Position numbers and translations under genes: made by a program. Positions 1-64,000 of a stretch of 64,000 nucleotides of DNA are shown in pieces. The notes beneath the pieces are model-generated. The model saw only the letters and a program-made list of their open reading frames with translations, was not told the origin of the DNA and ran no database searches. The first letter of the stretch is position 1. Each line of letters starts with the position of its first letter. The stretch spans positions 1 through 64,000 of the forward strand of contig CALXUG010000005.1 in the NCBI GenBank assembly GCA_944391625.1, written 5' to 3'. Source of the DNA: an uncultured Clostridia bacterium. Lineage in GTDB: Bacteria > Bacillota > Peptococcia > Peptococcales > Peptococcaceae.

Positions 1-51
1 AGGGGGAACAGCACCCCTTGAAAAATCAGGGGAAAATGGACGAGTTCCTAC

Positions 52-138
52 TAATTGGGGATAACACAGCTCATGGCTGGCGGCGGTATCATCCTGCTGG
101 GAACCACGCTGATCCCTCTGCTGTCTGGCCTGTTTTAA
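52..138 (+). pseudogene. C-terminal fragment of a Maff2-like small membrane protein
   Basis: The last ~28 codons read I-T-Q-L-M-A-G-G-G-I-I-L-L-G-T-T-L-I-P-L-L, the C-terminal hydrophobic segment of Maff2-family proteins, which sit just before the TrbL/VirB6-like gene in clostridial ICEs and may act as a VirB2-like pilin. In the same frame there are stops at 19-21 (TGA) and 49-51 (TAA), and the first ~50 bases do not look like Maff2. The gene is therefore interrupted or cut by an insertion whose 3' end lies in the window. No start or ribosome site for a shorter protein is evident, although an ATG occurs at 73. Confidence 0.5.
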
Positions 139-149
139 GGTAACGGCTT

Positions 150-1016
150 ATGGGTATTCTCACCGAATGGATCACGGAATGGCTGAAAGGGCTTTTGATC
201 GAGGGGATCATGGGAAACCTCACGGGGCTTTTTGACACGGTGAATACCCGAGTCGGAGAAATCGCGGTACAGGTGGGAACTCCCCCGGCGGCGTGGAACG
301 CCGGGGTTTTCTCCCTCATACGGCAAATATCCGAAACGGTGATTTTACCGATTGCCGGACTGATCCTAACCTTTGTTGCAACCTATGAACTGATCCAGAT
401 GCTCATAGACAGGAACAATCTGCATGACATCGACACATGGATATTCTTCAAGTGGATATTCAAAACGGCGGCGGCCATCCTCATTCTCTCCAACACATTC
501 AATATTGTAAACGCGGTATTTGATGTGTCGCAGAGCGTGATCGCCCGGTCTGCCGGTATCATTCAAGGCTCTACGGACATCACGCCGGGGATGCTGGATA
601 CGCTGGAGGCCACCTTAGAAACGATGGGCCTTGGGGAGCTGCTGGGGCTGTTTATGCAGTCCATGCTGATTGGCTTTACTATGACTGCGCTGAACATTAT
701 TATTTTCGTTCTTGTCTATGGCCGTATGCTGGAGATCTATATGCTGACCAGTTTGGCCCCCATCCCCGTGGCGACCCTCTCCAACCGGGAAGTCGGACAG
801 ATGGGCCAAAACTACTTGAAATCCCTGTTTGCCGTGGGCTTCCAAGGGCTGCTCATTTTGTTGTGTGTGGGCATCTATGGCGTGTTGGTGCAGGGCATCT
901 CCACCAGCGGCGACCCCATCGGGGCCATTTGGGGCTGCGTGGGGTACACGGTTTTGCTCTGCTTTATGCTGTTCAAAACCGGGACGATCAGCAAGAGTAT
1001 CTTTGGCGCACATTGA
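150..1016 (+). CDS. TrbL/VirB6-like conjugal transfer membrane protein
   Basis: 288 residues with about five hydrophobic segments (roughly residues 55-78, 93-115, 163-195, 230-250 and 258-280) and polar loops. This is the pattern of VirB6/TrbL-type inner-membrane channel components of type IV secretion in Gram-positive ICEs (the CD1112-like family). An AAGG ribosome site lies upstream of the ATG. It follows the Maff2-like gene and precedes a SpoVG-like gene, the usual clostridial ICE order. It probably forms part of the DNA-transfer channel with VirB4 and PrgI encoded downstream. The family assignment rests on topology and context rather than a catalytic motif. Confidence 0.8.
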   Translation: MGILTEWITEWLKGLLIEGIMGNLTGLFDTVNTRVGEIAVQVGTPPAAWNAGVFSLIRQISETVILPIAGLILTFVATYELIQMLIDRNNLHDIDTWIFFKWIFKTAAAILILSNTFNIVNAVFDVSQSVIARSAGIIQGSTDITPGMLDTLEATLETMGLGELLGLFMQSMLIGFTMTALNIIIFVLVYGRMLEIYMLTSLAPIPVATLSNREVGQMGQNYLKSLFAVGFQGLLILLCVGIYGVLVQGISTSGDPIGAIWGCVGYTVLLCFMLFKTGTISKSIFGAH

Positions 1017-1033
1017 GAAAGGAAAAATAAATT

Positions 1034-1600
1034 ATGGCGAAAGCACAGACGGCGGCACAGGCCGCCCCTACTGTTGACGAGGCGGCGCTGGCAGAAATGC
1101 GCCGCTTAATTTTTGACGCGCCCATCGCGGAACTGGCAGAGTCCCAAGGAATTTCCGTTGATGAGGCGGTAAAGCTCCGGGTGGAGAAAAATCTGGAGGA
1201 GGCTCCGATGCCTGTTACGGTAACGGTGCGCCCGATTGAGCCCCAAGGCAAGCTGCTGGGATTTGCCAGCGTAAACTTTGGCGGTGTGGTGGTAGATGAC
1301 TTTAAGGTGGTGGACGGAAAAAACGGCGTTTTTCTCGGTGCGCCCAGCAAGCCAGATCCCACCAGCAGAACGGGCTACCGCTCCACGGCTCGGGTAACTG
1401 ACCGGGCCTTGCAGGAACGGCTGGACGCTGCCGCCGCCGAAGGGTATTCCGTAGCGGTGGAAAAGCTGATTGCCCGCGCCGAGGCGGTGCGGCCTGCCCC
1501 TATCAAAGAGCAGATGGCACAGGCGGCCAAGGATGCTGAAAAGGCCAATGCCGCCCGCAGCACCCCGCCCAAGGGTAAGGAGGCGCGGGATGACCGATAA
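1034..1600 (+). CDS. SpoVG-family protein of the ICE
   Basis: 188 residues. The central part (about residues 57-105) matches the SpoVG fold: V-T-V-R-P-I, then K-L-L-G-F-A-S-V, then a D-F-K-V-V-D-G-K-N-G-V-F stretch followed by P-S-K-P. SpoVG proteins are small nucleic-acid-binding regulators, and ICE-borne versions commonly sit between the TrbL-like and methyltransferase genes. Residues before and after the domain are Ala/Glu-rich and probably helical. An AAAGGA site precedes the ATG. The 3' end overlaps the start of the next gene by 11 bases, so the two are likely translationally coupled. Its role in transfer is not known to me. Confidence 0.75.
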   Translation: MAKAQTAAQAAPTVDEAALAEMRRLIFDAPIAELAESQGISVDEAVKLRVEKNLEEAPMPVTVTVRPIEPQGKLLGFASVNFGGVVVDDFKVVDGKNGVFLGAPSKPDPTSRTGYRSTARVTDRALQERLDAAAAEGYSVAVEKLIARAEAVRPAPIKEQMAQAAKDAEKANAARSTPPKGKEARDDR

Positions 1601-2375
1601 GGTAACTTCGGGACAAATTGTCCCGAAGCTGACCGAGGGCCTGTTTCTTATGGACGGGATCAAGGGACTTTTGTCCTTGCCCCGTCATTCGGTGGATATG
1701 CTTTTGACCGATCCGCCCTACGGCACAACCAAAAACTATTGGGATGTGCCTTTGCCGCTGGATGCGCTGTGGGAGGCGGTGCGCTGGGCGGTAAAACCAA
1801 ACGGCGCGGCCCTGTTCTTCGCTCAATGCCCCTATGACAAGGTGCTGGGGGCCTCCAACCTCTCCATGCTCCGCTACGAGTGGATATGGTACAAGGAGCG
1901 TGGAACGGGCTTTCTCAATGCCAACCGAGCGCCGCTGAAAAAGTCGGAGAACATTCTTGTGTTCTATCAAAAGTCCCCGGCCTACTTCCCGCAGTTTACT
2001 TATGGGGAGCCGTACAGCAAGGTACACGCCCGCAGCGGCACCAGCCCCAACTATGGCAAGTTTGAGCGGCAGGGCTCATCATCCAACGACGGGCGGCGCT
2101 ATCCGGGGAATGTGCTGTTTGTGCAGACGGTGGCGCATCCTACTCACCCCACACAAAAGCCCGTGGAGCTGTGCGAATATCTCATTAAAACCTACACCCG
2201 CCCCGGTGAGGTGGTGGCCGATCTCTGTGCTGGCTCCGGGACAACCGCCGTGGCCGCCCTCAATACGGGCCGCCGTTTCGTCTGCTTTGAAACCGCCCCG
2301 GCCATTTACGGCCCCGCCGCCCAGCGCATTGAACAGGCACGGCTGGCCGTGGCCCGCGGCGAGAAAGGAGAATGA
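1590..2375 (+). CDS. DNA methyltransferase, DPPY type (N6-adenine/N4-cytosine)
   Basis: 261 residues. Catalytic motif T-D-P-P-Y (residues 40-44) comes before the SAM-binding motif D-L-C-A-G-S-G-T-T (about 211-219), and H-P-T-Q-K-P-V-E lies just upstream of it. This order fits a beta-class N6-adenine or N4-cytosine methyltransferase. The start is placed at ATG 1590 because AAGGAGG precedes it; a longer upstream reading overlaps the SpoVG gene without a ribosome site. No restriction partner is adjacent, so it probably protects the element on transfer or acts as an orphan enzyme. Residues 6-13 (T-S-G-Q-I-V-P-K) are encoded by palindrome copy 1, an apparent insertion in the N-terminus. Confidence 0.85.
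   Translation: MTDKVTSGQIVPKLTEGLFLMDGIKGLLSLPRHSVDMLLTDPPYGTTKNYWDVPLPLDALWEAVRWAVKPNGAALFFAQCPYDKVLGASNLSMLRYEWIWYKERGTGFLNANRAPLKKSENILVFYQKSPAYFPQFTYGEPYSKVHARSGTSPNYGKFERQGSSSNDGRRYPGNVLFVQTVAHPTHPTQKPVELCEYLIKTYTRPGEVVADLCAGSGTTAVAALNTGRRFVCFETAPAIYGPAAQRIEQARLAVARGEKGE
1605..1629. repeat. ICE palindrome, copy 1
   Basis: Arms ACTTCGGGACA and TGTCCCGAAGC around AAT, with one outer mismatch. It lies 15 bases into the DPPY methyltransferase gene and is read in frame as T-S-G-Q-I-V-P-K. Confidence 0.9.
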
Positions 2376-3016
2376 CCATCGGACAATATCCCATTATTTA
2401 CGCCGATCCCCCTTGGCAGTATCAGCGAAGCAAGGTACAGGGGGCGGCGGAGAACCATTACCCCACCATGAGTATCAATGAATTGTGCGCGCTGCCTGTG
2501 GCCGAGCTTGCGGCCCCGGACTGCGCGCTTTTTTTGTGGGCGACTTTTCCCCAGCTCCCGGAGGCTCTGCGGCTCATAGAGGCGTGGGGCTTTACCTATA
2601 AAAGCGTGGCCTTTGTCTGGCTGAAAAAGAACAAAAAAGCGGATAGCTGGTTTTACGGGCTGGGCTTTTGGACGCGGGGCAACGCTGAAATCTGTCTGCT
2701 GGCGACGAGGGGCCACCCCAAGCGGCAGGCGGCCAATGTCCATCAGTTTATCATTTCACCCATTGAAGCCCACAGCAAAAAGCCCGACGAGGCCCGTGAC
2801 AAGATCGTGGCCCTCATGGGCGACCTGCCCCGTGTGGAGCTGTTCGCAAGGCAGACCCCGCCCGGCTGGGAGGTGTGGGGGAACGAGGTGGAGCCCACGA
2901 TCCGGGACTTTGGGACAAAGTGTCCCAAGGTTGACGGCGGCAGAAAGGAGGCCGATCATGCCGTATGTGAATGTACCCAACGACCTATCCAAAATCAAAA
3001 CCAAAATTGCCTTTAA
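2372..3016 (+). CDS. MT-A70 family N6-adenine methyltransferase
   Basis: 214 residues. The D-P-P-W catalytic motif is at residues 12-15, followed by F-L-W-A-T-F and a conserved G-F-W-T-R-G-N-A-E region with E-A-H-S-K-K-P-D-E near residue 135. These are hallmarks of phage- and ICE-encoded MT-A70 enzymes that methylate adenine. Its start overlaps the preceding methyltransferase stop (ATGA), so the two are coupled. The last ~37 residues, after W-G-N-E-V-E-P-T, are not typical: they are encoded by palindrome copy 2 and then by prgI sequence read in another frame. The repeat appears to have displaced the original stop. Confidence 0.85.
   Translation: MTIGQYPIIYADPPWQYQRSKVQGAAENHYPTMSINELCALPVAELAAPDCALFLWATFPQLPEALRLIEAWGFTYKSVAFVWLKKNKKADSWFYGLGFWTRGNAEICLLATRGHPKRQAANVHQFIISPIEAHSKKPDEARDKIVALMGDLPRVELFARQTPPGWEVWGNEVEPTIRDFGTKCPKVDGGRKEADHAVCECTQRPIQNQNQNCL
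2907..2931. repeat. ICE palindrome, copy 2
   Basis: Arms ACTTTGGGACA and TGTCCCAAGGT around AAG. It lies at the 3' end of the MT-A70 gene, 26 bases before the prgI start, and is read there as D-F-G-T-K-C-P-K-V, a different frame from copies 1 and 3. Confidence 0.88.
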
Positions 3017-3341
3017 CCTTACCAAGCGCCAGTTGATCTGCTTCGGCGGCGCGGCGCTGGTAGGCGTCCCGGTCTATCTGCTGTCCCGAAGCTCTATCGG
3101 CAGCACCGGGGCCATGTTCCTCATGCTGGCCGTTATGCTCCCGGCGTTTATGCTTGCCATGTATGAGCGGGACGGCCTGCCCTTTGAAAAGGTGGTGCGG
3201 AACATCATCCGGGCCAAGTTCACCTGGCCCGGCATCAGACCGTACAAAACGCAGAATATCTATGCTCCGTTTGCGGGAAAGGAGGAGCCTATTGCAGACA
3301 AAAAGCAAACCCCAAAAGCGCGGCACCGCAAGGGCCGCTAA
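2958..3341 (+). CDS. PrgI-family type IV secretion protein
   Basis: 127 residues starting M-P-Y-V-N-V-P-N-D-L, the usual PrgI opening, with two hydrophobic segments near residues 27-43 and 49-65 and a basic tail. PrgI-like proteins are short VirB3-like partners of VirB4 in Gram-positive conjugation systems. The start is fixed by AAAGGAGG at 2944-2951. The gene begins inside the out-of-frame tail of the MT-A70 gene, and its 3' end overlaps the virB4 start by 50 bases. That arrangement suggests coupled synthesis of the PrgI-VirB4 pair. Confidence 0.85.
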   Translation: MPYVNVPNDLSKIKTKIAFNLTKRQLICFGGAALVGVPVYLLSRSSIGSTGAMFLMLAVMLPAFMLAMYERDGLPFEKVVRNIIRAKFTWPGIRPYKTQNIYAPFAGKEEPIADKKQTPKARHRKGR

Positions 3342-5658
3342 AGGCCGGGCCGGACTTTCGGCCCAGCAGACCATCCCCTATATCGCCATGCACCCGGACG
3401 GCGTGTGCCAGCTCCCCGGCGGTATCTACACAAAAACCGTGGAATATGAGGACATCAACTATTCCGTGGCCTCCACCGAGGATCAGACGGCTATCTTTGG
3501 CGGCTGGAGCTCATTCCTCAATTACTTTGACAGCTCCCTGCCGTTCCAGCTTTCCTTTATCAACCGCCGTTCCCGTGACCGCAGCCGCTACAAGGTGAAT
3601 ATCCCGCCCGCCGAGGATGACTTCAACAGCGTCCGGGAGGAGTTCACCTCCATGCTGAAAAACCAGATCGCCAAAAGCAACAACGGCATTGAACGCACAA
3701 AATATATCACCTTCGGCCTGCCTGCCGAGGGTGTGGCCGAGGCCCGCCCCCGTCTGGAGCGTGTGGAGGCCGATGTGATGGGAAACCTCCATCGGCTGGG
3801 CGTTCAGTCGGAGCCGCTGGCTGGCCGGGATCGGCTGGCTCTGCTCCATAGCCAGATGCACCCCGGCAATCGGGAGCCGTTCCGCTTTGCGTGGAAGGAC
3901 ATCCCCAAGCACGGCCTTGGCACCAAGGACTATATCGCCCCGGACAGCTTCGACTTCCGGGACAGCCGCACTTTCCGGGTGGGCCGCTATTGGGGCGCGG
4001 CGTCCTATTTGCAGATTTTGGCGTCGGAGCTGTCTGACAAGCTCCTTGCCGAGATTTTGGAATTGGATGCGGAGCTGACCGTCACCATGCACATTCAGAC
4101 GGTGGATCAGCTCAAGGCCATTAAGACCATCAAGGGAAAAATCTCTGACATTGGCCGCATGAAGGCCGAGGAACAGAAAAAGGCTGTCCGGGCAGGGTAC
4201 GACATGGAGATTTTGCCCCCCGACCTCATTACCTTTTCCAAGGACGCCGCCGAGCTGCTGGCAGACCTCCAGTCCCGGAATGAAAGAATGTTCCTGCTGA
4301 CTTTTACGGTGGTGAACATGGCTCCCAACCGCCAGCGGCTGGAAAACGATGTGTTTACCGTGGGCGGTATCGCGCAGAAATATAATTGCGCCTTGAAGCG
4401 GCTGGACTGGCAACAGGAGCAGGCGTTTGTTTCCTCGCTGGCCCTCGGCTATAACGGGCTGGAGATCCAGCGGGGCATGACTACCAGCTCCACGGCCATT
4501 TTCATTCCCTTTATGACAAGGGAGCTGCGCATGGGCGGGCAGGCCCTCTACTACGGCATGAACGCCCTTTCCCACAATGTCATCATGGCTGACCGCAAAA
4601 AGCTGAAATCTGCCAACGGCCTGTACCTCGGCTCCACCGGCTCGGGCAAGAGCTTCGCCGCCAAGCGGGAGCTGCTCAATGTGTTTCTGACCATCCCGCA
4701 GGATCGAATAATCATTGTAGACCCAATGGGCGAATATGCCCCGCTGGTGCGTCGGCTGGGCGGACAGGTCATTGAGATCGCCCCGGACAGCCCCAACCAC
4801 ATCAATCCAATGGATATTCAAATGGGGATCAGCGACGAGGACAGCCCGCTTTCCATGAAGGCGGACTTTTTGCTTTCCCTGTGCGAGCTGGTGGTGGGCG
4901 GCAAGGAGGGCTTGCAGCCCATCGAAAAGACCGTCATTGACCGCTGTGTGCGGCTGGTCTACCGGGAAGTGGCGCTGGGGCTGGAAACGGCGAAAACGCC
5001 CCTGCTCCAAGATTTGTATGAGGAGCTTCTGCGCCAGCCCGAGCCAGAGGCCCGCCGTGTGGCGACCGCTTTGGAGCTCTACTGCACAGGCTCCCTCAAT
5101 CTGTTCAATCATCCAACCAATGTCAATCTCAATTCCCGTGTGGTGTGCATCGTCATCAAGGGGATGGGAGAAAACCTCCGCAAGATCGCCATGCACATTA
5201 CCAATGAGTTTGTCACGGCGGCGGTGAATACCAACTATGAAAACGGCGTGGCGACATGGTGTTACTTCGATGAGTTCCATGTGCTGCTCCGCGACCCCCT
5301 CACGGCCAGTTATTTCGTTCTGCTCTGGCGTACCCTGCGTAAGCGGGGCTGCGTCCCGTCGGCGTTGACGCAGAATGTAAAGAACCTGCTGGCCAGTCTG
5401 GAGATCGAGAATATTCTGGATAACACCGACTTTATGATCCTGCTGTCACAGGCACAGAGCGACCGGGCGATTTTGGCGAAGCAGCTCGGCATTTCCGAGC
5501 ATCAGCTTTCCTACATCACCCACTCCAATTCCGGTGAGGGGCTGCTGTTCTACGGCAACACCACCATTCCCTTTGTGGATCGTTTCCCTCGCGGTGAGAT
5601 TTATGACCTGCTGACGACCCGCCCGGAGGATATGGCCCATGAGCGAAAAGACGAGTAA
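3292..5658 (+). CDS. VirB4-like conjugation ATPase
   Basis: 788 residues. Walker A G-S-T-G-S-G-K-S is at residues 447-454 and Walker B C-Y-F-D-E-F has its acidic pair at 660-661. The N-terminal ~400 residues match the VirB4/TraC-type assembly ATPase. The start is placed at TTG 3292 because AAAGGAGG (3278-3285) is perfectly spaced from it; an ATG at 3154 would begin inside prgI with no ribosome site. The protein powers assembly of, or substrate transfer through, the type IV machine at the inner face of the membrane. Its 3' end overlaps the NlpC/P60 gene by 20 bases. Confidence 0.92.
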   Translation: MQTKSKPQKRGTARAAKGRAGLSAQQTIPYIAMHPDGVCQLPGGIYTKTVEYEDINYSVASTEDQTAIFGGWSSFLNYFDSSLPFQLSFINRRSRDRSRYKVNIPPAEDDFNSVREEFTSMLKNQIAKSNNGIERTKYITFGLPAEGVAEARPRLERVEADVMGNLHRLGVQSEPLAGRDRLALLHSQMHPGNREPFRFAWKDIPKHGLGTKDYIAPDSFDFRDSRTFRVGRYWGAASYLQILASELSDKLLAEILELDAELTVTMHIQTVDQLKAIKTIKGKISDIGRMKAEEQKKAVRAGYDMEILPPDLITFSKDAAELLADLQSRNERMFLLTFTVVNMAPNRQRLENDVFTVGGIAQKYNCALKRLDWQQEQAFVSSLALGYNGLEIQRGMTTSSTAIFIPFMTRELRMGGQALYYGMNALSHNVIMADRKKLKSANGLYLGSTGSGKSFAAKRELLNVFLTIPQDRIIIVDPMGEYAPLVRRLGGQVIEIAPDSPNHINPMDIQMGISDEDSPLSMKADFLLSLCELVVGGKEGLQPIEKTVIDRCVRLVYREVALGLETAKTPLLQDLYEELLRQPEPEARRVATALELYCTGSLNLFNHPTNVNLNSRVVCIVIKGMGENLRKIAMHITNEFVTAAVNTNYENGVATWCYFDEFHVLLRDPLTASYFVLLWRTLRKRGCVPSALTQNVKNLLASLEIENILDNTDFMILLSQAQSDRAILAKQLGISEHQLSYITHSNSGEGLLFYGNTTIPFVDRFPRGEIYDLLTTRPEDMAHERKDE

Positions 5659-7273
5659 GGGCACTTCGGGACAAAGTGTCCCGAAGTCCAAGTTCCGACA
5701 CAAGAGCCGGCAGGAACAGGCGGCGGAGTCCAAGCTCCGTATGGAAAAGCGGGGTGAAAAGCTGGATAAGGCCCGGGGCAAGCTGGCGAAACAGAAACCG
5801 CCCAAGCGTCCCGGCCCCGTGAAGCGTGCGGGCCGGGCGGCGCTGGGCGGCGTGCATGGCTTTGTGCACGGGAAAATCTATGAGGTGGAGCATGAAAATG
5901 TGGGCACCGAGGGCGCTCACCGCTCCGAGCTGGTGGGCGAGTCCGTTCTGCGGCATGGAACCCGCCATGTAAAAAAGGCCATCCGGGAACACCCGGAAAA
6001 AGCAGTCCGCAAGGCCGAGGCCAAGCATATCAAGGCCACGGCGGATTATCAGTTCCGGGCGGCGGCTCTGGAACACCCCGAGCTGGATCAAGGCGTGATC
6101 TCCCGGTATCTGCAAAAGCGGCACATTCAAAAGCAGTATGCGAAACAGGCGCGGGAGGCCGCCAAGCATGGGGCCAAGGCCGCCGAGAAAACGGCTGTCA
6201 CCACGGAGCGGCTGGCTGTCCGTGCGTGGGGCTTCGTCAAGCGGCATCCCGTGGGCGTGATCATTGCGCTGGCCTGCTGTCTGCTGATCTTCTCCCTCCA
6301 GTCCTGCGTTTCTTCTATGGCGTCGGTTGGCAACGGCCTTGTGGGAGCGGTGGCCGCCAGCACCTATCCGTCTGAGGATGGGGATATGCTGGGGGCCGAG
6401 GCCGCCTATTGTGCATTGGAGGCCGAGCTGCAGGAGTACCTCGACACCTATGAGGCCACCCACGATTATGACGAATACCATTTTGACCTCGATGACATTG
6501 AGCACGATCCCTATGTGCTGATCTCTATGCTCTCGGCGCTCCATGAGGGGGCGTGGACGGTGGACGAGGTACAGGGTACGCTTCAAAGCCTGTTTGACCG
6601 CCAGTACATTCTCACCGAGGATGTGGTGGTGGAGGTGCGGTATCGGACGGAAACCCGGACGGACAGCGAGGGCAACACCTACACGGTGCAGGTGCCCTAT
6701 AACTACTATATTTGCTATGTGACGCTGGAAAACTTCAACCTCTCCCATGTGCCGATCTACATGATGACCGAGGAACAGCTTTCCCGGTATGCCCTCTATA
6801 TGGCTACGCTGGGCAACCGCCCCGACCTGTTCCCGGAGTCCGGCTATGTGCCCAAGTACACCAACCCGCCCCCGGAGCATGACATCCCGGAGGAATATCT
6901 GGCCGATGAAACCTTTGCGGCTATTCTGGCGGAGGCGGAAAAATATGTGGGCTTCCCCTATGTGTGGGGCGGCAGTAGTCCCTCCACCTCTTTTGATTGC
7001 TCTGGCTTCGTCAGCTATGTCTACAATCAATGCGGCTGGGACTTCGGGCGGCTGGGAGCCCAAGGGCTCTACAACATTTCCACCCGGACAAATAACCCCA
7101 AGCCCGGCGATCTGGTTTTCTTCACGGGAACCTATGACACCCCGGGCGTTTCCCATTGCGGCATTTATGTGGGGGATGGCTGGATGCTCCATTGCGGCGA
7201 CCCCATCAGCTATGCCAATTTGAACAACAGCTATTGGCAGTCCCACCTATATGCCTACGGCAAACTTTATTGA
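5639..7273 (+). CDS. NlpC/P60 cell-wall hydrolase of the conjugation machine (CD1108-like)
   Basis: 544 residues. The basic N-terminal region of ~200 residues is rich in Lys/Arg/Ala, a single membrane segment lies near residues 206-224, and an extracellular part ends in an NlpC/P60 domain. Catalytic Cys454 sits in F-D-C-S-G-F-V and His506 in V-S-H-C-G-I-Y-V-G. Such enzymes cut peptidoglycan locally so the conjugation channel can cross the wall (VirB1-like role). Residues 9-16 (T-S-G-Q-S-V-P-K) come from palindrome copy 3. The start overlaps the virB4 end, so translation is probably coupled. Confidence 0.9.
   Translation: MSEKTSKGTSGQSVPKSKFRHKSRQEQAAESKLRMEKRGEKLDKARGKLAKQKPPKRPGPVKRAGRAALGGVHGFVHGKIYEVEHENVGTEGAHRSELVGESVLRHGTRHVKKAIREHPEKAVRKAEAKHIKATADYQFRAAALEHPELDQGVISRYLQKRHIQKQYAKQAREAAKHGAKAAEKTAVTTERLAVRAWGFVKRHPVGVIIALACCLLIFSLQSCVSSMASVGNGLVGAVAASTYPSEDGDMLGAEAAYCALEAELQEYLDTYEATHDYDEYHFDLDDIEHDPYVLISMLSALHEGAWTVDEVQGTLQSLFDRQYILTEDVVVEVRYRTETRTDSEGNTYTVQVPYNYYICYVTLENFNLSHVPIYMMTEEQLSRYALYMATLGNRPDLFPESGYVPKYTNPPPEHDIPEEYLADETFAAILAEAEKYVGFPYVWGGSSPSTSFDCSGFVSYVYNQCGWDFGRLGAQGLYNISTRTNNPKPGDLVFFTGTYDTPGVSHCGIYVGDGWMLHCGDPISYANLNNSYWQSHLYAYGKLY
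5663..5687. repeat. ICE palindrome, copy 3 (perfect)
   Basis: Perfect arms ACTTCGGGACA and TGTCCCGAAGT around AAG, 24 bases after the ATG of the NlpC/P60 gene and read as T-S-G-Q-S-V-P-K. Confidence 0.95.
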
Positions 7274-7292
7274 TAAAGGAGGATTTTTGAAT

Positions 7293-7556
7293 ATGGCAAT
7301 CAGCAAAAGCGCGAAAATCGAGGCCGAGATCGAAAAGGTCAAGGCCAAGATCGCGGAACAGCAGACCCGCTTGAAGGAGCTGGAGCAGAAAAAGCTGGAG
7401 GCGGAAAACAGCGAGATCGTGGACATCGTGCGGGGCATGAGCATTTCCCTCACCGATCTGCCCCTGTTGCTCCAGTCCATCCAGAACGGCGGCAAGGCAG
7501 CTTTGGGACAAAGTGTCCCGAAGTCTGCTTCCCCGGAAGTGGAGGTGGCGGAATGA
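7293..7556 (+). CDS. DUF4315 coiled-coil protein
   Basis: 87 residues. The first ~45 residues form a charged coiled coil (repeating K-I-E-A-E-I-E-K-V-K pattern), followed by I-V-R-G-M-S-I-S-L-T-D-L-P-L-L-L, typical of the DUF4315 family found next to NlpC/P60 genes in clostridial ICEs. AAAGGAGG (7275-7283) sets the start at ATG 7293. The C-terminus contains L-G-Q-S-V-P-K-S encoded by palindrome copy 4. The stop overlaps the next start. Function is unknown; the conserved position suggests a small accessory part of the transfer apparatus. Confidence 0.8.
   Translation: MAISKSAKIEAEIEKVKAKIAEQQTRLKELEQKKLEAENSEIVDIVRGMSISLTDLPLLLQSIQNGGKAALGQSVPKSASPEVEVAE
7500..7524. repeat. ICE palindrome, copy 4
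   Basis: GCTTTGGGACA, AAG, TGTCCCGAAGT. It lies 32 bases before the DUF4315 stop codon and is read as A-L-G-Q-S-V-P-K. Confidence 0.9.
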
Positions 7557-8308
7557 AAAGAGGATTTAGGTTGCTGACGACGGTGCTTTGTGCCGTCGTT
7601 CTTTTATGCGGTTTTTCCGTCACGGCCTATGCCGGTGGCGGCGACGAGTACATCGAGGAAACCACGCCCCCCGAGCAGACCGGGGGCGTGAACTGGGAGG
7701 GGCTTGACCCGGTGGAGCCCGGCGAGGGCTTTTCCGAGGAGGGCTCCCTTGTGACCCGCGATCTGCTCTATGACAAGCACACCAACAAGCAGTTTATCAC
7801 CGTCCAGACCAGCGGCGGCAGCACTTTCTATATCGTCATCGACTACGATAAGCCGGTGAACGAGGAGGAAGAACAGTATCAAACTTATTTTTTCAGCGTT
7901 GTGGACGAGGCCGACCTGCTGGCCGCTATGGAGGCCGTCGGCGGCGAGCCGCCTGCCTGCACCTGCGGGGATAAATGCGCGGTGGGGGCCATCCATACCG
8001 ATTGCCCCATCTGCTCCGTCAACATGGGCGAATGTACTGGCGTGACCCCCGAGCCCGAACCCGAACCCACCCCGGAGCCCGAGGAACCCGAGAAAAAAAG
8101 CGGGCTGGGCTCGCTGTTCCTTGTGCTTGCCATCTTCGCCATTGGCGGCGGGGCCGGGTGGTACTTCAAGATTTACCGCCCCAAGCACCAGCAGGCCGCC
8201 GCGCCCGAGGATGACTACGAGGAAGAAATGGACGCTTACAACGATTTTGAGGATGACGGCCCTCCGTGGGACGAGGACGATCCCGAACCCGAGGAGGACA
8301 ATGTATGA
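7553..8308 (+). CDS. DUF4366 exported, membrane-anchored protein (CD1107-like)
   Basis: 251 residues. An N-terminal signal peptide (residues 1-27, ending near V-T-A-Y-A-G) is followed by an extracellular domain with a Cys cluster (C-T-C-G-D-K-C and C-P-I-C near residues 137-160). After a Pro-Glu repeat linker comes a membrane helix near residues 184-202 and a strongly acidic cytoplasmic tail. This is the DUF4366 architecture seen beside NlpC/P60 genes in Gram-positive ICEs. It likely sits at the cell surface as part of the mating apparatus; no enzymatic motif is visible. It shares ATGA overlaps with both neighbours. Confidence 0.82.
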   Translation: MKRGFRLLTTVLCAVVLLCGFSVTAYAGGGDEYIEETTPPEQTGGVNWEGLDPVEPGEGFSEEGSLVTRDLLYDKHTNKQFITVQTSGGSTFYIVIDYDKPVNEEEEQYQTYFFSVVDEADLLAAMEAVGGEPPACTCGDKCAVGAIHTDCPICSVNMGECTGVTPEPEPEPTPEPEEPEKKSGLGSLFLVLAIFAIGGGAGWYFKIYRPKHQQAAAPEDDYEEEMDAYNDFEDDGPPWDEDDPEPEEDNV

Positions 8309-8481
8309 ATTTCACTAACAGCCCTTACGAAACCATGATGAAAAGGCCGTCCCATATCCAGCCCCCGGCCACGCCCAAGGCCCCCAAGGGCTCCCGCTGT
8401 GACGGATGCCCCTACTGGCGGGGCATCGCCTGTATGTCCTGCTACCGGGATTTGCTCAAACCTCCGGCTGGCGGGAGGTGA
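8305..8481 (+). CDS. Small Cys-rich ICE protein
   Basis: 58 residues with a compact C-D-G-C-P-Y-W-R-G-I-A-C-M-S-C motif near residues 32-46, likely a zinc-binding knuckle. The ATG overlaps the preceding stop (ATGA) and the gene is followed after four bases by the next start, so it is part of the same transcription unit. Size, position and the four cysteines support a real gene. I do not recognise a named family, and its role is unknown. Confidence 0.65.
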   Translation: MNFTNSPYETMMKRPSHIQPPATPKAPKGSRCDGCPYWRGIACMSCYRDLLKPPAGGR

Positions 8482-8485
8482 TGCT

Positions 8486-8854
8486 GTGGCCCGTGAGCTG
8501 ACCCGAGAGGAAAAGGGGAAAATCCGTGCGCTGGTGACAAAGTGGTGCGCCAACTACGACCGGGAATACGGCTGCTTACCGCTGGATTGTGAGTGTTATA
8601 TGCTGGGGAAATGCTGGACAGGGGCCTTTTGCCGTTACTTTCGGGATGCCGTTCTGCCCCTTGATCCTGTGCTGGAGGCGGGGCTGGCCGCCGAGGGCCC
8701 CGCCCCGGAAACCCGGCTCTGCCCGGTCTGCGGCAGCGTCTTTCTCCCGGACGGCAGGACGCGCTACTGCTCCCCGGCCTGTGCCAAGAAAGCCCACCGC
8801 CGCCAGCAGCGGGATCACATGAAGAAAAAGCGGGGCTGGTCTGTTGACAATTAG
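8486..8854 (+). CDS. Cysteine-rich VLP-domain protein
   Basis: 122 residues starting at GTG 8486, preceded by GGGAGGTG. The first half carries W-C-A-N-Y-D-R-E-Y-G-C-L-P-L-D-C-E-C-Y, the Cys-rich VLP pattern found in clostridial mobile elements. The second half has a treble-clef-like C-P-V-C-G-S-V-F-L then Y-C-S-P-A-C-A-K-K-A-H-R, typical of zinc fingers. It is probably a nucleic-acid-binding accessory protein of the element. A longer in-frame reading to ATG 8399 overlaps the previous gene and has no ribosome site. A terminator-like hairpin follows. Confidence 0.75.
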   Translation: MARELTREEKGKIRALVTKWCANYDREYGCLPLDCECYMLGKCWTGAFCRYFRDAVLPLDPVLEAGLAAEGPAPETRLCPVCGSVFLPDGRTRYCSPACAKKAHRRQQRDHMKKKRGWSVDN

Positions 8855-8860
8855 GCCCGA

Positions 8861-8890
8861 AAAAAGCCCGGTATCTCAAGGCTTTTTGGG
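8861..8890 (+). terminator. Terminator-like hairpin after the Cys-rich VLP gene
   Basis: AAAAAGCC (8861-8868) and GGCTTTTT (8880-8887) form a hairpin ending in a T run, in the 160-base gap before the next gene. Confidence 0.55.
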
Positions 8891-8967
8891 GCCGCTTTAG
8901 GGGTGGGCCGTATGTTTTTACTGCCCGCCCCTGTTTGGCCCCGATGCTGTCAACATTTGTACGCTGT

Positions 8968-8992
8968 ACTTCGGGACAAAGTGTCCCAAAGT
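8968..8992. repeat. ICE palindrome, copy 5
   Basis: Arms ACTTCGGGACA and TGTCCCAAAGT around AAG, in the intergenic gap 23 bases before the ATG at 9016. Confidence 0.92.
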
Positions 8993-9015
8993 ATGGTGTT
9001 TTGGAAGGAGGAACC

Positions 9016-9972
9016 ATGCCGAAGTATTATGAAATCAACGAGGCGGCGGCAAAGCGGGCAAAGGATATGAACAGCTTTTCCGACTACAAGCCCGGCTCGG
9101 CTACCAGCGCCTACCGCCAGATGGTGGATGAGGCGTATGCCATAGCGGAACGCCAGAAGGCCCGTGTCGATCCCATGTACCATGACAAGATCGATGCGCT
9201 GGTTGACCGCTACGCCAAAAAGCTGGCCGCCAACCTCAACGAGTCCCATGTCATTGATGGCCGTGTGCCGTCTATTCTGATCGCCGGGGGCGGCAATTTC
9301 CCGGTACGCAAAAAGGAAAAGCAGAACGCCGCCCGTGACCGCAATATGGGCGAGTACATGGAAATTGAAAAGCTGCTGGATAAGATCAAGTCTGTGGGTA
9401 CGGGCGGGATCAGCGCCGATGATGACCTTGCCGTGGAAAAGCTGGAAAAAAAGCTGGCGGGGCTGGAGGAGCTGCAAGCCACCATGAAAAGCGTCAACGC
9501 CTATTATCGCAAACACAAGACTTTGGAGGGCTGCCCCGGCCTGTCCGACGAGGATATTGGCAGGCTGCAATCCTCTATGGCGAATGACTGGCGCAAAGAC
9601 CCGGTGCCGTACCCCTCTTTTCTGCTGACAAACAACAACGCCAATATCCGCCGGGTGCGCCAGCGCATTGACGATCTGAAAAACCGCAGCGAGTTTGTGG
9701 GCTGGACTTTCCCCGGCGGCGAGGCCAAGATCAACGAGGCCGAGAACCGCCTGCAACTGCTTTTCGATGAAAAGCCCCCGGAGGATCAGCGGCGGGCGCT
9801 GAAATCCGAGGGCTTCAAGTGGGCTCCCAGCCAAGGCGCGTGGCAGCGGCAGCTCAATCAGAACGCGATCCGGGCGGCGGCTCGTCTGGACTTCCTGCGT
9901 CCCGAGGACGGCCAGAGCCCCTATCAGCTCCAGCCCTTTGCCCGGAAAGCGGAAAAGGATATATCACGATAA
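9016..9972 (+). CDS. ICE protein of unknown function with helical N-terminal region
   Basis: 318 residues. AAGGAGG sets ATG 9016. The body is highly charged and helical (residues 60-170), and the C-terminal part contains G-F-K-W-A-P-S-Q-G-A-W-Q-R-Q-L near residues 271-285. This Trp-rich motif recurs at the ends of several unrelated mobile-element proteins in clostridia (DUF3560-type and antirestriction-associated proteins). I recognise no enzymatic motif. Its place between the Cys-rich gene and mobC matches accessory-region genes thought to act in the recipient or in relaxosome support, which is inference only. Confidence 0.65.
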   Translation: MPKYYEINEAAAKRAKDMNSFSDYKPGSATSAYRQMVDEAYAIAERQKARVDPMYHDKIDALVDRYAKKLAANLNESHVIDGRVPSILIAGGGNFPVRKKEKQNAARDRNMGEYMEIEKLLDKIKSVGTGGISADDDLAVEKLEKKLAGLEELQATMKSVNAYYRKHKTLEGCPGLSDEDIGRLQSSMANDWRKDPVPYPSFLLTNNNANIRRVRQRIDDLKNRSEFVGWTFPGGEAKINEAENRLQLLFDEKPPEDQRRALKSEGFKWAPSQGAWQRQLNQNAIRAAARLDFLRPEDGQSPYQLQPFARKAEKDISR

Positions 9973-9981
9973 GGAGGAACG

Positions 9982-10581
9982 ATGGATAAAAACCAAGGCT
10001 ATGCCATTCTGAAGGCCGTCATGCTGGAAAACGGCAGGGGCTTTGCGCTGGGGGAACACCCCACCGCTCCGTCCCCCTATGTCACATGGGCCTGTTACGA
10101 TGACAAAAACGGCCAGCGTCAATATGAGTGGGGGCACTACGGAAACGATCTGACCGCTATGGAAAAGGATTTTGCAGACCGGGTGCAGGATTATCAGCGG
10201 CTTTTCAAGGTCAAAGTCGTGCAGATCGAGGCCCCCGGCCTTTACAAGTATTATTCCACCCAGCGGCCCGTGGACATCGGCACATTCCCGAAACCGCCCC
10301 ACAACGCCCCGGATGAGATCGTCAACTACGATCAGCGCGTCCCCGTGGAGGGCGGCGCGTTTGTGGCGTGGGGCCATCTGACCTACACCAAGCCGCTGAC
10401 GGAAAAGCAGGCGTCCGACTATGAGCTCCGTCCCGCACCCAATATTTCCGAGCTGCGGCGGGAAAGCGGCGACAGGCCCCGGTCGATTGCCCAGCAGATG
10501 AAGGAGGCTGCTGCTCTGGCCGAGGCCAACCGGGGCGATCCTGCCCCCAAGAAAAAAGCCCCCGACCGGGGCGACCGATAG
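9982..10581 (+). CDS. ICE hypothetical protein
   Basis: 199 residues, with GGAGG immediately upstream of the ATG. The N-terminal domain (residues 1-120) contains aromatic stretches such as Y-V-T-W-A-C-Y-D-D-K-N-G and Y-E-W-G-H-Y; a disordered Pro/Lys/Asp-rich tail follows. There is no signal peptide, membrane segment or catalytic motif. Tight spacing (9 bases from the previous stop) and GC-rich codon use match the ICE backbone. I do not recognise the family. It may belong to the variable accessory set upstream of mobC. Confidence 0.6.
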   Translation: MDKNQGYAILKAVMLENGRGFALGEHPTAPSPYVTWACYDDKNGQRQYEWGHYGNDLTAMEKDFADRVQDYQRLFKVKVVQIEAPGLYKYYSTQRPVDIGTFPKPPHNAPDEIVNYDQRVPVEGGAFVAWGHLTYTKPLTEKQASDYELRPAPNISELRRESGDRPRSIAQQMKEAAALAEANRGDPAPKKKAPDRGDR

Positions 10582-10592
10582 GAGGAACGAAA

Positions 10593-10772
10593 ATGGAAGA
10601 TAGATATAATCCCATGAAAAGTGCGGAGATCGCCGCCGAGCATAACTACAACATGATCGACGGTGTTCTGAACAACCAGCTCCCGGCTCTGCCCCCGGAA
10701 CAGGAAAAGGAGCTGGATAAGGTGAAAGAGCCGCCCAACAAGCGCCGCAGCCGGGAGCGCGAGGAGCGATGA
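10593..10772 (+). CDS. Small ICE protein, DUF4316-like
   Basis: 59 residues with a good GGAGG site and a stop that overlaps the mobC start (ATGA). The sequence M-K-S-A-E-I-A-A-E-H-N-Y-N-M-I-D-G-V resembles the short tail region of DUF4316 proteins that precede mobC in clostridial elements. The C-terminus is very basic (K-R-R-S-R-E-R-E-E-R). Translational coupling to mobC suggests a relaxosome-related role, but that is inference. Confidence 0.6.
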   Translation: MEDRYNPMKSAEIAAEHNYNMIDGVLNNQLPALPPEQEKELDKVKEPPNKRRSREREER

Positions 10773-11116
10773 CAAAAAAGCGCGTCCGCTGTATGCCGAT
10801 CTATGTATGGGTGCGCCCCGATGAAATGGAGGTTATTCAAGGGCGTATGGCCGAGGCCGGGATCAGTAATCTGAGCGCCTATGTCCGCAAAATGGCGCTC
10901 AATGGGTATGTGCTCCATGTTGACCTCTCGGACATCCGGGAGCTGGTTTCCTTACAGCGCCGGTGTGCAAATAACCTCAATCAAGTTGCGATACAGGCCA
11001 ATACCTACGGGGGCATCTACCCCGAGGAGATTGCCCAGCTTCAAAAGGACTATGCCGCTTTGTGGGAGCCGCTGTCCGATCTGCTGAAGAAGCTCTCCGC
11101 TGTGACGGCGCTCTGA
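10769..11116 (+). CDS. mobC: MobC-like relaxosome accessory protein
   Basis: 115 residues. The N-terminal basic ribbon (T-K-K-R-V-R-C-M-P-I-Y-V-W-V-R-P-D-E) is followed by S-A-Y-V-R-K-M-A-L-N-G, and the C-terminal region L-Q-R-R-C-A-N-N-L-N-Q-V-A-I-Q-A-N is the diagnostic MobC signature. MobC proteins bind the origin of transfer and help the relaxase nick it. In related elements the relaxase gene follows directly. Here a ~2.6-kb minus-strand cargo module lies between mobC and the relaxase gene, so the usual mobC-relaxase transcription unit has been split. Confidence 0.85.
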   Translation: MTKKRVRCMPIYVWVRPDEMEVIQGRMAEAGISNLSAYVRKMALNGYVLHVDLSDIRELVSLQRRCANNLNQVAIQANTYGGIYPEEIAQLQKDYAALWEPLSDLLKKLSAVTAL

Positions 11117-11118
11117 AT

Positions 11119-11153
11119 GTCCGGGGGATGGCCTTGTGCCATCCCCCGGTTTT
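11119..11153 (+). terminator. Strong terminator after mobC
   Basis: Perfect 12-bp arms CCGGGGGATGGC and GCCATCCCCCGG around CTTGT, followed by TTTT. It ends the ICE transfer transcript just before palindrome copy 6. Confidence 0.88.
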
Positions 11154-11157
11154 CTCG

Positions 11158-11182
11158 ACTTCGGGACAAAGTGTCCCGAAGT
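11158..11182. repeat. ICE palindrome, copy 6 (perfect; left edge of cargo module 1)
   Basis: Perfect arms ACTTCGGGACA and TGTCCCGAAGT around AAG. It lies between the mobC terminator and the convergent minus-strand MATE gene. Confidence 0.95.
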
Positions 11183-11234
11183 GGGGAAAGCCAAAGGCAT
11201 CTATGCTGTCCCATTTTGTAGGGGCGTAAAGGGA

Positions 11235-12569
11235 CTAAACATAGTTATATTTATTTCTATTTCTAATTATACATATAACTGTTACGAATAACGCTAATAT
11301 CTCCGCCACCGTAACAGATAGCCATATCCCATTTGCATCAAGTACCAACGGCAACAGCAGAACAGCGGCAGACTGGAATACAAGTGTCCTTAAAAATGAA
11401 ATAAGTGCAGATATTGTTCCATTGTTCAATGCCGTAAAAAAGGCAGAGCCGTAAATATTTATTCCCATGAACAAAAAAGATATGGAATATAACTGAAACG
11501 CACGGGTGGTAAAATCAAGCAACTCCTTGTCATAGCTCACAAAAAGCATGGATAGTGGTCTGGCCAGCAGGACGGCAGATATTGTCATGGCAGCCTGTAA
11601 GCATAGGACGATCCGCAGGCTCATTTTCAGCAGATTTTTTAGTTCCTCATGATTTCCCGCTCCGTTGTTATATGCAACGATTGGTGACGATCCAATAGAA
11701 TAGCCATTAAAGAAGGATATAAATATCATGTTAATATACATGATAACGCCGAAAGCTGCCACTCCATTTTCTCCATTCAATCTAAGAAGCTGATAGTTGA
11801 ACAGAATACCAATAATATAAATAGACAGATTGATGACCAGTTCGGAAGAACCATTTACACAGGTTTGTAAAAAATCCTTTAGATTGAAAATGGGTTTTGT
11901 TATATGTAGTGCGCTGTCATTCCTTTTACTGAAAAAATAGAACAGCGGACAGATGCCTCCGATTGTCTGACTAACACCGTTTGCCAGTCCTGCCCCAAGC
12001 ACACCCATATCCAGTATGCCGACAAATAAAATGACAAACAAAATATTCGACAATCCCCCGATAACCGTAAAATACATTCCCAGTTTCGATTTTTCTGCCG
12101 TTGGAAACATATACTGGTTGAAATACTGGAGCATCAGCGCCGGGATGAACAGTAGGGACATCCTGCCGTACACAAGCCCTTTGTCAAGAAGATCTCCCTC
12201 AGCCCCCATTGCCTGTGCCGCAAAGGGAAGAAAAAGTTGTCCGAGTAGGGAGAGGACAAATCCGCTGATAACCGTAGTAATCAACATGAAGGTAAAAAGC
12301 CCGTCTGCCCTTTTGGTATTTCCTTCTCCCAGCGCCTTTGCAATTAGTGCAGCTCCACCAGAGCCAAAGAGAAACCCAAACGCTGCCATAATGGACGAAA
12401 AAGGGATGATAAGGTTGATTGCCGCAAATGCAGTTTTACCCACAAGGTTTGAAACCGCAAGACCGTTTACAAGACCATAGATTACGGTAAAAAACATCAT
12501 GACAACAGACGGCGCAACGAACTTAAAAAGTTTTCTGTATGTGAAATGATCTGAGAGCTGTATTTTCAT
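11235..12569 (-). CDS. MATE-family multidrug/sodium exporter (cargo module 1)
   Basis: 444 residues with about 12 hydrophobic segments. The two-repeat MATE layout and an early G-L-V-N-G-L-A-V-S-N-L-V-G-K region place it in the NorM/DinF superfamily of cation-coupled drug exporters. It is the last gene of a three-gene minus-strand unit (flavodoxin, MarR, MATE), and its ATG overlaps the marR stop. The base composition is clearly more AT-rich than the flanking ICE backbone, so this is imported cargo. Substrate unknown; a redox-active or aromatic compound is plausible given the flavodoxin, but that is inference. Confidence 0.88.
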   Translation of the reverse strand: MKIQLSDHFTYRKLFKFVAPSVVMMFFTVIYGLVNGLAVSNLVGKTAFAAINLIIPFSSIMAAFGFLFGSGGAALIAKALGEGNTKRADGLFTFMLITTVISGFVLSLLGQLFLPFAAQAMGAEGDLLDKGLVYGRMSLLFIPALMLQYFNQYMFPTAEKSKLGMYFTVIGGLSNILFVILFVGILDMGVLGAGLANGVSQTIGGICPLFYFFSKRNDSALHITKPIFNLKDFLQTCVNGSSELVINLSIYIIGILFNYQLLRLNGENGVAAFGVIMYINMIFISFFNGYSIGSSPIVAYNNGAGNHEELKNLLKMSLRIVLCLQAAMTISAVLLARPLSMLFVSYDKELLDFTTRAFQLYSISFLFMGINIYGSAFFTALNNGTISALISFLRTLVFQSAAVLLLPLVLDANGIWLSVTVAEILALFVTVICIIRNRNKYNYV

Positions 12570-13033
12570 TTCTGCACCCCCTTTTTATCTGTTAAAATTT
12601 CCGCGGTTCTTGTACCTACAAAATGCAGATATTTTTGGAATGCAGATAAAAATATTTCCCTCTCTTTGCCATCCAAACTTTCAAAAGCCTCCTGCTCTAT
12701 TCCGACTAACGGATAAATAAACTCTTTACAAAAATCTTCACCTCTTGCAGTAAGAGTGAGGGCTTTCCGTTTTCTTGCGTCCTGCATATCTTCAAGTTTG
12801 ATATAGCCATTTTTTACAAGTTGATTGACGGAAGCATTGATTGTCTGCTTGGCAAAATTCCACTCTCTGCAAAGATCATACTGTGTCAGCGGAGCTCCAA
12901 ACACACATACCGCATACATAATCCAGAGCTGCGTTTTTTGAAATTTAATTGCTGTCGCATAACTGTCATAAATCCCCTCATAATCCCTATATAACCTGTT
13001 CAGTTGTCGCTGGCACTCATTTAATTGCTCCAT
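12566..13033 (-). CDS. MarR-family transcriptional regulator (cargo module 1)
   Basis: 155 residues with a winged-helix core: L-T-Q-Y-D-L-C-R-E-W-N-F-A-K-Q-T-I-N-A-S-V-N-Q-L as helix-turn-helix, then D-A-R-K-R-K-A-L-T-L-T as the wing. The start is placed at ATG 13033, preceded by GGAGG with six-base spacing; the longer reading to 13057 overlaps the flavodoxin gene. It sits between flavodoxin and MATE in one transcript and most likely represses the operon by binding the large palindrome over the promoter at 13546-13599. Confidence 0.85.
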   Translation of the reverse strand: MEQLNECQRQLNRLYRDYEGIYDSYATAIKFQKTQLWIMYAVCVFGAPLTQYDLCREWNFAKQTINASVNQLVKNGYIKLEDMQDARKRKALTLTARGEDFCKEFIYPLVGIEQEAFESLDGKEREIFLSAFQKYLHFVGTRTAEILTDKKGVQK

Positions 13034-13034
13034 T

Positions 13035-13523
13035 TCATACCTCCAAACCAAGACCATTTACCCATTTCACAAGGCTTTCCGGTGTAATCCTTCCATTCAG
13101 CAATTTTCCTTTTTTCCAGTTGGTATTTTCAGAGCAGTATTTATGCAGATGATGTCCTATGCTCCCCCGAATACTTCCACCAGAAGTAGAAAAAGGAATG
13201 ATCGTCTTTCCTGAAAAATCATATCTCTCCAAAAAGGAATAGATAATGTTCGGGGCTTTTTCCCACCATATAGGATAACCCACAAATACATACTCATAGC
13301 CGTCAATGCTCGGGACATCAAGTTGAAACGACGGGCGGCTATCTTTGTCTTTCCATTCCCGGTAACAACGACTGTTCTTATCATTCCAGTCTAAATCAGC
13401 CTGTGAATAGGGTAATACCGCTTTTATCTCGCTGATGTCTGCCCCGACAGCCTTTGCCAGTTCCACTGCGACACTTTTCGTTGTTCCAGAAGCGGAAAAA
13501 TATGTAACTATCATTTTCTTCAA
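13035..13523 (-). CDS. Flavodoxin-like protein (cargo module 1)
   Basis: About 162 residues. The N-terminus M-I-V-T-Y-F-S-A-S-G-T-T-K-S-V-A is the FMN phosphate-binding loop (S/T-x-S/T-G-x-T). G-Y-P-I-W-W-E-K-A-P and S-T-S-G-G-S-I are the flavin-contacting loops of the long-chain flavodoxin-like family. The start is placed at TTG 13523 because GGAGG lies eight bases upstream; an in-frame ATG at 13538 lacks a ribosome site. First gene of the minus-strand cargo operon. It probably shuttles electrons in a detoxification or reductive step; the partner is not visible. Confidence 0.85.
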   Translation of the reverse strand: MKKMIVTYFSASGTTKSVAVELAKAVGADISEIKAVLPYSQADLDWNDKNSRCYREWKDKDSRPSFQLDVPSIDGYEYVFVGYPIWWEKAPNIIYSFLERYDFSGKTIIPFSTSGGSIRGSIGHHLHKYCSENTNWKKGKLLNGRITPESLVKWVNGLGLEV

Positions 13524-13545
13524 TCGAACAACCTCCATTCATTAT

Positions 13546-13599
13546 AATAATCCCAAAACGGACTATTTGAAGTATAGTCTGATTTGGGATTATTGTCAA
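13546..13599 (-). promoter_or_regulatory. Promoter and palindromic operator of cargo module 1
   Basis: On the minus strand, TTGACA (13594-13599) and TATACT (13571-13576) are 17 bases apart. An imperfect 49-bp inverted repeat (13546-13594), with arms AATAATCCCAAA and TTTGGGATTATT plus inner GACTAT/ATAGTC, covers the -10 and most of the spacer. This is the expected geometry for repression by the MarR protein encoded in the same operon. Confidence 0.8.
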
Positions 13600-13771
13600 T
13601 ATCTTTATACAACTTTGAATATTACCGCAATTATAAATTGACCTCTGCATCCACCCATATTTGCAGATTTCCGTCGAGTGCCAATCTTGCGTGTTCAAAC
13701 GGTTCATTAAACTTTCTGTTTACAGGGCTGCTATATTCGGCTCTGCTGCTTCCCCGATATTGACACCAACT

Positions 13772-13796
13772 ACTTTGGGACACTTTGTCCCGAAGT
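13772..13796. repeat. ICE palindrome, copy 7 (right edge of cargo module 1, CTT spacer)
   Basis: ACTTTGGGACA, CTT, TGTCCCGAAGT. The spacer is the reverse complement of that in copies 2-6, so the copy is inverted relative to them. It lies just upstream of the terminator and relaxase gene. Confidence 0.92.
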
Positions 13797-13799
13797 AAC

Positions 13800-13832
13800 A
13801 AAGCGGCGACTGATTACAGCCGCCGCTTTTCT
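13800..13832 (+). terminator. Terminator-like hairpin upstream of the relaxase
   Basis: AAGCGGCG (13801-13808) and CGCCGCTT (13821-13828) followed by a T run, ending 10 bases before the relaxase ribosome site. It may insulate the relaxase gene from readthrough out of the cargo region, or attenuate it. Confidence 0.6.
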
Positions 13833-13852
13833 CTTGGAAAGGAGGGATACCC

Positions 13853-15271
13853 ACGGCCACAACCTACTTAAAGGCTCACCATATCAGCAAGGGGGAAACC
13901 ATCGCCCAATCGCTGAAAGACCGTTTTGAATATGGGCAGAACCCGGACAAGACCGAGGGCGGGGAGCTGATCTCCTCCTATGAGTGCGACCACATGACCG
14001 CCGATGCGGAGTTCCTGCTCTCCAAGGCAAAATACAAGGCCATCACGGGCCGGGAGCAGCGGCGGGATGCGGATGTGCTGTGCTATCAGATCCGCCAGTC
14101 TTTCAAGCCCGGAGAGATCACCCCCGAGGAGGCAAACCGTGTGGGATATGAGACAGCCATGCGCTGGACGAAGGGCAAACACGCCTTTTTCGTTGCCACC
14201 CATACAGACCGCCGCCATATCCATAACCACATTTATTATAATTCAACCGCGCTGGACTGTGCCCACAAATACCGGGATTTTTTCAGATCGGCCAGCGCCC
14301 TGCGGCGGCTCTCTGACCGGGTATGTCTGGAAAATGACCTGTCCGTGATTACCAGTCCCAAGCTGCACAGCAAGGGGCGTTTCCTCAACTACGGCCAATG
14401 GATCGGTGAGCGTCCCCCGTCTGCCCAGCAGAGGCTTCGTCTTGCCATCGGGGACACGCTGGCAAAAAAGCCCGCCGACTTCGAGGCGTTCCTGCGGCTT
14501 ATGGAGGGAGCCGGGTATGCCGTGAAGCGTGGGCGGGGCGGCGTGATCTCGTTCCTTGTGCCGGGGCAGAAGAAACCCACCCGGCTCCGGGCATCCACCT
14601 TGGGGGAAGGCTACGATCCCGAGGACATCCGGGCGGTGATTGCCGGGGAACGGCCTGCCCCGGAGATCCCGGACGAGGCCCCGCCGCCCCAGCGGATCAA
14701 TCTCATTATCGACATTCAAGAGCGGTTGAGCCAAGGCAAAGGCCCGGCCTATGAACGGTGGGCCAAGGTCTACAACCTCAAACAGATGGCCGCCGCCCTG
14801 CAATATCTCCGGGAGCATGAGCTGGGCGACTATGACGCGCTGGCCGCCAAGACCTCCGGGGCCGTGGATCGCTTTCATGCGCTGGCCGGGGAGCTGCGGG
14901 ACACCGAGACGGCCCTTGCCAAAACCTCTGAGCTCATGGCTGCCACGGTGGAATATGCCAAGACCCGCCCCGTGTTCGACGGCTACAAGGCGGCACGGTA
15001 CAGCAAGAAATATCTTGCCGAGTATGAGGCCGAACTTGCCAGCTACCGGGCGGCCAAGGCTGCTATGAATGATATTCTGGCCGGGGCCAAGCTCCCCAAG
15101 ATGGATGCGCTCAAAAAATCCCGCCGTGAACTGGCTGAAAAGAAAAAGGCCCTTTATGCGGAATATCGCAAAGCCCAGCAGGATATGCGGGAGGCCGTGG
15201 CGATCAAGGCCAACATCGATCATCTGCTCGGCGTAACCGGCGGGCGGGAAAATAAGGCACAGGAGCGATAG
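13853..15271 (+). CDS. Relaxase/mobilization nuclease with ACG at the expected start
   Basis: 472 residues if read from 13853. The conserved N-terminus A-T-T-Y-L-K-A-H-H-I-S-K-G and the metal-binding H-I-H-N-H-I-Y-Y-N-S motif mark an ICE relaxase that nicks oriT and pilots the strand. GGAGG (13841-13845) is seven bases before an ACG codon exactly where family members have ATG. No ATG, GTG or TTG occurs in frame between the upstream stop (13811) and ATG 13994. Starting at 13994 would delete ~47 residues including the N-terminal tyrosine motif. Either ACG (or ATA 13847) is used weakly, or the relaxase is inactivated. The C-terminal half is helical. Confidence 0.82.
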   Translation, partial: TATTYLKAHHISKGETIAQSLKDRFEYGQNPDKTEGGELISSYECDHMTADAEFLLSKAKYKAITGREQRRDADVLCYQIRQSFKPGEITPEEANRVGYETAMRWTKGKHAFFVATHTDRRHIHNHIYYNSTALDCAHKYRDFFRSASALRRLSDRVCLENDLSVITSPKLHSKGRFLNYGQWIGERPPSAQQRLRLAIGDTLAKKPADFEAFLRLMEGAGYAVKRGRGGVISFLVPGQKKPTRLRASTLGEGYDPEDIRAVIAGERPAPEIPDEAPPPQRINLIIDIQERLSQGKGPAYERWAKVYNLKQMAAALQYLREHELGDYDALAAKTSGAVDRFHALAGELRDTETALAKTSELMAATVEYAKTRPVFDGYKAARYSKKYLAEYEAELASYRAAKAAMNDILAGAKLPKMDALKKSRRELAEKKKALYAEYRKAQQDMREAVAIKANIDHLLGVTGGRENKAQER

Positions 15272-15306
15272 CGACCGGCCGCAGACAAAAGGCGCTATGC
15301 GCCGCC

Positions 15307-15331
15307 ACTTCGGGACACTTTGTCCCGAAGT
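15307..15331. repeat. ICE palindrome, copy 8 (perfect, CTT spacer)
   Basis: Perfect arms ACTTCGGGACA and TGTCCCGAAGT around CTT, 36 bases after the relaxase stop. It is the first of four consecutive inverted repeats. Confidence 0.95.
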
Positions 15332-15340
15332 CTGCCGGGT

Positions 15341-15413
15341 TTGGGGAGGCTCCCCAACAAGCATTTTTGCGGGTCCCTCGGGGCGCAAAAATAGCGAGTG
15401 TCTATACACTCGC
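15341..15413. other. Cluster of three perfect inverted repeats; candidate oriT or ssDNA hairpins
   Basis: TTGGGGA-GGC-TCCCCAA (15341-15357), ATTTTTGCG (15363-15371) with CGCAAAAAT (15384-15392), and GCGAGTGT-CTAT-ACACTCGC (15394-15413) follow one another directly, just after palindrome copy 8. No open reading frame crosses them convincingly. Stacked hairpins beside a relaxase gene are typical of oriT or of a single-strand origin; this assignment is inference. Confidence 0.5.
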
Positions 15414-15470
15414 CCTGCTTGCCGTTCCGTGCAACCCCGAAAATGGCACAAAAAAACGGAGTTCGCGTTT

Positions 15471-15839
15471 TCACACTTCCCCCGTTTCTTTGGCGTCTTT
15501 GATTGCCCGGATTATAGTTTCTACCAGCCGCAAGTCCTTTTCGTCCATAGTGTTGAGCATAATACTGATGCGCTTTTTGCAAGTGTCATCAGCACTTGTG
15601 TCTGGATAAAAGAACTGATCCACCGATATACCGAACCTTGTCACCAGTTGATAAAAGATGTTCAAGCTGGGATGTTGGCCGTCGTTTTCGTGGTACATGA
15701 CGGTGCGGGGATCGCGGTCAATAATATATGCCAGTTGCTCCTGTGTCATCCCGCTGGCTTCACGCGCCCGCTTGATAGCGAGCCCTATATCATGGAAATC
15801 AAATTTGCGCTCATCGCGTTCAAATTTCATAGACATCAC
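15471..15839 (-). CDS. XRE-family transcriptional regulator
   Basis: 122 residues. Helix-turn-helix D-I-G-L-A-I-K-R-A-R-E-A-S-G-M-T-Q-E-Q-L-A-Y-I-I lies near residues 16-39, with T-V-M-Y-H-E-N-D-G-Q-H-P-S-L-N as the recognition/stabilising region and a C-terminal helical segment. This regulator type is a usual resident of clostridial ICEs downstream of the relaxase and may control element genes rather than the adjacent redox operon. It is transcribed toward the relaxase. The exact start among three nearby Met codons is uncertain. Confidence 0.8.
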   Translation of the reverse strand: MMSMKFERDERKFDFHDIGLAIKRAREASGMTQEQLAYIIDRDPRTVMYHENDGQHPSLNIFYQLVTRFGISVDQFFYPDTSADDTCKKRISIMLNTMDEKDLRLVETIIRAIKDAKETGEV

Positions 15840-15932
15840 CCAATGTAATTTTACATTTCAGGTGTTAGTATTTGAACGACTTACCTTTTTATACTACCTC
15901 ATATTTATTTTCATGTCATGATATACATATTC

Positions 15933-16382
15933 TCATTCTTTTTTGGCCGCTCGCTCTAAAATATCGTGGAACTCTGCGGGTACATCTTCTTTGGAAATAC
16001 TATCGTGGACAGCGCAAGTCCCGGCATTTTTTGCCGTTTCATAGTACCAATATTTATAATCCAACATATGAAGTGTATTTTGCATCTGTTGGATTTGGGC
16101 CTGCACGACTTTTCGCTGACGGTCAACCAGCTCGAGGCGTTGTTCAATGGTGGAGTCACCCTCCATACACCAGTCCACAAATTTTTTGATTTCCTTGATT
16201 GGCATTCCAGTCTGCTTTAGGCACTCAATGATATGCAGCCAACTAAAATCTTCATCCTTAAACATCCGAATGCCGCCACCAGAACGCTCCACAAAGGGGA
16301 GCAGTCCCTCTTTGTCATAATAACGCAAAGTAGATGGAGCTATATTCAATATCTTCGCCATTTCTCCAACGGTATAAAGCAT
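15933..16382 (-). CDS. MerR-family regulator of the redox operon (cargo module 2)
   Basis: 149 residues from ATG 16382, preceded by GGAG at good spacing; a reading from 16418 adds 12 poorly conserved residues. The N-terminus M-L-Y-T-V-G-E-M-A-K-I-L-N-I-A-P-S-T-L-R-Y-Y is the winged MerR DNA-binding domain. A coiled-coil dimer helix covers residues ~80-120. Cysteines occur near residues 54, 71 and 130, so thiol sensing of electrophiles, as in AdhR/NmlR-type members, is possible but unproven. It is divergent from the aldo-keto reductase operon and probably activates it through the 19-bp-spacer promoter between them. Confidence 0.87.
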   Translation of the reverse strand: MLYTVGEMAKILNIAPSTLRYYDKEGLLPFVERSGGGIRMFKDEDFSWLHIIECLKQTGMPIKEIKKFVDWCMEGDSTIEQRLELVDRQRKVVQAQIQQMQNTLHMLDYKYWYYETAKNAGTCAVHDSISKEDVPAEFHDILERAAKKE

Positions 16383-16426
16383 CGTATCATCTCCAACCTG
16401 TTCATAAATTATTTTCAAATCAGGTC

Positions 16427-16457
16427 TTGACTTAAACCTGACTTTAAGTTGTATTCT
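16427..16457 (+). promoter_or_regulatory. MerR-type promoter of the redox operon
   Basis: TTGACT (16427-16432) and TATTCT (16452-16457) are separated by 19 bases instead of 17, the hallmark of MerR-activated promoters. Within lies a perfect inverted repeat ACTTAAA (16430-16436) and TTTAAGT (16443-16449) around CCTGAC, the likely MerR dimer site. Confidence 0.87.
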
Positions 16458-16522
16458 TTAGGTGAACTTGCAAAAGCGATTATAGCATTACACAGAATTA
16501 TCGTCAATAGGAGGACACCAAA

Positions 16523-17392
16523 ATGGAATATAATAAAATACTGGAAGAAACCTATACCCTCGCAAATGGCGTGGATATTCCGAAGCTGGGACTTGGTACA
16601 TGGTTTATCCCGGATGATCAGGCTGCGTCCGCCGTCCGGGAAGCAGTAAAAATCGGCTATCGTCACATCGACACCGCGCAGGCTTACGAAAATGAGAGCG
16701 GCGTGGGAGAGGGCATCCGTACCTGCGGCATTGACCGTGAAAAACTATTTGTAACCACAAAGCTGGCTGCCGAGATTAAAACCTATGAGGGTGCAGCAGA
16801 GGCCATTGACGGCTCCCTTGCCAAAATGGGCTTGGATTATATTGATCTGATGCTCATTCACAGCCCTCAGCCTTGGACAGATTTCCGGGGCGGCGATTAT
16901 GCTGAAGGCAACCGCCAAGCATGGCTGGCCTTAGAGGATGCCTACAAAGCGGGCAAACTACGGGCTATTGGCGTATCCAATTTCAAGGAGCAGGATGTGG
17001 AGAACATCCTATCGTCCTGCACGGTTGCACCGATGGTCAACCAGCTTCTTGTGCATATCGGCAATACGCCCGCTGCTCTGATGGAATACTGCCGGGAAAA
17101 AAACATCTTGGTTGAGGCATATTCCCCTGTGGCTCACGGTGAAATCATGAAGCACCCGGAAGTAGCTGTAATGGCAGAAAAATACCATGTAACCATTCCG
17201 CAGCTTTGTATTCGTTATGATTTGCAGTTGGGCGCACTTCCTCTGCCTAAGACGGCAAATCCGACGCACATGAGCGATAATGCGAAGCTGGACTTTATCA
17301 TTTCTGAGCAGGACATGGAAACTTTGAAAAGCATGAAGCCGCTGAAGGACTATGGCGAGTTTAGTGCTTTCCCTGTGTTCAGCGGCAAATAA
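16523..17392 (+). CDS. Aldo-keto reductase (cargo module 2)
   Basis: 289 residues with a clear TIM-barrel AKR signature. G-Y-R-H-I-D-T-A-Q-A-Y-E-N-E gives catalytic Asp and Tyr near residues 50-55, T-T-K-L gives the Lys near 84, and L-M-L-I-H-S-P-Q-P-W gives the His near 116. Reduces aldehydes or ketones using NADPH in the cytosol. GGAGG precedes the ATG. First gene of a six-gene plus-strand operon driven by the MerR promoter, so it is likely induced by reactive carbonyls or quinones (inference). Confidence 0.9.
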   Translation: MEYNKILEETYTLANGVDIPKLGLGTWFIPDDQAASAVREAVKIGYRHIDTAQAYENESGVGEGIRTCGIDREKLFVTTKLAAEIKTYEGAAEAIDGSLAKMGLDYIDLMLIHSPQPWTDFRGGDYAEGNRQAWLALEDAYKAGKLRAIGVSNFKEQDVENILSSCTVAPMVNQLLVHIGNTPAALMEYCREKNILVEAYSPVAHGEIMKHPEVAVMAEKYHVTIPQLCIRYDLQLGALPLPKTANPTHMSDNAKLDFIISEQDMETLKSMKPLKDYGEFSAFPVFSGK

Positions 17393-17417
17393 CATTCAAT
17401 CACAGGAGAAACTCAAT

Positions 17418-17804
17418 ATGAGTAAAACAGTTGATTTTCTGCATGAAGCAGAGGTGTTCTATCATGCAACGGTAGATGGAGCCCAAGCACAGGTGCGCCC
17501 CATCAATTCTGTCATGGTGTATGATGGAAAAATCTATTTTGAGACAAGCAACAAAAAGGCCATGTATCGCCAGATGCTTGAAAATCCCAATATCGCAGTC
17601 TGCGGTATGGCTGGCTCCCGGTGGCTCCGGCTCACCGCCAAGGTGGTCATGGATGAGAGCGACGAGGCTAAGCGGGCAATCTTCGAGGCAATCCCCGCCC
17701 TCAAAGAAGTGTATTCCTATGAGGAGCTTGTCCCTTACTATATTACCGACATGAACTCGGTTGTATATTCTTTTGGCACAGAGCCGGTTGTGTTGGATGA
17801 CTGA
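17418..17804 (+). CDS. Pyridoxamine 5'-phosphate oxidase-like flavin protein
   Basis: 128 residues with the split-barrel layout of the PNPOx-like superfamily: G-A-Q-A-Q-V-R-P-I-N-S-V-M-V-Y-D-G-K-I-Y-F early, then S-N-K-K-A-M-Y-R-Q-M and R-W-L-R-L-T-A-K-V-V. These small proteins bind FMN or F420/heme and reduce diverse substrates. AGGAG lies upstream of the ATG. It is second in the redox operon, 25 bases after the aldo-keto reductase. The actual substrate cannot be read from sequence. Confidence 0.82.
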   Translation: MSKTVDFLHEAEVFYHATVDGAQAQVRPINSVMVYDGKIYFETSNKKAMYRQMLENPNIAVCGMAGSRWLRLTAKVVMDESDEAKRAIFEAIPALKEVYSYEELVPYYITDMNSVVYSFGTEPVVLDD

Positions 17805-17822
17805 TTTACGGAGGAAATAAAA

Positions 17823-18545
17823 ATGAACAGACCTTATATTTTTTGCCACATGATGACCTCTCTTGATGGAAAGATCATGGGCAACTACATGGAAACTGCC
17901 GAGGGCGCTGCCGCCGGGGATGTGTTTTACAACATTTCTTTTGGCAAAAATCCTTATTACAAACATCAAGGCTGGCTCTCTGGCAGAGTGACCACCGATG
18001 ATAACTTCACCTTCTATGAAAAGCCTGAGCTGGATGAAAACGCCCCGTCCGTCCCCGAAGGGGATTTCGTGGCAAAGCCCCATGAACCCATGTACTATGT
18101 CTCTGTTGACCCCTCTGGTAAGCTGGGCTGGAAGAGCTGCGACCTGACCTACATTGACACCCATGCCCATGTGCTGGAGGTGCTGACGGAAAAAGTCAGC
18201 AACGCATACAAGGCATTTCTGCGGAAGCTGGGCATCTCCTATATTATCGCCGGAGAAGATACCTTGGACTATGCTGTGGCAATGGAAAAGCTGAAAAACC
18301 TGTTTGGCATTGAAACGCTGATGCTTGGCGGCGGCGGTGTGCTGAACTGGTCGTTTATCCAAGCTGGAATGTGCGACGAGGTCAGCGTGGTCATCGCTCC
18401 CTCCGCTGATGGTTCCTCCGAGACGCCTGCTCTCTTTGCTACAAGGGGCGGCCTTGCTACTGACAAGGCGGTTGGATTTGAGCTGCAAAGCGCAGAAGTA
18501 AAGGACGGCGGTAGCGTATGGCTGCGGTATCTGGTAAAGAAGTAA
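17823..18545 (+). CDS. RibD C-terminal/dihydrofolate reductase-like protein
   Basis: 240 residues. The N-terminus R-P-Y-I-F-C-H-M-M-T-S-L-D-G-K-I-M-G and a late L-M-L-G-G-G-G-V-L-N-W-S-F motif are characteristic of the RibD_C/DHFR-like NADPH-binding family. Members outside riboflavin or folate synthesis are general reductases. GGAGG precedes the ATG. It is third in the redox operon, between the PNPOx-like and cupin genes. A biosynthetic role is unlikely because no riboflavin genes are nearby. Confidence 0.85.
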   Translation: MNRPYIFCHMMTSLDGKIMGNYMETAEGAAAGDVFYNISFGKNPYYKHQGWLSGRVTTDDNFTFYEKPELDENAPSVPEGDFVAKPHEPMYYVSVDPSGKLGWKSCDLTYIDTHAHVLEVLTEKVSNAYKAFLRKLGISYIIAGEDTLDYAVAMEKLKNLFGIETLMLGGGGVLNWSFIQAGMCDEVSVVIAPSADGSSETPALFATRGGLATDKAVGFELQSAEVKDGGSVWLRYLVKK

Positions 18546-18556
18546 GGGGGACAAAT

Positions 18557-18958
18557 ATGGATTTGGAGAAAATCAGCATTTTCCCCACCGGGGAAAAGAA
18601 CGAGGCTTTTGCAAGGTATTTTGTGGGACAGAGCTATCTGAATATGCTCTCCACAGAGCGGGTAGTTATCGGGAATGTAACCTTTGAGCCGGGGTGCCGC
18701 AACAACTGGCACATTCATCACAAAGGCGGTCAGATTTTGCTTTGCACCGCCGGGCGTGGATACTATCAGGAATGGGGCCAGCCTGCACAAGAGCTACATC
18801 CCGGCGATGTGGTCAATATTCCTCCTGAGGTCAAGCATTGGCACGGTGCAGCTCCCGACAGTTGGTTTGTCCATCTGGCGGTGGAGGTTCCCGCAGAAGG
18901 CGCATCCAATGAATGGCTGGAAGCAGTTTCGGACGAAGAATACAATAAGCTGATTTAA
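18557..18958 (+). CDS. Cupin-domain protein
   Basis: 133 residues. Cupin motif 1 is present as N-N-W-H-I-H-H-K-G-G-Q (metal ligands His-x-His, Gln replacing the usual Glu region) and motif 2 as H-P-G-D-V-V-N-I-P-P-E-V-K-H-W-H-G. This is the YP/DUF86-independent small cupin type that often accompanies carboxymuconolactone decarboxylase and aldo-keto reductase genes in anaerobes. A metal-dependent isomerase or dioxygenase-like role is possible. It lies 12 bases after the previous gene and 16 before the next. Confidence 0.85.
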   Translation: MDLEKISIFPTGEKNEAFARYFVGQSYLNMLSTERVVIGNVTFEPGCRNNWHIHHKGGQILLCTAGRGYYQEWGQPAQELHPGDVVNIPPEVKHWHGAAPDSWFVHLAVEVPAEGASNEWLEAVSDEEYNKLI

Positions 18959-18973
18959 GCAGGAGGATGTAAT

Positions 18974-19294
18974 ATGGCAAAGCAGACTGCTGGGCGTGAT
19001 GCCCTTGGAAACTTTGCTCCCAAGTTTGCGGAGCTGAATGACGATATTTTATTTGGCGAGGTATGGAGCCGGGAGCAGCAGCTTTCTCTCCGTGATCGGA
19101 GTATCGTGACCGTTGTTTCTCTGATGGCGCAGGGATTGGTGGATAGCTCTTTCCGCTATCATTTGGAGACAGCAAAGAAAAACGGTGTCACCGCAGACGA
19201 GATGGCCGAAATTCTGACCCACGCCGCTTTCTATGCTGGCTGGCCCAAGGCGTGGGCTGCATTTCGTATGGCTAAGGAAGTATACGGAGACTGA
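18974..19294 (+). CDS. Carboxymuconolactone decarboxylase (AhpD-like) family protein
   Basis: 106 residues. R-D-R-S-I-V-T-V-V-S-L-M-A-Q-G and H-L-E-T-A-K-K-N-G-V-T-A-D-E-M-A-E-I-L-T-H-A-A-F-Y-A-G-W-P are the family core. The AhpD C-x-x-C redox pair is absent, so a peroxidase-partner role is unlikely and this fits the decarboxylase-like subgroup. Preceded by AGGAGG. Fifth gene in the redox operon; small proteins of this kind usually form hexamers in the cytosol. Confidence 0.87.
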   Translation: MAKQTAGRDALGNFAPKFAELNDDILFGEVWSREQQLSLRDRSIVTVVSLMAQGLVDSSFRYHLETAKKNGVTADEMAEILTHAAFYAGWPKAWAAFRMAKEVYGD

Positions 19295-19306
19295 CGGAGG
19301 ATCACG

Positions 19307-19783
19307 ATGAAAACATTGATTTTGTATTATTCCTACGGCGGAAATACAAGAAAAATCGCACGGATGCTCCAACAGGAAATTGGGGGCGATTTGGAAGAAA
19401 TTGAAACGGTAAAGCCCTATACTGGATCATACAACGCCATCGTAGATCAGGGACAGCGAGAAATCGACAGCGGATTTATGCCAGCGATCAAGCCCTTAAA
19501 GGCTGATATTTCCGACTATGACTGTATTGTGTTGGGAAGTCCTGTCTGGTGGTACACCTTTGCCCCAGCGGTGAAAACCTTTCTGCACAATCATGACCTG
19601 TCTGGTAAAGTGGTTTATCCGTTTGCGACCAACGGCGGCTGGATCGGACATACATTCAAGGACTTTGAGAAAGCCTGCCCTCAAGCGGTAGTAAAAAACG
19701 GATTAAATATCCGCTTTGATGAAAAACGGTTGAATACGAATGAAAAAACAATCCGAGAATGGGCAGCGCTGTTGAAAAAGTAG
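19307..19783 (+). CDS. Flavodoxin-like protein (cargo module 2)
   Basis: 158 residues. L-I-L-Y-Y-S-Y-G-G-N-T-R-K-I-A is the FMN phosphate loop; V-L-G-S-P-V-W-W-Y-T-F-A-P-A and F-A-T-N-G-G-W-I-G-H are the flavin loops. It is paralogous in type to the flavodoxin of cargo module 1 but clearly divergent in sequence. Last gene of the redox operon; followed by several terminator-like hairpins. Likely supplies low-potential electrons to the other reductases, which is inference. Confidence 0.87.
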   Translation: MKTLILYYSYGGNTRKIARMLQQEIGGDLEEIETVKPYTGSYNAIVDQGQREIDSGFMPAIKPLKADISDYDCIVLGSPVWWYTFAPAVKTFLHNHDLSGKVVYPFATNGGWIGHTFKDFEKACPQAVVKNGLNIRFDEKRLNTNEKTIREWAALLKK

Positions 19784-19839
19784 TTTTCACTCATTCTATC
19801 CCATGTGATAACAAAGACAATAACTTATTATTCTGCCGC

Positions 19840-20022
19840 ACGACGGCAAAAGAAAAAAAAGCCGTCGTATAGCAGATGATTTGACACGCAACTAAGAAGC
19901 GGCGGTTTTGATTGTTCAATCAGAGCCGCCGTTTTCCTTATGAAAAATTGGAATATGGGGGGCGTGTTAAAGTCGCCCTTTTTTGAGGACACGGCGGTAT
20001 CCGGGAGGTATCGTCGTGTTCA
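19840..20022. other. Gap with several hairpins after cargo module 2
   Basis: Three to four stem-loops lie in the 520-base gap after the flavodoxin gene. They are ACGACGGC/GCCGTCGT (19840-19868), GGCGG/CCGCC with a T run (19901-19936), GGGCG/CGCCC followed by T6 (about 19961-19985), and a longer GU-containing stem near 19987-20022. At least the second and third resemble terminators of the redox operon. No gene is convincing here. Confidence 0.55.
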
Positions 20023-20141
20023 TTTTGTTTTTTCACACTACCCATGATCTTCATCTGCTAAAAAAAGCGTAGCGCCCCCTCCGGGATCGTCTGGCTATGA
20101 ACATGAAATTAGTCAGTACATTAAATGTAATTATTTTTCGT

Positions 20142-20181
20142 GCGTCCGTATAGCGTCATGCTGTGCGGACGCTTTTCTTTT
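20142..20181 (+). terminator. Terminator-like hairpin before palindrome copy 9
   Basis: GCGTCCG (20142-20148) and CGGACGC (20166-20172) followed by TTTTCTTTT. Confidence 0.7.
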
Positions 20182-20192
20182 ATCCTTTGCCA

Positions 20193-20217
20193 GCTTCGAG
20201 ACACTTTGTCCCGAGGT
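20193..20217. repeat. ICE palindrome, copy 9 (degenerate, CTT spacer)
   Basis: GCTTCGAGACA, CTT, TGTCCCGAGGT. Two to three mismatches from the perfect form. It lies between a terminator and the sigma/recombinase chimera and is the right edge of cargo module 2. Confidence 0.8.
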
Positions 20218-20305
20218 TGGTAGAGGCGGCCCCGGCTGCCGATCCCCGCCGTCCCTCCGTCCAGATCGCCACCTGTCACCCAAAATCTGAACGGAGGAAA
20301 AGATA

Positions 20306-21427
20306 ATGACTACAATCAATTTGAAAGATTTTTACTCTTGGTACTTAACCGATGAATATATTGAGGTTTCCGATGAAGTGGCTGCGGTGTTCTTGGCCGA
20401 TGTCCGTTATGAGATGGCCTACCAGCGGCGGCTCTCCCGCCACAAGGCGCAGTATTCTCTCGACTGTGACGATGGCATCGAATACTCCGCTTGTCTGCAT
20501 GAGCCTACGCCCCAAGAATTGTTGGAGCGTATGGAGCGGTTTTGCCTTTTGTGGAACGCCCTCAACTCTTTGCCCGAAGCACAGGGCCGCCGCCGTGTGA
20601 AAAGCTACAAGGTACATGAGATTGAAGCCGTCCCCGAGGATGAATGGGTAACGGTTCCCGATACCCACGAAGCCATTATCGACAAGGAGTCCTTTGAAAA
20701 GGTACAGGCGCTTTTGAAGCGTGATACCCGGTCAGCACCTAAAAGCCGGGAACTTCACCTGTTCAGCGGGTTTTTACGGTGTGCCGACTGCGGCAAGGCC
20801 ATTACCCGGAGCCAGAGCGGAAAAAATGTCTACTACGCTTGTTCTACTTACAAAAACCGTTCCCGGCTGGCTTGCTCCATGCACTCTATCAAGCACAACC
20901 GTCTGGAGGCCGCCGTCCTGTTTGCCATTCAACAGCAGGTGCATTTGGCGGTTTCCTACTCAGAGCTGGTGGCTCGTATCAATTCGGCTCCAATCAAAAA
21001 AAGCCAGTCTTTCCGACTGGACGATTTGATTACCACCAAGGAGCGGGAGCTGGCAAAAGTCACCCGATACAAGCAGTCTATTTATCAAGACTGGAAAGAC
21101 GGTGAAATTACCCAGCAGGAATACCGCACCATGAAAGCCGACTACGAACAGCAGTCCCAGCGGCTCTCCGATATTCTGGAGCGGCTGACCGCTGAACGGG
21201 CTGAACTGGCAAATGGCGTTGATCAAGAACACCCGGCGCTGGTGGCCTTTATGAAGTTTGAGAACATCGACGGGCTGTCCCGCGAAATCCTTATTGAGCT
21301 GATCGACCACATCAAGGTTTATGAAAACGGCAATATTAGCGTTCGCTTCAAGTTTGCCGATGAACTTCGCAAGATTGCGGAATACATTGAAATCAACACC
21401 ACAACCGATCCCGCCGTAGCGGGCTGA
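20306..21427 (+). CDS. In-frame chimera: sigma-factor-like N-terminus fused to serine-recombinase C-terminus
   Basis: 373 residues. Residues 1 to ~97 (M-T-T-I-N-L-K-D-F-Y-S-W-Y through L-N-S-L-P-E-A-Q-G-R-R) match the start of the small sigma-70-like proteins of clostridial ICEs. From ~98 on it matches the C-terminal half of a large serine recombinase: T-V-P-D-T-H-E-A-I-I-D linker, zinc ribbon R-C-A-D-C-G-K-A with its second Cys pair, then a long coiled coil. The sigma DNA-binding region and the recombinase catalytic serine domain are both missing. A deletion most likely fused two neighbouring genes, removing the integrase activity expected at this ICE end. GGAGG precedes the ATG, so the fusion can be translated. 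Confidence 0.8.
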   Translation: MTTINLKDFYSWYLTDEYIEVSDEVAAVFLADVRYEMAYQRRLSRHKAQYSLDCDDGIEYSACLHEPTPQELLERMERFCLLWNALNSLPEAQGRRRVKSYKVHEIEAVPEDEWVTVPDTHEAIIDKESFEKVQALLKRDTRSAPKSRELHLFSGFLRCADCGKAITRSQSGKNVYYACSTYKNRSRLACSMHSIKHNRLEAAVLFAIQQQVHLAVSYSELVARINSAPIKKSQSFRLDDLITTKERELAKVTRYKQSIYQDWKDGEITQQEYRTMKADYEQQSQRLSDILERLTAERAELANGVDQEHPALVAFMKFENIDGLSREILIELIDHIKVYENGNISVRFKFADELRKIAEYIEINTTTDPAVAG

Positions 21428-21495
21428 GCCCGCTACACACCCTTTCGACAGTGTGTTTTCCTAATAGGAAACATTCATAAGAACTAGATAAACTT

Positions 21496-21529
21496 GCAGG
21501 AGCAAAATCATTTGTTCCTGCTTTTTTTC
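21496..21529 (+). terminator. Terminator after the recombinase chimera
   Basis: Eleven-bp stem GCAGGAGCAAA with TTTGTTCCTGC (one G-T pair), loop ATCA, followed by eight T. Confidence 0.88.
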
Positions 21530-21806
21530 GTCTTGATTTCATAAAAAACAAAATTTGGCGTGATAATCCATCCCAATTTAGAGTTTTTGCAAAGGATAGG
21601 CCAGCCTTATGCACGCAAACTAGGGAGATGTTTTGTTGCCGTTGTCGAGATTGAAACGGACAGATGCGCAGTCTGTCTAGCCGAACTGGACGCAGTCCAA
21701 AGTGAGGCAGACATACAAGCAAATGTCCGGTGCCCGACGCTTTTCTGGTCGGGTACGCGGGCAAGCAACAAACAATCTTCCGATAATGGAGAATTGCAAA
21801 CAAAAA

Positions 21807-21822
21807 TGTTTCACATGAAACA
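21807..21822. promoter_or_regulatory. parS-like site (ParB/Spo0J binding)
   Basis: TGTTTCACATGAAACA differs at one central base from the canonical parS form TGTTTCACGTGAAACA. It lies in non-coding DNA next to the ICE junction. ParB boxes are normally near oriC and tolerate few changes, so binding is plausible but unproven. Confidence 0.5.
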
Positions 21823-22046
21823 TAGTTATTAACCAAATAAATTGCAAACAGCAAGATTTTATCCATGACAGCAGGGCTGGCAATAAACAGTATCCCGACA
21901 ATGCAGCATCACAAACAATGGTTAATACGATACTTTCGTTTTGTTGTTTGTGTAATTGGTGTGGTAAAATTGCTATAGATTTTTCTGCCGGTGGAAAAGT
22001 TATGGGGAAATGAGAACTTTACAGTATTTGCTACGATATTTTACGG

Positions 22047-22075
22047 TTGACGAATAATTTTTTCTGTGCTAGGAT
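22047..22075 (+). promoter_or_regulatory. Promoter of the putative antitoxin RNA
   Basis: TTGACG (22047-22052) and TAGGAT (22070-22075) with a 17-base spacer; predicted start near 22082. Confidence 0.6.
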
Positions 22076-22081
22076 ATAAAT

Positions 22082-22195
22082 ACAAAGAGAGTAACCGCGG
22101 CGTACGGCTAATACGCTGATAAACGGTTTTCTCCCTATACGATGAGACTATTCGCCCATCTGGCTAAGGATTAAGGCGGATAGTCATTTTTATTT
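22082..22195 (+). ncRNA. Putative type I antitoxin RNA
   Basis: The transcript would run from about 22082 to a strong terminator: GACTATTCGCC (22146-22156) pairs with GGCGGATAGTC (22175-22185), followed by ATTTTTATTT. It converges on the 25-aa toxin gene, so the 3' ends of the two transcripts would overlap, as in TxpA/RatA-type systems. The 5' part shares GAGAGTAACC and a following TTTTC-TCCC block with the toxin mRNA leader, hinting at origin from a duplicated promoter. No open frame is present in it. Confidence 0.6.
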
Positions 22196-22212
22196 ATAAG
22201 ACTTGGGCCTTG

Positions 22213-22290
22213 TTACTTGCGTAGCAAGGCGATAACAGCGACAAGCAGAGTCAATGTTGCGATAATCGCCCCATATAATTCGTATGTCAT
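22213..22290 (-). CDS. 25-aa holin-like type I toxin
   Basis: M-T-Y-E-L-Y-G-A-I-I-A-T-L-T-L-L-V-A-V-I, then A-L-L-R-K: one hydrophobic helix with a short basic end, matching the putative holin-like toxin (Hol_Tox) family of Bacillota, which act on the membrane when overexpressed. A very strong ribosome site, GGGGAGGTGATAACG, precedes ATG 22290. The site lies close to a CCTCCC/GGGAGG hairpin in the leader, which could mask it. Below usual gene-finder size. Opposed by the putative antitoxin RNA at 22082-22195. Confidence 0.75.
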   Translation of the reverse strand: MTYELYGAIIATLTLLVAVIALLRK

Positions 22291-22352
22291 CGTTATCACC
22301 TCCCCTCAAAGGGAGGAAAACCGCCTACCGTTTTTGGTTACTCTCATGTGGT

Positions 22353-22382
22353 ATTATAACATGCAAACACATATTCTTTCAA
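22353..22382 (-). promoter_or_regulatory. Promoter of the toxin gene
   Basis: On the minus strand, TTGAAA (22377-22382) and TATAAT (22353-22358), 18-base spacer. The transcript would start near GAGAGTAACC (complement of 22336-22345). Confidence 0.7.
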
Positions 22383-22532
22383 TCTGATATTCATTTTGTA
22401 ATTACTTTTCGGCAGCATTTTTACACAAGTTTGGAGTAAAAATATATCTTGTTGAAAAAATTCCCTTATGATAGAATAAACTTAAGAAGGGTACATACAG
22501 TTTTGGTACGTGCGCGAAAGGCGGTGGTCGTT

Positions 22533-22856
22533 ATGCTGGGAGAAATTCTTATGTGGTTGATGATGTGGTTTCTTGTACCGGTGGCAGGAGTTATTATAAC
22601 ACTTGAGAATTATTTTGAAATTGTTTCACTACCGATTTTTTTATTACTTTTTTTTGCAACCGCACTTATTACCTATTTTCTTGCCAAAAAGACTAAATTC
22701 TACTGGTATTGTCCACTGATTGGTTTATTAGTAGGTTTTTCTACAGTCGGAGTAATCGGATGGCATACCTTGCAGCTTGCATGCTGGATTGGCGTGATTC
22801 CGGCGTTGTTTGGTATCATTATTGGTAAATGGCTGCGTTGGCTGAAAATTAACTAA
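22533..22856 (+). CDS. Small membrane protein of unknown function
   Basis: 107 residues with four hydrophobic segments and a basic C-terminus (G-K-W-L-R-W-L-K-I-N). The start is uncertain: ATG 22533 begins directly with the first membrane segment, while TTG 22449 adds 28 basic residues and has a weak GGAG upstream. No family recognised. It is followed by another small membrane-protein gene, and both share the C-terminal plan of a glycine-containing helix ending in a basic tail, so they may be related paralogs in one transcript. Confidence 0.6.
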   Translation: MLGEILMWLMMWFLVPVAGVIITLENYFEIVSLPIFLLLFFATALITYFLAKKTKFYWYCPLIGLLVGFSTVGVIGWHTLQLACWIGVIPALFGIIIGKWLRWLKIN

Positions 22857-22885
22857 CTTGTTGTTTTTAGAAAAGAGGGATTGAT

Positions 22886-23349
22886 ATGCTGCAAAAATTG
22901 AAACTGATGTGGAAAGCTATACGGTGGCCTCTGGCCTCGTTGTTATTTGTGCTTTGGGCTCTTAGTGTACGGTTTGCTGAATATTTTCCTCAACCTATAC
23001 TAGTTATTGTATGGAGTCCTTTTATCTTATTGTATTTTGCTATCACTATGCCGGAATGGACAATGGCAGGACACGGAATTTTTCTTGCATTGATCGTTGC
23101 AGTCTGCTTTTTTTGTTTTCCTTTGCGTTGTGCAGATATCTGCCGCGGGAAAGCAGGGGATTTGCAATGCTTAGTCCTGCACTTTGTTATATGATAGGAT
23201 TATCAAGCTGGTATTTGATTAGCCGGTGTTATATAGGATACTATTCTGGTGTGATACAATGGATCACATTGTTCTGGATTTGTCTGCTGCCTGCATTGCT
23301 TGGCTTATGGGTAGGAAATTTAGCGCAGCGCAGACAGTCTGAAAAATAA
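22886..23349 (+). pseudogene. Frameshifted small membrane protein
   Basis: Frame 1 from ATG 22886 encodes three hydrophobic segments up to a run of seven T at 23108-23114. Reading then continues sensibly only in another frame (R-Y-L-P-R-E-S-R-G-F-A-M-L through N-L-A-Q-R-R-Q-S-E-K) to the stop at 23349. Joined, it would be a ~150-residue membrane protein similar in plan to its upstream neighbour. The homopolymer at the break means it could be an assembly error, a true frameshift mutation or a slippage site. Confidence 0.6.
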
Positions 23350-23371
23350 TATAGTTTTGATGATTGCACAG

Positions 23372-23402
23372 AGCCTGTCGGGATTGTCGGCGGGCTTTTT
23401 TG
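23372..23402 (+). terminator. Terminator upstream of lepA
   Basis: AGCCTGTCG (23372-23380) pairs with CGGCGGGCT (23388-23396) with G-T pairs, then six T. Confidence 0.8.
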
Positions 23403-23579
23403 CATTCTGTTTTTCAGTTTGCTGCGTCTTTTCCGCAGTTTTGCGTTGCAGTTGCTGCAAAAAAACGATATAATATAATTTACGGTAATTTTGAAATGAA
23501 ACATCAATACAGATCAGCGGATATGTGAAAACAGCGTGTATGGTGATGTGTATTGCAGGACAATAGAGGAGGAAAAACT

Positions 23580-25376
23580 ATGCAGGAACGAATCCGTAAT
23601 TTTTGTATTATTGCCCATATTGACCATGGAAAATCCACCCTGGCTGACCGTATCTTAGAGTACACCGGTGCGCTGAGCAAGCGAGAAATGGTAGACCAGG
23701 TGCTGGATAATATGGATTTGGAACGGGAACGGGGAATCACCATCAAGCTGCAGTCGGTGCGGTTGAATTATAAAGCCGATGACGGCAACGAGTATATTAT
23801 CAATTTGATTGACACCCCCGGTCATGTGGACTTTACCTATGAAGTATCCCGCAGTCTGGCCGCTTGCGAAGGGGCTATTCTGGTGGTGGACGCAGCGCAG
23901 GGCATTGAGGCGCAGACCTTGGCCAATGTGTATCTGGCATTGGAAAATGATTTGGAAATTATTCCGGTTATCAATAAAATTGACCTGCCCAGCGCCGATC
24001 CGGAACGGGTGCGGCAGGAAATTGAAGATGTGATTGGTCTGGATGCCAGTGAAGCCATCTTGTGCTCTGCCAAAGAGGGGATTGGAATCAAGGAAATTCT
24101 GGAAGCCATTGTGCAAAAAGTGCCGGCGCCAAAAGGTGATGCCGATAAACCGCTGCAGGCGTTAATCTACGATTCTTTGTATGATGCATACCGCGGCGCA
24201 TTGTCTTATGTGCGCGTGGTGGAAGGTACATTGCGTAATGACATGACCATCCGCATGATGAACAAAGGCAAAGAATTTGAAGTAACGGAAGTTGGCGTAT
24301 TTGCGCCGTCTATGAAACAGGTGAAGCAGTTGCTGCCCGGCGAGGTTGGCTACGTGGCAGCCAGCATCAAGAACGTGACCGACACCGAAGTGGGGGATAC
24401 CATTACCGATGCGGACAATTCTGCCGATGCGCCGCTGCCCGGCTATCGCAAGGCTACGCCAATGGTGTACTGCGGGCTGTATCCTGTAGAAAACAATCAG
24501 TATACCGAATTGCGGGATGCGTTAGAAAAACTGCGCCTTAACGATGCGGCGTTGATTTTTGAACCGGAAACATCATCTGCTCTGGGTTTTGGATTCCGCT
24601 GCGGATTTTTGGGTCTGCTGCATATGGAGATTATTCAGGAACGATTGGAACGGGAATATAATCTGGATTTGATTACTACCGCGCCAAGCGTTATCTATCA
24701 GATTACCAAGACCGACGGTACTGTGATTCAGATTGATAATCCTGCCCAGATGCCGGATCCGTCCAGCATTGAAAAAATCGAAGAACCTTATGTGGAAGCA
24801 ACCATTATGGTGCCTACTGACTATGTAGGCGCAGTTATGAAGATTTCTCAGGACAAACGGGGCACCTTCACCAATATGGAATACATGACCGAAACCCGGG
24901 TAAATATCAAATATGAATTACCATTGAGTGAAATTGTGTATGATTTCTTTGACCAACTGAAAACTCAAACCAAAGGATATGCGTCGCTGGATTATGAAAT
25001 GATCGGCTATCGGGAATCCAAGCTGGCCAAGTTGGATATTTTGGTCAATGGTGAGCTGGTGGATGCGCTGTCCTGTATTGTACACCGGGATAAAGCTTAT
25101 GCCCATGGTCGGTTGTTGGTAGAAAAACTGCGGGGCATCATTCCTCGTCAGATGTTTGAAGTTCCAATTCAGGCTGCTATCGGTAACAAAATTATTGCTC
25201 GTGAAACGGTAAAAGCATTGCGCAAAAGCGTGCTGGATAAATGTTACGGCGGCGATATTTCCCGTAAACGCAAGCTGTTGGAAAAACAGAAGGAAGGGAA
25301 AAAGCGCATGAAGCAGGTGGGCCGTGTAGAAATCCCACAGGAAGCCTTCATGGCAGTGCTGCAGTTGGATGACTAA
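23580..25376 (+). CDS. lepA: Elongation factor 4 (LepA)
   Basis: 598 residues, usual length. G1 motif A-H-I-D-H-G-K-S-T near the N-terminus, G2 R-G-I-T-I-K, G3 D-T-P-G-H-V-D-F and G4 N-K-I-D-L-P, followed by the LepA C-terminal domain ending R-V-E-I-P-Q-E-A-F. The GTPase back-translocates or remodels stalled ribosomes on the ribosome surface. The ATG at 23580 follows GAGGAGG; an upstream in-frame ATG lacks a ribosome site. Single-gene unit between two terminators. Confidence 0.97.
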
Positions 25377-25406
25377 TTGTATTGCAAATTAAATAAATGA
25401 TTTACA

Positions 25407-25441
25407 AGAGCTTGTCGTATCATTGCGGCAGGCTCTTTTTG
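25407..25441 (+). terminator. lepA terminator
   Basis: AGAGCTTGTCG pairs with CGGCAGGCTCT with G-T pairs, followed by five T. Confidence 0.82.
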
Positions 25442-25610
25442 ATTCACTTTCTGTGCGGCTTTGATGAAAAGCTGCTGTTGGGTTGCCGGTTGCTTCAACA
25501 TTTATTATAGAATCCATTTTGCTTGTAACTGTGCAAGGGTTGTTATATGATGAAGAAAGAAGCATATTTTGTAATGATTATGTTTATATAACACAGAAAG
25601 GATGAGTTCC

Positions 25611-25967
25611 ATGTATTTATTTGTACAGTATCCAAAATGCAGTACCTGTCAGAAAGCAAAAAAATGGCTGGAAGCAAACAGTGTGGAATTTGTAAGCCGT
25701 CATATTGCAGAAGAAAATCCCAAAGCCGATGAATTGGCGCGCTGGATTGAACGCAGCGGTTTGCCGATGAAAAAGTTTTTTAACACCAGCGGTATGAAGT
25801 ATAAGGAGCTGGGTTTAAAAGACAAGCTGCCAACTATGAGCCCTGAGGAACAGATTTCCTTGCTGGCCAGTGATGGTATGCTGGTAAAGCGTCCGCTGCT
25901 GATTGACGGCAACACAGTGCTGGTGGGCTTTAAAGAAGAACAGTGGGCAGAGGCGTTAAAAAAATAA
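25611..25967 (+). CDS. ArsC/Spx-family thioredoxin-fold protein
   Basis: 118 residues. Y-P-K-C-S-T-C-Q-K-A-K-K-W-L gives the N-terminal C-x-x-C, and S-D-G-M-L-V-K-R-P-L-L is the second family signature. The group (YffB/MgsR/Spx/ArsC-like) includes glutaredoxin-type arsenate reductases and RNA-polymerase-binding stress regulators; sequence alone does not separate them here. AAAGG is eight bases before ATG 25611, which I prefer over ATG 25602. It stands just before the LysR gene and may be co-transcribed with it. Confidence 0.85.
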   Translation: MYLFVQYPKCSTCQKAKKWLEANSVEFVSRHIAEENPKADELARWIERSGLPMKKFFNTSGMKYKELGLKDKLPTMSPEEQISLLASDGMLVKRPLLIDGNTVLVGFKEEQWAEALKK

Positions 25968-25999
25968 CGTGCCAAGAGAGTGAAAGAAAGGATTACGCT

Positions 26000-26935
26000 A
26001 TGAATACCAAACATTTAGCCTATTTGGTAGAGGTGGCAAAGTGTGGATCTATTTCTAAAGCTGCAAAAAAATTGTATTTGTCGCAGCCTTCTTTGAGTGC
26101 TTCCATTGCTGCATTGGAAGAAGAAATCGGCGTGGCGTTGTTCCGCCGTTCCAGATCCGGCGTGGTTTTGACAGAACAGGGCGAACAAATTATAGAGGTT
26201 GCGGTGGAAATTTTGCGCGGTGTCGACCAGATTGAGGAGATAGCCAGGCAGGACCATGTTTTAACAGGACAGATTCGTCTTTCAGCCATTCCGGCGGCAT
26301 GCGGCAGTTTTTTGGTGGATTTGATTGGCAAGGCGCAGGAGCGGTATCCTCATTTATCAATCGTGGTGCAGGAACAACGCCCGCGGTATATTATTCAGCA
26401 AGTGTTGCGCGGTGAAATCAACTTGGGTGTAACGTCTGTTTTGCAGTCGCAAGCGGCGGATTATCGCAATTTGTTTCAGGAAACGCGGTTGACCTATGAA
26501 GCATTGTATGAGGATAAATTGTGTTTATTCGTGGCTGCAGAGCACCCTTTGGCAAAGCGAACGGTGGCAACGGTGGACGAGATAAACCAATATCCTATGA
26601 CCTGTTTTCAGGAAGATGTCTATTTACACCAGCTGGCGCATCAGAATCATAGTGAGCAGGCAAAAGGTGTTGGTCTGGTGCGAATCACTTATCAGTTCAA
26701 TAATTTGGATAACATTAAAAAAATTGCCTGCAATAACCTGGCCGGCGCCGTTCTTCCCAAACGTATGGCGCAGCAGGATGAATTTATTCGCAGCCATTTG
26801 ATACCGGTGGATATCGCAGGGCAGGATGTAGATTTTAGTGTGGGCGCTATTTACCGCAGCGGCGGATTGCTGTCTAACGGGGAGCGCCGCCTGATAGAAA
26901 TGCTGCGGGAATTTGCTGAAACAGAGATAATTTAA
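26000..26935 (+). CDS. LysR-family regulator
   Basis: 311 residues. Winged helix-turn-helix at residues 4-62 (G-S-I-S-K-A-A-K-K-L-Y-L-S-Q-P-S-L-S), then the periplasmic-binding-like effector domain. The effector domain has I-R-L-S-A-I-P-A-A-C-G-S-F-L, a variant of the usual opening. GGA-rich ribosome site upstream. It lies directly upstream of the arylsulfotransferase gene in the same direction, 170 bases apart, and may control it; LysR genes more often diverge from their targets, so this link is inference. Confidence 0.88.
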   Translation: MNTKHLAYLVEVAKCGSISKAAKKLYLSQPSLSASIAALEEEIGVALFRRSRSGVVLTEQGEQIIEVAVEILRGVDQIEEIARQDHVLTGQIRLSAIPAACGSFLVDLIGKAQERYPHLSIVVQEQRPRYIIQQVLRGEINLGVTSVLQSQAADYRNLFQETRLTYEALYEDKLCLFVAAEHPLAKRTVATVDEINQYPMTCFQEDVYLHQLAHQNHSEQAKGVGLVRITYQFNNLDNIKKIACNNLAGAVLPKRMAQQDEFIRSHLIPVDIAGQDVDFSVGAIYRSGGLLSNGERRLIEMLREFAETEII

Positions 26936-27105
26936 TGGTTTGTTATAGGATTTTTTTGTGACCAGTACGTAATATAAGTATTATGCAAATAGAGAAATAG
27001 ATACTATAATAAACTTATTGATAGGTAGCAAAAAATATATTATTGACTTTGCGATGATTACAAAGAGTATGTTCGTCATTTTAAATTTTTTAGGAGGTTT
27101 TTATT

Positions 27106-28530
27106 ATGGGTAAACCAACGGTACACCCTACAGGGGTTACAATTTACAAACCAGAAAAATGTTACAATGGCTACACCGTATTTCCAGCGCCGGAGCATGG
27201 TGTTGTGCTGATGGATATGAACGGCGGCGTAGTAAACTTTTGGGACAAACTGCAGGCGTTTCCTGCCAAATTACTGCCGGGCGGTCAGGTGTTTGGCTCT
27301 TTGGGCGCACGTAATGTAGAATACGGCTATCAAGACCAGATGGATCTGGTGCAGGTGGACTGGGACGGCAATGTAGTATGGAAATTTGATAAACTGGAAT
27401 ATATCGAAGATCCGGGCTACGAACCACAATGGATGGCTCGTCAGCATCATGACTATCAGCGTGAAGGCAATCCTGTCGGTTATTATGTACCGGGAATGGA
27501 ATGCAAAACAGAAAACGGCAACACCTTACTGTTGTGCCATCACAATGTACAGGATCCGGAAATTTCTGATAAAGTGCTGCAGGATGACTGCGTAATTGAA
27601 GTGGACTGGGAAGGCAATATTGTATGGCGTTGGAACAGCCATGAACATTTCCGTGAATATGGATTTGACAATGCTGCCAAAAACGCATTGTTCCGCAATC
27701 CAAATATGACAGCGGCAGGCGGCGACTGGATGCACATCAACTCCATGAGCGTGCTGGGGCCAAATAAATGGTATGACGGCGGTGATGAACGGTTCCATCC
27801 GGACAACATCATTATGGATGGTCGTGAAACCAACATCATCTTTATCATTTCTAAAAAAACCGGAAAAGTAGTTTGGAAACTAGGACCTGATTACGGTACA
27901 AAAGAAGGCCGCAGAGTTGGCCAAATTATCGGTCAGCACCATGCCCACATGATTCCGAAAGGTCTGCCTGGTGAAGGCAACATCATGGTATATGACAATG
28001 GCGGCTGGGCCGGTTACACCAATCCTAACGAAATTACTGATACTGGTAATAAAGGGATTCGCCGTGATAACACCAGAGTGCTGGAAATTAACCCAATCAC
28101 TATGTTGACTGAATGGCGCTGCACACCAACAGAAATGGGGCATTTACAGCCATTCCATTCTCACTATTTCTATAGCCCATTCATTAGCTCTGCTCAGAGA
28201 TTGCCGAACGGTAATACGCTGATTACCGAAGGGTCCGGCGGTCGTCTGATTGAAGTTACAAAAGATCATGAAATCGTATGGGAATATATTTCTCCATATT
28301 GGGGCAAAAACTTCCGTCTGAATATGATCTACCGTGCTTATCGGTATCCGTATGAATATGTACCGCAGGTAGAAAAACCGGAAGAGGTTGCTATTGAACC
28401 AATCGACAACAACGATTTCCGTCTGCCGGGTGCCAAAGGTAAAGAATTCACCCGTACCACATCGGTAGCAGGCACCAAAGGTTTTGGTAATAAAGCAGTT
28501 GGTTTCTGTGTAGCCATTGAAGAAGAATAA
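27106..28530 (+). CDS. Aryl-sulfate sulfotransferase (ASST) family protein
   Basis: 474 residues. Repeated W-D-G-N-V-V-W-K and W-E-G-N-I-V-W-R-W blades form the beta-propeller, and conserved His-rich segments (M-A-R-Q-H-H-D-Y-Q-R-E, G-Q-H-H-A-H-M-I-P and Q-P-F-H-S-H-Y-F) hold the catalytic His. The family moves sulfuryl groups between phenols without PAPS. Unlike the periplasmic E. coli-type enzyme there is no signal peptide: the start M-G-K-P-T-V-H-P-T-G follows AGGAGG directly. It is therefore a cytoplasmic-type member known from gut anaerobes. Very high expression is suggested by the strong ribosome site. Followed by a terminator and an anion-transporter remnant. Confidence 0.88.
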   Translation: MGKPTVHPTGVTIYKPEKCYNGYTVFPAPEHGVVLMDMNGGVVNFWDKLQAFPAKLLPGGQVFGSLGARNVEYGYQDQMDLVQVDWDGNVVWKFDKLEYIEDPGYEPQWMARQHHDYQREGNPVGYYVPGMECKTENGNTLLLCHHNVQDPEISDKVLQDDCVIEVDWEGNIVWRWNSHEHFREYGFDNAAKNALFRNPNMTAAGGDWMHINSMSVLGPNKWYDGGDERFHPDNIIMDGRETNIIFIISKKTGKVVWKLGPDYGTKEGRRVGQIIGQHHAHMIPKGLPGEGNIMVYDNGGWAGYTNPNEITDTGNKGIRRDNTRVLEINPITMLTEWRCTPTEMGHLQPFHSHYFYSPFISSAQRLPNGNTLITEGSGGRLIEVTKDHEIVWEYISPYWGKNFRLNMIYRAYRYPYEYVPQVEKPEEVAIEPIDNNDFRLPGAKGKEFTRTTSVAGTKGFGNKAVGFCVAIEEE

Positions 28531-28622
28531 GAATTCATCAAAAAGCTGCGTATCCCCCAATTATTTTACGCTGGTTTGGATTTGTCTGATGAAATACTGC
28601 TGTGTGTTTCATTGTTAAAACA

Positions 28623-28698
28623 GGCATGAGTCACTAATTTTGTAAATCATTTTGAAAACAAAGTATGAACAGAATTTAGATGACTCGTGCCATTTTTA
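28623..28698 (+). terminator. Terminator-like stem after the arylsulfotransferase gene
   Basis: GGCATGAGTCA (28623-28633) pairs with TGACTCGTGCC (28681-28691) across a 47-base loop and is followed by ATTTTTATT. Confidence 0.6.
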
Positions 28699-28742
28699 TT
28701 GGAATTATTGAGAATTTTATACTTTTCTGGGTAATAAAAAAA

Positions 28743-28777
28743 GTGGATATATAGTGAGAAAAACACTATATATCCAC
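28743..28777. repeat. Perfect 14-bp inverted repeat
   Basis: GTGGATATATAGTG and CACTATATATCCAC around AGAAAAA. It lies ~35 bases before the transporter remnant and has no T run typical of a terminator. Confidence 0.8.
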
Positions 28778-28811
28778 AAAATAGACGGTATTAATTCATA
28801 TCCGAAAAGGT

Positions 28812-28973
28812 ATGCCGTATCAGAATGCGCTGTATCTGATTTTCTTTGGGTTTGGCGCAATGCGGGTAAACGATTTTATGAAAATTATGAGTGTGAAAAT
28901 GGGGCTTAACTTTATTATTATGTTTGCCATGTTATTACCATGGTGGAACTTCCTTGGATTCTTATTTAAGTAA
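28812..28973 (+). pseudogene. C-terminal remnant of a DASS/SLC13-type anion symporter
   Basis: 53 codons, M-P-Y-Q-N-A-L-Y-L-I-F-F-G-F-G-A-M then N-D-F-M-K-I and a final hydrophobic helix ending G-F-L-F-K. This resembles the last ~55 residues of divalent-anion:sodium symporters (SLC13/DASS). No ribosome site and no upstream coding in the same frame, which has a stop at 28782-28784. A full transporter gene was probably present beside the arylsulfotransferase and has been deleted up to near the 14-bp inverted repeat. Confidence 0.55.
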
Positions 28974-29020
28974 AATGAGAATGGGGTATGGCAGTGCTAT
29001 TTGATGAATCAGAAGTATAA

Positions 29021-29063
29021 AAAAGTGGTCGTTGTACAGTTTAGTACAGCGGCCGCCTTTTTT
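29021..29063 (+). terminator. Terminator after the transporter remnant
   Basis: Thirteen-bp stem GTGGTCGTTGTAC (29025-29037) with GTACAGCGGCCGC (29044-29056), including G-T pairs, then CTTTTTT. The lost transporter gene presumably ended here. Confidence 0.8.
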
Positions 29064-29582
29064 GTGGGTGAAAGAGTTGGAAAAATGGGCTATCGTTCGT
29101 CGGACAATATCTGTTGCAGCGTCCACGCGCTGTTCTGGACATTTCTTAGCCTGTCCATCTTAGTCAGATTGGGTCTGCCACCATTTGGACAGCCCGCAGA
29201 AATTTCCATCCAGAGGTGGACTTTTTGCAAAGATATTGCCCTTTTAGTGGATTGGAGAAATACTATTACGGATGGAGTAATCGTATCGTTCATCGGACAA
29301 TGCAACAGATGAATATGTAAAAACTATTTCAAGATCAGGCAAAGCAGATGTGATTCTACAATGATAAATGAAACTCTTGACAAATGCAATTTATGGTGAC
29401 AGAATATAGCGAAAGTCAACAGCTTTTTATGGAGCTGCTATTTTCAGCCCACTGTGACTCTGGCTGTAGATAAATTGATTGGTTGTTTATAAAAATAAGA
29501 ATGTGCTGGCCACTCTACGCTGCGTAGGTTGTCTATGCATTGCAGAGCTGTTATGCTGTTGGAAGAAAGGAGTTGCAGCAAC
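29064..29582. other. Gap without a convincing gene; holds an 18-bp direct repeat
   Basis: About 520 bases. TATCGTTCGTCGGACAAT (29091-29108) recurs with one change at 29284-29301. ATCTGTTGC beside the first copy is the inverse of GCAACAGAT beside the second. Short frames in all readings look degenerate; I cannot name a source. Confidence 0.45.
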
Positions 29583-30167
29583 ATGAATAATTATATTACA
29601 GGCGCGACAATCAAAATGCTGAGAGAAAAGCAGCAGTTGACCCAATCACAGTTAGCAGACAAATTGTGCGTCAGCGATAAAACTATTTCAAAATGGGAGA
29701 CGGGCAAAGGGTTTCCCGATATTTCGCTGCTGGAGCCGCTGGCCAGCTTGCTGAGAGTTTCCCTTCCGGAATTATTGTCCGGGGAACAAATTATCAATAA
29801 AAACCGTTCTGCCAATATTTTAAAGTCTAATATATATGTTTGCCCAATTTGCGGCAATATTTTACATGCTACCGGTTCCGCTATGGTTTCGTGCTGCGGG
29901 GTTATATTGCCGCCGCAGGAGGCGGAAGCAGCGGATGAGACCCATAGGGTAGTATGCCAAAAAATAGATGATGAATATCGTGTGTCTATCAATCATCCCA
30001 TGACCAAAGACCACTACATTTCCTTTTTGGCTTATTGCACAGGAGGACGATTTGAATTGATAAAGCTTTATCCGGAAGGCGTTGCAGAAGCAAGCTTTTT
30101 TACTCGGGGACGCGGCCTGCTTTTATGGTATTGTAACCATCATGGATTATTCAGCCAAAAGATTTAA
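29583..30167 (+). CDS. XRE regulator fused to a desulfoferrodoxin-like domain
   Basis: 194 residues. N-terminal helix-turn-helix I-K-M-L-R-E-K-Q-Q-L-T-Q-S-Q-L-A with S-D-K-T-I-S-K-W-E-T-G-K-G (residues 8-60). The C-terminal domain starts Y-V-C-P-I-C-G-N-I, has V-S-C-C-G-V, then I-N-H-P-M-T-K-D-H-Y-I-S-F and W-Y-C-N-H-H-G-L-F. That is the desulfoferrodoxin layout (rubredoxin-like site plus superoxide-reductase His/Cys iron centre). The iron centre may sense superoxide or oxygen for the DNA-binding domain. ATG 29583 follows AGAAAGGAG. The next gene, 13 bases on, is an Fe-S flavoprotein and likely its partner. Confidence 0.8.
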   Translation: MNNYITGATIKMLREKQQLTQSQLADKLCVSDKTISKWETGKGFPDISLLEPLASLLRVSLPELLSGEQIINKNRSANILKSNIYVCPICGNILHATGSAMVSCCGVILPPQEAEAADETHRVVCQKIDDEYRVSINHPMTKDHYISFLAYCTGGRFELIKLYPEGVAEASFFTRGRGLLLWYCNHHGLFSQKI

Positions 30168-30180
30168 AGGAGAGCGAGAT

Positions 30181-30852
30181 ATGAAGATAACAGTGTTTAA
30201 TGGCAGCCCTGCAGGGGAACACAGCGCAACCAATGTCATTGCACAGGCCTTTCTGAAAGGCGCCCGATCGGCAGGGGCAGAAACCAGAACGGTCTTTTTG
30301 GCAAAACAGAATATTCTTCAATGTCAGGGTTGTTTTTTCTGCTGGTTTCAAAACCCGGGAAAATGTGTATTGCAGGATGATATGCAGCAGCTTTTAGAAT
30401 TTTATCAGCAATCGGACATGGTGTGTTTTGCAACACCCATTTATACATGGAATATGACAGCGTTGCTCAAAAATTTTGTGGATCGGCTTGCTCCATTGAA
30501 ATGCCCCAAAATAACAGAGCAGCAGGGAAATTTTGATTTGCAGGATGCAGCAGCAAAGATGCAAAAATTTGTGGTTATTTCCAACTGTGGTTTCCCAGGG
30601 GACAATAACTTTGAAGTTTTGCGTACTTCCGTTGCCTGCTGCAATCCATCTCTTGAAATCTATCGCAATTGCGGCAAATTATTAAAAAGTAAAAATCCTA
30701 TAGCAGAGCAAGCCGTTGCTCAGTGGCTGCCAATTGTGGAGCAGGCCGGACGGGAAATGGTTCTGCAGCAAACAGTGTCTGCGGAAACTGCTGAAGCCTT
30801 GAAGATGCCGCTGATGTCCGTTCAGGAATATGTATCATTTTTGGGAATGTAA
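30181..30852 (+). CDS. Flavodoxin-fold NAD(P)H/FMN reductase with Isf-type Cys motif
   Basis: 223 residues. F-N-G-S-P-A-G-E-H-S-A-T is the FMN phosphate loop. C48-x2-C51-x2-C54-x7-C62 (in C-Q-G-C-F-F-C) is the compact cluster pattern of iron-sulfur flavoproteins, and A-T-P-I-Y-T-W-N-M-T is the flavin loop. Such proteins take electrons from ferredoxin or NADPH and reduce oxygen species or quinones. It follows the XRE-desulfoferrodoxin gene in the same transcript, so the pair looks like an oxidative-stress module. GGAGAG precedes the ATG. Confidence 0.85.
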   Translation: MKITVFNGSPAGEHSATNVIAQAFLKGARSAGAETRTVFLAKQNILQCQGCFFCWFQNPGKCVLQDDMQQLLEFYQQSDMVCFATPIYTWNMTALLKNFVDRLAPLKCPKITEQQGNFDLQDAAAKMQKFVVISNCGFPGDNNFEVLRTSVACCNPSLEIYRNCGKLLKSKNPIAEQAVAQWLPIVEQAGREMVLQQTVSAETAEALKMPLMSVQEYVSFLGM

Positions 30853-31354
30853 CGGGATAGGAGCATTTATAGAATTTTGAGAACCAGGTATAAATTTAGA
30901 CGGGTTTGTGTGATTTATGTTGAGTCTTGACTGCCTATGTAAAAATGTGTACCGATTATTGTCCTTTTATGGCTGAAAAAATTTTTTGCAGTAATTACAG
31001 AGTTCATTGTTATGCAGCGGAGCAAAGACGGCAAATTCAGCAGATGATGCACTATGCTGCGCCAAGAATGCTTTATCACAGGCATATCATGTATACTGTA
31101 CGTTGGGTGAAAAAAGAGGATATAAAAAGGAAAATGCCAAAATGGATAAAAATTAGAATAATTGGATATTTTTTATCTGTTGGAGTGATACTAAAAAACA
31201 TGGTATAGATAAAATATATAAATATTTTATTTGTAAAAGAAAATATTTTTTACAGAAAATATAGAGAAATCGCAAATTAATAACAACAATACTTATTATT
31301 AGGGTAAATATTGTTGCTTTATGTGATAACTTCAATCGCAGAAATACTTATCTT
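30853..31354. other. AT-rich gap; no gene supported
   Basis: About 500 bases, very AT-rich in the second half. The frames present have skewed composition and no ribosome sites. I see no terminator or clear promoter apart from AT-rich tracts upstream of the next small regulator. Confidence 0.4.
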
Positions 31355-31378
31355 ATGAGTAAATGGCGGTTGAATGCG

Positions 31379-31636
31379 ATGAAAATTTATGAGTATCAGG
31401 GAAAAAAGAATCTTTGTGGAAAACAGGTAAGAGAATGCCGGCGACGGCAAAAAATGACACAAAGCGAACTGGCTGCAAGGCTGCAGTTATGTAACGTCAT
31501 GTTGGATCAGAAAGCAGTTAGCCGAATTGAATTGCAAGACCGTATCGTTGCCGATTATGAGCTGTGGGCATTGGCAAGGGTGTTGCGAGTAGAGATAGGC
31601 CAATTGCTGCATGCGGAGAGCAAAACAGAATGTTAA
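31379..31636 (+). CDS. Small XRE-family regulator
   Basis: 85 residues from ATG 31379 (an earlier in-frame ATG at 31355 adds eight residues). K-Q-V-R-E-C-R-R-R-Q-K-M-T-Q-S-E-L-A-A-R is the helix-turn-helix start and V-S-R-I-E-L-Q-D-R-I-V the recognition part, with L-W-A-L-A-R-V-L-R-V as the last helix. The domain ends almost at the C-terminus, so there is no sensor part. Single gene followed by a strong terminator and then the histidine operon. Target unknown. Confidence 0.78.
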   Translation: MKIYEYQGKKNLCGKQVRECRRRQKMTQSELAARLQLCNVMLDQKAVSRIELQDRIVADYELWALARVLRVEIGQLLHAESKTEC

Positions 31637-31666
31637 AGAGGAGAGCTGTGAAAAAAGCTCTGAATA

Positions 31667-31714
31667 AAAAAGAGGACTTTCCACTCAAATAAATGAGCAG
31701 AAGGTCCTCTTTTT
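31667..31714 (+). terminator. Terminator after the small XRE gene
   Basis: AAAGAGGAC and GTCCTCTTT arms with T5 on the plus strand and A6 upstream, so it could work in both directions. Confidence 0.85.
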
Positions 31715-31922
31715 GTGGTAAAATTTAACTAAGGTAAAGCTAATGGTGGGTTATCGGTATTCAAAAGTGGGAAGTGCGTTCTGTCATTGATTCTAAGAGT
31801 AATTTTGACGAAAGATGAGTGCGAACAGCAGCTGCGATGAAGCAACAAAAAAGCTTGTATGTGAAAAAGCAGTATGTAAAAATTTTTTAACAGAAAACTT
31901 TTTATTTGTCAGGATATTTTAA

Positions 31923-31951
31923 TTGATTTTATCGCTTTAGCGTGCTAAAAT
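31923..31951 (+). promoter_or_regulatory. Promoter of the histidine operon
   Basis: TTGATT (31923-31928) and TAAAAT (31946-31951) with a 17-base spacer, 44 bases before hisZ. I see no T-box or His-rich leader peptide in the short leader. Confidence 0.6.
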
Positions 31952-31994
31952 GATAAAGAGGTTGGAGATTGAATTTTTATAAGCGGGTGATGAA

Positions 31995-33194
31995 ATGAAA
32001 CGGTATGATAAAGTAACGCCGGAAGGAACAAAGGATTATTTGTTTGATGAATGCAACCGCCGTTCTACGGTAACGGGGGTATTAAAAGATATTTTTAAGG
32101 CCAGAGGGTATCAGCGGGTTATGACACCGGCCATTGAATTTTATGATGTGTTTGGCGCGTCAGCAGCTTATTTACCGCAGGAGAATATGTATAAATTTAT
32201 GGACCAAAAAGGAAGGCTGTTGGTACTTTGCCCTGACGGCACAATTCCTATTGCACGGTTGGCAGCAACCAGGTTGATGAACATGGAACTGCCTTTGCGG
32301 CTGTACTATAGCCACAATGTATATCGTATGGCCAACGATTTGCGCGGACACAGCAGTGAAATTTATCAATGCGGTGTAGAGCTGATTGGCAGCGGTTCTG
32401 TTCGCAGTGATCTGGAAATGATTGAGATGGCGGCCAGCAGTTTGGAGGCCATCAGCGCAGGTGGTTATCGTTTGGAAATTTGTCATATCGGTTATTTTAA
32501 AGCATTGATAGACAGCTTGGGAACCGATGAAGATACAAAAGAGGAAATTCGCCATCATATTGAGCAGAAAAATTTCGCTTCCTTAAATGATGTATTAGAA
32601 CAGTTCCCTGATAATAAGGCTGCTAATGCGCTGCGTTATCTGCCGCGGTTATTTGGCGGAGAGGAAGTATTTGAACAGGCATATGCTTTATTTGATGATG
32701 AAGCGGCGCGGGAAAGTTTGGATTATTTGCAGAATATTTATCGCTGTTTGCAGCAGCTGGGTTTGGCAGAGCATGTGATTATTGACTTGGGGTTGGTAAA
32801 TCAGGCTGAATATTATACCGGTATCATTTTCCGCGGATATTTTGATGAGGTAGGCGAACCGGTATTATCCGGCGGACGTTATGATAATCTGCTTAGTGAT
32901 TTTGGTGCGGCGCAGCCTGCTATTGGTTTTGCGGTACATGTGGATTTAGCCAGCAGTGTGCTGGAAAAACGGTTGCCGGCAGTTGCTGATGTGCTGGTGA
33001 TGGCAGCAGCAGATGAGTATTTGGTGAAGGCTGTACTGTATGGCAAACAGTTGATTGCCAAAGGGCAGATTGTGGAAAACTGTGTGCTGGAAGAACGGGA
33101 GGCAGCCATTGCCTATGCAGCCCGCTGTGGTATTAGTCAGCTGCATGTGATTGGAAAAACAACAGAAATGATTGATATTGAACGAGAATGCTGA
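31995..33194 (+). CDS. hisZ: ATP phosphoribosyltransferase regulatory subunit
   Basis: 399 residues resembling histidyl-tRNA synthetase but not a synthetase: it has P-E-G-T-K-D-Y-L-F-D-E and R-P-like motif 2 regions, and lacks the tRNA-binding C-terminal domain residues. HisZ pairs with short-form HisG, carries histidine feedback and completes the octamer that catalyses the first step of histidine synthesis. Its place at the head of the operon, directly before a short hisG, supports hisZ over hisS. The ATG follows GGTGATGAA, a weak ribosome site. Confidence 0.93.
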   Translation: MKRYDKVTPEGTKDYLFDECNRRSTVTGVLKDIFKARGYQRVMTPAIEFYDVFGASAAYLPQENMYKFMDQKGRLLVLCPDGTIPIARLAATRLMNMELPLRLYYSHNVYRMANDLRGHSSEIYQCGVELIGSGSVRSDLEMIEMAASSLEAISAGGYRLEICHIGYFKALIDSLGTDEDTKEEIRHHIEQKNFASLNDVLEQFPDNKAANALRYLPRLFGGEEVFEQAYALFDDEAARESLDYLQNIYRCLQQLGLAEHVIIDLGLVNQAEYYTGIIFRGYFDEVGEPVLSGGRYDNLLSDFGAAQPAIGFAVHVDLASSVLEKRLPAVADVLVMAAADEYLVKAVLYGKQLIAKGQIVENCVLEEREAAIAYAARCGISQLHVIGKTTEMIDIEREC

Positions 33195-33212
33195 GGAAAA
33201 GTAGGGGAGCAT

Positions 33213-33896
33213 ATGAAACCAATTCGGATTGCCTTGACAAAAGGCCGGTTAGAAGAAAAAAGCATCGAAATGTTTGAAGCGTTGGGTTATGATTGCAGTG
33301 AAGTGCGCAACAAAGGACGGCGGCTTATTTTGCCAGTAAAGAATGCCAATATAGAAATTGTGCTGGCCAAAGCAGCAGATGTTATCACTTATGTGGAAAA
33401 TGGCGTTTGCGATCTGGGCGTAGTTGGTAAGGATACTATTATGGAAGCTGGTGGCACCTTTTATGAGGTGGCTGATTTGGGCTTCGGCCGCTGCAAGTTT
33501 GCGTTGGCTTTGCCGACAGGGGTTAATTTTTATGAAGGTTATCACACCCGCTGCATCGCCAGTAAATATGTCAATGTAGCCCGTAGTTATTTTGAAAAGA
33601 AAAACATGGATGTGGATATTGTAAAAATTGAAGGATCTGTAGAGCTGGCGCCAATTTTAGGTTTATCTGACGCGATTGTAGATATTGTAGAAACGGGAAC
33701 CACCTTGCGGGAAAATGGCCTGGTGGTGGCGGAAGAAATTTGCCAGGTCAGCGCACGATTGATTGTAAATATCGCCAGTATGAAGCTGAGAAAAACGGAA
33801 ATCAATGAACTGATCACCCAGATAGAATCCTTTGTACAGGAGCAAAAAGAACGGCGCAAGGAAAAAGAAGCGCAGAAGGAGGCAGCGGCGCAATGA
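33213..33896 (+). CDS. hisG: ATP phosphoribosyltransferase, short form
   Basis: 227 residues, the short-form length that lacks the C-terminal regulatory domain and therefore needs HisZ. I-R-I-A-L-T-K-G-R-L opens the protein; D-L-G-V-V-G-K-D and D-I-V-E-T-G-T-T-L-R-E-N-G bind PRPP. Condenses ATP and PRPP to phosphoribosyl-ATP in the cytosol. The Glu/Lys-rich tail (last ~20 residues) is probably disordered. The stop overlaps the hisD start. Confidence 0.97.
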   Translation: MKPIRIALTKGRLEEKSIEMFEALGYDCSEVRNKGRRLILPVKNANIEIVLAKAADVITYVENGVCDLGVVGKDTIMEAGGTFYEVADLGFGRCKFALALPTGVNFYEGYHTRCIASKYVNVARSYFEKKNMDVDIVKIEGSVELAPILGLSDAIVDIVETGTTLRENGLVVAEEICQVSARLIVNIASMKLRKTEINELITQIESFVQEQKERRKEKEAQKEAAAQ

Positions 33897-35185
33897 TAGA
33901 AATTACAATGGCCGATGGCACAGCCGAACGGGAGTTGTTAAAGAATCTGCGGCAGCGCAGCGGTGAAACGGATAAAAAGGTGACAGTTGCAGTCACAGAA
34001 ATTTTAGAACAGGTAAAAGCAGATGGAGATGCTGCGGTAAAGGCATATACATTACAGTTTGACGGGCATTGTCCGGAGCAGGCTGAAGTGAGCAGGGAGC
34101 AGATGGACGCAGCAGTTGCCAGTGCTGACCCTCGGTTTGTGCAGGCGCTGCGCAATGCTATGGAAAATATTCGGACGTTTCATAGCCGCCAAAAACAGCA
34201 GAGCTTTATTGATGCGCAGCCCAACGGTGTGATGATGGGGCAGCGGATTCGCGGCTTAAAACGGGTAGGGTTGTATGTACCAGGTGGTACGGCCGCTTAT
34301 CCTTCTTCGGTGCTGATGAATGCCATTCCGGCTAAGATTGCCGGTGTGGAGGAAGTCATTATGGTGACACCGCCGTTAAAAGACGGTACAGCCAATCCGG
34401 ATATTTTGGTGGCAGCGGCGCTGGCCGGTGTGGATCGCATATTCTTGATGGGTGGGGCACAGGCTGTGGGTGCATTGGCTTATGGTACTGAAACTGTCCC
34501 CAAAGTAGATAAAATTGTGGGGCCGGGCAATATTTATGTAGCCACTGCCAAACGGATTTTATATGGCGTGGTTGATATTGATATGATTGCAGGGCCCAGT
34601 GAGATTTTGGTGATGGCAGATGAGACAGCTGATCCCAAATTTTTGGCCGCTGATTTGATGAGCCAGGCTGAGCATGATGTATTGGCTTCTGCCATTTTAT
34701 TGACTACGGAACGGCAGATTGGGGAAGCTACGCTGGCAGAATTGGAAAAGCAGATGGCGGCATTGTCCCGTAAAGAGATCATTGCACAGGCATTGCAGAA
34801 TTATGGCGCTGTGATTGTCTGCCGCACTGTGGATGAGATGGTTGATTTGGCCAATGAACTGGCGCCGGAGCATTTGGAAGTGATGATGGAAAATCCAATG
34901 TCCTATCTGGGACGGTTGGATAATGCCGGTTCGATCTTTTTGGGCAAGTATGCGCCGGAACCATTGGGAGATTATTATGCCGGCCCTAACCATGTGCTGC
35001 CCACCAGCGGCACTGCGCGGTTCTTTTCGCCATTGGGGGTAGACAGCTTTATTAAAAAATCCAGTTACATCTATTATACAGAAGAGGCCCTGCGTGCTGC
35101 CCATGACGATATTGTCTGTATTGCAGAGCGGGAGCAGTTGACGGCTCATGCCAATTCAATTAGAGTGAGGTTTACAGAATCATGA
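33893..35185 (+). CDS. hisD: Histidinol dehydrogenase
   Basis: 430 residues, full length. G-L-Y-V-P-G-G-T-A-A-Y-P-S-S-V-L-M-N and D-M-I-A-G-P-S-E are diagnostic. Catalytic His lies in N-E-L-A-P-E-H-L-E and a zinc ligand in G-P-N-H-V-L-P-T. Oxidises histidinol to histidine in two NAD-dependent steps, the end of the pathway. ATGA overlaps with hisG and hisC at both ends point to coupled translation. Confidence 0.98.
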   Translation: MIEITMADGTAERELLKNLRQRSGETDKKVTVAVTEILEQVKADGDAAVKAYTLQFDGHCPEQAEVSREQMDAAVASADPRFVQALRNAMENIRTFHSRQKQQSFIDAQPNGVMMGQRIRGLKRVGLYVPGGTAAYPSSVLMNAIPAKIAGVEEVIMVTPPLKDGTANPDILVAAALAGVDRIFLMGGAQAVGALAYGTETVPKVDKIVGPGNIYVATAKRILYGVVDIDMIAGPSEILVMADETADPKFLAADLMSQAEHDVLASAILLTTERQIGEATLAELEKQMAALSRKEIIAQALQNYGAVIVCRTVDEMVDLANELAPEHLEVMMENPMSYLGRLDNAGSIFLGKYAPEPLGDYYAGPNHVLPTSGTARFFSPLGVDSFIKKSSYIYYTEEALRAAHDDIVCIAEREQLTAHANSIRVRFTES

Positions 35186-36264
35186 CCTATCAATTACCGG
35201 AAAAATTAAAAAAGCTGGAAGCATACCAGCCCATATCTGGAGATTATAAAGTGCGGCTGGATGCCAATGAAAGTTTTTTAAGTCTGCCCGATGAAATCCG
35301 GCACGAAATCAGCGTGGGGATATCCCGCATTGCATTTAACCGTTATCCTGACCCGTATGCAGTGGAGTTGTGCCAGAGTTTTAGCAGATATTTTCAGGTA
35401 CCGGCAGATTTGATTGTGGCCGGAAACGGTTCCGATGAATTATTGTTTTTGCTGACAACCTGCTTTGCTTCCGCCGGTGATACATTGATGACAGTAAAGC
35501 CGGACTTTTCCATGTATCGAGTATATGGGGAGATGGCCGGTCTGCAGGTAGAAGTGTTTGAAAAAGACTGCGACTTGTCTTTGGATGCGGATGTATTTAT
35601 TGCCGCTGCCAAAGAAAAAAATGTGAATATGGTGATATTCTCCAACCCATGCAATCCGTCTTCCCTGCTGCTTTCAAAAGAAGATGTGCTGAAAATTGTG
35701 GCAGGATTGGAAGATGTGCTGGTGGTTGTGGATGAAGCTTACATGGAATTTGCTGAAGGCTCTGTACTGCAGGAAATTGAAAATTATCCTAACCTGATGG
35801 TGCTGAAAACATTCTCTAAGGCCTTTGGGCTGGCAGCGGCCCGGTTAGGCTTTGCTGTATCTAACAAAACCATTATTGATGCTTTGAAAGCGGCAAAATC
35901 GCCTTACAATGTCAACACCATGTCTCAGGTGGTGGGGACCATTTTGCTGGAGCATCCGGCTTATCTGGAAGAATGTACGCTGTTAATTAAGGAATCGCGG
36001 GATTATTTGTTTGGTATGCTGCAAGCGATGGCAGGCAGTTTTCCGCAGATTCAATCGATACAGAATACCCGCTCCAATTTTGTATATATGAAAGTGGACG
36101 GCGCTGCCGATATCTATCGGGCATTACAGCAGCAGGGCATTGCCATTCGGCTGATGGGAGATTATCTGCGCATTTGCGCCGGCAGCGAGGATGAAAATGA
36201 AGCATTGCTTGCAGCGTTGCAGGCATATCTGAAAGGAGCCGAAGTATGCGCTGTACAGAAATAA
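35182..36264 (+). CDS. hisC: Histidinol-phosphate aminotransferase
   Basis: 360 residues, fold-type I PLP enzyme. R-L-D-A-N-E-S at the N-terminus, G-N-G-S-D-E-L-L for the phosphate region, V-V-D-E-A-Y for the PLP Asp/Tyr, and K-T-F-S-K-A-F-G-L-A-A-R for the Schiff-base Lys. Moves an amino group from glutamate to imidazoleacetol phosphate. The 3' end overlaps hisB by 19 bases. Confidence 0.97.
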   Translation: MTYQLPEKLKKLEAYQPISGDYKVRLDANESFLSLPDEIRHEISVGISRIAFNRYPDPYAVELCQSFSRYFQVPADLIVAGNGSDELLFLLTTCFASAGDTLMTVKPDFSMYRVYGEMAGLQVEVFEKDCDLSLDADVFIAAAKEKNVNMVIFSNPCNPSSLLLSKEDVLKIVAGLEDVLVVVDEAYMEFAEGSVLQEIENYPNLMVLKTFSKAFGLAAARLGFAVSNKTIIDALKAAKSPYNVNTMSQVVGTILLEHPAYLEECTLLIKESRDYLFGMLQAMAGSFPQIQSIQNTRSNFVYMKVDGAADIYRALQQQGIAIRLMGDYLRICAGSEDENEALLAALQAYLKGAEVCAVQK

Positions 36265-36824
36265 AGCGGGAAACGAAAGAGACCAGCATCACGCTGCGGC
36301 TGAATCTTGATGGTGCCGGAGTTTTTCAGGGCAGCAGCGGCATTGGTTTTTTTGATCATATGCTCACTGCGCTGGCGGTGCACAGTGGTTTTGATATTGA
36401 CTTGGAAATGAAAGGCGATCTGGAGGTAGACGGGCATCACAGTGTGGAAGATGTGGGGATTGTTTTGGGACAGGCCTTTGCACAGGTAGTAGACAAAAAA
36501 AATATTCAGCGGTTTGGCAGCTTTTATGTGCCAATGGATGAGTCGCTGGCTTTTTGCGCATTGGATATCAGCGGGCGGCCTTATCTGGTTTTTGACGCAG
36601 CTTTTTCTAATCCCAGTGTAGGAGCGTATGATTGCTGCTTGACAGAAGAATTTTTTCGTGCGTTTGCTATGCACAGCGGCATTACGCTGCATATCCGGCT
36701 GGAATATGGAAGCAATGACCATCATAAAATAGAGGCGATTTTTAAAGCGGTGGCCCATGGGCTGCAGCAGGCAGTAACGTTGCGGCAAGGGAGTGTCCTT
36801 TCGTCGAAAGGTGTGTTAGAATGA
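36246..36824 (+). CDS. hisB: Imidazoleglycerol-phosphate dehydratase
   Basis: 192 residues, dehydratase only, without the N-terminal histidinol-phosphatase domain found in enterobacteria. G-F-F-D-H-M-L and D-G-H-H-S-V-E-D are the metal-binding motifs, repeated late as E-Y-G-S-N-D-H-H-K-I-E. Removes water from IGP to give imidazoleacetol phosphate. The ATG lies inside the hisC end. A separate histidinol phosphatase is needed but not encoded in this operon. Confidence 0.97.
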   Translation: MRCTEIKRETKETSITLRLNLDGAGVFQGSSGIGFFDHMLTALAVHSGFDIDLEMKGDLEVDGHHSVEDVGIVLGQAFAQVVDKKNIQRFGSFYVPMDESLAFCALDISGRPYLVFDAAFSNPSVGAYDCCLTEEFFRAFAMHSGITLHIRLEYGSNDHHKIEAIFKAVAHGLQQAVTLRQGSVLSSKGVLE

Positions 36825-37429
36825 TAGCGATTATTGACTATGGAGCTGGAAATTTGTTCAGTGTAAAAAATGCACTGGATTATTTGCAGATTGAAAATAA
36901 AATTACAGCCAACCCAGCGGAGCTGGCAGCTGCTGATGGTATGATTCTGCCCGGTGTGGGCGCTTTCCGTGATGCCATGACTATGCTGAATCAAAGCGGC
37001 TTTACCGAGGCGATAAAACAGCAGGTAAAGGCAGGCAAGCCATTGCTGGGCATCTGCCTTGGTATGCAGATGCTGTTTGAAAAAGGATATGAGTTTGGCG
37101 AAACTGATGGATTGGGTTTGATTCCCGGCTGTGTGCAGCGGATTGACAGCGGTGGATTAAAGATTCCCCATATGGGCTGGAATGATCTGACTGTGCTGCA
37201 TGATTGCGCTCTCAGTGCCGATGTACAAGATGGCGATTATGTTTATTTTGTGCATTCTTATCGGGCGGAAACCAGCGATGATTATATTAGCTGCTATGCC
37301 ACCTATCATGAAAAAATTCCGGGATTGGTATTTCATGACAACATTTACGGTGCACAGTTTCATCCAGAAAAAAGCGGTCAGGTGGGCATGGGAATTTTGA
37401 AAAATTTTGCAAGGTTGGTGACAACATGA
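36821..37429 (+). CDS. hisH: Imidazole glycerol phosphate synthase, glutaminase subunit
   Basis: 202 residues. Catalytic Cys in L-L-G-I-C-L-G-M-Q-M, His and Glu in A-Q-F-H-P-E-K-S: the class I glutamine amidotransferase triad. Makes ammonia for HisF through a tunnel between the two subunits. Overlaps hisB and hisA by four bases each. Confidence 0.97.
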   Translation: MIAIIDYGAGNLFSVKNALDYLQIENKITANPAELAAADGMILPGVGAFRDAMTMLNQSGFTEAIKQQVKAGKPLLGICLGMQMLFEKGYEFGETDGLGLIPGCVQRIDSGGLKIPHMGWNDLTVLHDCALSADVQDGDYVYFVHSYRAETSDDYISCYATYHEKIPGLVFHDNIYGAQFHPEKSGQVGMGILKNFARLVTT

Positions 37430-38151
37430 TTATTTTACCAGCAATTGATATCAAAGACGGCAAATGTGTGCGGCTGCGTAAAGGAGAATTTGACACTGCA
37501 GAGCAGGTGGCGGCCAATCCTTATGATACAGCGGATGGTTTCCGTAAAGCAGGTGCAGCGTGGATTCATATGGTGGATTTGGATGGCGCCAAAGATGCCA
37601 AACCGATTAATGCAGAAATTTTCTGTAAAGTGGCAGCAGAATCTGGTTTAAAAGTGGAGCTGGGTGGCGGTATCCGCAGTATGGATACTATTGAATATTA
37701 TCTGGAACGGGGCATTGAACGGGTGATACTGGGATCGGTGGCAGTGAAAAATCCAGCCTTGGTGAAAGAGGCGGTGCAACACTTTGGCAGCCAGATTGCA
37801 GTGGGTATTGATGCTAAGCAGGAGATGGTGGCTACAGAAGGTTGGCTGGACACCAGCAATGTACATTATATTGAGATGGCAAAAATGATGGAAGCTGTCG
37901 GCGTACAGACCATTATTTATACCGATATTTCCAAAGACGGCATGTTATCCGGTGTGAACGGTGAGCAGTTAGATGCCATCAATCAGGCGGTAGAATGTAA
38001 TATTATTGCTAGCGGCGGTGTGAAATCATTAGCTGATATTGAGTTGTGCAAACAGTTGAATTTGTATGGCGTGATCTGCGGCAAATCTATTTACAGCGGC
38101 AGCTTAAGCCTGGCAGAGGCTGTGGCGAAAGCGGGTGTACAGATATGTTAG
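37426..38151 (+). CDS. hisA: ProFAR isomerase
   Basis: 241 residues, TIM barrel. [15 protein letters not shown] with catalytic Asp near residue 8, second acidic residue in Y-T-D-I-S-K-D-G, and G-G-I-R phosphate loops. Isomerises ProFAR to PRFAR. Its end overlaps hisF by seven bases, placing the two half-barrel paralogs side by side. Confidence 0.97.
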
Positions 38152-38903
38152 CCAAACGAATTATACCCTGCCTGGATGTGCGGGACGGTAAGGTGGTAAA
38201 AGGCGTAAACTTTGTGGGCATCAAAGAAGTGGGCGATCCGGTACAGTGCGCTATCGACTATGACCGTCAGGGCGCTGATGAGATTACATTTTTAGATATT
38301 ACGGCAACGCACGAAGGCCGTAGTACCATGATTGATGTGGTGCGCAATACAGCCAAAAATGTATTCGTACCATTAACAGTGGGTGGCGGTATTCGTACTG
38401 TAGATGATTTTCGTCAGTTGCTGCGGGCTGGTGCCGATAAAATATCGGTGAATTCGGCAGCGGTACGTAATCCGCAGCTAATCAGTGAAGCGGCGGATAA
38501 ATTTGGCAGCCAGTGTGTAGTGGTAGCCATTGATGCGCGTCGTAAAGAAGACGGTGGATTTACCGTAGTAGTCAACGGAGGCCGTATTGATATGCAGATG
38601 GATGCCATTGCATGGGCCAAAGAATGTGAACGGCGCGGTGCCGGGGAAATTTTGCTGACCTCTATGGACACAGATGGCTGTAAGCAGGGGTTTGATTTGG
38701 AGCTGACCAATGCTATCAGTCAGGTGGTGCATATTCCTGTGATTGCTTCTGGCGGCTGCGGCAAATTGGATCATTTTTCTGAGGTGTTTGAAAAAACCGG
38801 AGCTGATGCGGCATTGGCGGCATCGCTGTTCCACTTCAAGGAATTGACAGTGCAGCAGGTAAAAGAACATTTGCGCAGTCATAATATTCCGGTAAGGAGA
38901 TAG
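38145..38903 (+). CDS. hisF: Imidazole glycerol phosphate synthase, cyclase subunit
   Basis: 252 residues. [22 protein letters not shown] is the diagnostic HisF start (catalytic Asp11), with T-S-M-D-T-D-G giving the second catalytic Asp. Uses ammonia from HisH to cleave PRFAR to IGP and AICAR. The start is placed at ATG 38145; a longer frame extends into hisA and has no biological support. Confidence 0.98.
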
Positions 38904-38907
38904 CAAT

Positions 38908-39234
38908 ATGAAAGATTTGAAAAAATATTTTGTAAAAAGTGAACTGATTCCGGCTGTGGTACAAGAAAAAAGTACCGGTGAAGTACTGATGCTGGCTTAC
39001 ATGAATGAGGAAAGCCTGCGCAAAACCATGGAAACCGGTTACACGTGGTTTTACAGCCGTTCTCGTCAGGAATTATGGAACAAAGGCGCTACATCTGGCC
39101 ATGTACAGCGGGTGATTGAACTGCGAGCCGACTGTGACAATGATACCCTGCTGGTTATCGTGGAACAGACAGGGGCTGCCTGCCATACCGGAAATCATAG
39201 CTGCTTTTACACAACAATCTGGGAGGAACAATAA
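38908..39234 (+). CDS. hisI: Phosphoribosyl-AMP cyclohydrolase
   Basis: 108 residues. A-Y-M-N-E-E-S-L and [19 protein letters not shown] are the core, and D-C-D-N-D-T plus C-H-T-G-N-H-S-C supply the zinc and magnesium ligands. Opens the purine ring of PR-AMP. Encoded separately from hisE, unlike the fused HisIE of many bacteria. Confidence 0.97.
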
Positions 39235-39561
39235 ATGCAGGATGTATTAGAAGGATTGTATGCCGTAGTGCAACAGCGCAAAGCAGAACCGCAGGAGGGC
39301 TCGTATACCTGCTATCTGTTTGATAAGGGGCTGGATAAAATTTTAAAGAAGTGCGGTGAGGAATGCAGTGAAGTGATCATTGCCGCCAAAAATGGGGAGC
39401 AGGAAGAAACAGTGGGAGAAATCTGCGATTTGTTATATCATCTGTTGGTGATGATGGTGGATCAGAATATCCCGCTGGAAGCTGTGGAAGCTGTATTAGA
39501 AGAACGCCGTCAAAAAATCGGCAATCTCAAACAGTTCCATGTGAGTGATCATAATAGTTAA
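39235..39561 (+). CDS. hisE: Phosphoribosyl-ATP pyrophosphatase
   Basis: 108 residues. K-K-C-G-E-E-C-S-E-V-I-I-A-A-K-N and E-I-C-D-L-L-Y-H-L-L-V-M-M are the MazG-like helical motifs with metal-binding Glu/Asp. Removes pyrophosphate from PR-ATP. Last gene of the operon, starting right after the hisI stop and followed by a terminator. Confidence 0.97.
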   Translation: MQDVLEGLYAVVQQRKAEPQEGSYTCYLFDKGLDKILKKCGEECSEVIIAAKNGEQEETVGEICDLLYHLLVMMVDQNIPLEAVEAVLEERRQKIGNLKQFHVSDHNS

Positions 39562-39580
39562 TAAGGATTTATCTGTAGCG

Positions 39581-39612
39581 AAACCTCAGTCTTATAACGA
39601 CTGGGGTTTTCT
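39581..39612 (+). terminator. Terminator of the histidine operon
   Basis: AAACCTCAGTC (39581-39591) pairs over 11 bases with GACTGGGGTTT (39599-39609), then TTTTCT. Confidence 0.88.
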
Positions 39613-39631
39613 GTTTATACGATAGTGTTCC

Positions 39632-39686
39632 GCTGACTCGTTTGCTGCCGCCCTCGTTCATCGGACATGGCAGCAGAGAAGTCAGC
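39632..39686. repeat. Two-part stem-loop carrying a dispersed repeat
   Basis: GCTGACT (39632-39638) with AGTCAGC (39680-39686) and TGCTGCC (39643-39649) with GGCAGCA (39669-39675) form a long interrupted stem. The loop holds TCGTTCATCGGACA, also found near 29.1 and 29.3 kb. Confidence 0.6.
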
Positions 39687-39821
39687 TGTGTATTAGTAAA
39701 GCCTGCTGATTTTTTGGCAAATCCTTTCTTGTCTACCGAGAATCGTAATGTAAATTAGCATGATGCAGCTATTTTATGTTATACTGTTCGTTATGACAGA
39801 ATGATACGAGAGGCGACAAAA

Positions 39822-41165
39822 ATGAAACGAACATTTTATACCATGCTGTGGACCATCGGCTTGCCGGTGGCCTTGCAAAATTTAATCTCAACCAGTGTTA
39901 ATTTGATGGATACGCTGATGGTGGGGCGCTTGGGGGAAAGTGCTTTGTCGGCAGTCAGCATAGCCAATCAGATTTTTTTCTTTTATAGCATTTCTATTTT
40001 TGGTATCACCAGCGCAGCAGTGATTTTGTGCAGCCAGTATTGGGGCAGTAAAAAGGTGCAGGCTATTCAGAAAGTATTGACGTTGAGTCTGCGTTTAGCA
40101 GCAGTGGCGGGTGCAGTGTTTGCCATGTTGTTATTGCTGATTCCAAAGCAGCTGATGTGCTTGTTTACACCTGACGCAGCTGTTATCGAGATGGGTGTCG
40201 GGTATTTGCGCATAGTGGCAGTGGCTTATCTGTTTTATGGGCTCACCACCACTTGTCTGATGGTATTACGCAGTGTGGAAGATGTGAAGATTGCCATGTG
40301 TATTTACAGCCTTTCTGTTGTGGTTAATATATTTTTCAACTATATGTTCATCTTTGGTAAATTTGGTGCGCCTGCGCTGGGTGTGGCTGGTGCGGCAATG
40401 GGCACATTGATTGCCCGCTCGCTGGAATTTGTAATTATGTTGATATATATGCTGCGTGTAGAGAACAAAATTAGGTATCGTCTTTTTATGCTGGGGCAGG
40501 TAGAATCTGTACTGCTGAAAGATATGATTCATTACGGAACGCCAGTGATGATAAATGAGTTGTTGTGGGGAGCAGCCCATTCGCTGCATTTGATTATCTT
40601 AGGTCATATGAGCGTAGATGCGGTAGCAGCTAACAGTATTTGTAGTGTAATTTATCAGATGACGCTATCCTTCGTAATTGGGGTATCCAGTGCTTCGGCA
40701 GTGATTATTGGAAAAACAGTGGGGCAGGGGGATTTGTCGCAGACTTCTCAGTATGCCCATAAGCTGCTGCGCGTGTATTTTGTGGTCGGCTTGGCTCTGG
40801 CTGGTCTGATTTTGCTGCTGCGGGAACCAATGGTTCAATTTTACAAGATTGCGCCGGAGACAGCAGCAATGGCACAGCAGTTTATGTTGGTGTATGCAGT
40901 AGTAATGTTTTGTACTGGATTTTGTCATCCGCTGATAACGGGTATATTGCGCGGCGGCGGGGATATTATGTATGCCGCTGTAACAGATGTTGGATGTTTG
41001 TGGATGTTTCTGCCTATTGGGGCAGTTGCGGCGTTCTTGCTGCAATTGGAACCGCCGTTGGTATATTTTGTCCTGCGGCTGGAAATTGTACTGAAAACAG
41101 TGCTGTGCTTGTTCCGTTTGCGCAATGACAATTGGATTCATGTTGTGACACGGGATAATGTGTGA
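39822..41165 (+). CDS. MATE-family exporter
   Basis: 447 residues, about 12 membrane segments. N-L-M-D-T-L-M-V-G-R-L-G-E-S-A-L-S-A-V-S and P-V-M-I-N-E-L-L-W-G are typical of NorM/DinF-superfamily antiporters. Chromosomal codon use and base composition differ little from its neighbours. The start is placed at ATG 39822 behind GAGAGG. Single-gene unit ended by a bidirectional terminator against the convergent GntR gene. Substrate unknown. Confidence 0.9.
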   Translation: MKRTFYTMLWTIGLPVALQNLISTSVNLMDTLMVGRLGESALSAVSIANQIFFFYSISIFGITSAAVILCSQYWGSKKVQAIQKVLTLSLRLAAVAGAVFAMLLLLIPKQLMCLFTPDAAVIEMGVGYLRIVAVAYLFYGLTTTCLMVLRSVEDVKIAMCIYSLSVVVNIFFNYMFIFGKFGAPALGVAGAAMGTLIARSLEFVIMLIYMLRVENKIRYRLFMLGQVESVLLKDMIHYGTPVMINELLWGAAHSLHLIILGHMSVDAVAANSICSVIYQMTLSFVIGVSSASAVIIGKTVGQGDLSQTSQYAHKLLRVYFVVGLALAGLILLLREPMVQFYKIAPETAAMAQQFMLVYAVVMFCTGFCHPLITGILRGGGDIMYAAVTDVGCLWMFLPIGAVAAFLLQLEPPLVYFVLRLEIVLKTVLCLFRLRNDNWIHVVTRDNV

Positions 41166-41185
41166 GTAAAATACTATAAAAATAG

Positions 41186-41249
41186 AAAAGACAGGAAGAA
41201 AGCAAAGTCGGTAGTGTGAACTGATGCTGTTATCTTCCTGTCTTTTTTT
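41186..41249. terminator. Bidirectional terminator between MATE and GntR genes
   Basis: AAAAGACAGGAAGA (41186-41199) and TCTTCCTGTCTTTT (41233-41246) pair perfectly, giving T runs on both strands. Confidence 0.88.
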
Positions 41250-41264
41250 GGCATATCTGCTTGG

Positions 41265-41972
41265 TTAAAACTCAAAGATAAATTGGTCACTGCGATAGAT
41301 GGTGCGGGCAATTTCTACAACAATACCTTCTGGCTGAGTAACAGAACAGGAGGTCAGAATCAGACTTGGTGCGTATCCTTGGATATTAAGATAGGTGCGT
41401 TCTTTTTTATTCAAAGAGGAAACCATTAGTTGAGTGTTGCGGGTTTCCAGTGTTGAAAATCCATGATTGTGGATATAGTCGTAAACAGAAGAAATCTGCT
41501 CTCCTTCAACATCCAGGTTGGGAAAAAGGCTGCCGGGTAGAAAGCTGGTGTGAATGGCGATTGGTTCATCGTCGAGTAAGCGCAGCCGAGTGATTTTATA
41601 GACAGGAACAGTTTTATCTATCTGCAGCATTTCATAGAGCAGAGAATCTGAGCGGACTTTCTGACAGCCTAAATTGCGTGTTTCGATGGGCAGGTGAAGC
41701 GCTGCCATTTTTTGAGAAAAACTCTCATGGTTCATGACCAGACGGATTTTTTTACGTTTACCAGAGTAGAAGCTGCCGTAGCCCTGCATGGAATATACAT
41801 AACCCAATTCTTTCAATCGTTCGTAGGCTTTTCGTATTTCCGCCCGCGTAACGCCGTATTGTCCAGCCAGTTTATTTTCGCTGGGCATTTTTTCTCCTTT
41901 TTTGTAAGTATCCCGCTTGAATTCTGCAATTAATGTATCGACGATAGTTTCCCAAGTCCATTCTTTTTTCAT
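41265..41972 (-). CDS. phnF: GntR/UTRA-type regulator of the phosphonate operon
   Basis: 235 residues. An N-terminal winged helix-turn-helix with K-M-P-S-E-N-K-L-A-G-Q-Y-G-V-T-R is followed by a UTRA ligand domain (P-V-Y-K-I-T-R-L-R-L-L-D-D-E-P-I-A-I-H-T-S-F-L-P). Divergent from phnG with a 175-base shared control region, the layout of PhnF-type repressors of C-P lyase genes. The ligand is presumably a phosphonate or phosphate ester. The gene symbol is given by context. Confidence 0.82.
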   Translation of the reverse strand: MKKEWTWETIVDTLIAEFKRDTYKKGEKMPSENKLAGQYGVTRAEIRKAYERLKELGYVYSMQGYGSFYSGKRKKIRLVMNHESFSQKMAALHLPIETRNLGCQKVRSDSLLYEMLQIDKTVPVYKITRLRLLDDEPIAIHTSFLPGSLFPNLDVEGEQISSVYDYIHNHGFSTLETRNTQLMVSSLNKKERTYLNIQGYAPSLILTSCSVTQPEGIVVEIARTIYRSDQFIFEF

Positions 41973-42082
41973 AACGTGTCATCCTTTTTTGTGGAATTAG
42001 TATTTAAGGCAATTATAACAGCGGCGAGATGAATGCGACAACGGAAAACGGAAATCCTTTACGTAGAATTTACATGGCGTAG

Positions 42083-42111
42083 TTGGCGACTTTACAAAGA
42101 TTTTTTAAACT
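42083..42111 (+). promoter_or_regulatory. Likely promoter of the C-P lyase operon
   Basis: TTGGCG (42083-42088) and TAAACT (42106-42111), 17-base spacer, 37 bases before phnG. On the other strand TATAAT with TTGTCG 18 bases upstream probably drives phnF. The operator is not clearly readable. Confidence 0.5.
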
Positions 42112-42147
42112 GAACACGAATTCAAGAACAAATGAGGAGGAACGGAT

Positions 42148-42567
42148 ATGACCAAACGGGAAGTGTCTGCGATTTTGGCTAAGGCATCTGCCGAAGAAGT
42201 GGCGGTACTTGCAGAGCCAATCAAAGCGAAAGCACAGATTCAGGTGTTAAAAGAACCGCAGAAAACGTTAGTGATGGTGAAAGTGCGAGAGTCTATAAAA
42301 AATTCCTTGTTTTATTTAGGAGAAGTATTGGCCACGGAATGTATGGTGACCGTGAATGGTGTAAAAGGTATGAGTGTCATAGCTGGCGATCAGTTCGACA
42401 AAGCGATGAATATTGCTGTAATTGATGGTTATCTGAATGGCAATGCGAGCAGTGCAGAGATACTGGAACAGATTGCTGTGTTAGGTGCAAGCCAACAGCA
42501 AGCTCGTCAGCATATGAACCGTCAGATACGTAAATCGAAAGTAAACTTTAACGTGATGGGAGAATGA
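42148..42567 (+). CDS. phnG: C-P lyase complex subunit PhnG
   Basis: 139 residues, close to the family's usual ~150. M-V-K-V-R-E-S and L-G-E-V-L-A-T-E-C-M-V-T-V-N-G-V-K-G are recognisable PhnG motifs. With PhnH, PhnI and PhnJ it forms the C-P lyase core that builds and cleaves ribose-linked phosphonates in the cytosol. GAGGAGG precedes the ATG. First gene of the operon. Confidence 0.93.
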   Translation: MTKREVSAILAKASAEEVAVLAEPIKAKAQIQVLKEPQKTLVMVKVRESIKNSLFYLGEVLATECMVTVNGVKGMSVIAGDQFDKAMNIAVIDGYLNGNASSAEILEQIAVLGASQQQARQHMNRQIRKSKVNFNVMGE

Positions 42568-42570
42568 AGG

Positions 42571-43176
42571 ATGGTATCAGAAATGAACTTAGCCTATCAG
42601 TTTGATTTTGTCTACGATGGACAGAAAATTTTCCGAGAATTGCTAAGTGCGGTAGCAAATCCGGGAATGATTAAAAATATTAGTAATGAGGTTGAGAAAT
42701 TTCAGCAAGCGTATGCGCCTTTGTTGGCAATAGGTTGCACGTTGCTGGATAACGAGGAAAAAATGTATGTGGAAAAAAATCCAAAACTGGCAGCAGAGTT
42801 GCATAACCTGACATTGTGCGGAGAAACCAAATTGGATCAGGCTGACTATATTTTTTTATCTGCTGAACTGAACTATGGTTCTCTGGAGGAAGTGCTGCGT
42901 AATGTTAAGCATGGCACTTATGCTGACCCCCATCAGTCGGCAACAGTCATTTTATTGTGCAGCAGCATTGACGGGGCGGAACAGTTAAATTTGTGTGGGC
43001 CCGGTGTAAAAGATATGAAGACGGTTTGGGTGTCCTCTTATGTCAAAAAGGTGATTACGCTTCGCAACAGTTTGCAGATTGAATACCCATTAGGTACGGA
43101 CTTGGTGTTTACCGATCAGGCCGGAAACTTGTTAGGGATTCCGCGTCTTACAAAGATTGCAGAGCAGGGGGCGTAA
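42571..43176 (+). CDS. phnH: C-P lyase complex subunit PhnH
   Basis: 201 residues. F-R-E-L-L-S-A-V-A-N-P-G opens the PhnH fold, and L-C-G-P-G-V-K late in the sequence marks the family. PhnH is a pseudo-PLP-transferase fold scaffold within the GHIJ core. A second Met four codons on is an alternative start. Three bases separate it from phnG and two from phnI. Confidence 0.93.
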   Translation: MVSEMNLAYQFDFVYDGQKIFRELLSAVANPGMIKNISNEVEKFQQAYAPLLAIGCTLLDNEEKMYVEKNPKLAAELHNLTLCGETKLDQADYIFLSAELNYGSLEEVLRNVKHGTYADPHQSATVILLCSSIDGAEQLNLCGPGVKDMKTVWVSSYVKKVITLRNSLQIEYPLGTDLVFTDQAGNLLGIPRLTKIAEQGA

Positions 43177-43178
43177 AT

Positions 43179-44246
43179 ATGGCATATGTTGCAGTGACAG
43201 GCGGTAAAGAAGCTATTGAACAGTCGTTAAAGTTGTTAGAACTTTTTCGGGAGAGCGGCGAAGATATTACAGTGTCCTGTATCAAAGAAAATATGAGATT
43301 GTTGGTAGACAAAATTATGAGTGAGGCAGGCTTTTACTCAGAAGAGTATGCGGCATTGGCATTAAAACAATGTGAAGGCAGCGTGGAAGAAGCTGTATTT
43401 TTACTGCGTGCGTATCGTTCAACCTTACCGCGCAATTATTATTCCAGTCCGGTGGATACCAGAGAGATGCGGTTGATTCGTCGAATTTCCGCAGCGTTTA
43501 AAGATATTCCTGGCGGGCAAATTTTGGGGCCGACTTATGACTACTCTCATCGGTTATTGAATTTCTCGCTATTAGAAGAACGTCCGGATAGTATCAATCA
43601 TGAATCAGAGGATGAAACCCTGTCTGACTTGTCTGGTGATGATATCTACTGCGGCCGTGTAACGGATTTATTGCGGGCGGAAAATTTATTAAAAGAAGTT
43701 CCGGAGGATAATACGGAACCGTTTGATGTAACCAGTAATTTGCTTACGTTTCCGGCACCGCGCAGCGCCAGACTGCAGACCTTTGCCAGAAGTGATGCCG
43801 GATTTTTGGGCGGTGTGGCGTACAGTTCGATGCGTGGCTATGGTGCAGTGCATCCGACAGTATCCGAACTGCGTTGTGGGTATGTGGAAGTGTGTGTGCC
43901 TTATGTGTTGGACGAAACAGAAACTCTGTGTATTGGTGAAATTCTGGTGACGGAAGTAGAAGCATTGGTGCCATCTCACACCGAGACTGCTGATGAATTT
44001 GACAAAATGACATTAGCAGGTGGTTACGGTATGATTTTTGGCAGAAATGAGAATAAAGCCATAGCGATGTCGATTGCAGATGCTAGCTTGGAGACAGAAG
44101 GCAACACCCCATCGCAGGATCAGGAATTTGTACTGACTCATGGCGACAGTCTGGAAATGAGCGGTTTTATTTCTCATTTGAAATTGCCGCATTATGTAAC
44201 GTTCCAGTCTAAGTTGGATCGCGTGAGAGAAAAGGAGGAAGCCTAG
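43179..44246 (+). CDS. phnI: C-P lyase complex subunit PhnI (ribosyl-phosphonate synthase subunit)
   Basis: 355 residues. M-A-Y-V-A-V-T-G-G-K-E-A-I-E, R-R-I-S-A-A-F-K-D-I-P-G-G-Q-I-L-G-P-T-Y-D-Y-S-H-R and G-Y-V-E-V-C-V-P are PhnI hallmarks. PhnI displaces adenine of ATP with phosphonate, helped by PhnG/H/L, to form the ribose 1-phosphonate triphosphate. The stop overlaps the ribosome-site region of phnJ. Confidence 0.95.
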   Translation: MAYVAVTGGKEAIEQSLKLLELFRESGEDITVSCIKENMRLLVDKIMSEAGFYSEEYAALALKQCEGSVEEAVFLLRAYRSTLPRNYYSSPVDTREMRLIRRISAAFKDIPGGQILGPTYDYSHRLLNFSLLEERPDSINHESEDETLSDLSGDDIYCGRVTDLLRAENLLKEVPEDNTEPFDVTSNLLTFPAPRSARLQTFARSDAGFLGGVAYSSMRGYGAVHPTVSELRCGYVEVCVPYVLDETETLCIGEILVTEVEALVPSHTETADEFDKMTLAGGYGMIFGRNENKAIAMSIADASLETEGNTPSQDQEFVLTHGDSLEMSGFISHLKLPHYVTFQSKLDRVREKEEA

Positions 44247-45113
44247 GTGATTGATACAAAACATTACAACTTTGCATTTCTGGATGAAGGTTCTAAGCGT
44301 GAAATCAGGAGAAGCATTTTAAAAGCGGTAGCAATCCCTGGCTATCAGGTACCGTTTGGTTCCAGAGAATTGCCAATTGGCAGAGGCTGGGGGACAGGCG
44401 GTATACAGATTACGCTTTCTATTATCGGGAAAGAAGATGTGCTGAAAGTAATCGATCAGGGCAGCGATGAAAGTGTGAATGCTGTTAATATCAAAAAAAT
44501 GGTGGAAGAATGTACTGGTGTGGAGATTACCACAGATTCAGAGAAAGCTACGATTATTCAAAGTCGTCATCGTATTCCGGAGATTCCCATGCGTAATGAT
44601 CAGATTCTTGTGCTGCAAGTGCCGACGCCGGAACCATTGCGTATTGTAGAACCAAAAGAATCTGTTACCAAGCAGATGCATGCCGAAGCAGAATATAGTG
44701 GCATGTGGTTATCTTTGTTTGAAGATTTGACGCTATATGACAAAATCAGTATCAGCTCAGAATACCCGACTATGGTGGAAAACCGTTATATTATGAATCC
44801 CAGCCCGATTCCTCGTTATGATAACAGAAAGCTGAATGACAGCGAAACATTGTATTTGTTTGGGGCTGGTCGTGAAAAGAAGATTTATGCAATACCGCCG
44901 CATACGAAAGTGGAGTCGTTGTTTTTTGATGATGTACCATTCGAGACAGAAAATTTTGAAGGAAAAAGCTGTCGCTTGTGCGGTGCTACCGGAGTCTTTT
45001 TGGATGAAATAGTAGATGAAGCGACAGGTGAAAAAGTATACGAATGCAATGATACAGGATTCTGCAAAGGAAGAAGGGACAGACAGCATGGAAACACCAA
45101 TTTTAAGAATTGA
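44247..45113 (+). CDS. phnJ: Carbon-phosphorus lyase, radical SAM subunit PhnJ
   Basis: 288 residues. Cysteines C242, C245, C267 and C273 (C-R-L-C ... C-N-D-T-G-F-C) match the 4Fe-4S ligands and catalytic Cys of E. coli PhnJ in order and spacing. G-Y-Q-V-P-F-G-S-R-E-L-P-I-G-R-G-W-G-T-G-G is the highly conserved N-terminal motif. The enzyme cleaves the C-P bond to release an alkane and ribose cyclic phosphate. Starts at GTG 44247 behind AAAGGAGG. The 3' end overlaps phnK by 26 bases. Confidence 0.97.
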   Translation: MIDTKHYNFAFLDEGSKREIRRSILKAVAIPGYQVPFGSRELPIGRGWGTGGIQITLSIIGKEDVLKVIDQGSDESVNAVNIKKMVEECTGVEITTDSEKATIIQSRHRIPEIPMRNDQILVLQVPTPEPLRIVEPKESVTKQMHAEAEYSGMWLSLFEDLTLYDKISISSEYPTMVENRYIMNPSPIPRYDNRKLNDSETLYLFGAGREKKIYAIPPHTKVESLFFDDVPFETENFEGKSCRLCGATGVFLDEIVDEATGEKVYECNDTGFCKGRRDRQHGNTNFKN

Positions 45114-45918
45114 TCATCTAACAGTGCGGTACGGCAATACTTGCGAATACTGCAGAAACGGCGGTGCTTTGAATAAAAATACCTGTCCTCATTGTAAAAC
45201 TGTTTGGGCTTGCAATGATGTAAATGTGCAGCTGTATGAAGGGGAAATTTTAGGAATCGTAGGGGAATCAGGTTCCGGCAAATCTACTCTGATGAAAAGT
45301 TTGTATTTTGATTTTGATATTACCGAAGGTCAGGGGTATTTACAGGCATATAAAAATGGTCAAGAGGATATTTTTGCGCAGAGTTTGCAGCAGAAAAAAT
45401 ATATTAGAAATCATATCATGGGTATGGTATACCAGAACCCGATGCTGGGGCTGCGGATGGATTATTCCAGTGCCGGTAATATTGCAGAGAAATTGATTGC
45501 GGCTGGACAGCGTAATTTTGGTGCTATGAATGATCGTGTGGCGGAATTATTAGATGCAGTGGAAATTTTGCAATCTAGAAAAAAAGAGCCGCCGAAGAAT
45601 TTCAGTGGCGGCATGCAGCAACGAGTGCAGATTTCTAAGGCATTGGCGAATAATCCGGCGGTATTGCTGCTGGATGAAGTGACCACGGGGTTAGATTTAT
45701 CGGTGCAGGTAAAAGTATTGGAACTGATTCGGGAAATCCGGCAAAAATTTAATGTATCAATGATGTTGGTATCCCATGATTTGGCCGTTATTCGTATGTT
45801 GGCTGACCGCACGATTGTGATGTTGGACGGAAAAATTATAGAGCAGGGGTTAACGGACCAAATTTTAGACGACCCACAACAGCCGTATACCCAGCAGCTA
45901 GTACATTCTTTATTGTAA
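45088..45918 (+). CDS. phnK: C-P lyase ABC ATPase PhnK
   Basis: 276 residues. Walker A G-E-S-G-S-G-K-S-T, signature F-S-G-G-M-Q-Q-R-V-Q, Walker B V-L-L-L-D-E-V. Between the first strand and Walker A is a Cys-rich insertion (C-E-Y-C ... C-P-H-C) typical of Bacillota PhnK and possibly zinc-binding. PhnK binds the GHIJ core rather than a membrane permease. It begins inside phnJ, so translation is coupled. Confidence 0.93.
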   Translation: METPILRIDHLTVRYGNTCEYCRNGGALNKNTCPHCKTVWACNDVNVQLYEGEILGIVGESGSGKSTLMKSLYFDFDITEGQGYLQAYKNGQEDIFAQSLQQKKYIRNHIMGMVYQNPMLGLRMDYSSAGNIAEKLIAAGQRNFGAMNDRVAELLDAVEILQSRKKEPPKNFSGGMQQRVQISKALANNPAVLLLDEVTTGLDLSVQVKVLELIREIRQKFNVSMMLVSHDLAVIRMLADRTIVMLDGKIIEQGLTDQILDDPQQPYTQQLVHSLL

Positions 45919-45975
45919 GCAGCAAAGCAGATGATGTTTCATAAACGAATCTGAAAGAAGATAAAGGAGATTTTT

Positions 45976-47160
45976 ATGCGTACAATTATTACAAACGGAA
46001 AATTGATTTTACCGGATATGATGATAGAGGAACAAGAACTTGTACTGGAAGGCGGTCGCATTCAGGCAATTTGTCCGGTTGGCGAAGCTGACCGTACGGA
46101 TGCTGTTTTAGTGGATGCGGCAGGTGCTTGCATTATGCCTGGGATTATCGACATTCACTCTGATATGATAGAGTCCTATATTCAGCCGCGCAGCACCGCA
46201 GTGATGGATTTTGAAATGGGATTAAAAGAAGCGGAACGGGTGTTGGCTGGATGCGGTATTACTACTATGTTTCATTCTATTTCTATGTATCGGCCCGGAA
46301 CATGGGATGTAAAAGAAATTAGACAGGCACCGCAGGTAAAAAAACTGGCTGCATTAGTGGCACGTTATCGTCACGATGAACGATTAATTCGTCATCGGTA
46401 TCATTTGCGCTATGAGATTGACAATCTGGCTTGCTATGATGATGTAATGGATATGATGCGCAAAGGCTATGTGGATTTACTGTCATTCATGGATCATACG
46501 CCGGGACAAGGACAGTATAAAAATTTGGAAATTTATCGGAAACATCAAGCGAATGATGGTCGTGACCTGACAGAAGAAACATTTGCGAAATTAGTGAAAA
46601 CTGAGCAGGAAAAAGAACTTATTACACTGGAACAGTTGAAAACGATGGCAGCCCTGGCGAAAGAGCTGGGAATATCTGTGGCGAGCCATGATGATGATAC
46701 GTTAGAAAAATTGGAATTGAATGAACAACTGGGTGTAGCTATTAGTGAATTCCCGATTACGATTGAAGTAGCAAAAGCAGCACGAAAGAAAGGGTTTCGT
46801 ACTGTAGTGGGTGCACCGAATGTATTGTTGGGTGGTTCGCACTCTGGGAATTTGTCGGCGTTGGAAGCTATTAAAGCAGAGGCTGCAGATGTATTGGTTT
46901 CTGATTATTATCCGCAGGCGTTATTACAAGCTGCGTTTCAATTGTTTGAGAAAGAAGATATCCCTATTTGGGAAGCGGTACGTTATGTAACACTGAATCC
47001 GGCGATAGCAGTAGGATTAGGACAAGAGTTAGGCTCTATTGAGGTTGGAAAACGGGCTGATTTGTTATTGGTACGCAGTAAAAATTGTCGGCCGGTGTTA
47101 GAGCAGGTTTTTGTGGAAGGTGCGTGTATTTTGGATTGCCAATATCGGAAAGCAGATTAG
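45976..47160 (+). CDS. phnM: Alpha-D-ribose 1-methylphosphonate 5-triphosphate diphosphatase
   Basis: 394 residues, amidohydrolase fold. I-M-P-G-I-I-D-I-H-S-D-M-I-E supplies the first metal ligands, F-M-D-H-T-P-G-Q-G-Q is a PhnM signature, and V-A-S-H-D-D-D-T carries later ligands. Removes pyrophosphate from the triphosphate intermediate before PhnJ acts. AAAGGAG precedes the ATG. Confidence 0.96.
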   Translation: MRTIITNGKLILPDMMIEEQELVLEGGRIQAICPVGEADRTDAVLVDAAGACIMPGIIDIHSDMIESYIQPRSTAVMDFEMGLKEAERVLAGCGITTMFHSISMYRPGTWDVKEIRQAPQVKKLAALVARYRHDERLIRHRYHLRYEIDNLACYDDVMDMMRKGYVDLLSFMDHTPGQGQYKNLEIYRKHQANDGRDLTEETFAKLVKTEQEKELITLEQLKTMAALAKELGISVASHDDDTLEKLELNEQLGVAISEFPITIEVAKAARKKGFRTVVGAPNVLLGGSHSGNLSALEAIKAEAADVLVSDYYPQALLQAAFQLFEKEDIPIWEAVRYVTLNPAIAVGLGQELGSIEVGKRADLLLVRSKNCRPVLEQVFVEGACILDCQYRKAD

Positions 47161-47168
47161 GAGGACAC

Positions 47169-47882
47169 ATGGAAACCATATTAGAGATTCACAATTTATC
47201 AAAAGAATTTTTTCTGCATGCACAGGGCAGAGCAATCAAAAGTTGTAAGAATATTTCTTTTACTTTGCCTAAGGGTGGATTTATCGGTATTGTGGGTACA
47301 TCTGGCGCCGGCAAGTCTACGGTGCTGCGTTGTATTTACCGAACCTATTTGGCTACTACAGGCAGTGTGATGTATGATTCACTTTCCTATGGTAAGCTGG
47401 ATTTGGTGAAAGCGACAGAGCGACAGATGATTCATTTGCGCAAAGTGGAAATTGGATATGTATCACAATTTTTAACAATCTTACCGCGTACTACGGCGAA
47501 AGAACACGTCATCAACGGCGCATTGGATGCAGGCTTTTCGTACGAGGAGTCTATGCAAAAAGCAGAGGAAATGTTGCGCTATTTTAAATTGAATGAAAAT
47601 TTATGGGATATTTATCCCAATACGTTTTCTGGCGGTGAAAAACTGCGCTTGAATTTGGCTCATGCAATGGTAAAAGCCCCTCGTTTGCTTTTGCTGGATG
47701 AACCGACTGCTTCACTGGACAACAATACTAAAATTCTGGTGAAGGAGTTATTGATGAAACTAAAAGCAGAGGGAACCTCTATCATTGGCATTTTTCATGA
47801 CTTGGAATTTATGGAAGGGCTTTGCGATGAAGTGTATAACATTTCTGCCGGGCAATTTCAGAACAGCAAGGAGGTTTCTTGA
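47169..47882 (+). CDS. phnL: C-P lyase ABC ATPase PhnL
   Basis: 237 residues. Walker A G-T-S-G-A-G-K-S-T, signature F-S-G-G-E-K-L-R-L-N, Walker B L-L-L-L-D-E-P. The N-terminus L-S-K-E-F-F-L-H-A-Q-G fits PhnL, which assists PhnI. Starts at ATG 47169 behind GGAGG; the long frame upstream overlaps phnM. The 3' end abuts the PHP gene. Confidence 0.93.
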   Translation: METILEIHNLSKEFFLHAQGRAIKSCKNISFTLPKGGFIGIVGTSGAGKSTVLRCIYRTYLATTGSVMYDSLSYGKLDLVKATERQMIHLRKVEIGYVSQFLTILPRTTAKEHVINGALDAGFSYEESMQKAEEMLRYFKLNENLWDIYPNTFSGGEKLRLNLAHAMVKAPRLLLLDEPTASLDNNTKILVKELLMKLKAEGTSIIGIFHDLEFMEGLCDEVYNISAGQFQNSKEVS

Positions 47883-48703
47883 TGTATGTCGCAGATTTGC
47901 ATGTACACACGGCAGTATCCGATTGTAGCCTTACGGCAGAAGAAGTGCTGCAGCTTGCACAGGGAAACGGATTAACACATATTGCATTTACAGATCATGA
48001 TACCACCAAGTTGGCAGCGGAACATGTGCAGTTAGCAGCCAGCTATGGATTGACTGCAGTTCCGGCGGTAGAATTATCAGCTTACGATAGTCAACGGCAA
48101 AAGAAAGTGCATATTCTGGGCTTTGCTTATCAGACAACAGAATACATTGAAGCCATTGGCAGTGAAACATTGCGGAAACGAGATGCCAATTGTCGGCGGC
48201 AAATAGAAATTTTGAATACGTTGGGCTATCAAATTTCAGTGGAAGATATCGCTGAAATAGCAGGTGATTGTATCTATAAACAACATATTTTAGATTATCT
48301 GGTGCGCACGGGACAGAGTTCAGAATTATTTGGTGCAATCTATCAGAATATTTTTAAAAATAATGGTCCGTGTCATTTTGATATTGATTATCCGGAGGCG
48401 GTAGATGCTGTGCGAGCGATTAAGGCGGATGGCGGTTTGGCCGTGTTGGCGCATCCGGGGCAGCAGGACAACTATGAGATGATTCCAGAGTTAGTGGCAG
48501 CTGGGTTAGATGGCATCGAGTGGAATCATCCTTCACACAGTGCTGAGGATTGTGAAAAAGCACAGAAGTATGCAGATGCATATGGATTGTTCTTAACTGG
48601 CGGTAGTGACTTTCACGGCATTTATGAAAAAAACAGTGCTGTGCTGGGTTCTCATCCTGCCCATGCAAGCAGTCAGATTATTTTTGCAGAAACAATAAAA
48701 TGA
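47882..48703 (+). CDS. phnPP: PHP-domain phosphodiesterase, likely phosphoribosyl cyclic phosphate hydrolase
   Basis: 273 residues. PHP motifs: D-L-H-V-H-T-A-V-S-D-C-S, F-T-D-H-D-T, V-L-A-H-P-G-Q and G-G-S-D-F-H-G, which give the trinuclear metal site. A PHP enzyme in the phn operon of Eggerthella lenta (Elen0235) converts the ribose 1,2-cyclic phosphate product to ribose 5-phosphate, replacing PhnP (and PhnN). The same operon position here supports that role. A histidinol-phosphatase-like activity is a less likely alternative. GGAGG sets ATG 47882. Confidence 0.82.
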   Translation: MYVADLHVHTAVSDCSLTAEEVLQLAQGNGLTHIAFTDHDTTKLAAEHVQLAASYGLTAVPAVELSAYDSQRQKKVHILGFAYQTTEYIEAIGSETLRKRDANCRRQIEILNTLGYQISVEDIAEIAGDCIYKQHILDYLVRTGQSSELFGAIYQNIFKNNGPCHFDIDYPEAVDAVRAIKADGGLAVLAHPGQQDNYEMIPELVAAGLDGIEWNHPSHSAEDCEKAQKYADAYGLFLTGGSDFHGIYEKNSAVLGSHPAHASSQIIFAETIK

Positions 48704-48829
48704 ATGCGTAAAATAAATCTTACAAGAGGGCCGAAAAATTGGCCAATCTCTAACGAAATCCTCATAAAAGGTCAAGATTAAATTGGTAAATTATATATTA
48801 GCAAGGATATTTAAGGAGGAACATAAAAT

Positions 48830-49924
48830 ATGAAGAAAACGAAATGGAAGCAATTAGTAGCAATGTGTTTGGTGGCCGCTATTACTGTGGGGACTATGGC
48901 AGGGTGTGTACAAAAGAATGGTACAGACAGTGCTAGTGGAGACGCGGCAGAGCAAAATGAAAATGTACTGAATGTATATACAGCGCTGGAAGATGATCAG
49001 ATTGCAGATTATCTGGAAGAATTTAAAGAACAGAATTCAGATGTAACAGTTAATATTACCAGAGAGTCTACAGGCATTATCACATCTAAATTACTGGCAG
49101 AAAAAGATAATCCTGTGGCCGATGTTGTGTGGGGATTATCTGCAACTAGCTTGCTGGTATTGAAACAGGAAGGCATGTTGGAACCATATGCGCCGGCAGG
49201 TGTTGAAAATGTTTTGGAGCAATTTAAAGATGATGCGGATGTTCCTTCTTGGGTTGGTATTGACGCTTGGGAAACTGCATGGATTGTCAACAAAGAAGTA
49301 TTGAAATCCAAAGGAATTGACACAGTACCAACTTCTTATACGGATTTATTGGACCCTAAATATCAAGGTCTGATTGCGATGAGTAACCCGGCTTCTTCTG
49401 GTACAGGTTTACTGACAGTGAACGGTATTTTGAATTTGTACGGTGAAGAAGAAGGATGGAATTACTTAGATGAGCTGGATAAAAACGTAGCTGTATATAT
49501 GCATTCTGGCAGTCAGCCTGCAAAAGAGACCGCTACAGGTGAATATGGTATCGGTGTATCATTTGGTTATAGATGTTTATTATCTGCGCAAGAAGTGGGT
49601 AGCGATATCTGTGAAGCAGTATTTCCAGAAGAAGGTTCTGGTTGGGACATGGAAGCCAATGCTTTGATTAAAAAAGATGGTGAAAAAGAGATTGCTAAAA
49701 GATTTTTAGATTGGGCGATTTCGGACAATGCTATGAAAAAATATGCAACCAACTATCCAATCGTAGCGACAGGTGTAGGTGGTACAATTCCGGAAGGATA
49801 TCCTGAAAATCCGGTAGAACAGCTGTTGCCAATTGATTTCAATGTTGCGGCTCAGAATAGAGAGGCGACATTGGAACAGTGGTCTGAGCGATATGATGCG
49901 AAAAGCGCACAGAAAGAACAGTAA
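48830..49924 (+). CDS. ABC transporter substrate-binding lipoprotein, aminoethylphosphonate/iron type
   Basis: 364 residues. Lipoprotein signal with lipobox T-M-A-G-C26, then a class-type II binding protein: V-L-N-V-Y-T-A-L-E-D-D, A-D-V-V-W-G-L-S-A-T and W-E-T-A-W-I-V-N-K. These are shared by 2-aminoethylphosphonate (PhnS-like) and ferric-iron binding proteins. Placed after the C-P lyase genes, a phosphonate ligand is most likely. The ATG follows AAGGAGG. It is anchored outside the membrane and feeds the permease encoded two genes on. Confidence 0.87.
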   Translation: MKKTKWKQLVAMCLVAAITVGTMAGCVQKNGTDSASGDAAEQNENVLNVYTALEDDQIADYLEEFKEQNSDVTVNITRESTGIITSKLLAEKDNPVADVVWGLSATSLLVLKQEGMLEPYAPAGVENVLEQFKDDADVPSWVGIDAWETAWIVNKEVLKSKGIDTVPTSYTDLLDPKYQGLIAMSNPASSGTGLLTVNGILNLYGEEEGWNYLDELDKNVAVYMHSGSQPAKETATGEYGIGVSFGYRCLLSAQEVGSDICEAVFPEEGSGWDMEANALIKKDGEKEIAKRFLDWAISDNAMKKYATNYPIVATGVGGTIPEGYPENPVEQLLPIDFNVAAQNREATLEQWSERYDAKSAQKEQ

Positions 49925-49941
49925 GACAGAAGGAGATTATT

Positions 49942-50958
49942 ATGAGCGTTAGTTTAAAGGTATCGGATGTGTCAAAGGTATTCGAGAAAAACGTGGCGCT
50001 GAACAATGTCAATTTGGAAATCCAAGCAGGTGAATTTGTATGCCTGCTTGGTCCTTCTGGTTGTGGCAAATCTACATTGTTGCGGTTGATTGCCGGGCTG
50101 GATCGTCCAACTTCCGGGCAGATTTATATTGGAAACAGGGAGGTAACCAATCTTCCGCCGTCCAGAAGAAACTTTGGCATTATGTTTCAGTCCTATGCGT
50201 TATTTCCTAACTTAACTGCATACGAAAACGTAGCCTATGGATTACGAAATAAGAGGATGAAAAAGAGTGATATTGACGCACGTGTCAATCGGCTTTTTGA
50301 TATGATTCGATTATCTCATGCAAAAAATCGTTTGCCGGCACAAATGTCCGGCGGGGAGCAGCAACGTGTGGCTTTAGCGAGAGCGTTGGCTACGGAACCT
50401 GATTTTTTACTGTTAGATGAACCATTGTCTGCGTTGGACGCCAAGGTACGATTGTCATTGCGTAAAGAGATATGCAATATTCAGAAAGAAATGAAGTTAA
50501 CTACGATTATGGTGACGCATGATCAGGACGAAGCGCTGACTATGGCAGATCGTATCGTAGTAATGAATAAATCAGTGATCATGCAATCTGGTACACCGGA
50601 AGAAATTTATGAGCATCCAGAAAATCCTTTTGTGGCTGATTTTATTGGCTCAATTAATTTTATTGATGCAGAAAAAAGTAAAACGTATGGTTTAGGTGAT
50701 AAAGGGCAGACTGCGATTCGTCCTGAAAAAATTGTATTATCTCGAAAAGAAAGCGGTTCTAGTTTACGCGGTGAGATTACAGATATTGAATTTCGCGGTT
50801 TTTATGATCGTGTTACAGTAGTAATTACCAATTGCTTGTGTGGCGATATAACACTGGCAGTAGATGTTCCGTTTCAGACAGCAAAGTATATGGATTTCCA
50901 TGTGCATGAAAGTGTATATGTAAACCTTCCAAAGGAAGAAGTACTAGCCTTTGAATAA
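49942..50958 (+). CDS. ABC transporter ATPase, aminoethylphosphonate type (PhnT-like)
   Basis: 338 residues. Walker A G-P-S-G-C-G-K-S-T, signature M-S-G-G-E-Q-Q-R-V-A, Walker B L-L-L-D-E-P-L-S-A-L-D, then a C-terminal TOBE-like domain (I-R-P-E-K-I-V-L). This is the spermidine/iron/phosphonate importer class. Seventeen bases after the binding-protein gene and 28 before the permease, so one transcript. Substrate assignment depends on context. Confidence 0.9.
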   Translation: MSVSLKVSDVSKVFEKNVALNNVNLEIQAGEFVCLLGPSGCGKSTLLRLIAGLDRPTSGQIYIGNREVTNLPPSRRNFGIMFQSYALFPNLTAYENVAYGLRNKRMKKSDIDARVNRLFDMIRLSHAKNRLPAQMSGGEQQRVALARALATEPDFLLLDEPLSALDAKVRLSLRKEICNIQKEMKLTTIMVTHDQDEALTMADRIVVMNKSVIMQSGTPEEIYEHPENPFVADFIGSINFIDAEKSKTYGLGDKGQTAIRPEKIVLSRKESGSSLRGEITDIEFRGFYDRVTVVITNCLCGDITLAVDVPFQTAKYMDFHVHESVYVNLPKEEVLAFE

Positions 50959-50986
50959 ATATTTGGAAGGAAGGTAATTCAAGCTA

Positions 50987-52690
50987 ATGAGTATGATAAG
51001 AGAAAAATTAGAACAGATTACAAGAGAAGATATCATGCGTTTTGTAGCATTATATTCGGTAGCTGCTTTTTTAGTATTGTTCTTGGTGTGTCCGCTATGT
51101 ATATTATTTGCAAAAGCGTTTCAATATAAAGATGGTAGCTTTGCGGGTTTCACGCAGTTCATAAAATATTTCTCCAGCAATGCTATGGTATACTCTATTT
51201 CAAATACTTTTTTTATTGCTATTGTATCTACAATCATTGCAGTTACATTGGCATTTTTATTCGCCTATTCGTTGTCACGGAAAAATGTACCGATGAAAGA
51301 ATTCTTTCGCTATGTAGGTATGGTGCCTCTTTTTGCACCCACTATGCTCTTGGGGATTGCATTGATTTATTTATTTGGCAATAAGGGAATGTTGACAACG
51401 TTGGGAATACAAATTCCTCTATATGGAAAAGTTGGTATCATTATAGCAGAAAGTATCTATTGTTTTCCGGTAGCAACAACTATTTTGATGGTAGCTTTTT
51501 CAGCAGCAGATAATCGCTTATATGAGGCGGCAGATACTATGGGGACGTCTGCATTGCGCAAAATGCTTACAATTACAATTCCAAATGTTAAATATGGGCT
51601 TATTAGTGCAATTTTTGTGGCTTTTACCTACAGCTTTACCGATTTTGGTGCTCCGTCTGTGGTGGGTGGTAATTTCAATGTACTGGCTACAGACGTGTAC
51701 AAGCAGGTGGTAGGACAGCAGAATTTTAATATGGGTGCTGTAGTTGGCATTATTTTGTTGTTTCCGGCAGTGTTGTCTTTTGTGGTAGATCGTATTACCA
51801 GCCAGAAACAAAGTGCAGCAATCAGTGCTAAATCTGTGCCATATCAGATTAAACCGCATAAAATAACGGATTTTGTTGCCACGGTATTTTGCAGTATTGT
51901 TGCAATAGCGATGATTTTGTTTTTCGCAGTTGCGTTATTTGCTTCTCTGATTAAATTGTGGCCATATAATTTGACACTTACATTGTCTAATTATGATTTG
52001 AGTCATGTTTCAGCTGGCAATGGTGTTATTGGATTCCGTAACTCCGTATTGATTTCACTAATGACGGCATTTCTAGGGACAATTTTGACATTTGTGGGTG
52101 CATATATGATAGAGAAGAATTATAGGTTCCCATTAAGCAGAAAAATTACTTACTTTTTATCTATAATGCCGTTGGCTATTCCGGGTACAGTGGTAGGTTT
52201 GAGTTTTATTTTATTTTTCAATGCTTCTGCTTTTCAAATTCCCTTTACGGATTACAGTATAATTAATCCGTTTCATAGTATTTACGGTACAATCTGGATT
52301 ATCATGCTGGCAAATATGGTACACTTTTATTCTGTGCCGTTTTCTACCGCTACAACAGCGTTGAAACGGATTGACAGAGAGTTTGAAACAGTGTCCGAAT
52401 CGTTAAATGTACCATTTTATAAAACGCTGTGGCGTGTTACATTACCAATGTGTTTTCCAGCCATTTGCGAAATGTGGGTGTATTTTTTTGTTAACTCGTT
52501 GGTAACAATATCTGCGGTAGTGTTTTTATATTTTCCAACAGCACCAATTGCGTCCGTCATGATTGTTAGTATGCAGGGAGCAGGACAAACAGCACCTGCT
52601 GCAGCAATGTGTATGGTATTACTGTTTATCAATTTGGGTGTGCGTTTGATTTATGAAATCATTCATAGACGGCAGAGTCATGGCATCTGA
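50987..52690 (+). CDS. ABC transporter permease, fused two-domain (PhnU/FbpB type)
   Basis: 567 residues, about 12 membrane segments in two halves. Each half has an EAA loop: E-A-A-D-T-M-G-T-S near residue 180 and E-S-L-N-V-P-F near residue 470. A single fused permease is known for putative 2-aminoethylphosphonate and iron importers. Last gene of the phn cluster before a strong terminator. Together with the lipoprotein and ATPase it would import phosphonates for C-P lyase. Confidence 0.9.
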   Translation: MSMIREKLEQITREDIMRFVALYSVAAFLVLFLVCPLCILFAKAFQYKDGSFAGFTQFIKYFSSNAMVYSISNTFFIAIVSTIIAVTLAFLFAYSLSRKNVPMKEFFRYVGMVPLFAPTMLLGIALIYLFGNKGMLTTLGIQIPLYGKVGIIIAESIYCFPVATTILMVAFSAADNRLYEAADTMGTSALRKMLTITIPNVKYGLISAIFVAFTYSFTDFGAPSVVGGNFNVLATDVYKQVVGQQNFNMGAVVGIILLFPAVLSFVVDRITSQKQSAAISAKSVPYQIKPHKITDFVATVFCSIVAIAMILFFAVALFASLIKLWPYNLTLTLSNYDLSHVSAGNGVIGFRNSVLISLMTAFLGTILTFVGAYMIEKNYRFPLSRKITYFLSIMPLAIPGTVVGLSFILFFNASAFQIPFTDYSIINPFHSIYGTIWIIMLANMVHFYSVPFSTATTALKRIDREFETVSESLNVPFYKTLWRVTLPMCFPAICEMWVYFFVNSLVTISAVVFLYFPTAPIASVMIVSMQGAGQTAPAAAMCMVLLFINLGVRLIYEIIHRRQSHGI

Positions 52691-52713
52691 AAATAAAAAA
52701 TAGCAAATTGTAA

Positions 52714-52781
52714 AAGAACCCCCTGGTTTTAATATTTGTTCAAAAGATGAGAACATATATCAAAATCAGGGGGTTCTTAAC
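52714..52781 (+). terminator. Terminator-like stem after the phosphonate importer
   Basis: AAGAACCCCCTG(G)TTTT (52714-52730) pairs with AAAATCAGGGGGTTCTT (52762-52778) around a ~31-base loop. The T run is weak. Confidence 0.75.
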
Positions 52782-52815
52782 AGTGAAAAATTTAAGTTTT
52801 CATCGTTTAACAAGA

Positions 52816-53199
52816 CTATTTTTTCTTATTGCTTTTTTTATTGGCAGTGCTGTTCTTTTTATTGCTGGGTTTGTTGTTATTGCCATTGTTATTTTTCTCT
52901 AATTTTTTCTGTTGAAATTCTTTAAATTTGCCGAAAGTCATCATCAGATAGTAGGTCCCTAAACCTGCACAGACAGAGAAAAACATGACCGGCAGATAAA
53001 TCCACCAAGGTGCGGCGGTTTGCTCTAAAATGCCGGAAGTAAAGGTCCAGACATCGTAATAGATAATGGACAGGCAGGACCAGATAATTAAGAAAATGCT
53101 GAAAATCCGTTGTTGCGGCAGACGGTTTTCTTTGCGAAACTTTCTGGTAAGGAAAATCAACGCCAGCAGCCAAATGGTTAGAATGATTTGTATGAACAT
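52816..53199 (-). CDS. Small membrane protein with Lys/Asn-rich tail
   Basis: 127 residues. Three hydrophobic segments (about 2-18, 31-48 and 67-88) are followed by a basic, low-complexity tail rich in Asn, Lys and Ser (last ~35 residues), likely cytoplasmic and disordered. GGAGG is at good distance from ATG 53199. No family recognised. It is convergent with the phosphonate importer and separated from it by the shared terminator region. Confidence 0.65.
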   Translation of the reverse strand: MFIQIILTIWLLALIFLTRKFRKENRLPQQRIFSIFLIIWSCLSIIYYDVWTFTSGILEQTAAPWWIYLPVMFFSVCAGLGTYYLMMTFGKFKEFQQKKLEKNNNGNNNKPSNKKNSTANKKSNKKK

Positions 53200-53378
53200 A
53201 AAGCAGTTAAATGCCTCCTTAATTGAAAATGATATGTCATTAAGTGTAACATATTTTAAAATAACTGAAAATGGGTAATTTTTTTATTTTTGTTACACTT
53301 TTTTCTAATTCTGTAGTATAATATATATAAATAAAAGTAAAGTTTATGTTTTAAAAATGAACATCCAATAATAAAAAT

Positions 53379-53429
53379 AACAGCAGGTGGAACGACAGAT
53401 GTAATACCGTTCTTACTGCTGTTTTTTAT
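53379..53429. terminator. Terminator-like hairpin, probably bidirectional
   Basis: AACAGCAG (53379-53386) and CTGCTGTT (53416-53423) with an inner GAAC/GTTC pair and T6 on the plus strand. No plus-strand gene ends here, so it may attenuate transcription toward 53553. Confidence 0.6.
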
Positions 53430-53552
53430 TTTATGTTGCGGTTTTTCGGTTTTATATGCCTTGCGAAGAAGGTGCAATGGTGGAGGACGGAAACGGGAAA
53501 GGAGAATGGAGACAATTGTCAATGCGGCATATAACATAGAAGGGATAATTTT

Positions 53553-53993
53553 ATGGAAGATTATAAAAAACGTTGGTCCTATTTATGTCAGTTATTAGTA
53601 AAGCAATTTATTACCTGTGAAAATCAAACGGTGCAGAAACAATACTTTGCTCAGTTGACAGAGCGAGAACAGGAGATTATCTGTATTCACTTATTAACCT
53701 TTTATATGGCAAGAGGGGGATTACTGCGGTTTTATAGCAGCTGTAACGTAAAGCAGGTACAGATCGCGGCCTGTGCCATGTTTAAAATGGATGTTGCAGT
53801 TGTGGGAACATTGATTCAGGAAGGATATCAGATTTTGGAGCCAGTTCTGCAAATCTGGCAGGGCAATACCATGCAGGATTTACTGTGTCATCTGACGGAA
53901 GCGGAAAAGCAAAAAATATATCTACTGGATCAGTCTTATCGGCAAACGGAACAAAAAATTTTTTTACAGGCATACAGTCGTTATGCTGGATAA
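53553..53993 (+). CDS. Hypothetical cytoplasmic protein
   Basis: 146 residues, helical, with no signal peptide or membrane segment. G-G-L-L-R-F-Y-S-S-C-N-V-K-Q-V-Q and A-A-C-A-M-F-K-M-D-V-A-V-V-G-T-L recall, weakly, the DMP19/DUF4375 fold, but I am not confident. AGAAGGG lies upstream of the ATG. Stands alone between two terminators. Confidence 0.6.
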   Translation: MEDYKKRWSYLCQLLVKQFITCENQTVQKQYFAQLTEREQEIICIHLLTFYMARGGLLRFYSSCNVKQVQIAACAMFKMDVAVVGTLIQEGYQILEPVLQIWQGNTMQDLLCHLTEAEKQKIYLLDQSYRQTEQKIFLQAYSRYAG

Positions 53994-54078
53994 CAAATGA
54001 AAATGAAAAGTACAGGCAAGGTTAATACAAAATGAAAAACGAAATGGTAGAACAAATAATCAGAATAAAATGATGCTT

Positions 54079-54129
54079 AAAAGCAGTCAGTTTCTAGTCA
54101 TTTAAGACGGAAAACTGGCTGCTTTTTGG
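54079..54129 (+). terminator. Terminator after the 53.5-kb gene
   Basis: AAAAGCAGTCAGTTT (54079-54093) and AAAACTGGCTGCTTTTT pair over ~14 bases. Confidence 0.85.
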
Positions 54130-54235
54130 AAATAGATTGAACTTGCAGTTTGGTCTTTTCGAGAATTTCAAATGATGCTAATAATATAAGAAATCTAAAC
54201 CGATTTTGATGCCCGAAGGTAAAGAACAGCATTCA

Positions 54236-55255
54236 TTAGTTGCGTTCATAGTCGGCTCGTAGTTGTCCGCAGGCTGCATTAACGGATGAGCCGAATTCAC
54301 GGCGCATAGTTACAGTGATATGGTTCTTTTTTAAGATATCGTAAAAAGTAATAATTTGTTGCTGGCTACTTTTTGTAAAGCCTAAATTTTGTGTTTGATT
54401 ATACGGGATCAGATTAACATGAAAAGCATCGGAACCAATTAAATCAGACAACATCTGCGCTTGCTGTGGTGTGTCATTGATATCCTGCAGCATTGTGTAT
54501 TCTAACATTATTTTTTTTCCTGTTTGTTGAATATAAAAACGAGCTGCATCCATCAATTGTGTTATTGGGTAGCGACGATTGATCGGCATCAGCCTGCTGC
54601 GGGTTTGCTCATCTGGTGCATGAAGACTGATAGCCAGTAACCCATGGTAAGTATGTGTGGCATATGCTTCAATTTGCGGTGCCAGACCGCAGGTAGATAC
54701 TGTGATATGGTTGGAGCCGAGAGCCAATCCATAAGGATGCTGGATAATTTCTAAAAACTGCATGACATTTTGATAATTATCAAAGGGTTCACCGATTCCC
54801 ATCAGCACAATGTTGGATATGGTAACGTGCAGAAACTTCTGTACGAAGATAATCTGGCTTACCAATTCCTGCGGCTGCAAATTGCGTACTTTTTTAAAAC
54901 GGCCGCTCTGACAGAAATTACAGGCCATGTTGCAGCCTACCTGACTGGAAATGCAAAGACTGTTTCCGTATTTTTGACGCATGAGAACAGCCTCGATTAA
55001 GCTGTCATCCTGTAAGGCAAAAAGAAATTTTTCTGTGTTTTCTCCGCTGCTTTGTTGTAAAAGACGTGGCAGAGACAGTGAAAAGTCGGTTTGCAATTGT
55101 TCCTTTAAGCTTTGTCGGATGTTTAGAAGCTCTTGAAAAGAATTGATTTGCTGCTGATATAAGCCTTTAAAAATAAAAGGTGCTTTGGTAATTTTCTCAC
55201 CGGAGGCTATGAGATAGTCTTCCAATTGAGAAAAGGTAAGTCCATAAATATTCAT
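54236..55255 (-). CDS. Cfr/RlmN-family radical SAM methyltransferase
   Basis: 339 residues. Radical SAM cluster C108-x3-C112-x2-C115 (G-C-N-M-A-C-N-F-C), G-I-G-E-P-F-D-N for SAM, and the methyl-carrying Cys329 in N-A-A-C-G-Q-L. The family methylates A2503 of 23S rRNA at C2 (RlmN) or C8 (Cfr). After the cluster it reads C-Q-S-G-R-F-K-K-V-R-N-L, whereas RlmN usually has C-A-T-G. F-G-S-S-V-N-A-A-C-G-Q-L is closer to Cfr (F-G-x-x-x-x-A-A-C-G-Q-L) than to RlmN (R-G-x-D-I). So it may be a second, divergent paralog rather than the housekeeping RlmN. GGAGCACCT precedes the ATG. Confidence 0.83.
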   Translation of the reverse strand: MNIYGLTFSQLEDYLIASGEKITKAPFIFKGLYQQQINSFQELLNIRQSLKEQLQTDFSLSLPRLLQQSSGENTEKFLFALQDDSLIEAVLMRQKYGNSLCISSQVGCNMACNFCQSGRFKKVRNLQPQELVSQIIFVQKFLHVTISNIVLMGIGEPFDNYQNVMQFLEIIQHPYGLALGSNHITVSTCGLAPQIEAYATHTYHGLLAISLHAPDEQTRSRLMPINRRYPITQLMDAARFYIQQTGKKIMLEYTMLQDINDTPQQAQMLSDLIGSDAFHVNLIPYNQTQNLGFTKSSQQQIITFYDILKKNHITVTMRREFGSSVNAACGQLRADYERN

Positions 55256-55289
55256 ATAGGTGCTCCTTAATTACTCATCTTTCTTTTTT

Positions 55290-55311
55290 TATCTTATCAT
55301 AAGATAAGATA
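55290..55311. promoter_or_regulatory. Perfect inverted repeat upstream of the Cfr/RlmN-like gene
   Basis: TATCTTATC (55290-55298) and GATAAGATA (55303-55311) around ATAA, 35 bases upstream of the start codon. A likely operator or leader hairpin of the minus-strand gene. Confidence 0.6.
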
Positions 55312-55391
55312 AAAGAAAACGCAAAGCTGCTGCAAAATTATTTATGAAAGATGTGAAACATGGAAATGATATTTAACCTAAATGTAGAAAG

Positions 55392-55453
55392 AACCTTGCG
55401 AAAGAGGAGGCCAACAATGGTTCGTCTTTCAGCAAGGTTTTGGAATGATCTGC
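55392..55453 (+). other. Stem-loop with ribosome site and start codon in the loop
   Basis: AACCTTGC-GAAAGA (55392-55405) pairs with TCTTTC-A-GCAAGGTT (55435-55449), one bulge, followed by TTTGG. The loop contains GAGGAGG-like sequence and ATG 55418, which opens a 14-codon frame (M-V-R-L-S-A-R-F-W-N-D-L-L-H). Could be a terminator, a leader peptide or chance. Confidence 0.4.
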
Positions 55454-55628
55454 TGCATTAATTGTAACGATAAGTATATTTGGGCGAAAATGTTCCTGTT
55501 TTACAATGAATAGACGTAGTTATGAAAAAAATACGTTTGTCCATAATAAAACTATATCAGGAATTTTGCATTTAGGCATAAATATAGTAAAAATATTAGT
55601 TTTTGCGGTTAAAATTGTTATAAAGATA

Positions 55629-56003
55629 TTACGTTTTTTGTTTTTGCTGTTCTTCTTTTTGTCTCGCTAATAAGTAACTGAGAAAATCCAACAACATTTT
55701 CCGTTTTTCAGTGGATAAGGTTGACAAAGCGGAAGCGATTTCACCAAGCGTTTTTCCCTGAACGTAAATTTTGTCCATTTCTGTTGATGGCTTTTGAAAA
55801 GTTGTCAGGCCCAGTAGAAAATCGGAGGAGACGTTGTAGAACTTTGCCAGCTTAACCAAATAGTCAAGCGGAAGGGAAGTGTGACCTTTTTCGTAGTTCG
55901 AATAGGTTTGCTGTACGACACCCAAATGCTTAGCGATGGTGTCCTGTTTTAATTCGTGATCTTCCCGCAAATTGCGGATAATTTCAGGTGTGCGTTCTGA
56001 CAT
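55629..56003 (-). CDS. XRE-family regulator
   Basis: 124 residues from ATG 56003, preceded by AGGTG; a reading from 56018 adds five residues. I-I-R-N-L-R-E-D-H-E-L-K-Q-D-T-I-A-K-H-L with Q-Q-T-Y-S-N-Y-E-K-G-H is the helix-turn-helix. D-Y-L-V-K-L-A-K-F-Y-N-V-S-S-D-F-L-L-G is the classic closing helix. The C-terminal helix (residues 88-124) ends in a Gln/Lys-rich tail. Target unknown; an AT-rich 440-base gap separates it from the resolvase gene. Confidence 0.85.
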   Translation of the reverse strand: MSERTPEIIRNLREDHELKQDTIAKHLGVVQQTYSNYEKGHTSLPLDYLVKLAKFYNVSSDFLLGLTTFQKPSTEMDKIYVQGKTLGEIASALSTLSTEKRKMLLDFLSYLLARQKEEQQKQKT

Positions 56004-56445
56004 GATAACACCTCTCATTTTATTAAAATAGTTGCGAATTCAATGTACCATACCCTCAAAAGAAAGACTGCTTTTTACCTGATTCTTATGTATTATTATT
56101 CATTAAAACTATAAATATTAGTGTAAAACTACAGAAAATGTGGTATATTATTCTTTTTATGCATATTTTTTATAAAAACAGGAATTTATAAGATAATAAA
56201 AGATATTTTGTAATTGAATATAAATTAAGGATTCAAAGTTAAATATATACAATCGCATTAGAATTATATAAACGTTCCTATTCTATCATTCGTGTAGGGA
56301 TGTTTTTTTATATAAAAATATCATACCTGTTTGTGAATTCTTTTCATTTTCTGGGGAGCAATGATACACTTTTAATGTCAGCAGTTTACTTTAAAGATGA
56401 GTAGAAATAGTTGTAGCAGATTGATCACAAAAGGAGCGGAAAAGA
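56004..56445. other. AT-rich gap before the resolvase gene
   Basis: About 440 very AT-rich bases with no supported gene. A terminator-like hairpin, AACGTTCCTA (56271-56280) with TAGGGATGTT (56295-56304) followed by seven T, lies on the plus strand. Resolvase res sites would be expected here, but I cannot identify clear subsites. Confidence 0.45.
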
Positions 56446-57045
56446 ATGGCAATTTATGGTTATGTAAGAGTATCAACAAGAGAACAGAATGAAGACAGAC
56501 AGTTGGCTGCTTTAACCCAATATGATATTCCAGAAGGCAATTTATATATGGATAAACTTAGCGGGAAGGATTTTAAACGGCCCGCTTATCGAAAATTGAT
56601 GCGGCGCTTAAAACCGGATGATGTATTAATTGTAAAGAGTATTGATCGGTTGGGGCGTAACTATAAAGAAATTATGGAGCAATGGAGGATTATTACCAAA
56701 GAGAAGCGGGCGGATATTCGCGTGATTGATACTCCATTGTTAGATACCACATACTGTAAAGATTTATTGGGAACTTTTATCGCAGATCTTGTCTTAGCGG
56801 TTATGTCCTATACTGCCCAGATGGAACGAGAAAATATCAGACAACGGCAGGCAGAAGGCATTGCTGCTGCGAAAGCCCGTGGTGTACAATTTGGGCGTCC
56901 GCAGATTGAATTGCCGGAAGATTTTGCACAGCAGTATGGGCTGTGGCGCAGCGGAGAAATTACCATTCTGGAATTGGCTGAATATTGTGGTATCTCCCGC
57001 AGTACATTGTATGTTCGCTTGAAAGAATATGAAGAAAGAAACTAA
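56446..57045 (+). CDS. Small serine recombinase (resolvase/invertase family)
   Basis: 199 residues. Y-V-R-V-S-T-R-E-Q-N-E-D-R-Q has the catalytic Ser, K-S-I-D-R-L-G-R-N-Y the catalytic Arg region, and E-L-A-E-Y-C-G-I-S-R-S-T-L-Y-V-R the C-terminal helix-turn-helix. Full length for Tn3-resolvase/Hin-type enzymes. No transposase or inverted target segment is seen beside it, so it may be a domesticated or dimer-resolving enzyme. GGAGCGG precedes the ATG. Confidence 0.9.
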   Translation: MAIYGYVRVSTREQNEDRQLAALTQYDIPEGNLYMDKLSGKDFKRPAYRKLMRRLKPDDVLIVKSIDRLGRNYKEIMEQWRIITKEKRADIRVIDTPLLDTTYCKDLLGTFIADLVLAVMSYTAQMERENIRQRQAEGIAAAKARGVQFGRPQIELPEDFAQQYGLWRSGEITILELAEYCGISRSTLYVRLKEYEERN

Positions 57046-57285
57046 CTTAGGATTTCCTTTTCGCATGATAAAAAAATAAAGATGGAAGCAGGATTTTTTT
57101 AATTTTTGCAGTAATTGAATCAAAGAGAACGGCTGACAAGAGAAATTTGCAGAAAAACAGTGATTTATTTAAAGAAAAATTCAAAAAAAACTTTTCTAGC
57201 AGAGCATTTCGAGGTATAATAATCTGGATGCACAATGCTTAAATCATAATAAATTAATATATTACTATTTAGGAGGAATTTTGAA

Positions 57286-58596
57286 ATGACTGTAAGTATT
57301 GAAAAACTGGATAAAGTAAAGGTAGAAATGACCATTACTGTGCCAGCTGAAATTTTTGGAGAAGCAATGAAAAGAGCATATAAAGAAATGGCGCCAAAAA
57401 TTAAAATCCCTGGTTTCCGTCCAGGGAAAGTGCCTATGAATGTGGTTGAAAAAATGTATGGCCCAGAAGTATTTTATGAAGAAGCAGCAAATACTCTGGT
57501 TATGCCACAATATGTAGATGCGGTAAGAGAAGCTGTAGAAGCTGATCCGTTCTTCCAGCCAATTGCCCGTCCTGAATTTGATATCGTACAAGTTGAAAAA
57601 GGAAAAGAATTTATCTTTAAAGCAACTGTAGATACCAAACAGAAAGTAGAAACTGGCGAATATAAAGGTATCGAAATTCAGGAAATCGACGGAGAAGTTT
57701 CTGATAAAGAAATTACCCAGTATCTGGATGATATCAGAGACAAACATGCAGAAGTAAAAACAATTACTGATAAACGCACTGTATTAAAAGAAGGCGATAC
57801 TGCTAATATCAATTTTGTTGGTAAAAAAGATGGCGAACCTTTTGCTGGCGGTTCCGCTGAAGGTTATGATTTAGTAATTGGTTCCGGATCCTTCATTCCT
57901 GGTTTTGAAGAAAAAATGCAGGGTATGAAAGTGGAAGAAGTACGTGATATTGAACTGAGTTTCCCAGAAGATTACTATGTAAGTGATTTAGCTGGTCAGC
58001 CTGTTGTTTTTGAAGTAACTTTAAACAGCATTAAACGGAAAACATTGCCTGAATTAAATGATGAATTTGTAAAAGATGTAAGCAATTTTGAAACAGTTGA
58101 TGCATATAAAGAAGATATTAAAGCTATGCTGACTGAAGAAAAAGCTGCTGAAATCAAAAACAGATATAAAGCAGAAGTTGCTATAAAAGTGACAGAACAG
58201 AGCGATGTTGTTGCTCCAGAATCTCAGGTAAAAGCAGAAGCAGAAAGCTTTATGAATGACATTCGGTTCCAGATGAGCCAGCAGGGAATCAGTTTAGAAG
58301 ATTATGTAAAACTGACTAACGGCAATATGGAGGATATCCAAAACGAATGTAATGCCAGAGCAGAAAGCTTTGTAAAACAGCAGATCGTATTTGAAGCAAT
58401 TGCAGAAAAAGAAAATCTGGAAATTTCTGATGAAGAACTGGAAGCAGAATACAACAAAATGGCTGACATGTACAAACAGCCAGTAGAAACCATCAAAGAA
58501 GTATTTACAATGAGAGGTCAGGTAAACGCAATTAAACGTAATTTATTATTAGAAAAAGTTTCCGATTTCCTTTTAGAAAATGCAAAAATTGGTTAA
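57286..58596 (+). CDS. tig: Trigger factor
   Basis: 436 residues. The N-terminal ribosome-binding motif is present as I-P-G-F-R-P-G-K-V-P. The FKBP-type prolyl isomerase middle domain reads N-I-N-F-V-G-K-K-D-G-E-P-F-A-G-G, and a long helical C-terminal domain follows. Chaperone for nascent chains at the ribosome exit. TAGGAGGAA sets the ATG. It heads the conserved tig-clpP-clpX cluster. Confidence 0.97.
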   Translation: MTVSIEKLDKVKVEMTITVPAEIFGEAMKRAYKEMAPKIKIPGFRPGKVPMNVVEKMYGPEVFYEEAANTLVMPQYVDAVREAVEADPFFQPIARPEFDIVQVEKGKEFIFKATVDTKQKVETGEYKGIEIQEIDGEVSDKEITQYLDDIRDKHAEVKTITDKRTVLKEGDTANINFVGKKDGEPFAGGSAEGYDLVIGSGSFIPGFEEKMQGMKVEEVRDIELSFPEDYYVSDLAGQPVVFEVTLNSIKRKTLPELNDEFVKDVSNFETVDAYKEDIKAMLTEEKAAEIKNRYKAEVAIKVTEQSDVVAPESQVKAEAESFMNDIRFQMSQQGISLEDYVKLTNGNMEDIQNECNARAESFVKQQIVFEAIAEKENLEISDEELEAEYNKMADMYKQPVETIKEVFTMRGQVNAIKRNLLLEKVSDFLLENAKIG

Positions 58597-58636
58597 GATA
58601 TAAGAGAAATTCAATTAGCAAAGGAGGATAATCAGG

Positions 58637-59221
58637 ATGAGCTATTTAGTTCCAATGGTTGTCGAACAAACCAATCGCGGTGAACGATCTTACGATATTT
58701 ATTCCAGATTATTAAAGGACAGAATTATTCTTTTAGGAGATGAGGTAAATAATGTAACAGCCAATGCGATTATTGCGCAGTTGTTATTTTTAGAGGCAGA
58801 TGATCCGGATAAAGATATTTCTTTGTACATTAATAGTCCAGGTGGTTCGGTGACTGCCGGTTTGGCAATTTTTGATACTATGAACTATATCAAGCCTGAT
58901 GTATCCACTGTGTGTCTGGGAATGGCTGCCAGTATGGGAGCCTTTTTACTGGCAGCTGGTGCAAAAGGAAAACGTTTTGCACTGCCAAACAGTGAAATTA
59001 TGATCCATCAGCCTATGGGTGGTGCCAGTGGTCAGGCTACAGATATTGCCATTCATGCAGAACATATCTTAAGAACCAGAGAAACCTTAAATAAAATTTT
59101 GGCAGAACGAACAGGACAGAGTCTGGAAAAAATTAAGCAGGATACAGAGCGTGATAATTTCATGACAGCTGAGCAGGCAAAAGCATATGGACTGGTTGAC
59201 GAGGTTATGAGCAAACATTAA
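58637..59221 (+). CDS. clpP: ATP-dependent Clp protease proteolytic subunit
   Basis: 194 residues. Catalytic Ser99 in G-M-A-A-S-M-G-A-F and His124 in M-I-H-Q-P-M-G-G, with D-x-x-x-x-x-F-M region Asp near residue 173. Forms the tetradecameric barrel that degrades proteins unfolded by ClpX. AAGGAGG precedes the ATG; 21 bases from clpX. Confidence 0.98.
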
Positions 59222-59242
59222 TGGCTTTTATGAGGTGAGTAC

Positions 59243-60499
59243 ATGCATAACTTGGAAGATGAGAAAGAACTGATTCGGTGTTCCTTTTGTGGAAAAACAC
59301 AGGATCAGGTAAGAAAAATCGTAGCAGGGCCTAACGTATACATCTGTGATGAATGCATTAATCTGTGTCATGAAATTGTGATTGAAGAGCTGGGTGTAGA
59401 ACAGGATATTGATATTTCAGAGATGTTAAAACCCATTGAAATAAAAGAAATTCTGGATACCTATGTGATTGGGCAGGATGAAGCTAAAAAAACATTGGCG
59501 GTTTCTGTTTACAATCATTACAAACGAATTAACAGTACAGCAGTCAGCGATGACGTTGAACTGCAAAAATCAAATATTTGCCTGATTGGACCTACCGGCA
59601 GCGGGAAGACGCTGTTGGCACAGACTTTGGCTAAAATTTTGAAGGTGCCGTTTGCTATTGCGGATGCTACCTCTTTGACAGAAGCCGGTTATGTAGGGGA
59701 AGACGTGGAAAATATTTTACTGAAAATTATTCAGGCAGCTGATTTTGATATGGATATGGCGCAAAAGGGTATTATTTATATTGACGAAATTGATAAAATT
59801 GCCCGTAAAAGTGACAATCCATCTATCACCCGGGATGTATCCGGTGAAGGTGTGCAGCAGGCATTATTAAAGATTGTGGAAGGAACAGTTGCTAACGTAC
59901 CTCCACAGGGTGGTCGTAAGCATCCCCATCAGGAATTTATCCAATTGGATACCAATAATATCCTGTTCATTTTAGGCGGCGCTTTTGATGGTCTGGAAAA
60001 GATTATCGAAAGCAGAGTAGGCAAAAAAGGTTTAGGATTCAATGCCGAAGTAAAAACAAAGGAAGAAAAACAACAGCACAATCTGCTAAAAGACTTAGTT
60101 CCAGAGGATTTGTTGAAATTTGGTTTGATTCCAGAATTTATTGGACGGGTGCCGGTGATTGTTACCTTGGATGCTTTGGATAAAGATGCGTTGATTCGTA
60201 TTTTAACAGAGCCTAAAAATGCTTTGATTAAACAATATCAGCGTTTGCTGAAAATGGACGATGTAGAACTGGAGTTTACAGACGAATCTTTGATTGCCAT
60301 TGCAGAAGCAGCTTTGGCGCGTAACACAGGTGCCAGGGGCTTGCGTTCTATCGTAGAAAAAACAATGAACGATATTATGTACGAAGTTCCGTCTAATCCG
60401 CAGATTGCAAAGGTAATCATTCATAAAGAATGTATTACTGACGGTAAAGTACCAGAGATCGTTTTACACAAAAAGAAAAAAACAACGGCAGCTAATTAA
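59243..60499 (+). CDS. clpX: Clp protease ATPase subunit ClpX
   Basis: 418 residues. N-terminal zinc finger C-S-F-C-G-K ... C-D-E-C-I-N-L-C, Walker A G-P-T-G-S-G-K-T, Walker [10 protein letters not shown], pore loop G-Y-V-G-E-D, and I-G-F loop region near K-K-G-L-G-F. Unfolds substrates for ClpP. Ends the tig-clpPX unit before a strong terminator. Confidence 0.98.
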
Positions 60500-60516
60500 A
60501 TTAGTGATGACAGGGG

Positions 60517-60558
60517 AAAGAGCCATTGCACCGAAACGTGTGATGGTTCTTTTTTTAC
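60517..60558 (+). terminator. Terminator of tig-clpP-clpX
   Basis: AAAGAGCCATTGCAC (60517-60531) pairs with GTGTGATGGTTCTTT (60538-60552), followed by a T run. Confidence 0.88.
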
Positions 60559-60653
60559 TTTCAATAAACGGAATTCCTTTCCACGCACTTACTTTTATCC
60601 TTGTAACAGATATGATATAATAAGTTGGAATACATAAAGTCAGGGGATTTTTT

Positions 60654-61976
60654 ATGAAAATAAAACTATATTTTCTGTGTTGTCTGCTAAGTTTACTGCT
60701 TGTTGGCTGTGAATTTGAATTTGTATCTCCGGATAGTTTAATTCAAGCGCCGGCGTCCAATCAGGAAAAGCTACAGCAGAAACAATTGATCACATCTTTT
60801 TTAGGGCGTGAGGAAAATCTGATTGTGCCAAAAGGGATGGATAATAACAATGCCTATCAATTTATTGATTTAGATCGGGATGGCGAGGATGAAATTATAG
60901 CCTTTTATGCCAATAAAGAGAATAATTTTATGTTGGGTTTTTTAATTTTGGATCAATCAGATAGGCAATGGTTTCTGTCCCATAAGGCAATTGCTTATGG
61001 AACGGATATTCATTATTTTTCAGTAAAAGATTTAGATGATGATGGCAATATGGAACTGCTGCTTGGTGTACGTACAGGATATGGTTCTTTAAAAGAATTG
61101 TATCTGTATCAGTTAAAACAAGGTGAAATGCAGGAAGTGACCAGCGGCGACAGAATTACATATGATGAAATTACTTTGGCCAAAAATGTGAATAATAAAA
61201 ATGTAATTGTGACAGCCCATACTGATACAACTGTATTGGTAGGTAGCAGTAATATTGTAGTATATGAATATGGACAGGATGGAATTTATTCCGTTTATGA
61301 TGAAACGTTTGATGGATACTGCAGCGAAATGCGGTTTGACAAGGTAAGTAAGGACCAGTATGGTGTTTACTTGGCTATGCGGCATAATCATTTTGTAAAT
61401 GTATTGCTATTGAAGGAAACAGAGGAAGGTTTTGCTATGCTGTTGGAGCAAACTTTACCCTATGATTATGAGGATATGAGCAATATGGATTTGTTCCGAG
61501 ATGAGAATGGTGATGGAATATTGGAGGTTTGTTCTTTATGGGAGCCGGAAAATAATAATACAACCAAAACCTATCAGGATTATATTCAGGTTTGGCTGCA
61601 ATGGGATGGGCAAGAAGGTATGAAAGCGGTAGATGCAGTTTTGGAAAATCATGCCGAAGGATATCGTTTTTCTGTACCTCTGGAATGGATGGATTCTTTG
61701 TATTATGATTTCCGCACAGAGGGAACTTTAAGCTGGGTAGATTTTTATTATGAAACAGGAACCTTTGTATTTGAAACTGTCTTTTCTATTGCTGCCGTTG
61801 ATCAGTTGACTTGGGATACGATGAAATTAAAAGAGGATATGGTTGTGTTGGGTAATAACCCAATTAACAATAAGATATACATTGCTGATATTCAAAATCA
61901 GCAGTTTAATGGATTTCAGGTAGATGCAAGCAGATTAATTTCTTGCTTGCAGATAGAAGGAGGAGAGCGTAAATGA
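60654..61976 (+). CDS. Lipoprotein with FG-GAP/VCBS-like calcium motifs, linked to a two-component system
   Basis: 440 residues. Signal peptide with lipobox L-L-V-G-C19, so anchored outside the membrane. Repeats with D-L-D-R-D-G-E-D-E, D-L-D-D-D-G-N-M-E and D-E-N-G-D-G-I-L-E are spaced as beta-propeller calcium-binding loops (FG-GAP/VCBS type). Its stop overlaps the response-regulator start (ATGA), so all three genes form one transcript. It may be an accessory sensor for the kinase; that is inference. Confidence 0.78.
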   Translation: MKIKLYFLCCLLSLLLVGCEFEFVSPDSLIQAPASNQEKLQQKQLITSFLGREENLIVPKGMDNNNAYQFIDLDRDGEDEIIAFYANKENNFMLGFLILDQSDRQWFLSHKAIAYGTDIHYFSVKDLDDDGNMELLLGVRTGYGSLKELYLYQLKQGEMQEVTSGDRITYDEITLAKNVNNKNVIVTAHTDTTVLVGSSNIVVYEYGQDGIYSVYDETFDGYCSEMRFDKVSKDQYGVYLAMRHNHFVNVLLLKETEEGFAMLLEQTLPYDYEDMSNMDLFRDENGDGILEVCSLWEPENNNTTKTYQDYIQVWLQWDGQEGMKAVDAVLENHAEGYRFSVPLEWMDSLYYDFRTEGTLSWVDFYYETGTFVFETVFSIAAVDQLTWDTMKLKEDMVVLGNNPINNKIYIADIQNQQFNGFQVDASRLISCLQIEGGERK

Positions 61977-62671
61977 CAAAAATCTTAGTTTTGGAAGATG
62001 AGGCGTCTATCCGAAGTTTTATCTTGGTTAATTTAAAACGGTATAATTTTGATATTGTTGAAGCGGCAAGTGGAGAGGAAGCTTTGGAAAAGATAGATGA
62101 GACTGTAGATATTGCCTTGTTGGATGTGATGCTGCCGGGAATCAGCGGTTTTGAAGTATGCAAAAGGATTCGGGAAAAGTATCCGTCTATGGGAATTATC
62201 ATGTTGACAGCCAAGGGGCAGGAAGAAAATAAAATAGAAGGACTGGAGTTGGGAGCAGACGATTATATTGTAAAACCATTCAGTCCGAAAGAATTATTGG
62301 CCAGAATCAATGCTTTGGTGCGTAGGTTGCATGTTTCAGATAAACATGAAAATATGCAGAGCAATCAGATTGTTTCTGGAAAGTTTGTGATTTTGCAAGA
62401 TGAACGAAAGTTATTGAAAGACGGCAAAGAAATTGAATTGACACCAATTGAATTTACTCTTGTAAAATACTTTATGGAGAATGCCAATAAAGCTGTACAT
62501 CGGGATGAAATATTGAATAACGTGTGGGGATATAACTATGTTGGCGATTTCAAGATTGTGGATGTAAACATTCGCCGTATTCGTCAAAAGATAGAAGATG
62601 ATCCGTCCAATCCTAAATATATTGAAAAGGTTTGGGGATATGGTTACCGCTGGTGGGGAGGCGATGAATAA
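61973..62671 (+). CDS. OmpR/PhoB-family response regulator
   Basis: 232 residues. Receiver domain with D8-E9-D-region acids (V-L-E-D-E), phospho-acceptor Asp51 in L-L-D-V-M-L-P-G, T-A-K-G and K-P-F-S. C-terminal winged helix ends V-W-G-Y-G-Y-R-W. Binds DNA after phosphorylation by the kinase encoded next. Overlaps the lipoprotein gene; the kinase starts two bases after its stop. Confidence 0.95.
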   Translation: MTKILVLEDEASIRSFILVNLKRYNFDIVEAASGEEALEKIDETVDIALLDVMLPGISGFEVCKRIREKYPSMGIIMLTAKGQEENKIEGLELGADDYIVKPFSPKELLARINALVRRLHVSDKHENMQSNQIVSGKFVILQDERKLLKDGKEIELTPIEFTLVKYFMENANKAVHRDEILNNVWGYNYVGDFKIVDVNIRRIRQKIEDDPSNPKYIEKVWGYGYRWWGGDE

Positions 62672-62673
62672 CC

Positions 62674-64000
62674 GTGCAAAGCATTCGTAAACGGTTGGTC
62701 AGTAACTATGTGGCAATTGCATTATTTACTGTACTTTTACTGGAATGTATCTTTACCATTGTAATCAGCCAATATTATTTGGGTGGTGTTGAACGGACTT
62801 TGGTGAATCATACGGAAACGGCTGCCAATTTTTTTAATCGGTATGCAGATGCCGGAGATATCTATACAAAATCCAATTACATTTTTGAAAATATGGATGT
62901 GGAAGAAAATGCCTTAGTTGAAGTGTTAGATTTGAGCGGGAAAGTGGTTATTGACAGCACCGGCTCTGCTTCTGATGAGATTGTGACAACTGGTGATTTT
63001 ATTCAGGCTTTAAGCGGCAAAGTGGACACTTGGAAAGGCCGCAGTGAATTAGATGAATTGATTATTGCAGTTTCGGCACCTATTTATGACGATAATACAA
63101 TTGTTGGCGTGCTGAGATATGTGTCTAGTCTGGAGCCTACGTATAAAATTATTGTTAATTATACATTATTTGTGGCTCTTTGCGGTGTATTTGTAATTAG
63201 TGTGGCGTATATTTTTGGGCGGACCATGTCTTTACGGATTTTAGTTCCTATTCAGGAATTGGTTCGTGTTACTGAGGAAGTTGCTCAGGGAAATTATAAA
63301 GTCACTGCTATTAAATATCATAATGATGAAATTGGGCAATTGGTAGATGCGGTCAATATTATGACAAAGGAAATTACAAAATCAGACCAGGCCAAGAATG
63401 AGTTTATTTCTTCTATTTCTCATGAACTGCGCACGCCGCTGACTTCTATTAAAGGCTGGGCAGAGACCATGCAGGATTTGCAGGATGATCCAGCGGTGGT
63501 AGAAGAAGGTTTGCATATTATCAGTAAAGAAACAGACCGACTAATTATTTTGGTGAATGATTTGCTGGATTTTTCCAAATTGCAAGGGCATCGGATTGCG
63601 CTAAAAAAAGAAGAGTTTTCTATCAATCATTTATTGACTGATATTCATAACCAATTTTCTGTGCGTTGTCACCAGGAAAAAGTGAAGATGACGATATTGA
63701 CTGATAATAAAGAAAGTTGGGTCATTGCCGATTATAATCGTCTAAAGCAAGTATTTGTCAATATTGTAGACAATGCTTTGAAATTTACAGCAGGAAAGCC
63801 AAGAGCTGAAATAAAAATCAGCAGTCAGGTGTTAGATGATCAAATTGTTATGATTATAGAAGACAATGGTAGTGGTATTTCGCCGGAAGATTTGAAACGA
63901 GTAAAAGAAAAATTCTATAAAGGCAGCAGTAACAAAAGTGGTACAGGCTTGGGATTATCTATTGCAAGTGAGATCATGGAACTGCATGGAGGAAAAATGT
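62674..64000 (+). CDS. Sensor histidine kinase (cut by the window end)
   Basis: 442 codons visible from GTG 62674. Membrane segment ~12-32, extracellular sensor domain ~33-160, second membrane segment ~168-190, HAMP linker to ~240, phospho-acceptor His250 in S-H-E-L-R-T-P-L-T-S. The N box is N-I-V-D-N-A-L-K-F, G1 is E-D-N-G-S-G-I-S and G2 is G-T-G-L-G-L-S. Only the last few residues are likely missing. The layout fits the PhoR/WalK/ResE class. The GTG start overlaps the ribosome-site region at the end of the response-regulator gene (GGGGAGGCGATG). Confidence 0.93.
   Translation, partial: MQSIRKRLVSNYVAIALFTVLLLECIFTIVISQYYLGGVERTLVNHTETAANFFNRYADAGDIYTKSNYIFENMDVEENALVEVLDLSGKVVIDSTGSASDEIVTTGDFIQALSGKVDTWKGRSELDELIIAVSAPIYDDNTIVGVLRYVSSLEPTYKIIVNYTLFVALCGVFVISVAYIFGRTMSLRILVPIQELVRVTEEVAQGNYKVTAIKYHNDEIGQLVDAVNIMTKEITKSDQAKNEFISSISHELRTPLTSIKGWAETMQDLQDDPAVVEEGLHIISKETDRLIILVNDLLDFSKLQGHRIALKKEEFSINHLLTDIHNQFSVRCHQEKVKMTILTDNKESWVIADYNRLKQVFVNIVDNALKFTAGKPRAEIKISSQVLDDQIVMIIEDNGSGISPEDLKRVKEKFYKGSSNKSGTGLGLSIASEIMELHGGKM

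Follow-up and report, generated by a model that had tools for sequence, protein, structure and literature searches.

A sigma-like/serine recombinase fusion gene in a conjugative element inserted at rho, very likely born of one deletion between short in-frame repeats

The window considered here, that is the whole stretch of 64,000 nucleotides that was analysed, contains near the right end of a conjugative element (ICE) a single open frame that begins like a sigma-like protein and ends like a large serine recombinase (LSR). This locus raises the question of how such a frame came into being, whether its product could do anything, and what became of the element that lost an intact recombinase gene to it. 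A preliminary description, made from the sequence alone, had recognized the sigma-like front and the zinc-ribbon back of the recombinase, and this composition was confirmed by the ORF itself, by Pfam and by the comparison with relatives (Table 1).

Table 1. Features of the element in the window, with positions, strand and remarks
Feature	Position	Strand	Remarks
Conjugation module: VirB6/TrbL, PrgI, VirB4, NlpC/P60, DUF4315, MobC-like	1..11116	+	colinear with intact relative
Relaxase, 472 aa counted from conserved ACG start	13853..15271	+	
Shine-Dalgarno GGAGG, originally of the sigma-like gene, now ahead of the fusion	20293..20297	+	sequence; role suggested by position
Fusion ORF, 373 aa, ATG start	20306..21427	+	sigma-like front and LSR back
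Sigma-derived half, residues 1-92, without region 4 (HTH)	20306..20581	+	comparison with intact relatives
Joint, direct-repeat copy CAGGGCCGCCG, codons Q-G-R(-R), in frame in both parents	20582..20592	+	
LSR-derived half, residues 98-373: recombinase-domain end, four-Cys zinc ribbon, coiled coil, C-terminus	20597..21424	+	
Right element end (attR arm), common to relatives, ending ...CTAATAGGAAACATTCATA	21428..21479	+	
Displaced last codons of host rho, and terminator	21480..21527	+	remaining rho and left end on C7 (L186 4623-5897)

Relatives were taken as the best 80 loci kept from a scan of a genome collection, together with 12 loci from viral contigs. About 60 loci encode a 140-aa sigma-like protein whose front is matched by the first 96 residues of the fusion; residues 1-92 come from this front, while the back, from residue 97, comes from a 561-aa LSR. 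In the relatives these are separate genes: in all 59 loci where both are readable they follow each other in a constant order on one strand, and the matched parts are 1241-2368 bp apart, against 13 bp in the window, where they are joined into one open frame. Since each half is 57-95% identical (mostly 70-95%) to conserved proteins, the fusion is not a chance frame.

Concerning the domains, the intact LSR of locus L033 shows in Pfam a Resolvase domain at 26-183, a Recombinase domain at 207-327 and a zinc ribbon at 340-395. The fusion retains the LSR zinc ribbon (residues 152-207, E 1e-15), with its four zinc cysteines C159, C162, C179 and C190, which are invariant, and the coiled coil; its Recombinase domain (PF07508) is incomplete, profile positions 55-101 of 102 being found at residues 93-139, and the Resolvase-type catalytic domain with the active-site serine is absent, as the preliminary description had noticed. 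The label "sigma-like" proved right for the intact parent, which matches Sigma70_r4_2 at residues 82-132. The first 96 residues of the fusion do not match this profile and, as the match spans the position of the joint in the intact copies, the fusion is without most of region 4.

The alignment of each half with its intact homologs identified both parents and the joint between them. The sigma-like gene of the intact relatives reads ...NSLPE-x-QGRR-(I/V)DA..., their LSR reads ...YTGDLV-QGRR-RVKSYK..., and the fusion reads ...NSLPEA-QGRR-RVKSYK..., so that residues 93-96 are common to both parents. The earlier placement of the joint, at about 97 residues, was thus roughly right and can be tightened slightly, to codons 93-96, and the proposal of a deletion between two genes at G-R-R codons agrees with what we found, namely separate genes in the relatives and CAGGGCCGCCG at the joint. 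Both genes read this 11-bp direct repeat in one and the same frame, as Q-G-R. L033 and L036, the closest intact relatives, carry it at both sites, as do L046 and others, while some relatives share just 2-10 bp at the two sites. Because both copies stand in the same frame, an open fusion frame is expected after any deletion between them; the open frame is no sign of selection.

By comparison with the closest relatives, the deletion measures 1228 bp (L036) or 1822 bp (L033), and about 2 kb with others. The missing parts are the region-4 helix-turn-helix of the sigma-like protein (Sigma70_r4_2), the small ORFs between the genes, among them a DUF6870 protein in L033 and others, and residues 1-280 of the LSR, that is the catalytic domain and over half of the recombinase domain. 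We consider it very likely that one deletion of about 1.2-2.0 kb between CAGGGCCGCCG copies produced both the fusion and a stranded ICE in rho. In this scheme one copy of the repeat would have lain in the sigma-like gene and the other in the recombinase gene of an ICE inserted in the 3' end of rho, and the deletion between them probably proceeded by replication slippage or single-strand annealing. In one step it would have taken away sigma region 4, the small ORFs that lay between the genes and the catalytic domain of the LSR, an open frame following automatically from the in-frame repeat. The element would have kept both ends and lost its own enzyme for excision and integration, remaining stranded unless a close LSR relative acts in trans.

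A different origin would be a crossover at CAGGGCCGCCG between two elements, the sigma half coming from an L045-like ICE and the LSR half from an L033-like one. The sigma half is indeed closest overall to L045 (89% aa, against 72% for the sigma protein of L033 itself), the LSR half has its best match in L033 (88% nt, 95% aa), and the window's fusion with L033 is the sole locus pair in which the LSR is at least 92% identical but the sigma protein at most 80%. The left side as a whole, however, does not follow L045: the intergenic DNA upstream of the sigma gene finds its best match in L033 (81% over 384 nt), the first 80 bp of the gene are L033/L036-like (88%), and the end of the sigma half has its nearest match in L036 (86%). 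The stretch closer to L045 than to L033 lies in the middle of the sigma gene, at 20386-20465, and since the upstream DNA and the start of the gene are L033/L036-like again, it is confined to an internal patch and does not make up the left side as a whole. This patch and the unique mismatch of identities indicate that some recombination with another element occurred too; a crossover at the joint itself is very unlikely, and a deletion inside one mosaic element would be the simplest reading of these similarities. Since the split from L033, the LSR half has 20 synonymous and 7 nonsynonymous changes on the window's branch and 16 and 3 on that of L033. The frame is intact and most of these changes are synonymous, so that a relaxation of constraint is not clearly visible. 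This counts against the deletion reading, but a recent deletion would give such a picture as well.

It could also be that the intact stretch exists in the organism and was collapsed or mis-joined, the circumstance under which, according to the preliminary description, the fusion would prove unreal. With 74 contigs the assembly is indeed fragmented, and one of the breaks, between C7 and C5, falls inside the element. Nevertheless, the 11-bp repeat is shorter than any usual assembly k-mer and would be too short to make an ordinary assembly collapse, the joint lies inside a long contig, and the deleted parts are found nowhere else: they have no other copy in the window, and a search of the whole assembly found neither sigma region 4 nor the N-terminal, catalytic half of the LSR, nor a second copy of the sigma gene. 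An artefact is therefore very improbable.

To consider what the fused protein might do, its fold was predicted. From the single sequence the prediction had a pLDDT of 41; a second model was made with 25 sequences, all of them LSR rows, the sigma half having no alignment depth. Here most of residues 150-360, in the LSR half, were modelled well (pLDDT ~85-95), and the joint region and the remnant of the recombinase domain with low confidence. Foldseek matched the LSR half to LI integrase (4kis), SPbeta integrase (9dxh) and PhiC31 integrase (9ibl), with E values from 3e-6 to 1e-4. Like the C-terminal domains of these integrases, the fusion has a zinc ribbon with an embedded coiled coil; unlike them, it has no catalytic domain and about 47 of the 121 residues of the recombinase domain.

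The preliminary description had entertained a new function, namely DNA binding by the recombinase half. In a fuller version of this idea the fusion would be a regulator: zinc ribbon and coiled coil, expressed under the signals of the sigma gene, would bind to att sites, or to an LSR coming in from outside, and keep related elements silent. The fusion has retained its open frame, ribosome-binding site, four zinc cysteines and coiled coil; its LSR half is predicted to be well folded, and the LSR C-terminal domain is known to contact the att half-site through its recombinase (RD) and zinc (ZD) domains (PMC3783163). If this were true, a fusion acting as an LSR poison or as an end-occupying regulator would amount to host immunity against related elements. 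In LI integrase, however, the half-site is held by RD and ZD jointly, and without the zinc domain the affinity falls about 25-fold (PMC3783163); with under half of the recombinase domain left, the fusion would be a poor candidate for a strong DNA binder. Given also that it occurs only once, that its joint has no confident fold and that its open frame is expected from the register of the repeat, we found no support for this function and regard it as extremely improbable. Most likely the protein is a remnant that lacks a function and would be translated by means of the ribosome-binding site of the former sigma gene.

We also searched for the fusion elsewhere. The junction pattern occurs in none of 397 other genomes of the phylum, in none of 42 genomes known to carry the family and in none of the viral contigs searched, and none of the 59 related loci with both genes in view is fused. 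A widespread and conserved family of fusions, which the preliminary description had named as a refutation of its reading, can thus be discarded, there being no other copy in the genomes, relatives and viral contigs searched; the fusion is seen in one genome and belongs to an ordinary kind of genetic decay. Literature searches on truncated LSRs found nothing. Another decayed LSR of the same family was observed in locus L007 (G175 C4), where a frame change and a stop codon interrupt the gene, and therefore the loss of the LSR is not unique to the window's element.

The element itself has both ends. The right one was set at 21479, where the sequence common to relatives stops, and the left one, found through the alignment of two relatives, lies at 80878 of contig C7, which ends 6.7 kb beyond it in a small gene whose last part opens the window. 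The insertion site is the 3' end of rho, which is uninterrupted in genome G001; the joined flanks read ...GKNNKN-stop, followed by the terminator. The host Rho is altered by the insertion (L186 4623-5897), ending in NNRIASY instead of NNKN, and its gene is parted from its terminator. Relaxase, coupling protein, type IV secretion genes and both ends are present, as is proper to an ICE, and a working integrase of its own is lacking. Since no intact LSR copy was found elsewhere in the genome, whose other LSRs are at most 28% identical, the element is very probably no longer able to excise itself. This is what the preliminary description had expected, and it is in line with the absence from the genome of an intact sigma gene as well.

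The conjugation genes show no gross breaks with respect to an intact relative, with one exception: at the contig junction a small gene, whose counterpart in the relative has 100 aa, is split between the start of the window (1-66) and the end of C7 (L186 12613-12621). The same 9 bp, CAGCTCATG, stand at both contig ends, and the window opens with ~57 bases that bear no relation to this gene; it looks as though the gene had been interrupted by an insertion that duplicated its target. Rfam gave no match at this contig start or around the fusion, and the assembly contains no second copy of these opening bases. Within the conjugation module, positions 9982-10581 encode a protein with a DarA C-terminal domain (Pfam DarA_C, E 2e-31; defence against restriction). 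A minus-strand block at 11235-13538 (MATE transporter, MarR-type regulator, flavodoxin) separates the MobC-like gene from the relaxase gene, which are closer together in relatives such as L182 and L184.

A defect in the start of the relaxase had been proposed as a second lesion of the element, and this claim has to be withdrawn. The relaxase begins with ACG at 13853, seven bases behind a strong Shine-Dalgarno sequence, GGAGG, and of 32 distinct loci, counting the window, 25 have ACG as the homologous codon, 4 have ATG, and one each has ATA, ATC and CTG (codon at 13853-13855 of the window; the loci of the family include L147, L152, L153, L155-L157 and L160-L176). In nine loci, that of the window being one, no in-frame ATG, GTG or TTG lies upstream, and a start at the first ATG (13994) would drop the first 28 positions of the relaxase profile. 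Over codons 2-20, differences are mainly synonymous (660, against 246 nonsynonymous, summed over non-independent pairs), as expected if this stretch is translated. With a stricter DNA pattern, the start was found in the phylum sample only in the window's own genome, and once in viral contigs. The ACG start is therefore a feature of the family and gives no argument for a dead element. Possibly it allows a low level of initiation that keeps the relaxase scarce, a translational throttling of conjugation, comparable to the AUU start of infC. Literature searches on ACG-started relaxases found nothing; the conservation of this codon needs explaining, and it may be a more interesting lead than the fusion.

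The intact LSR-bearing conjugative elements L033, L036 and L045 have the same gene order and terminal sequences as the window's element: conjugation module, MobC, relaxase, cargo, sigma-like gene, small ORFs and the LSR at the right end. We take their LSR to be of the TnpX/TndX type and their gene content to be Tn1549-like. Unlike these three, the window's copy is without the LSR catalytic half and sigma region 4. Fusions of two gene fragments that were brought into one open frame by a deletion have been described recently (Kaul et al. 2026, PMC12803068), with examples that lost the catalytic domains of their parents and were probably inert at birth. The present case is a real, recent-looking and single deletion-born fusion of that kind, with two fragments joined in one frame and a catalytic domain lost. 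It differs in that the deletion fell within a mobile element and removed the element's own recombinase, and in that the joint lies on a repeat that is in frame in both genes. It offers a clear example, at the level of single bases, of how a conjugative element can become trapped, a shared in-frame repeat deleting the excision enzyme and leaving behind a probably useless fusion gene; and since the repeat is present in many, even if not all, of the intact relatives, the same accident could recur.
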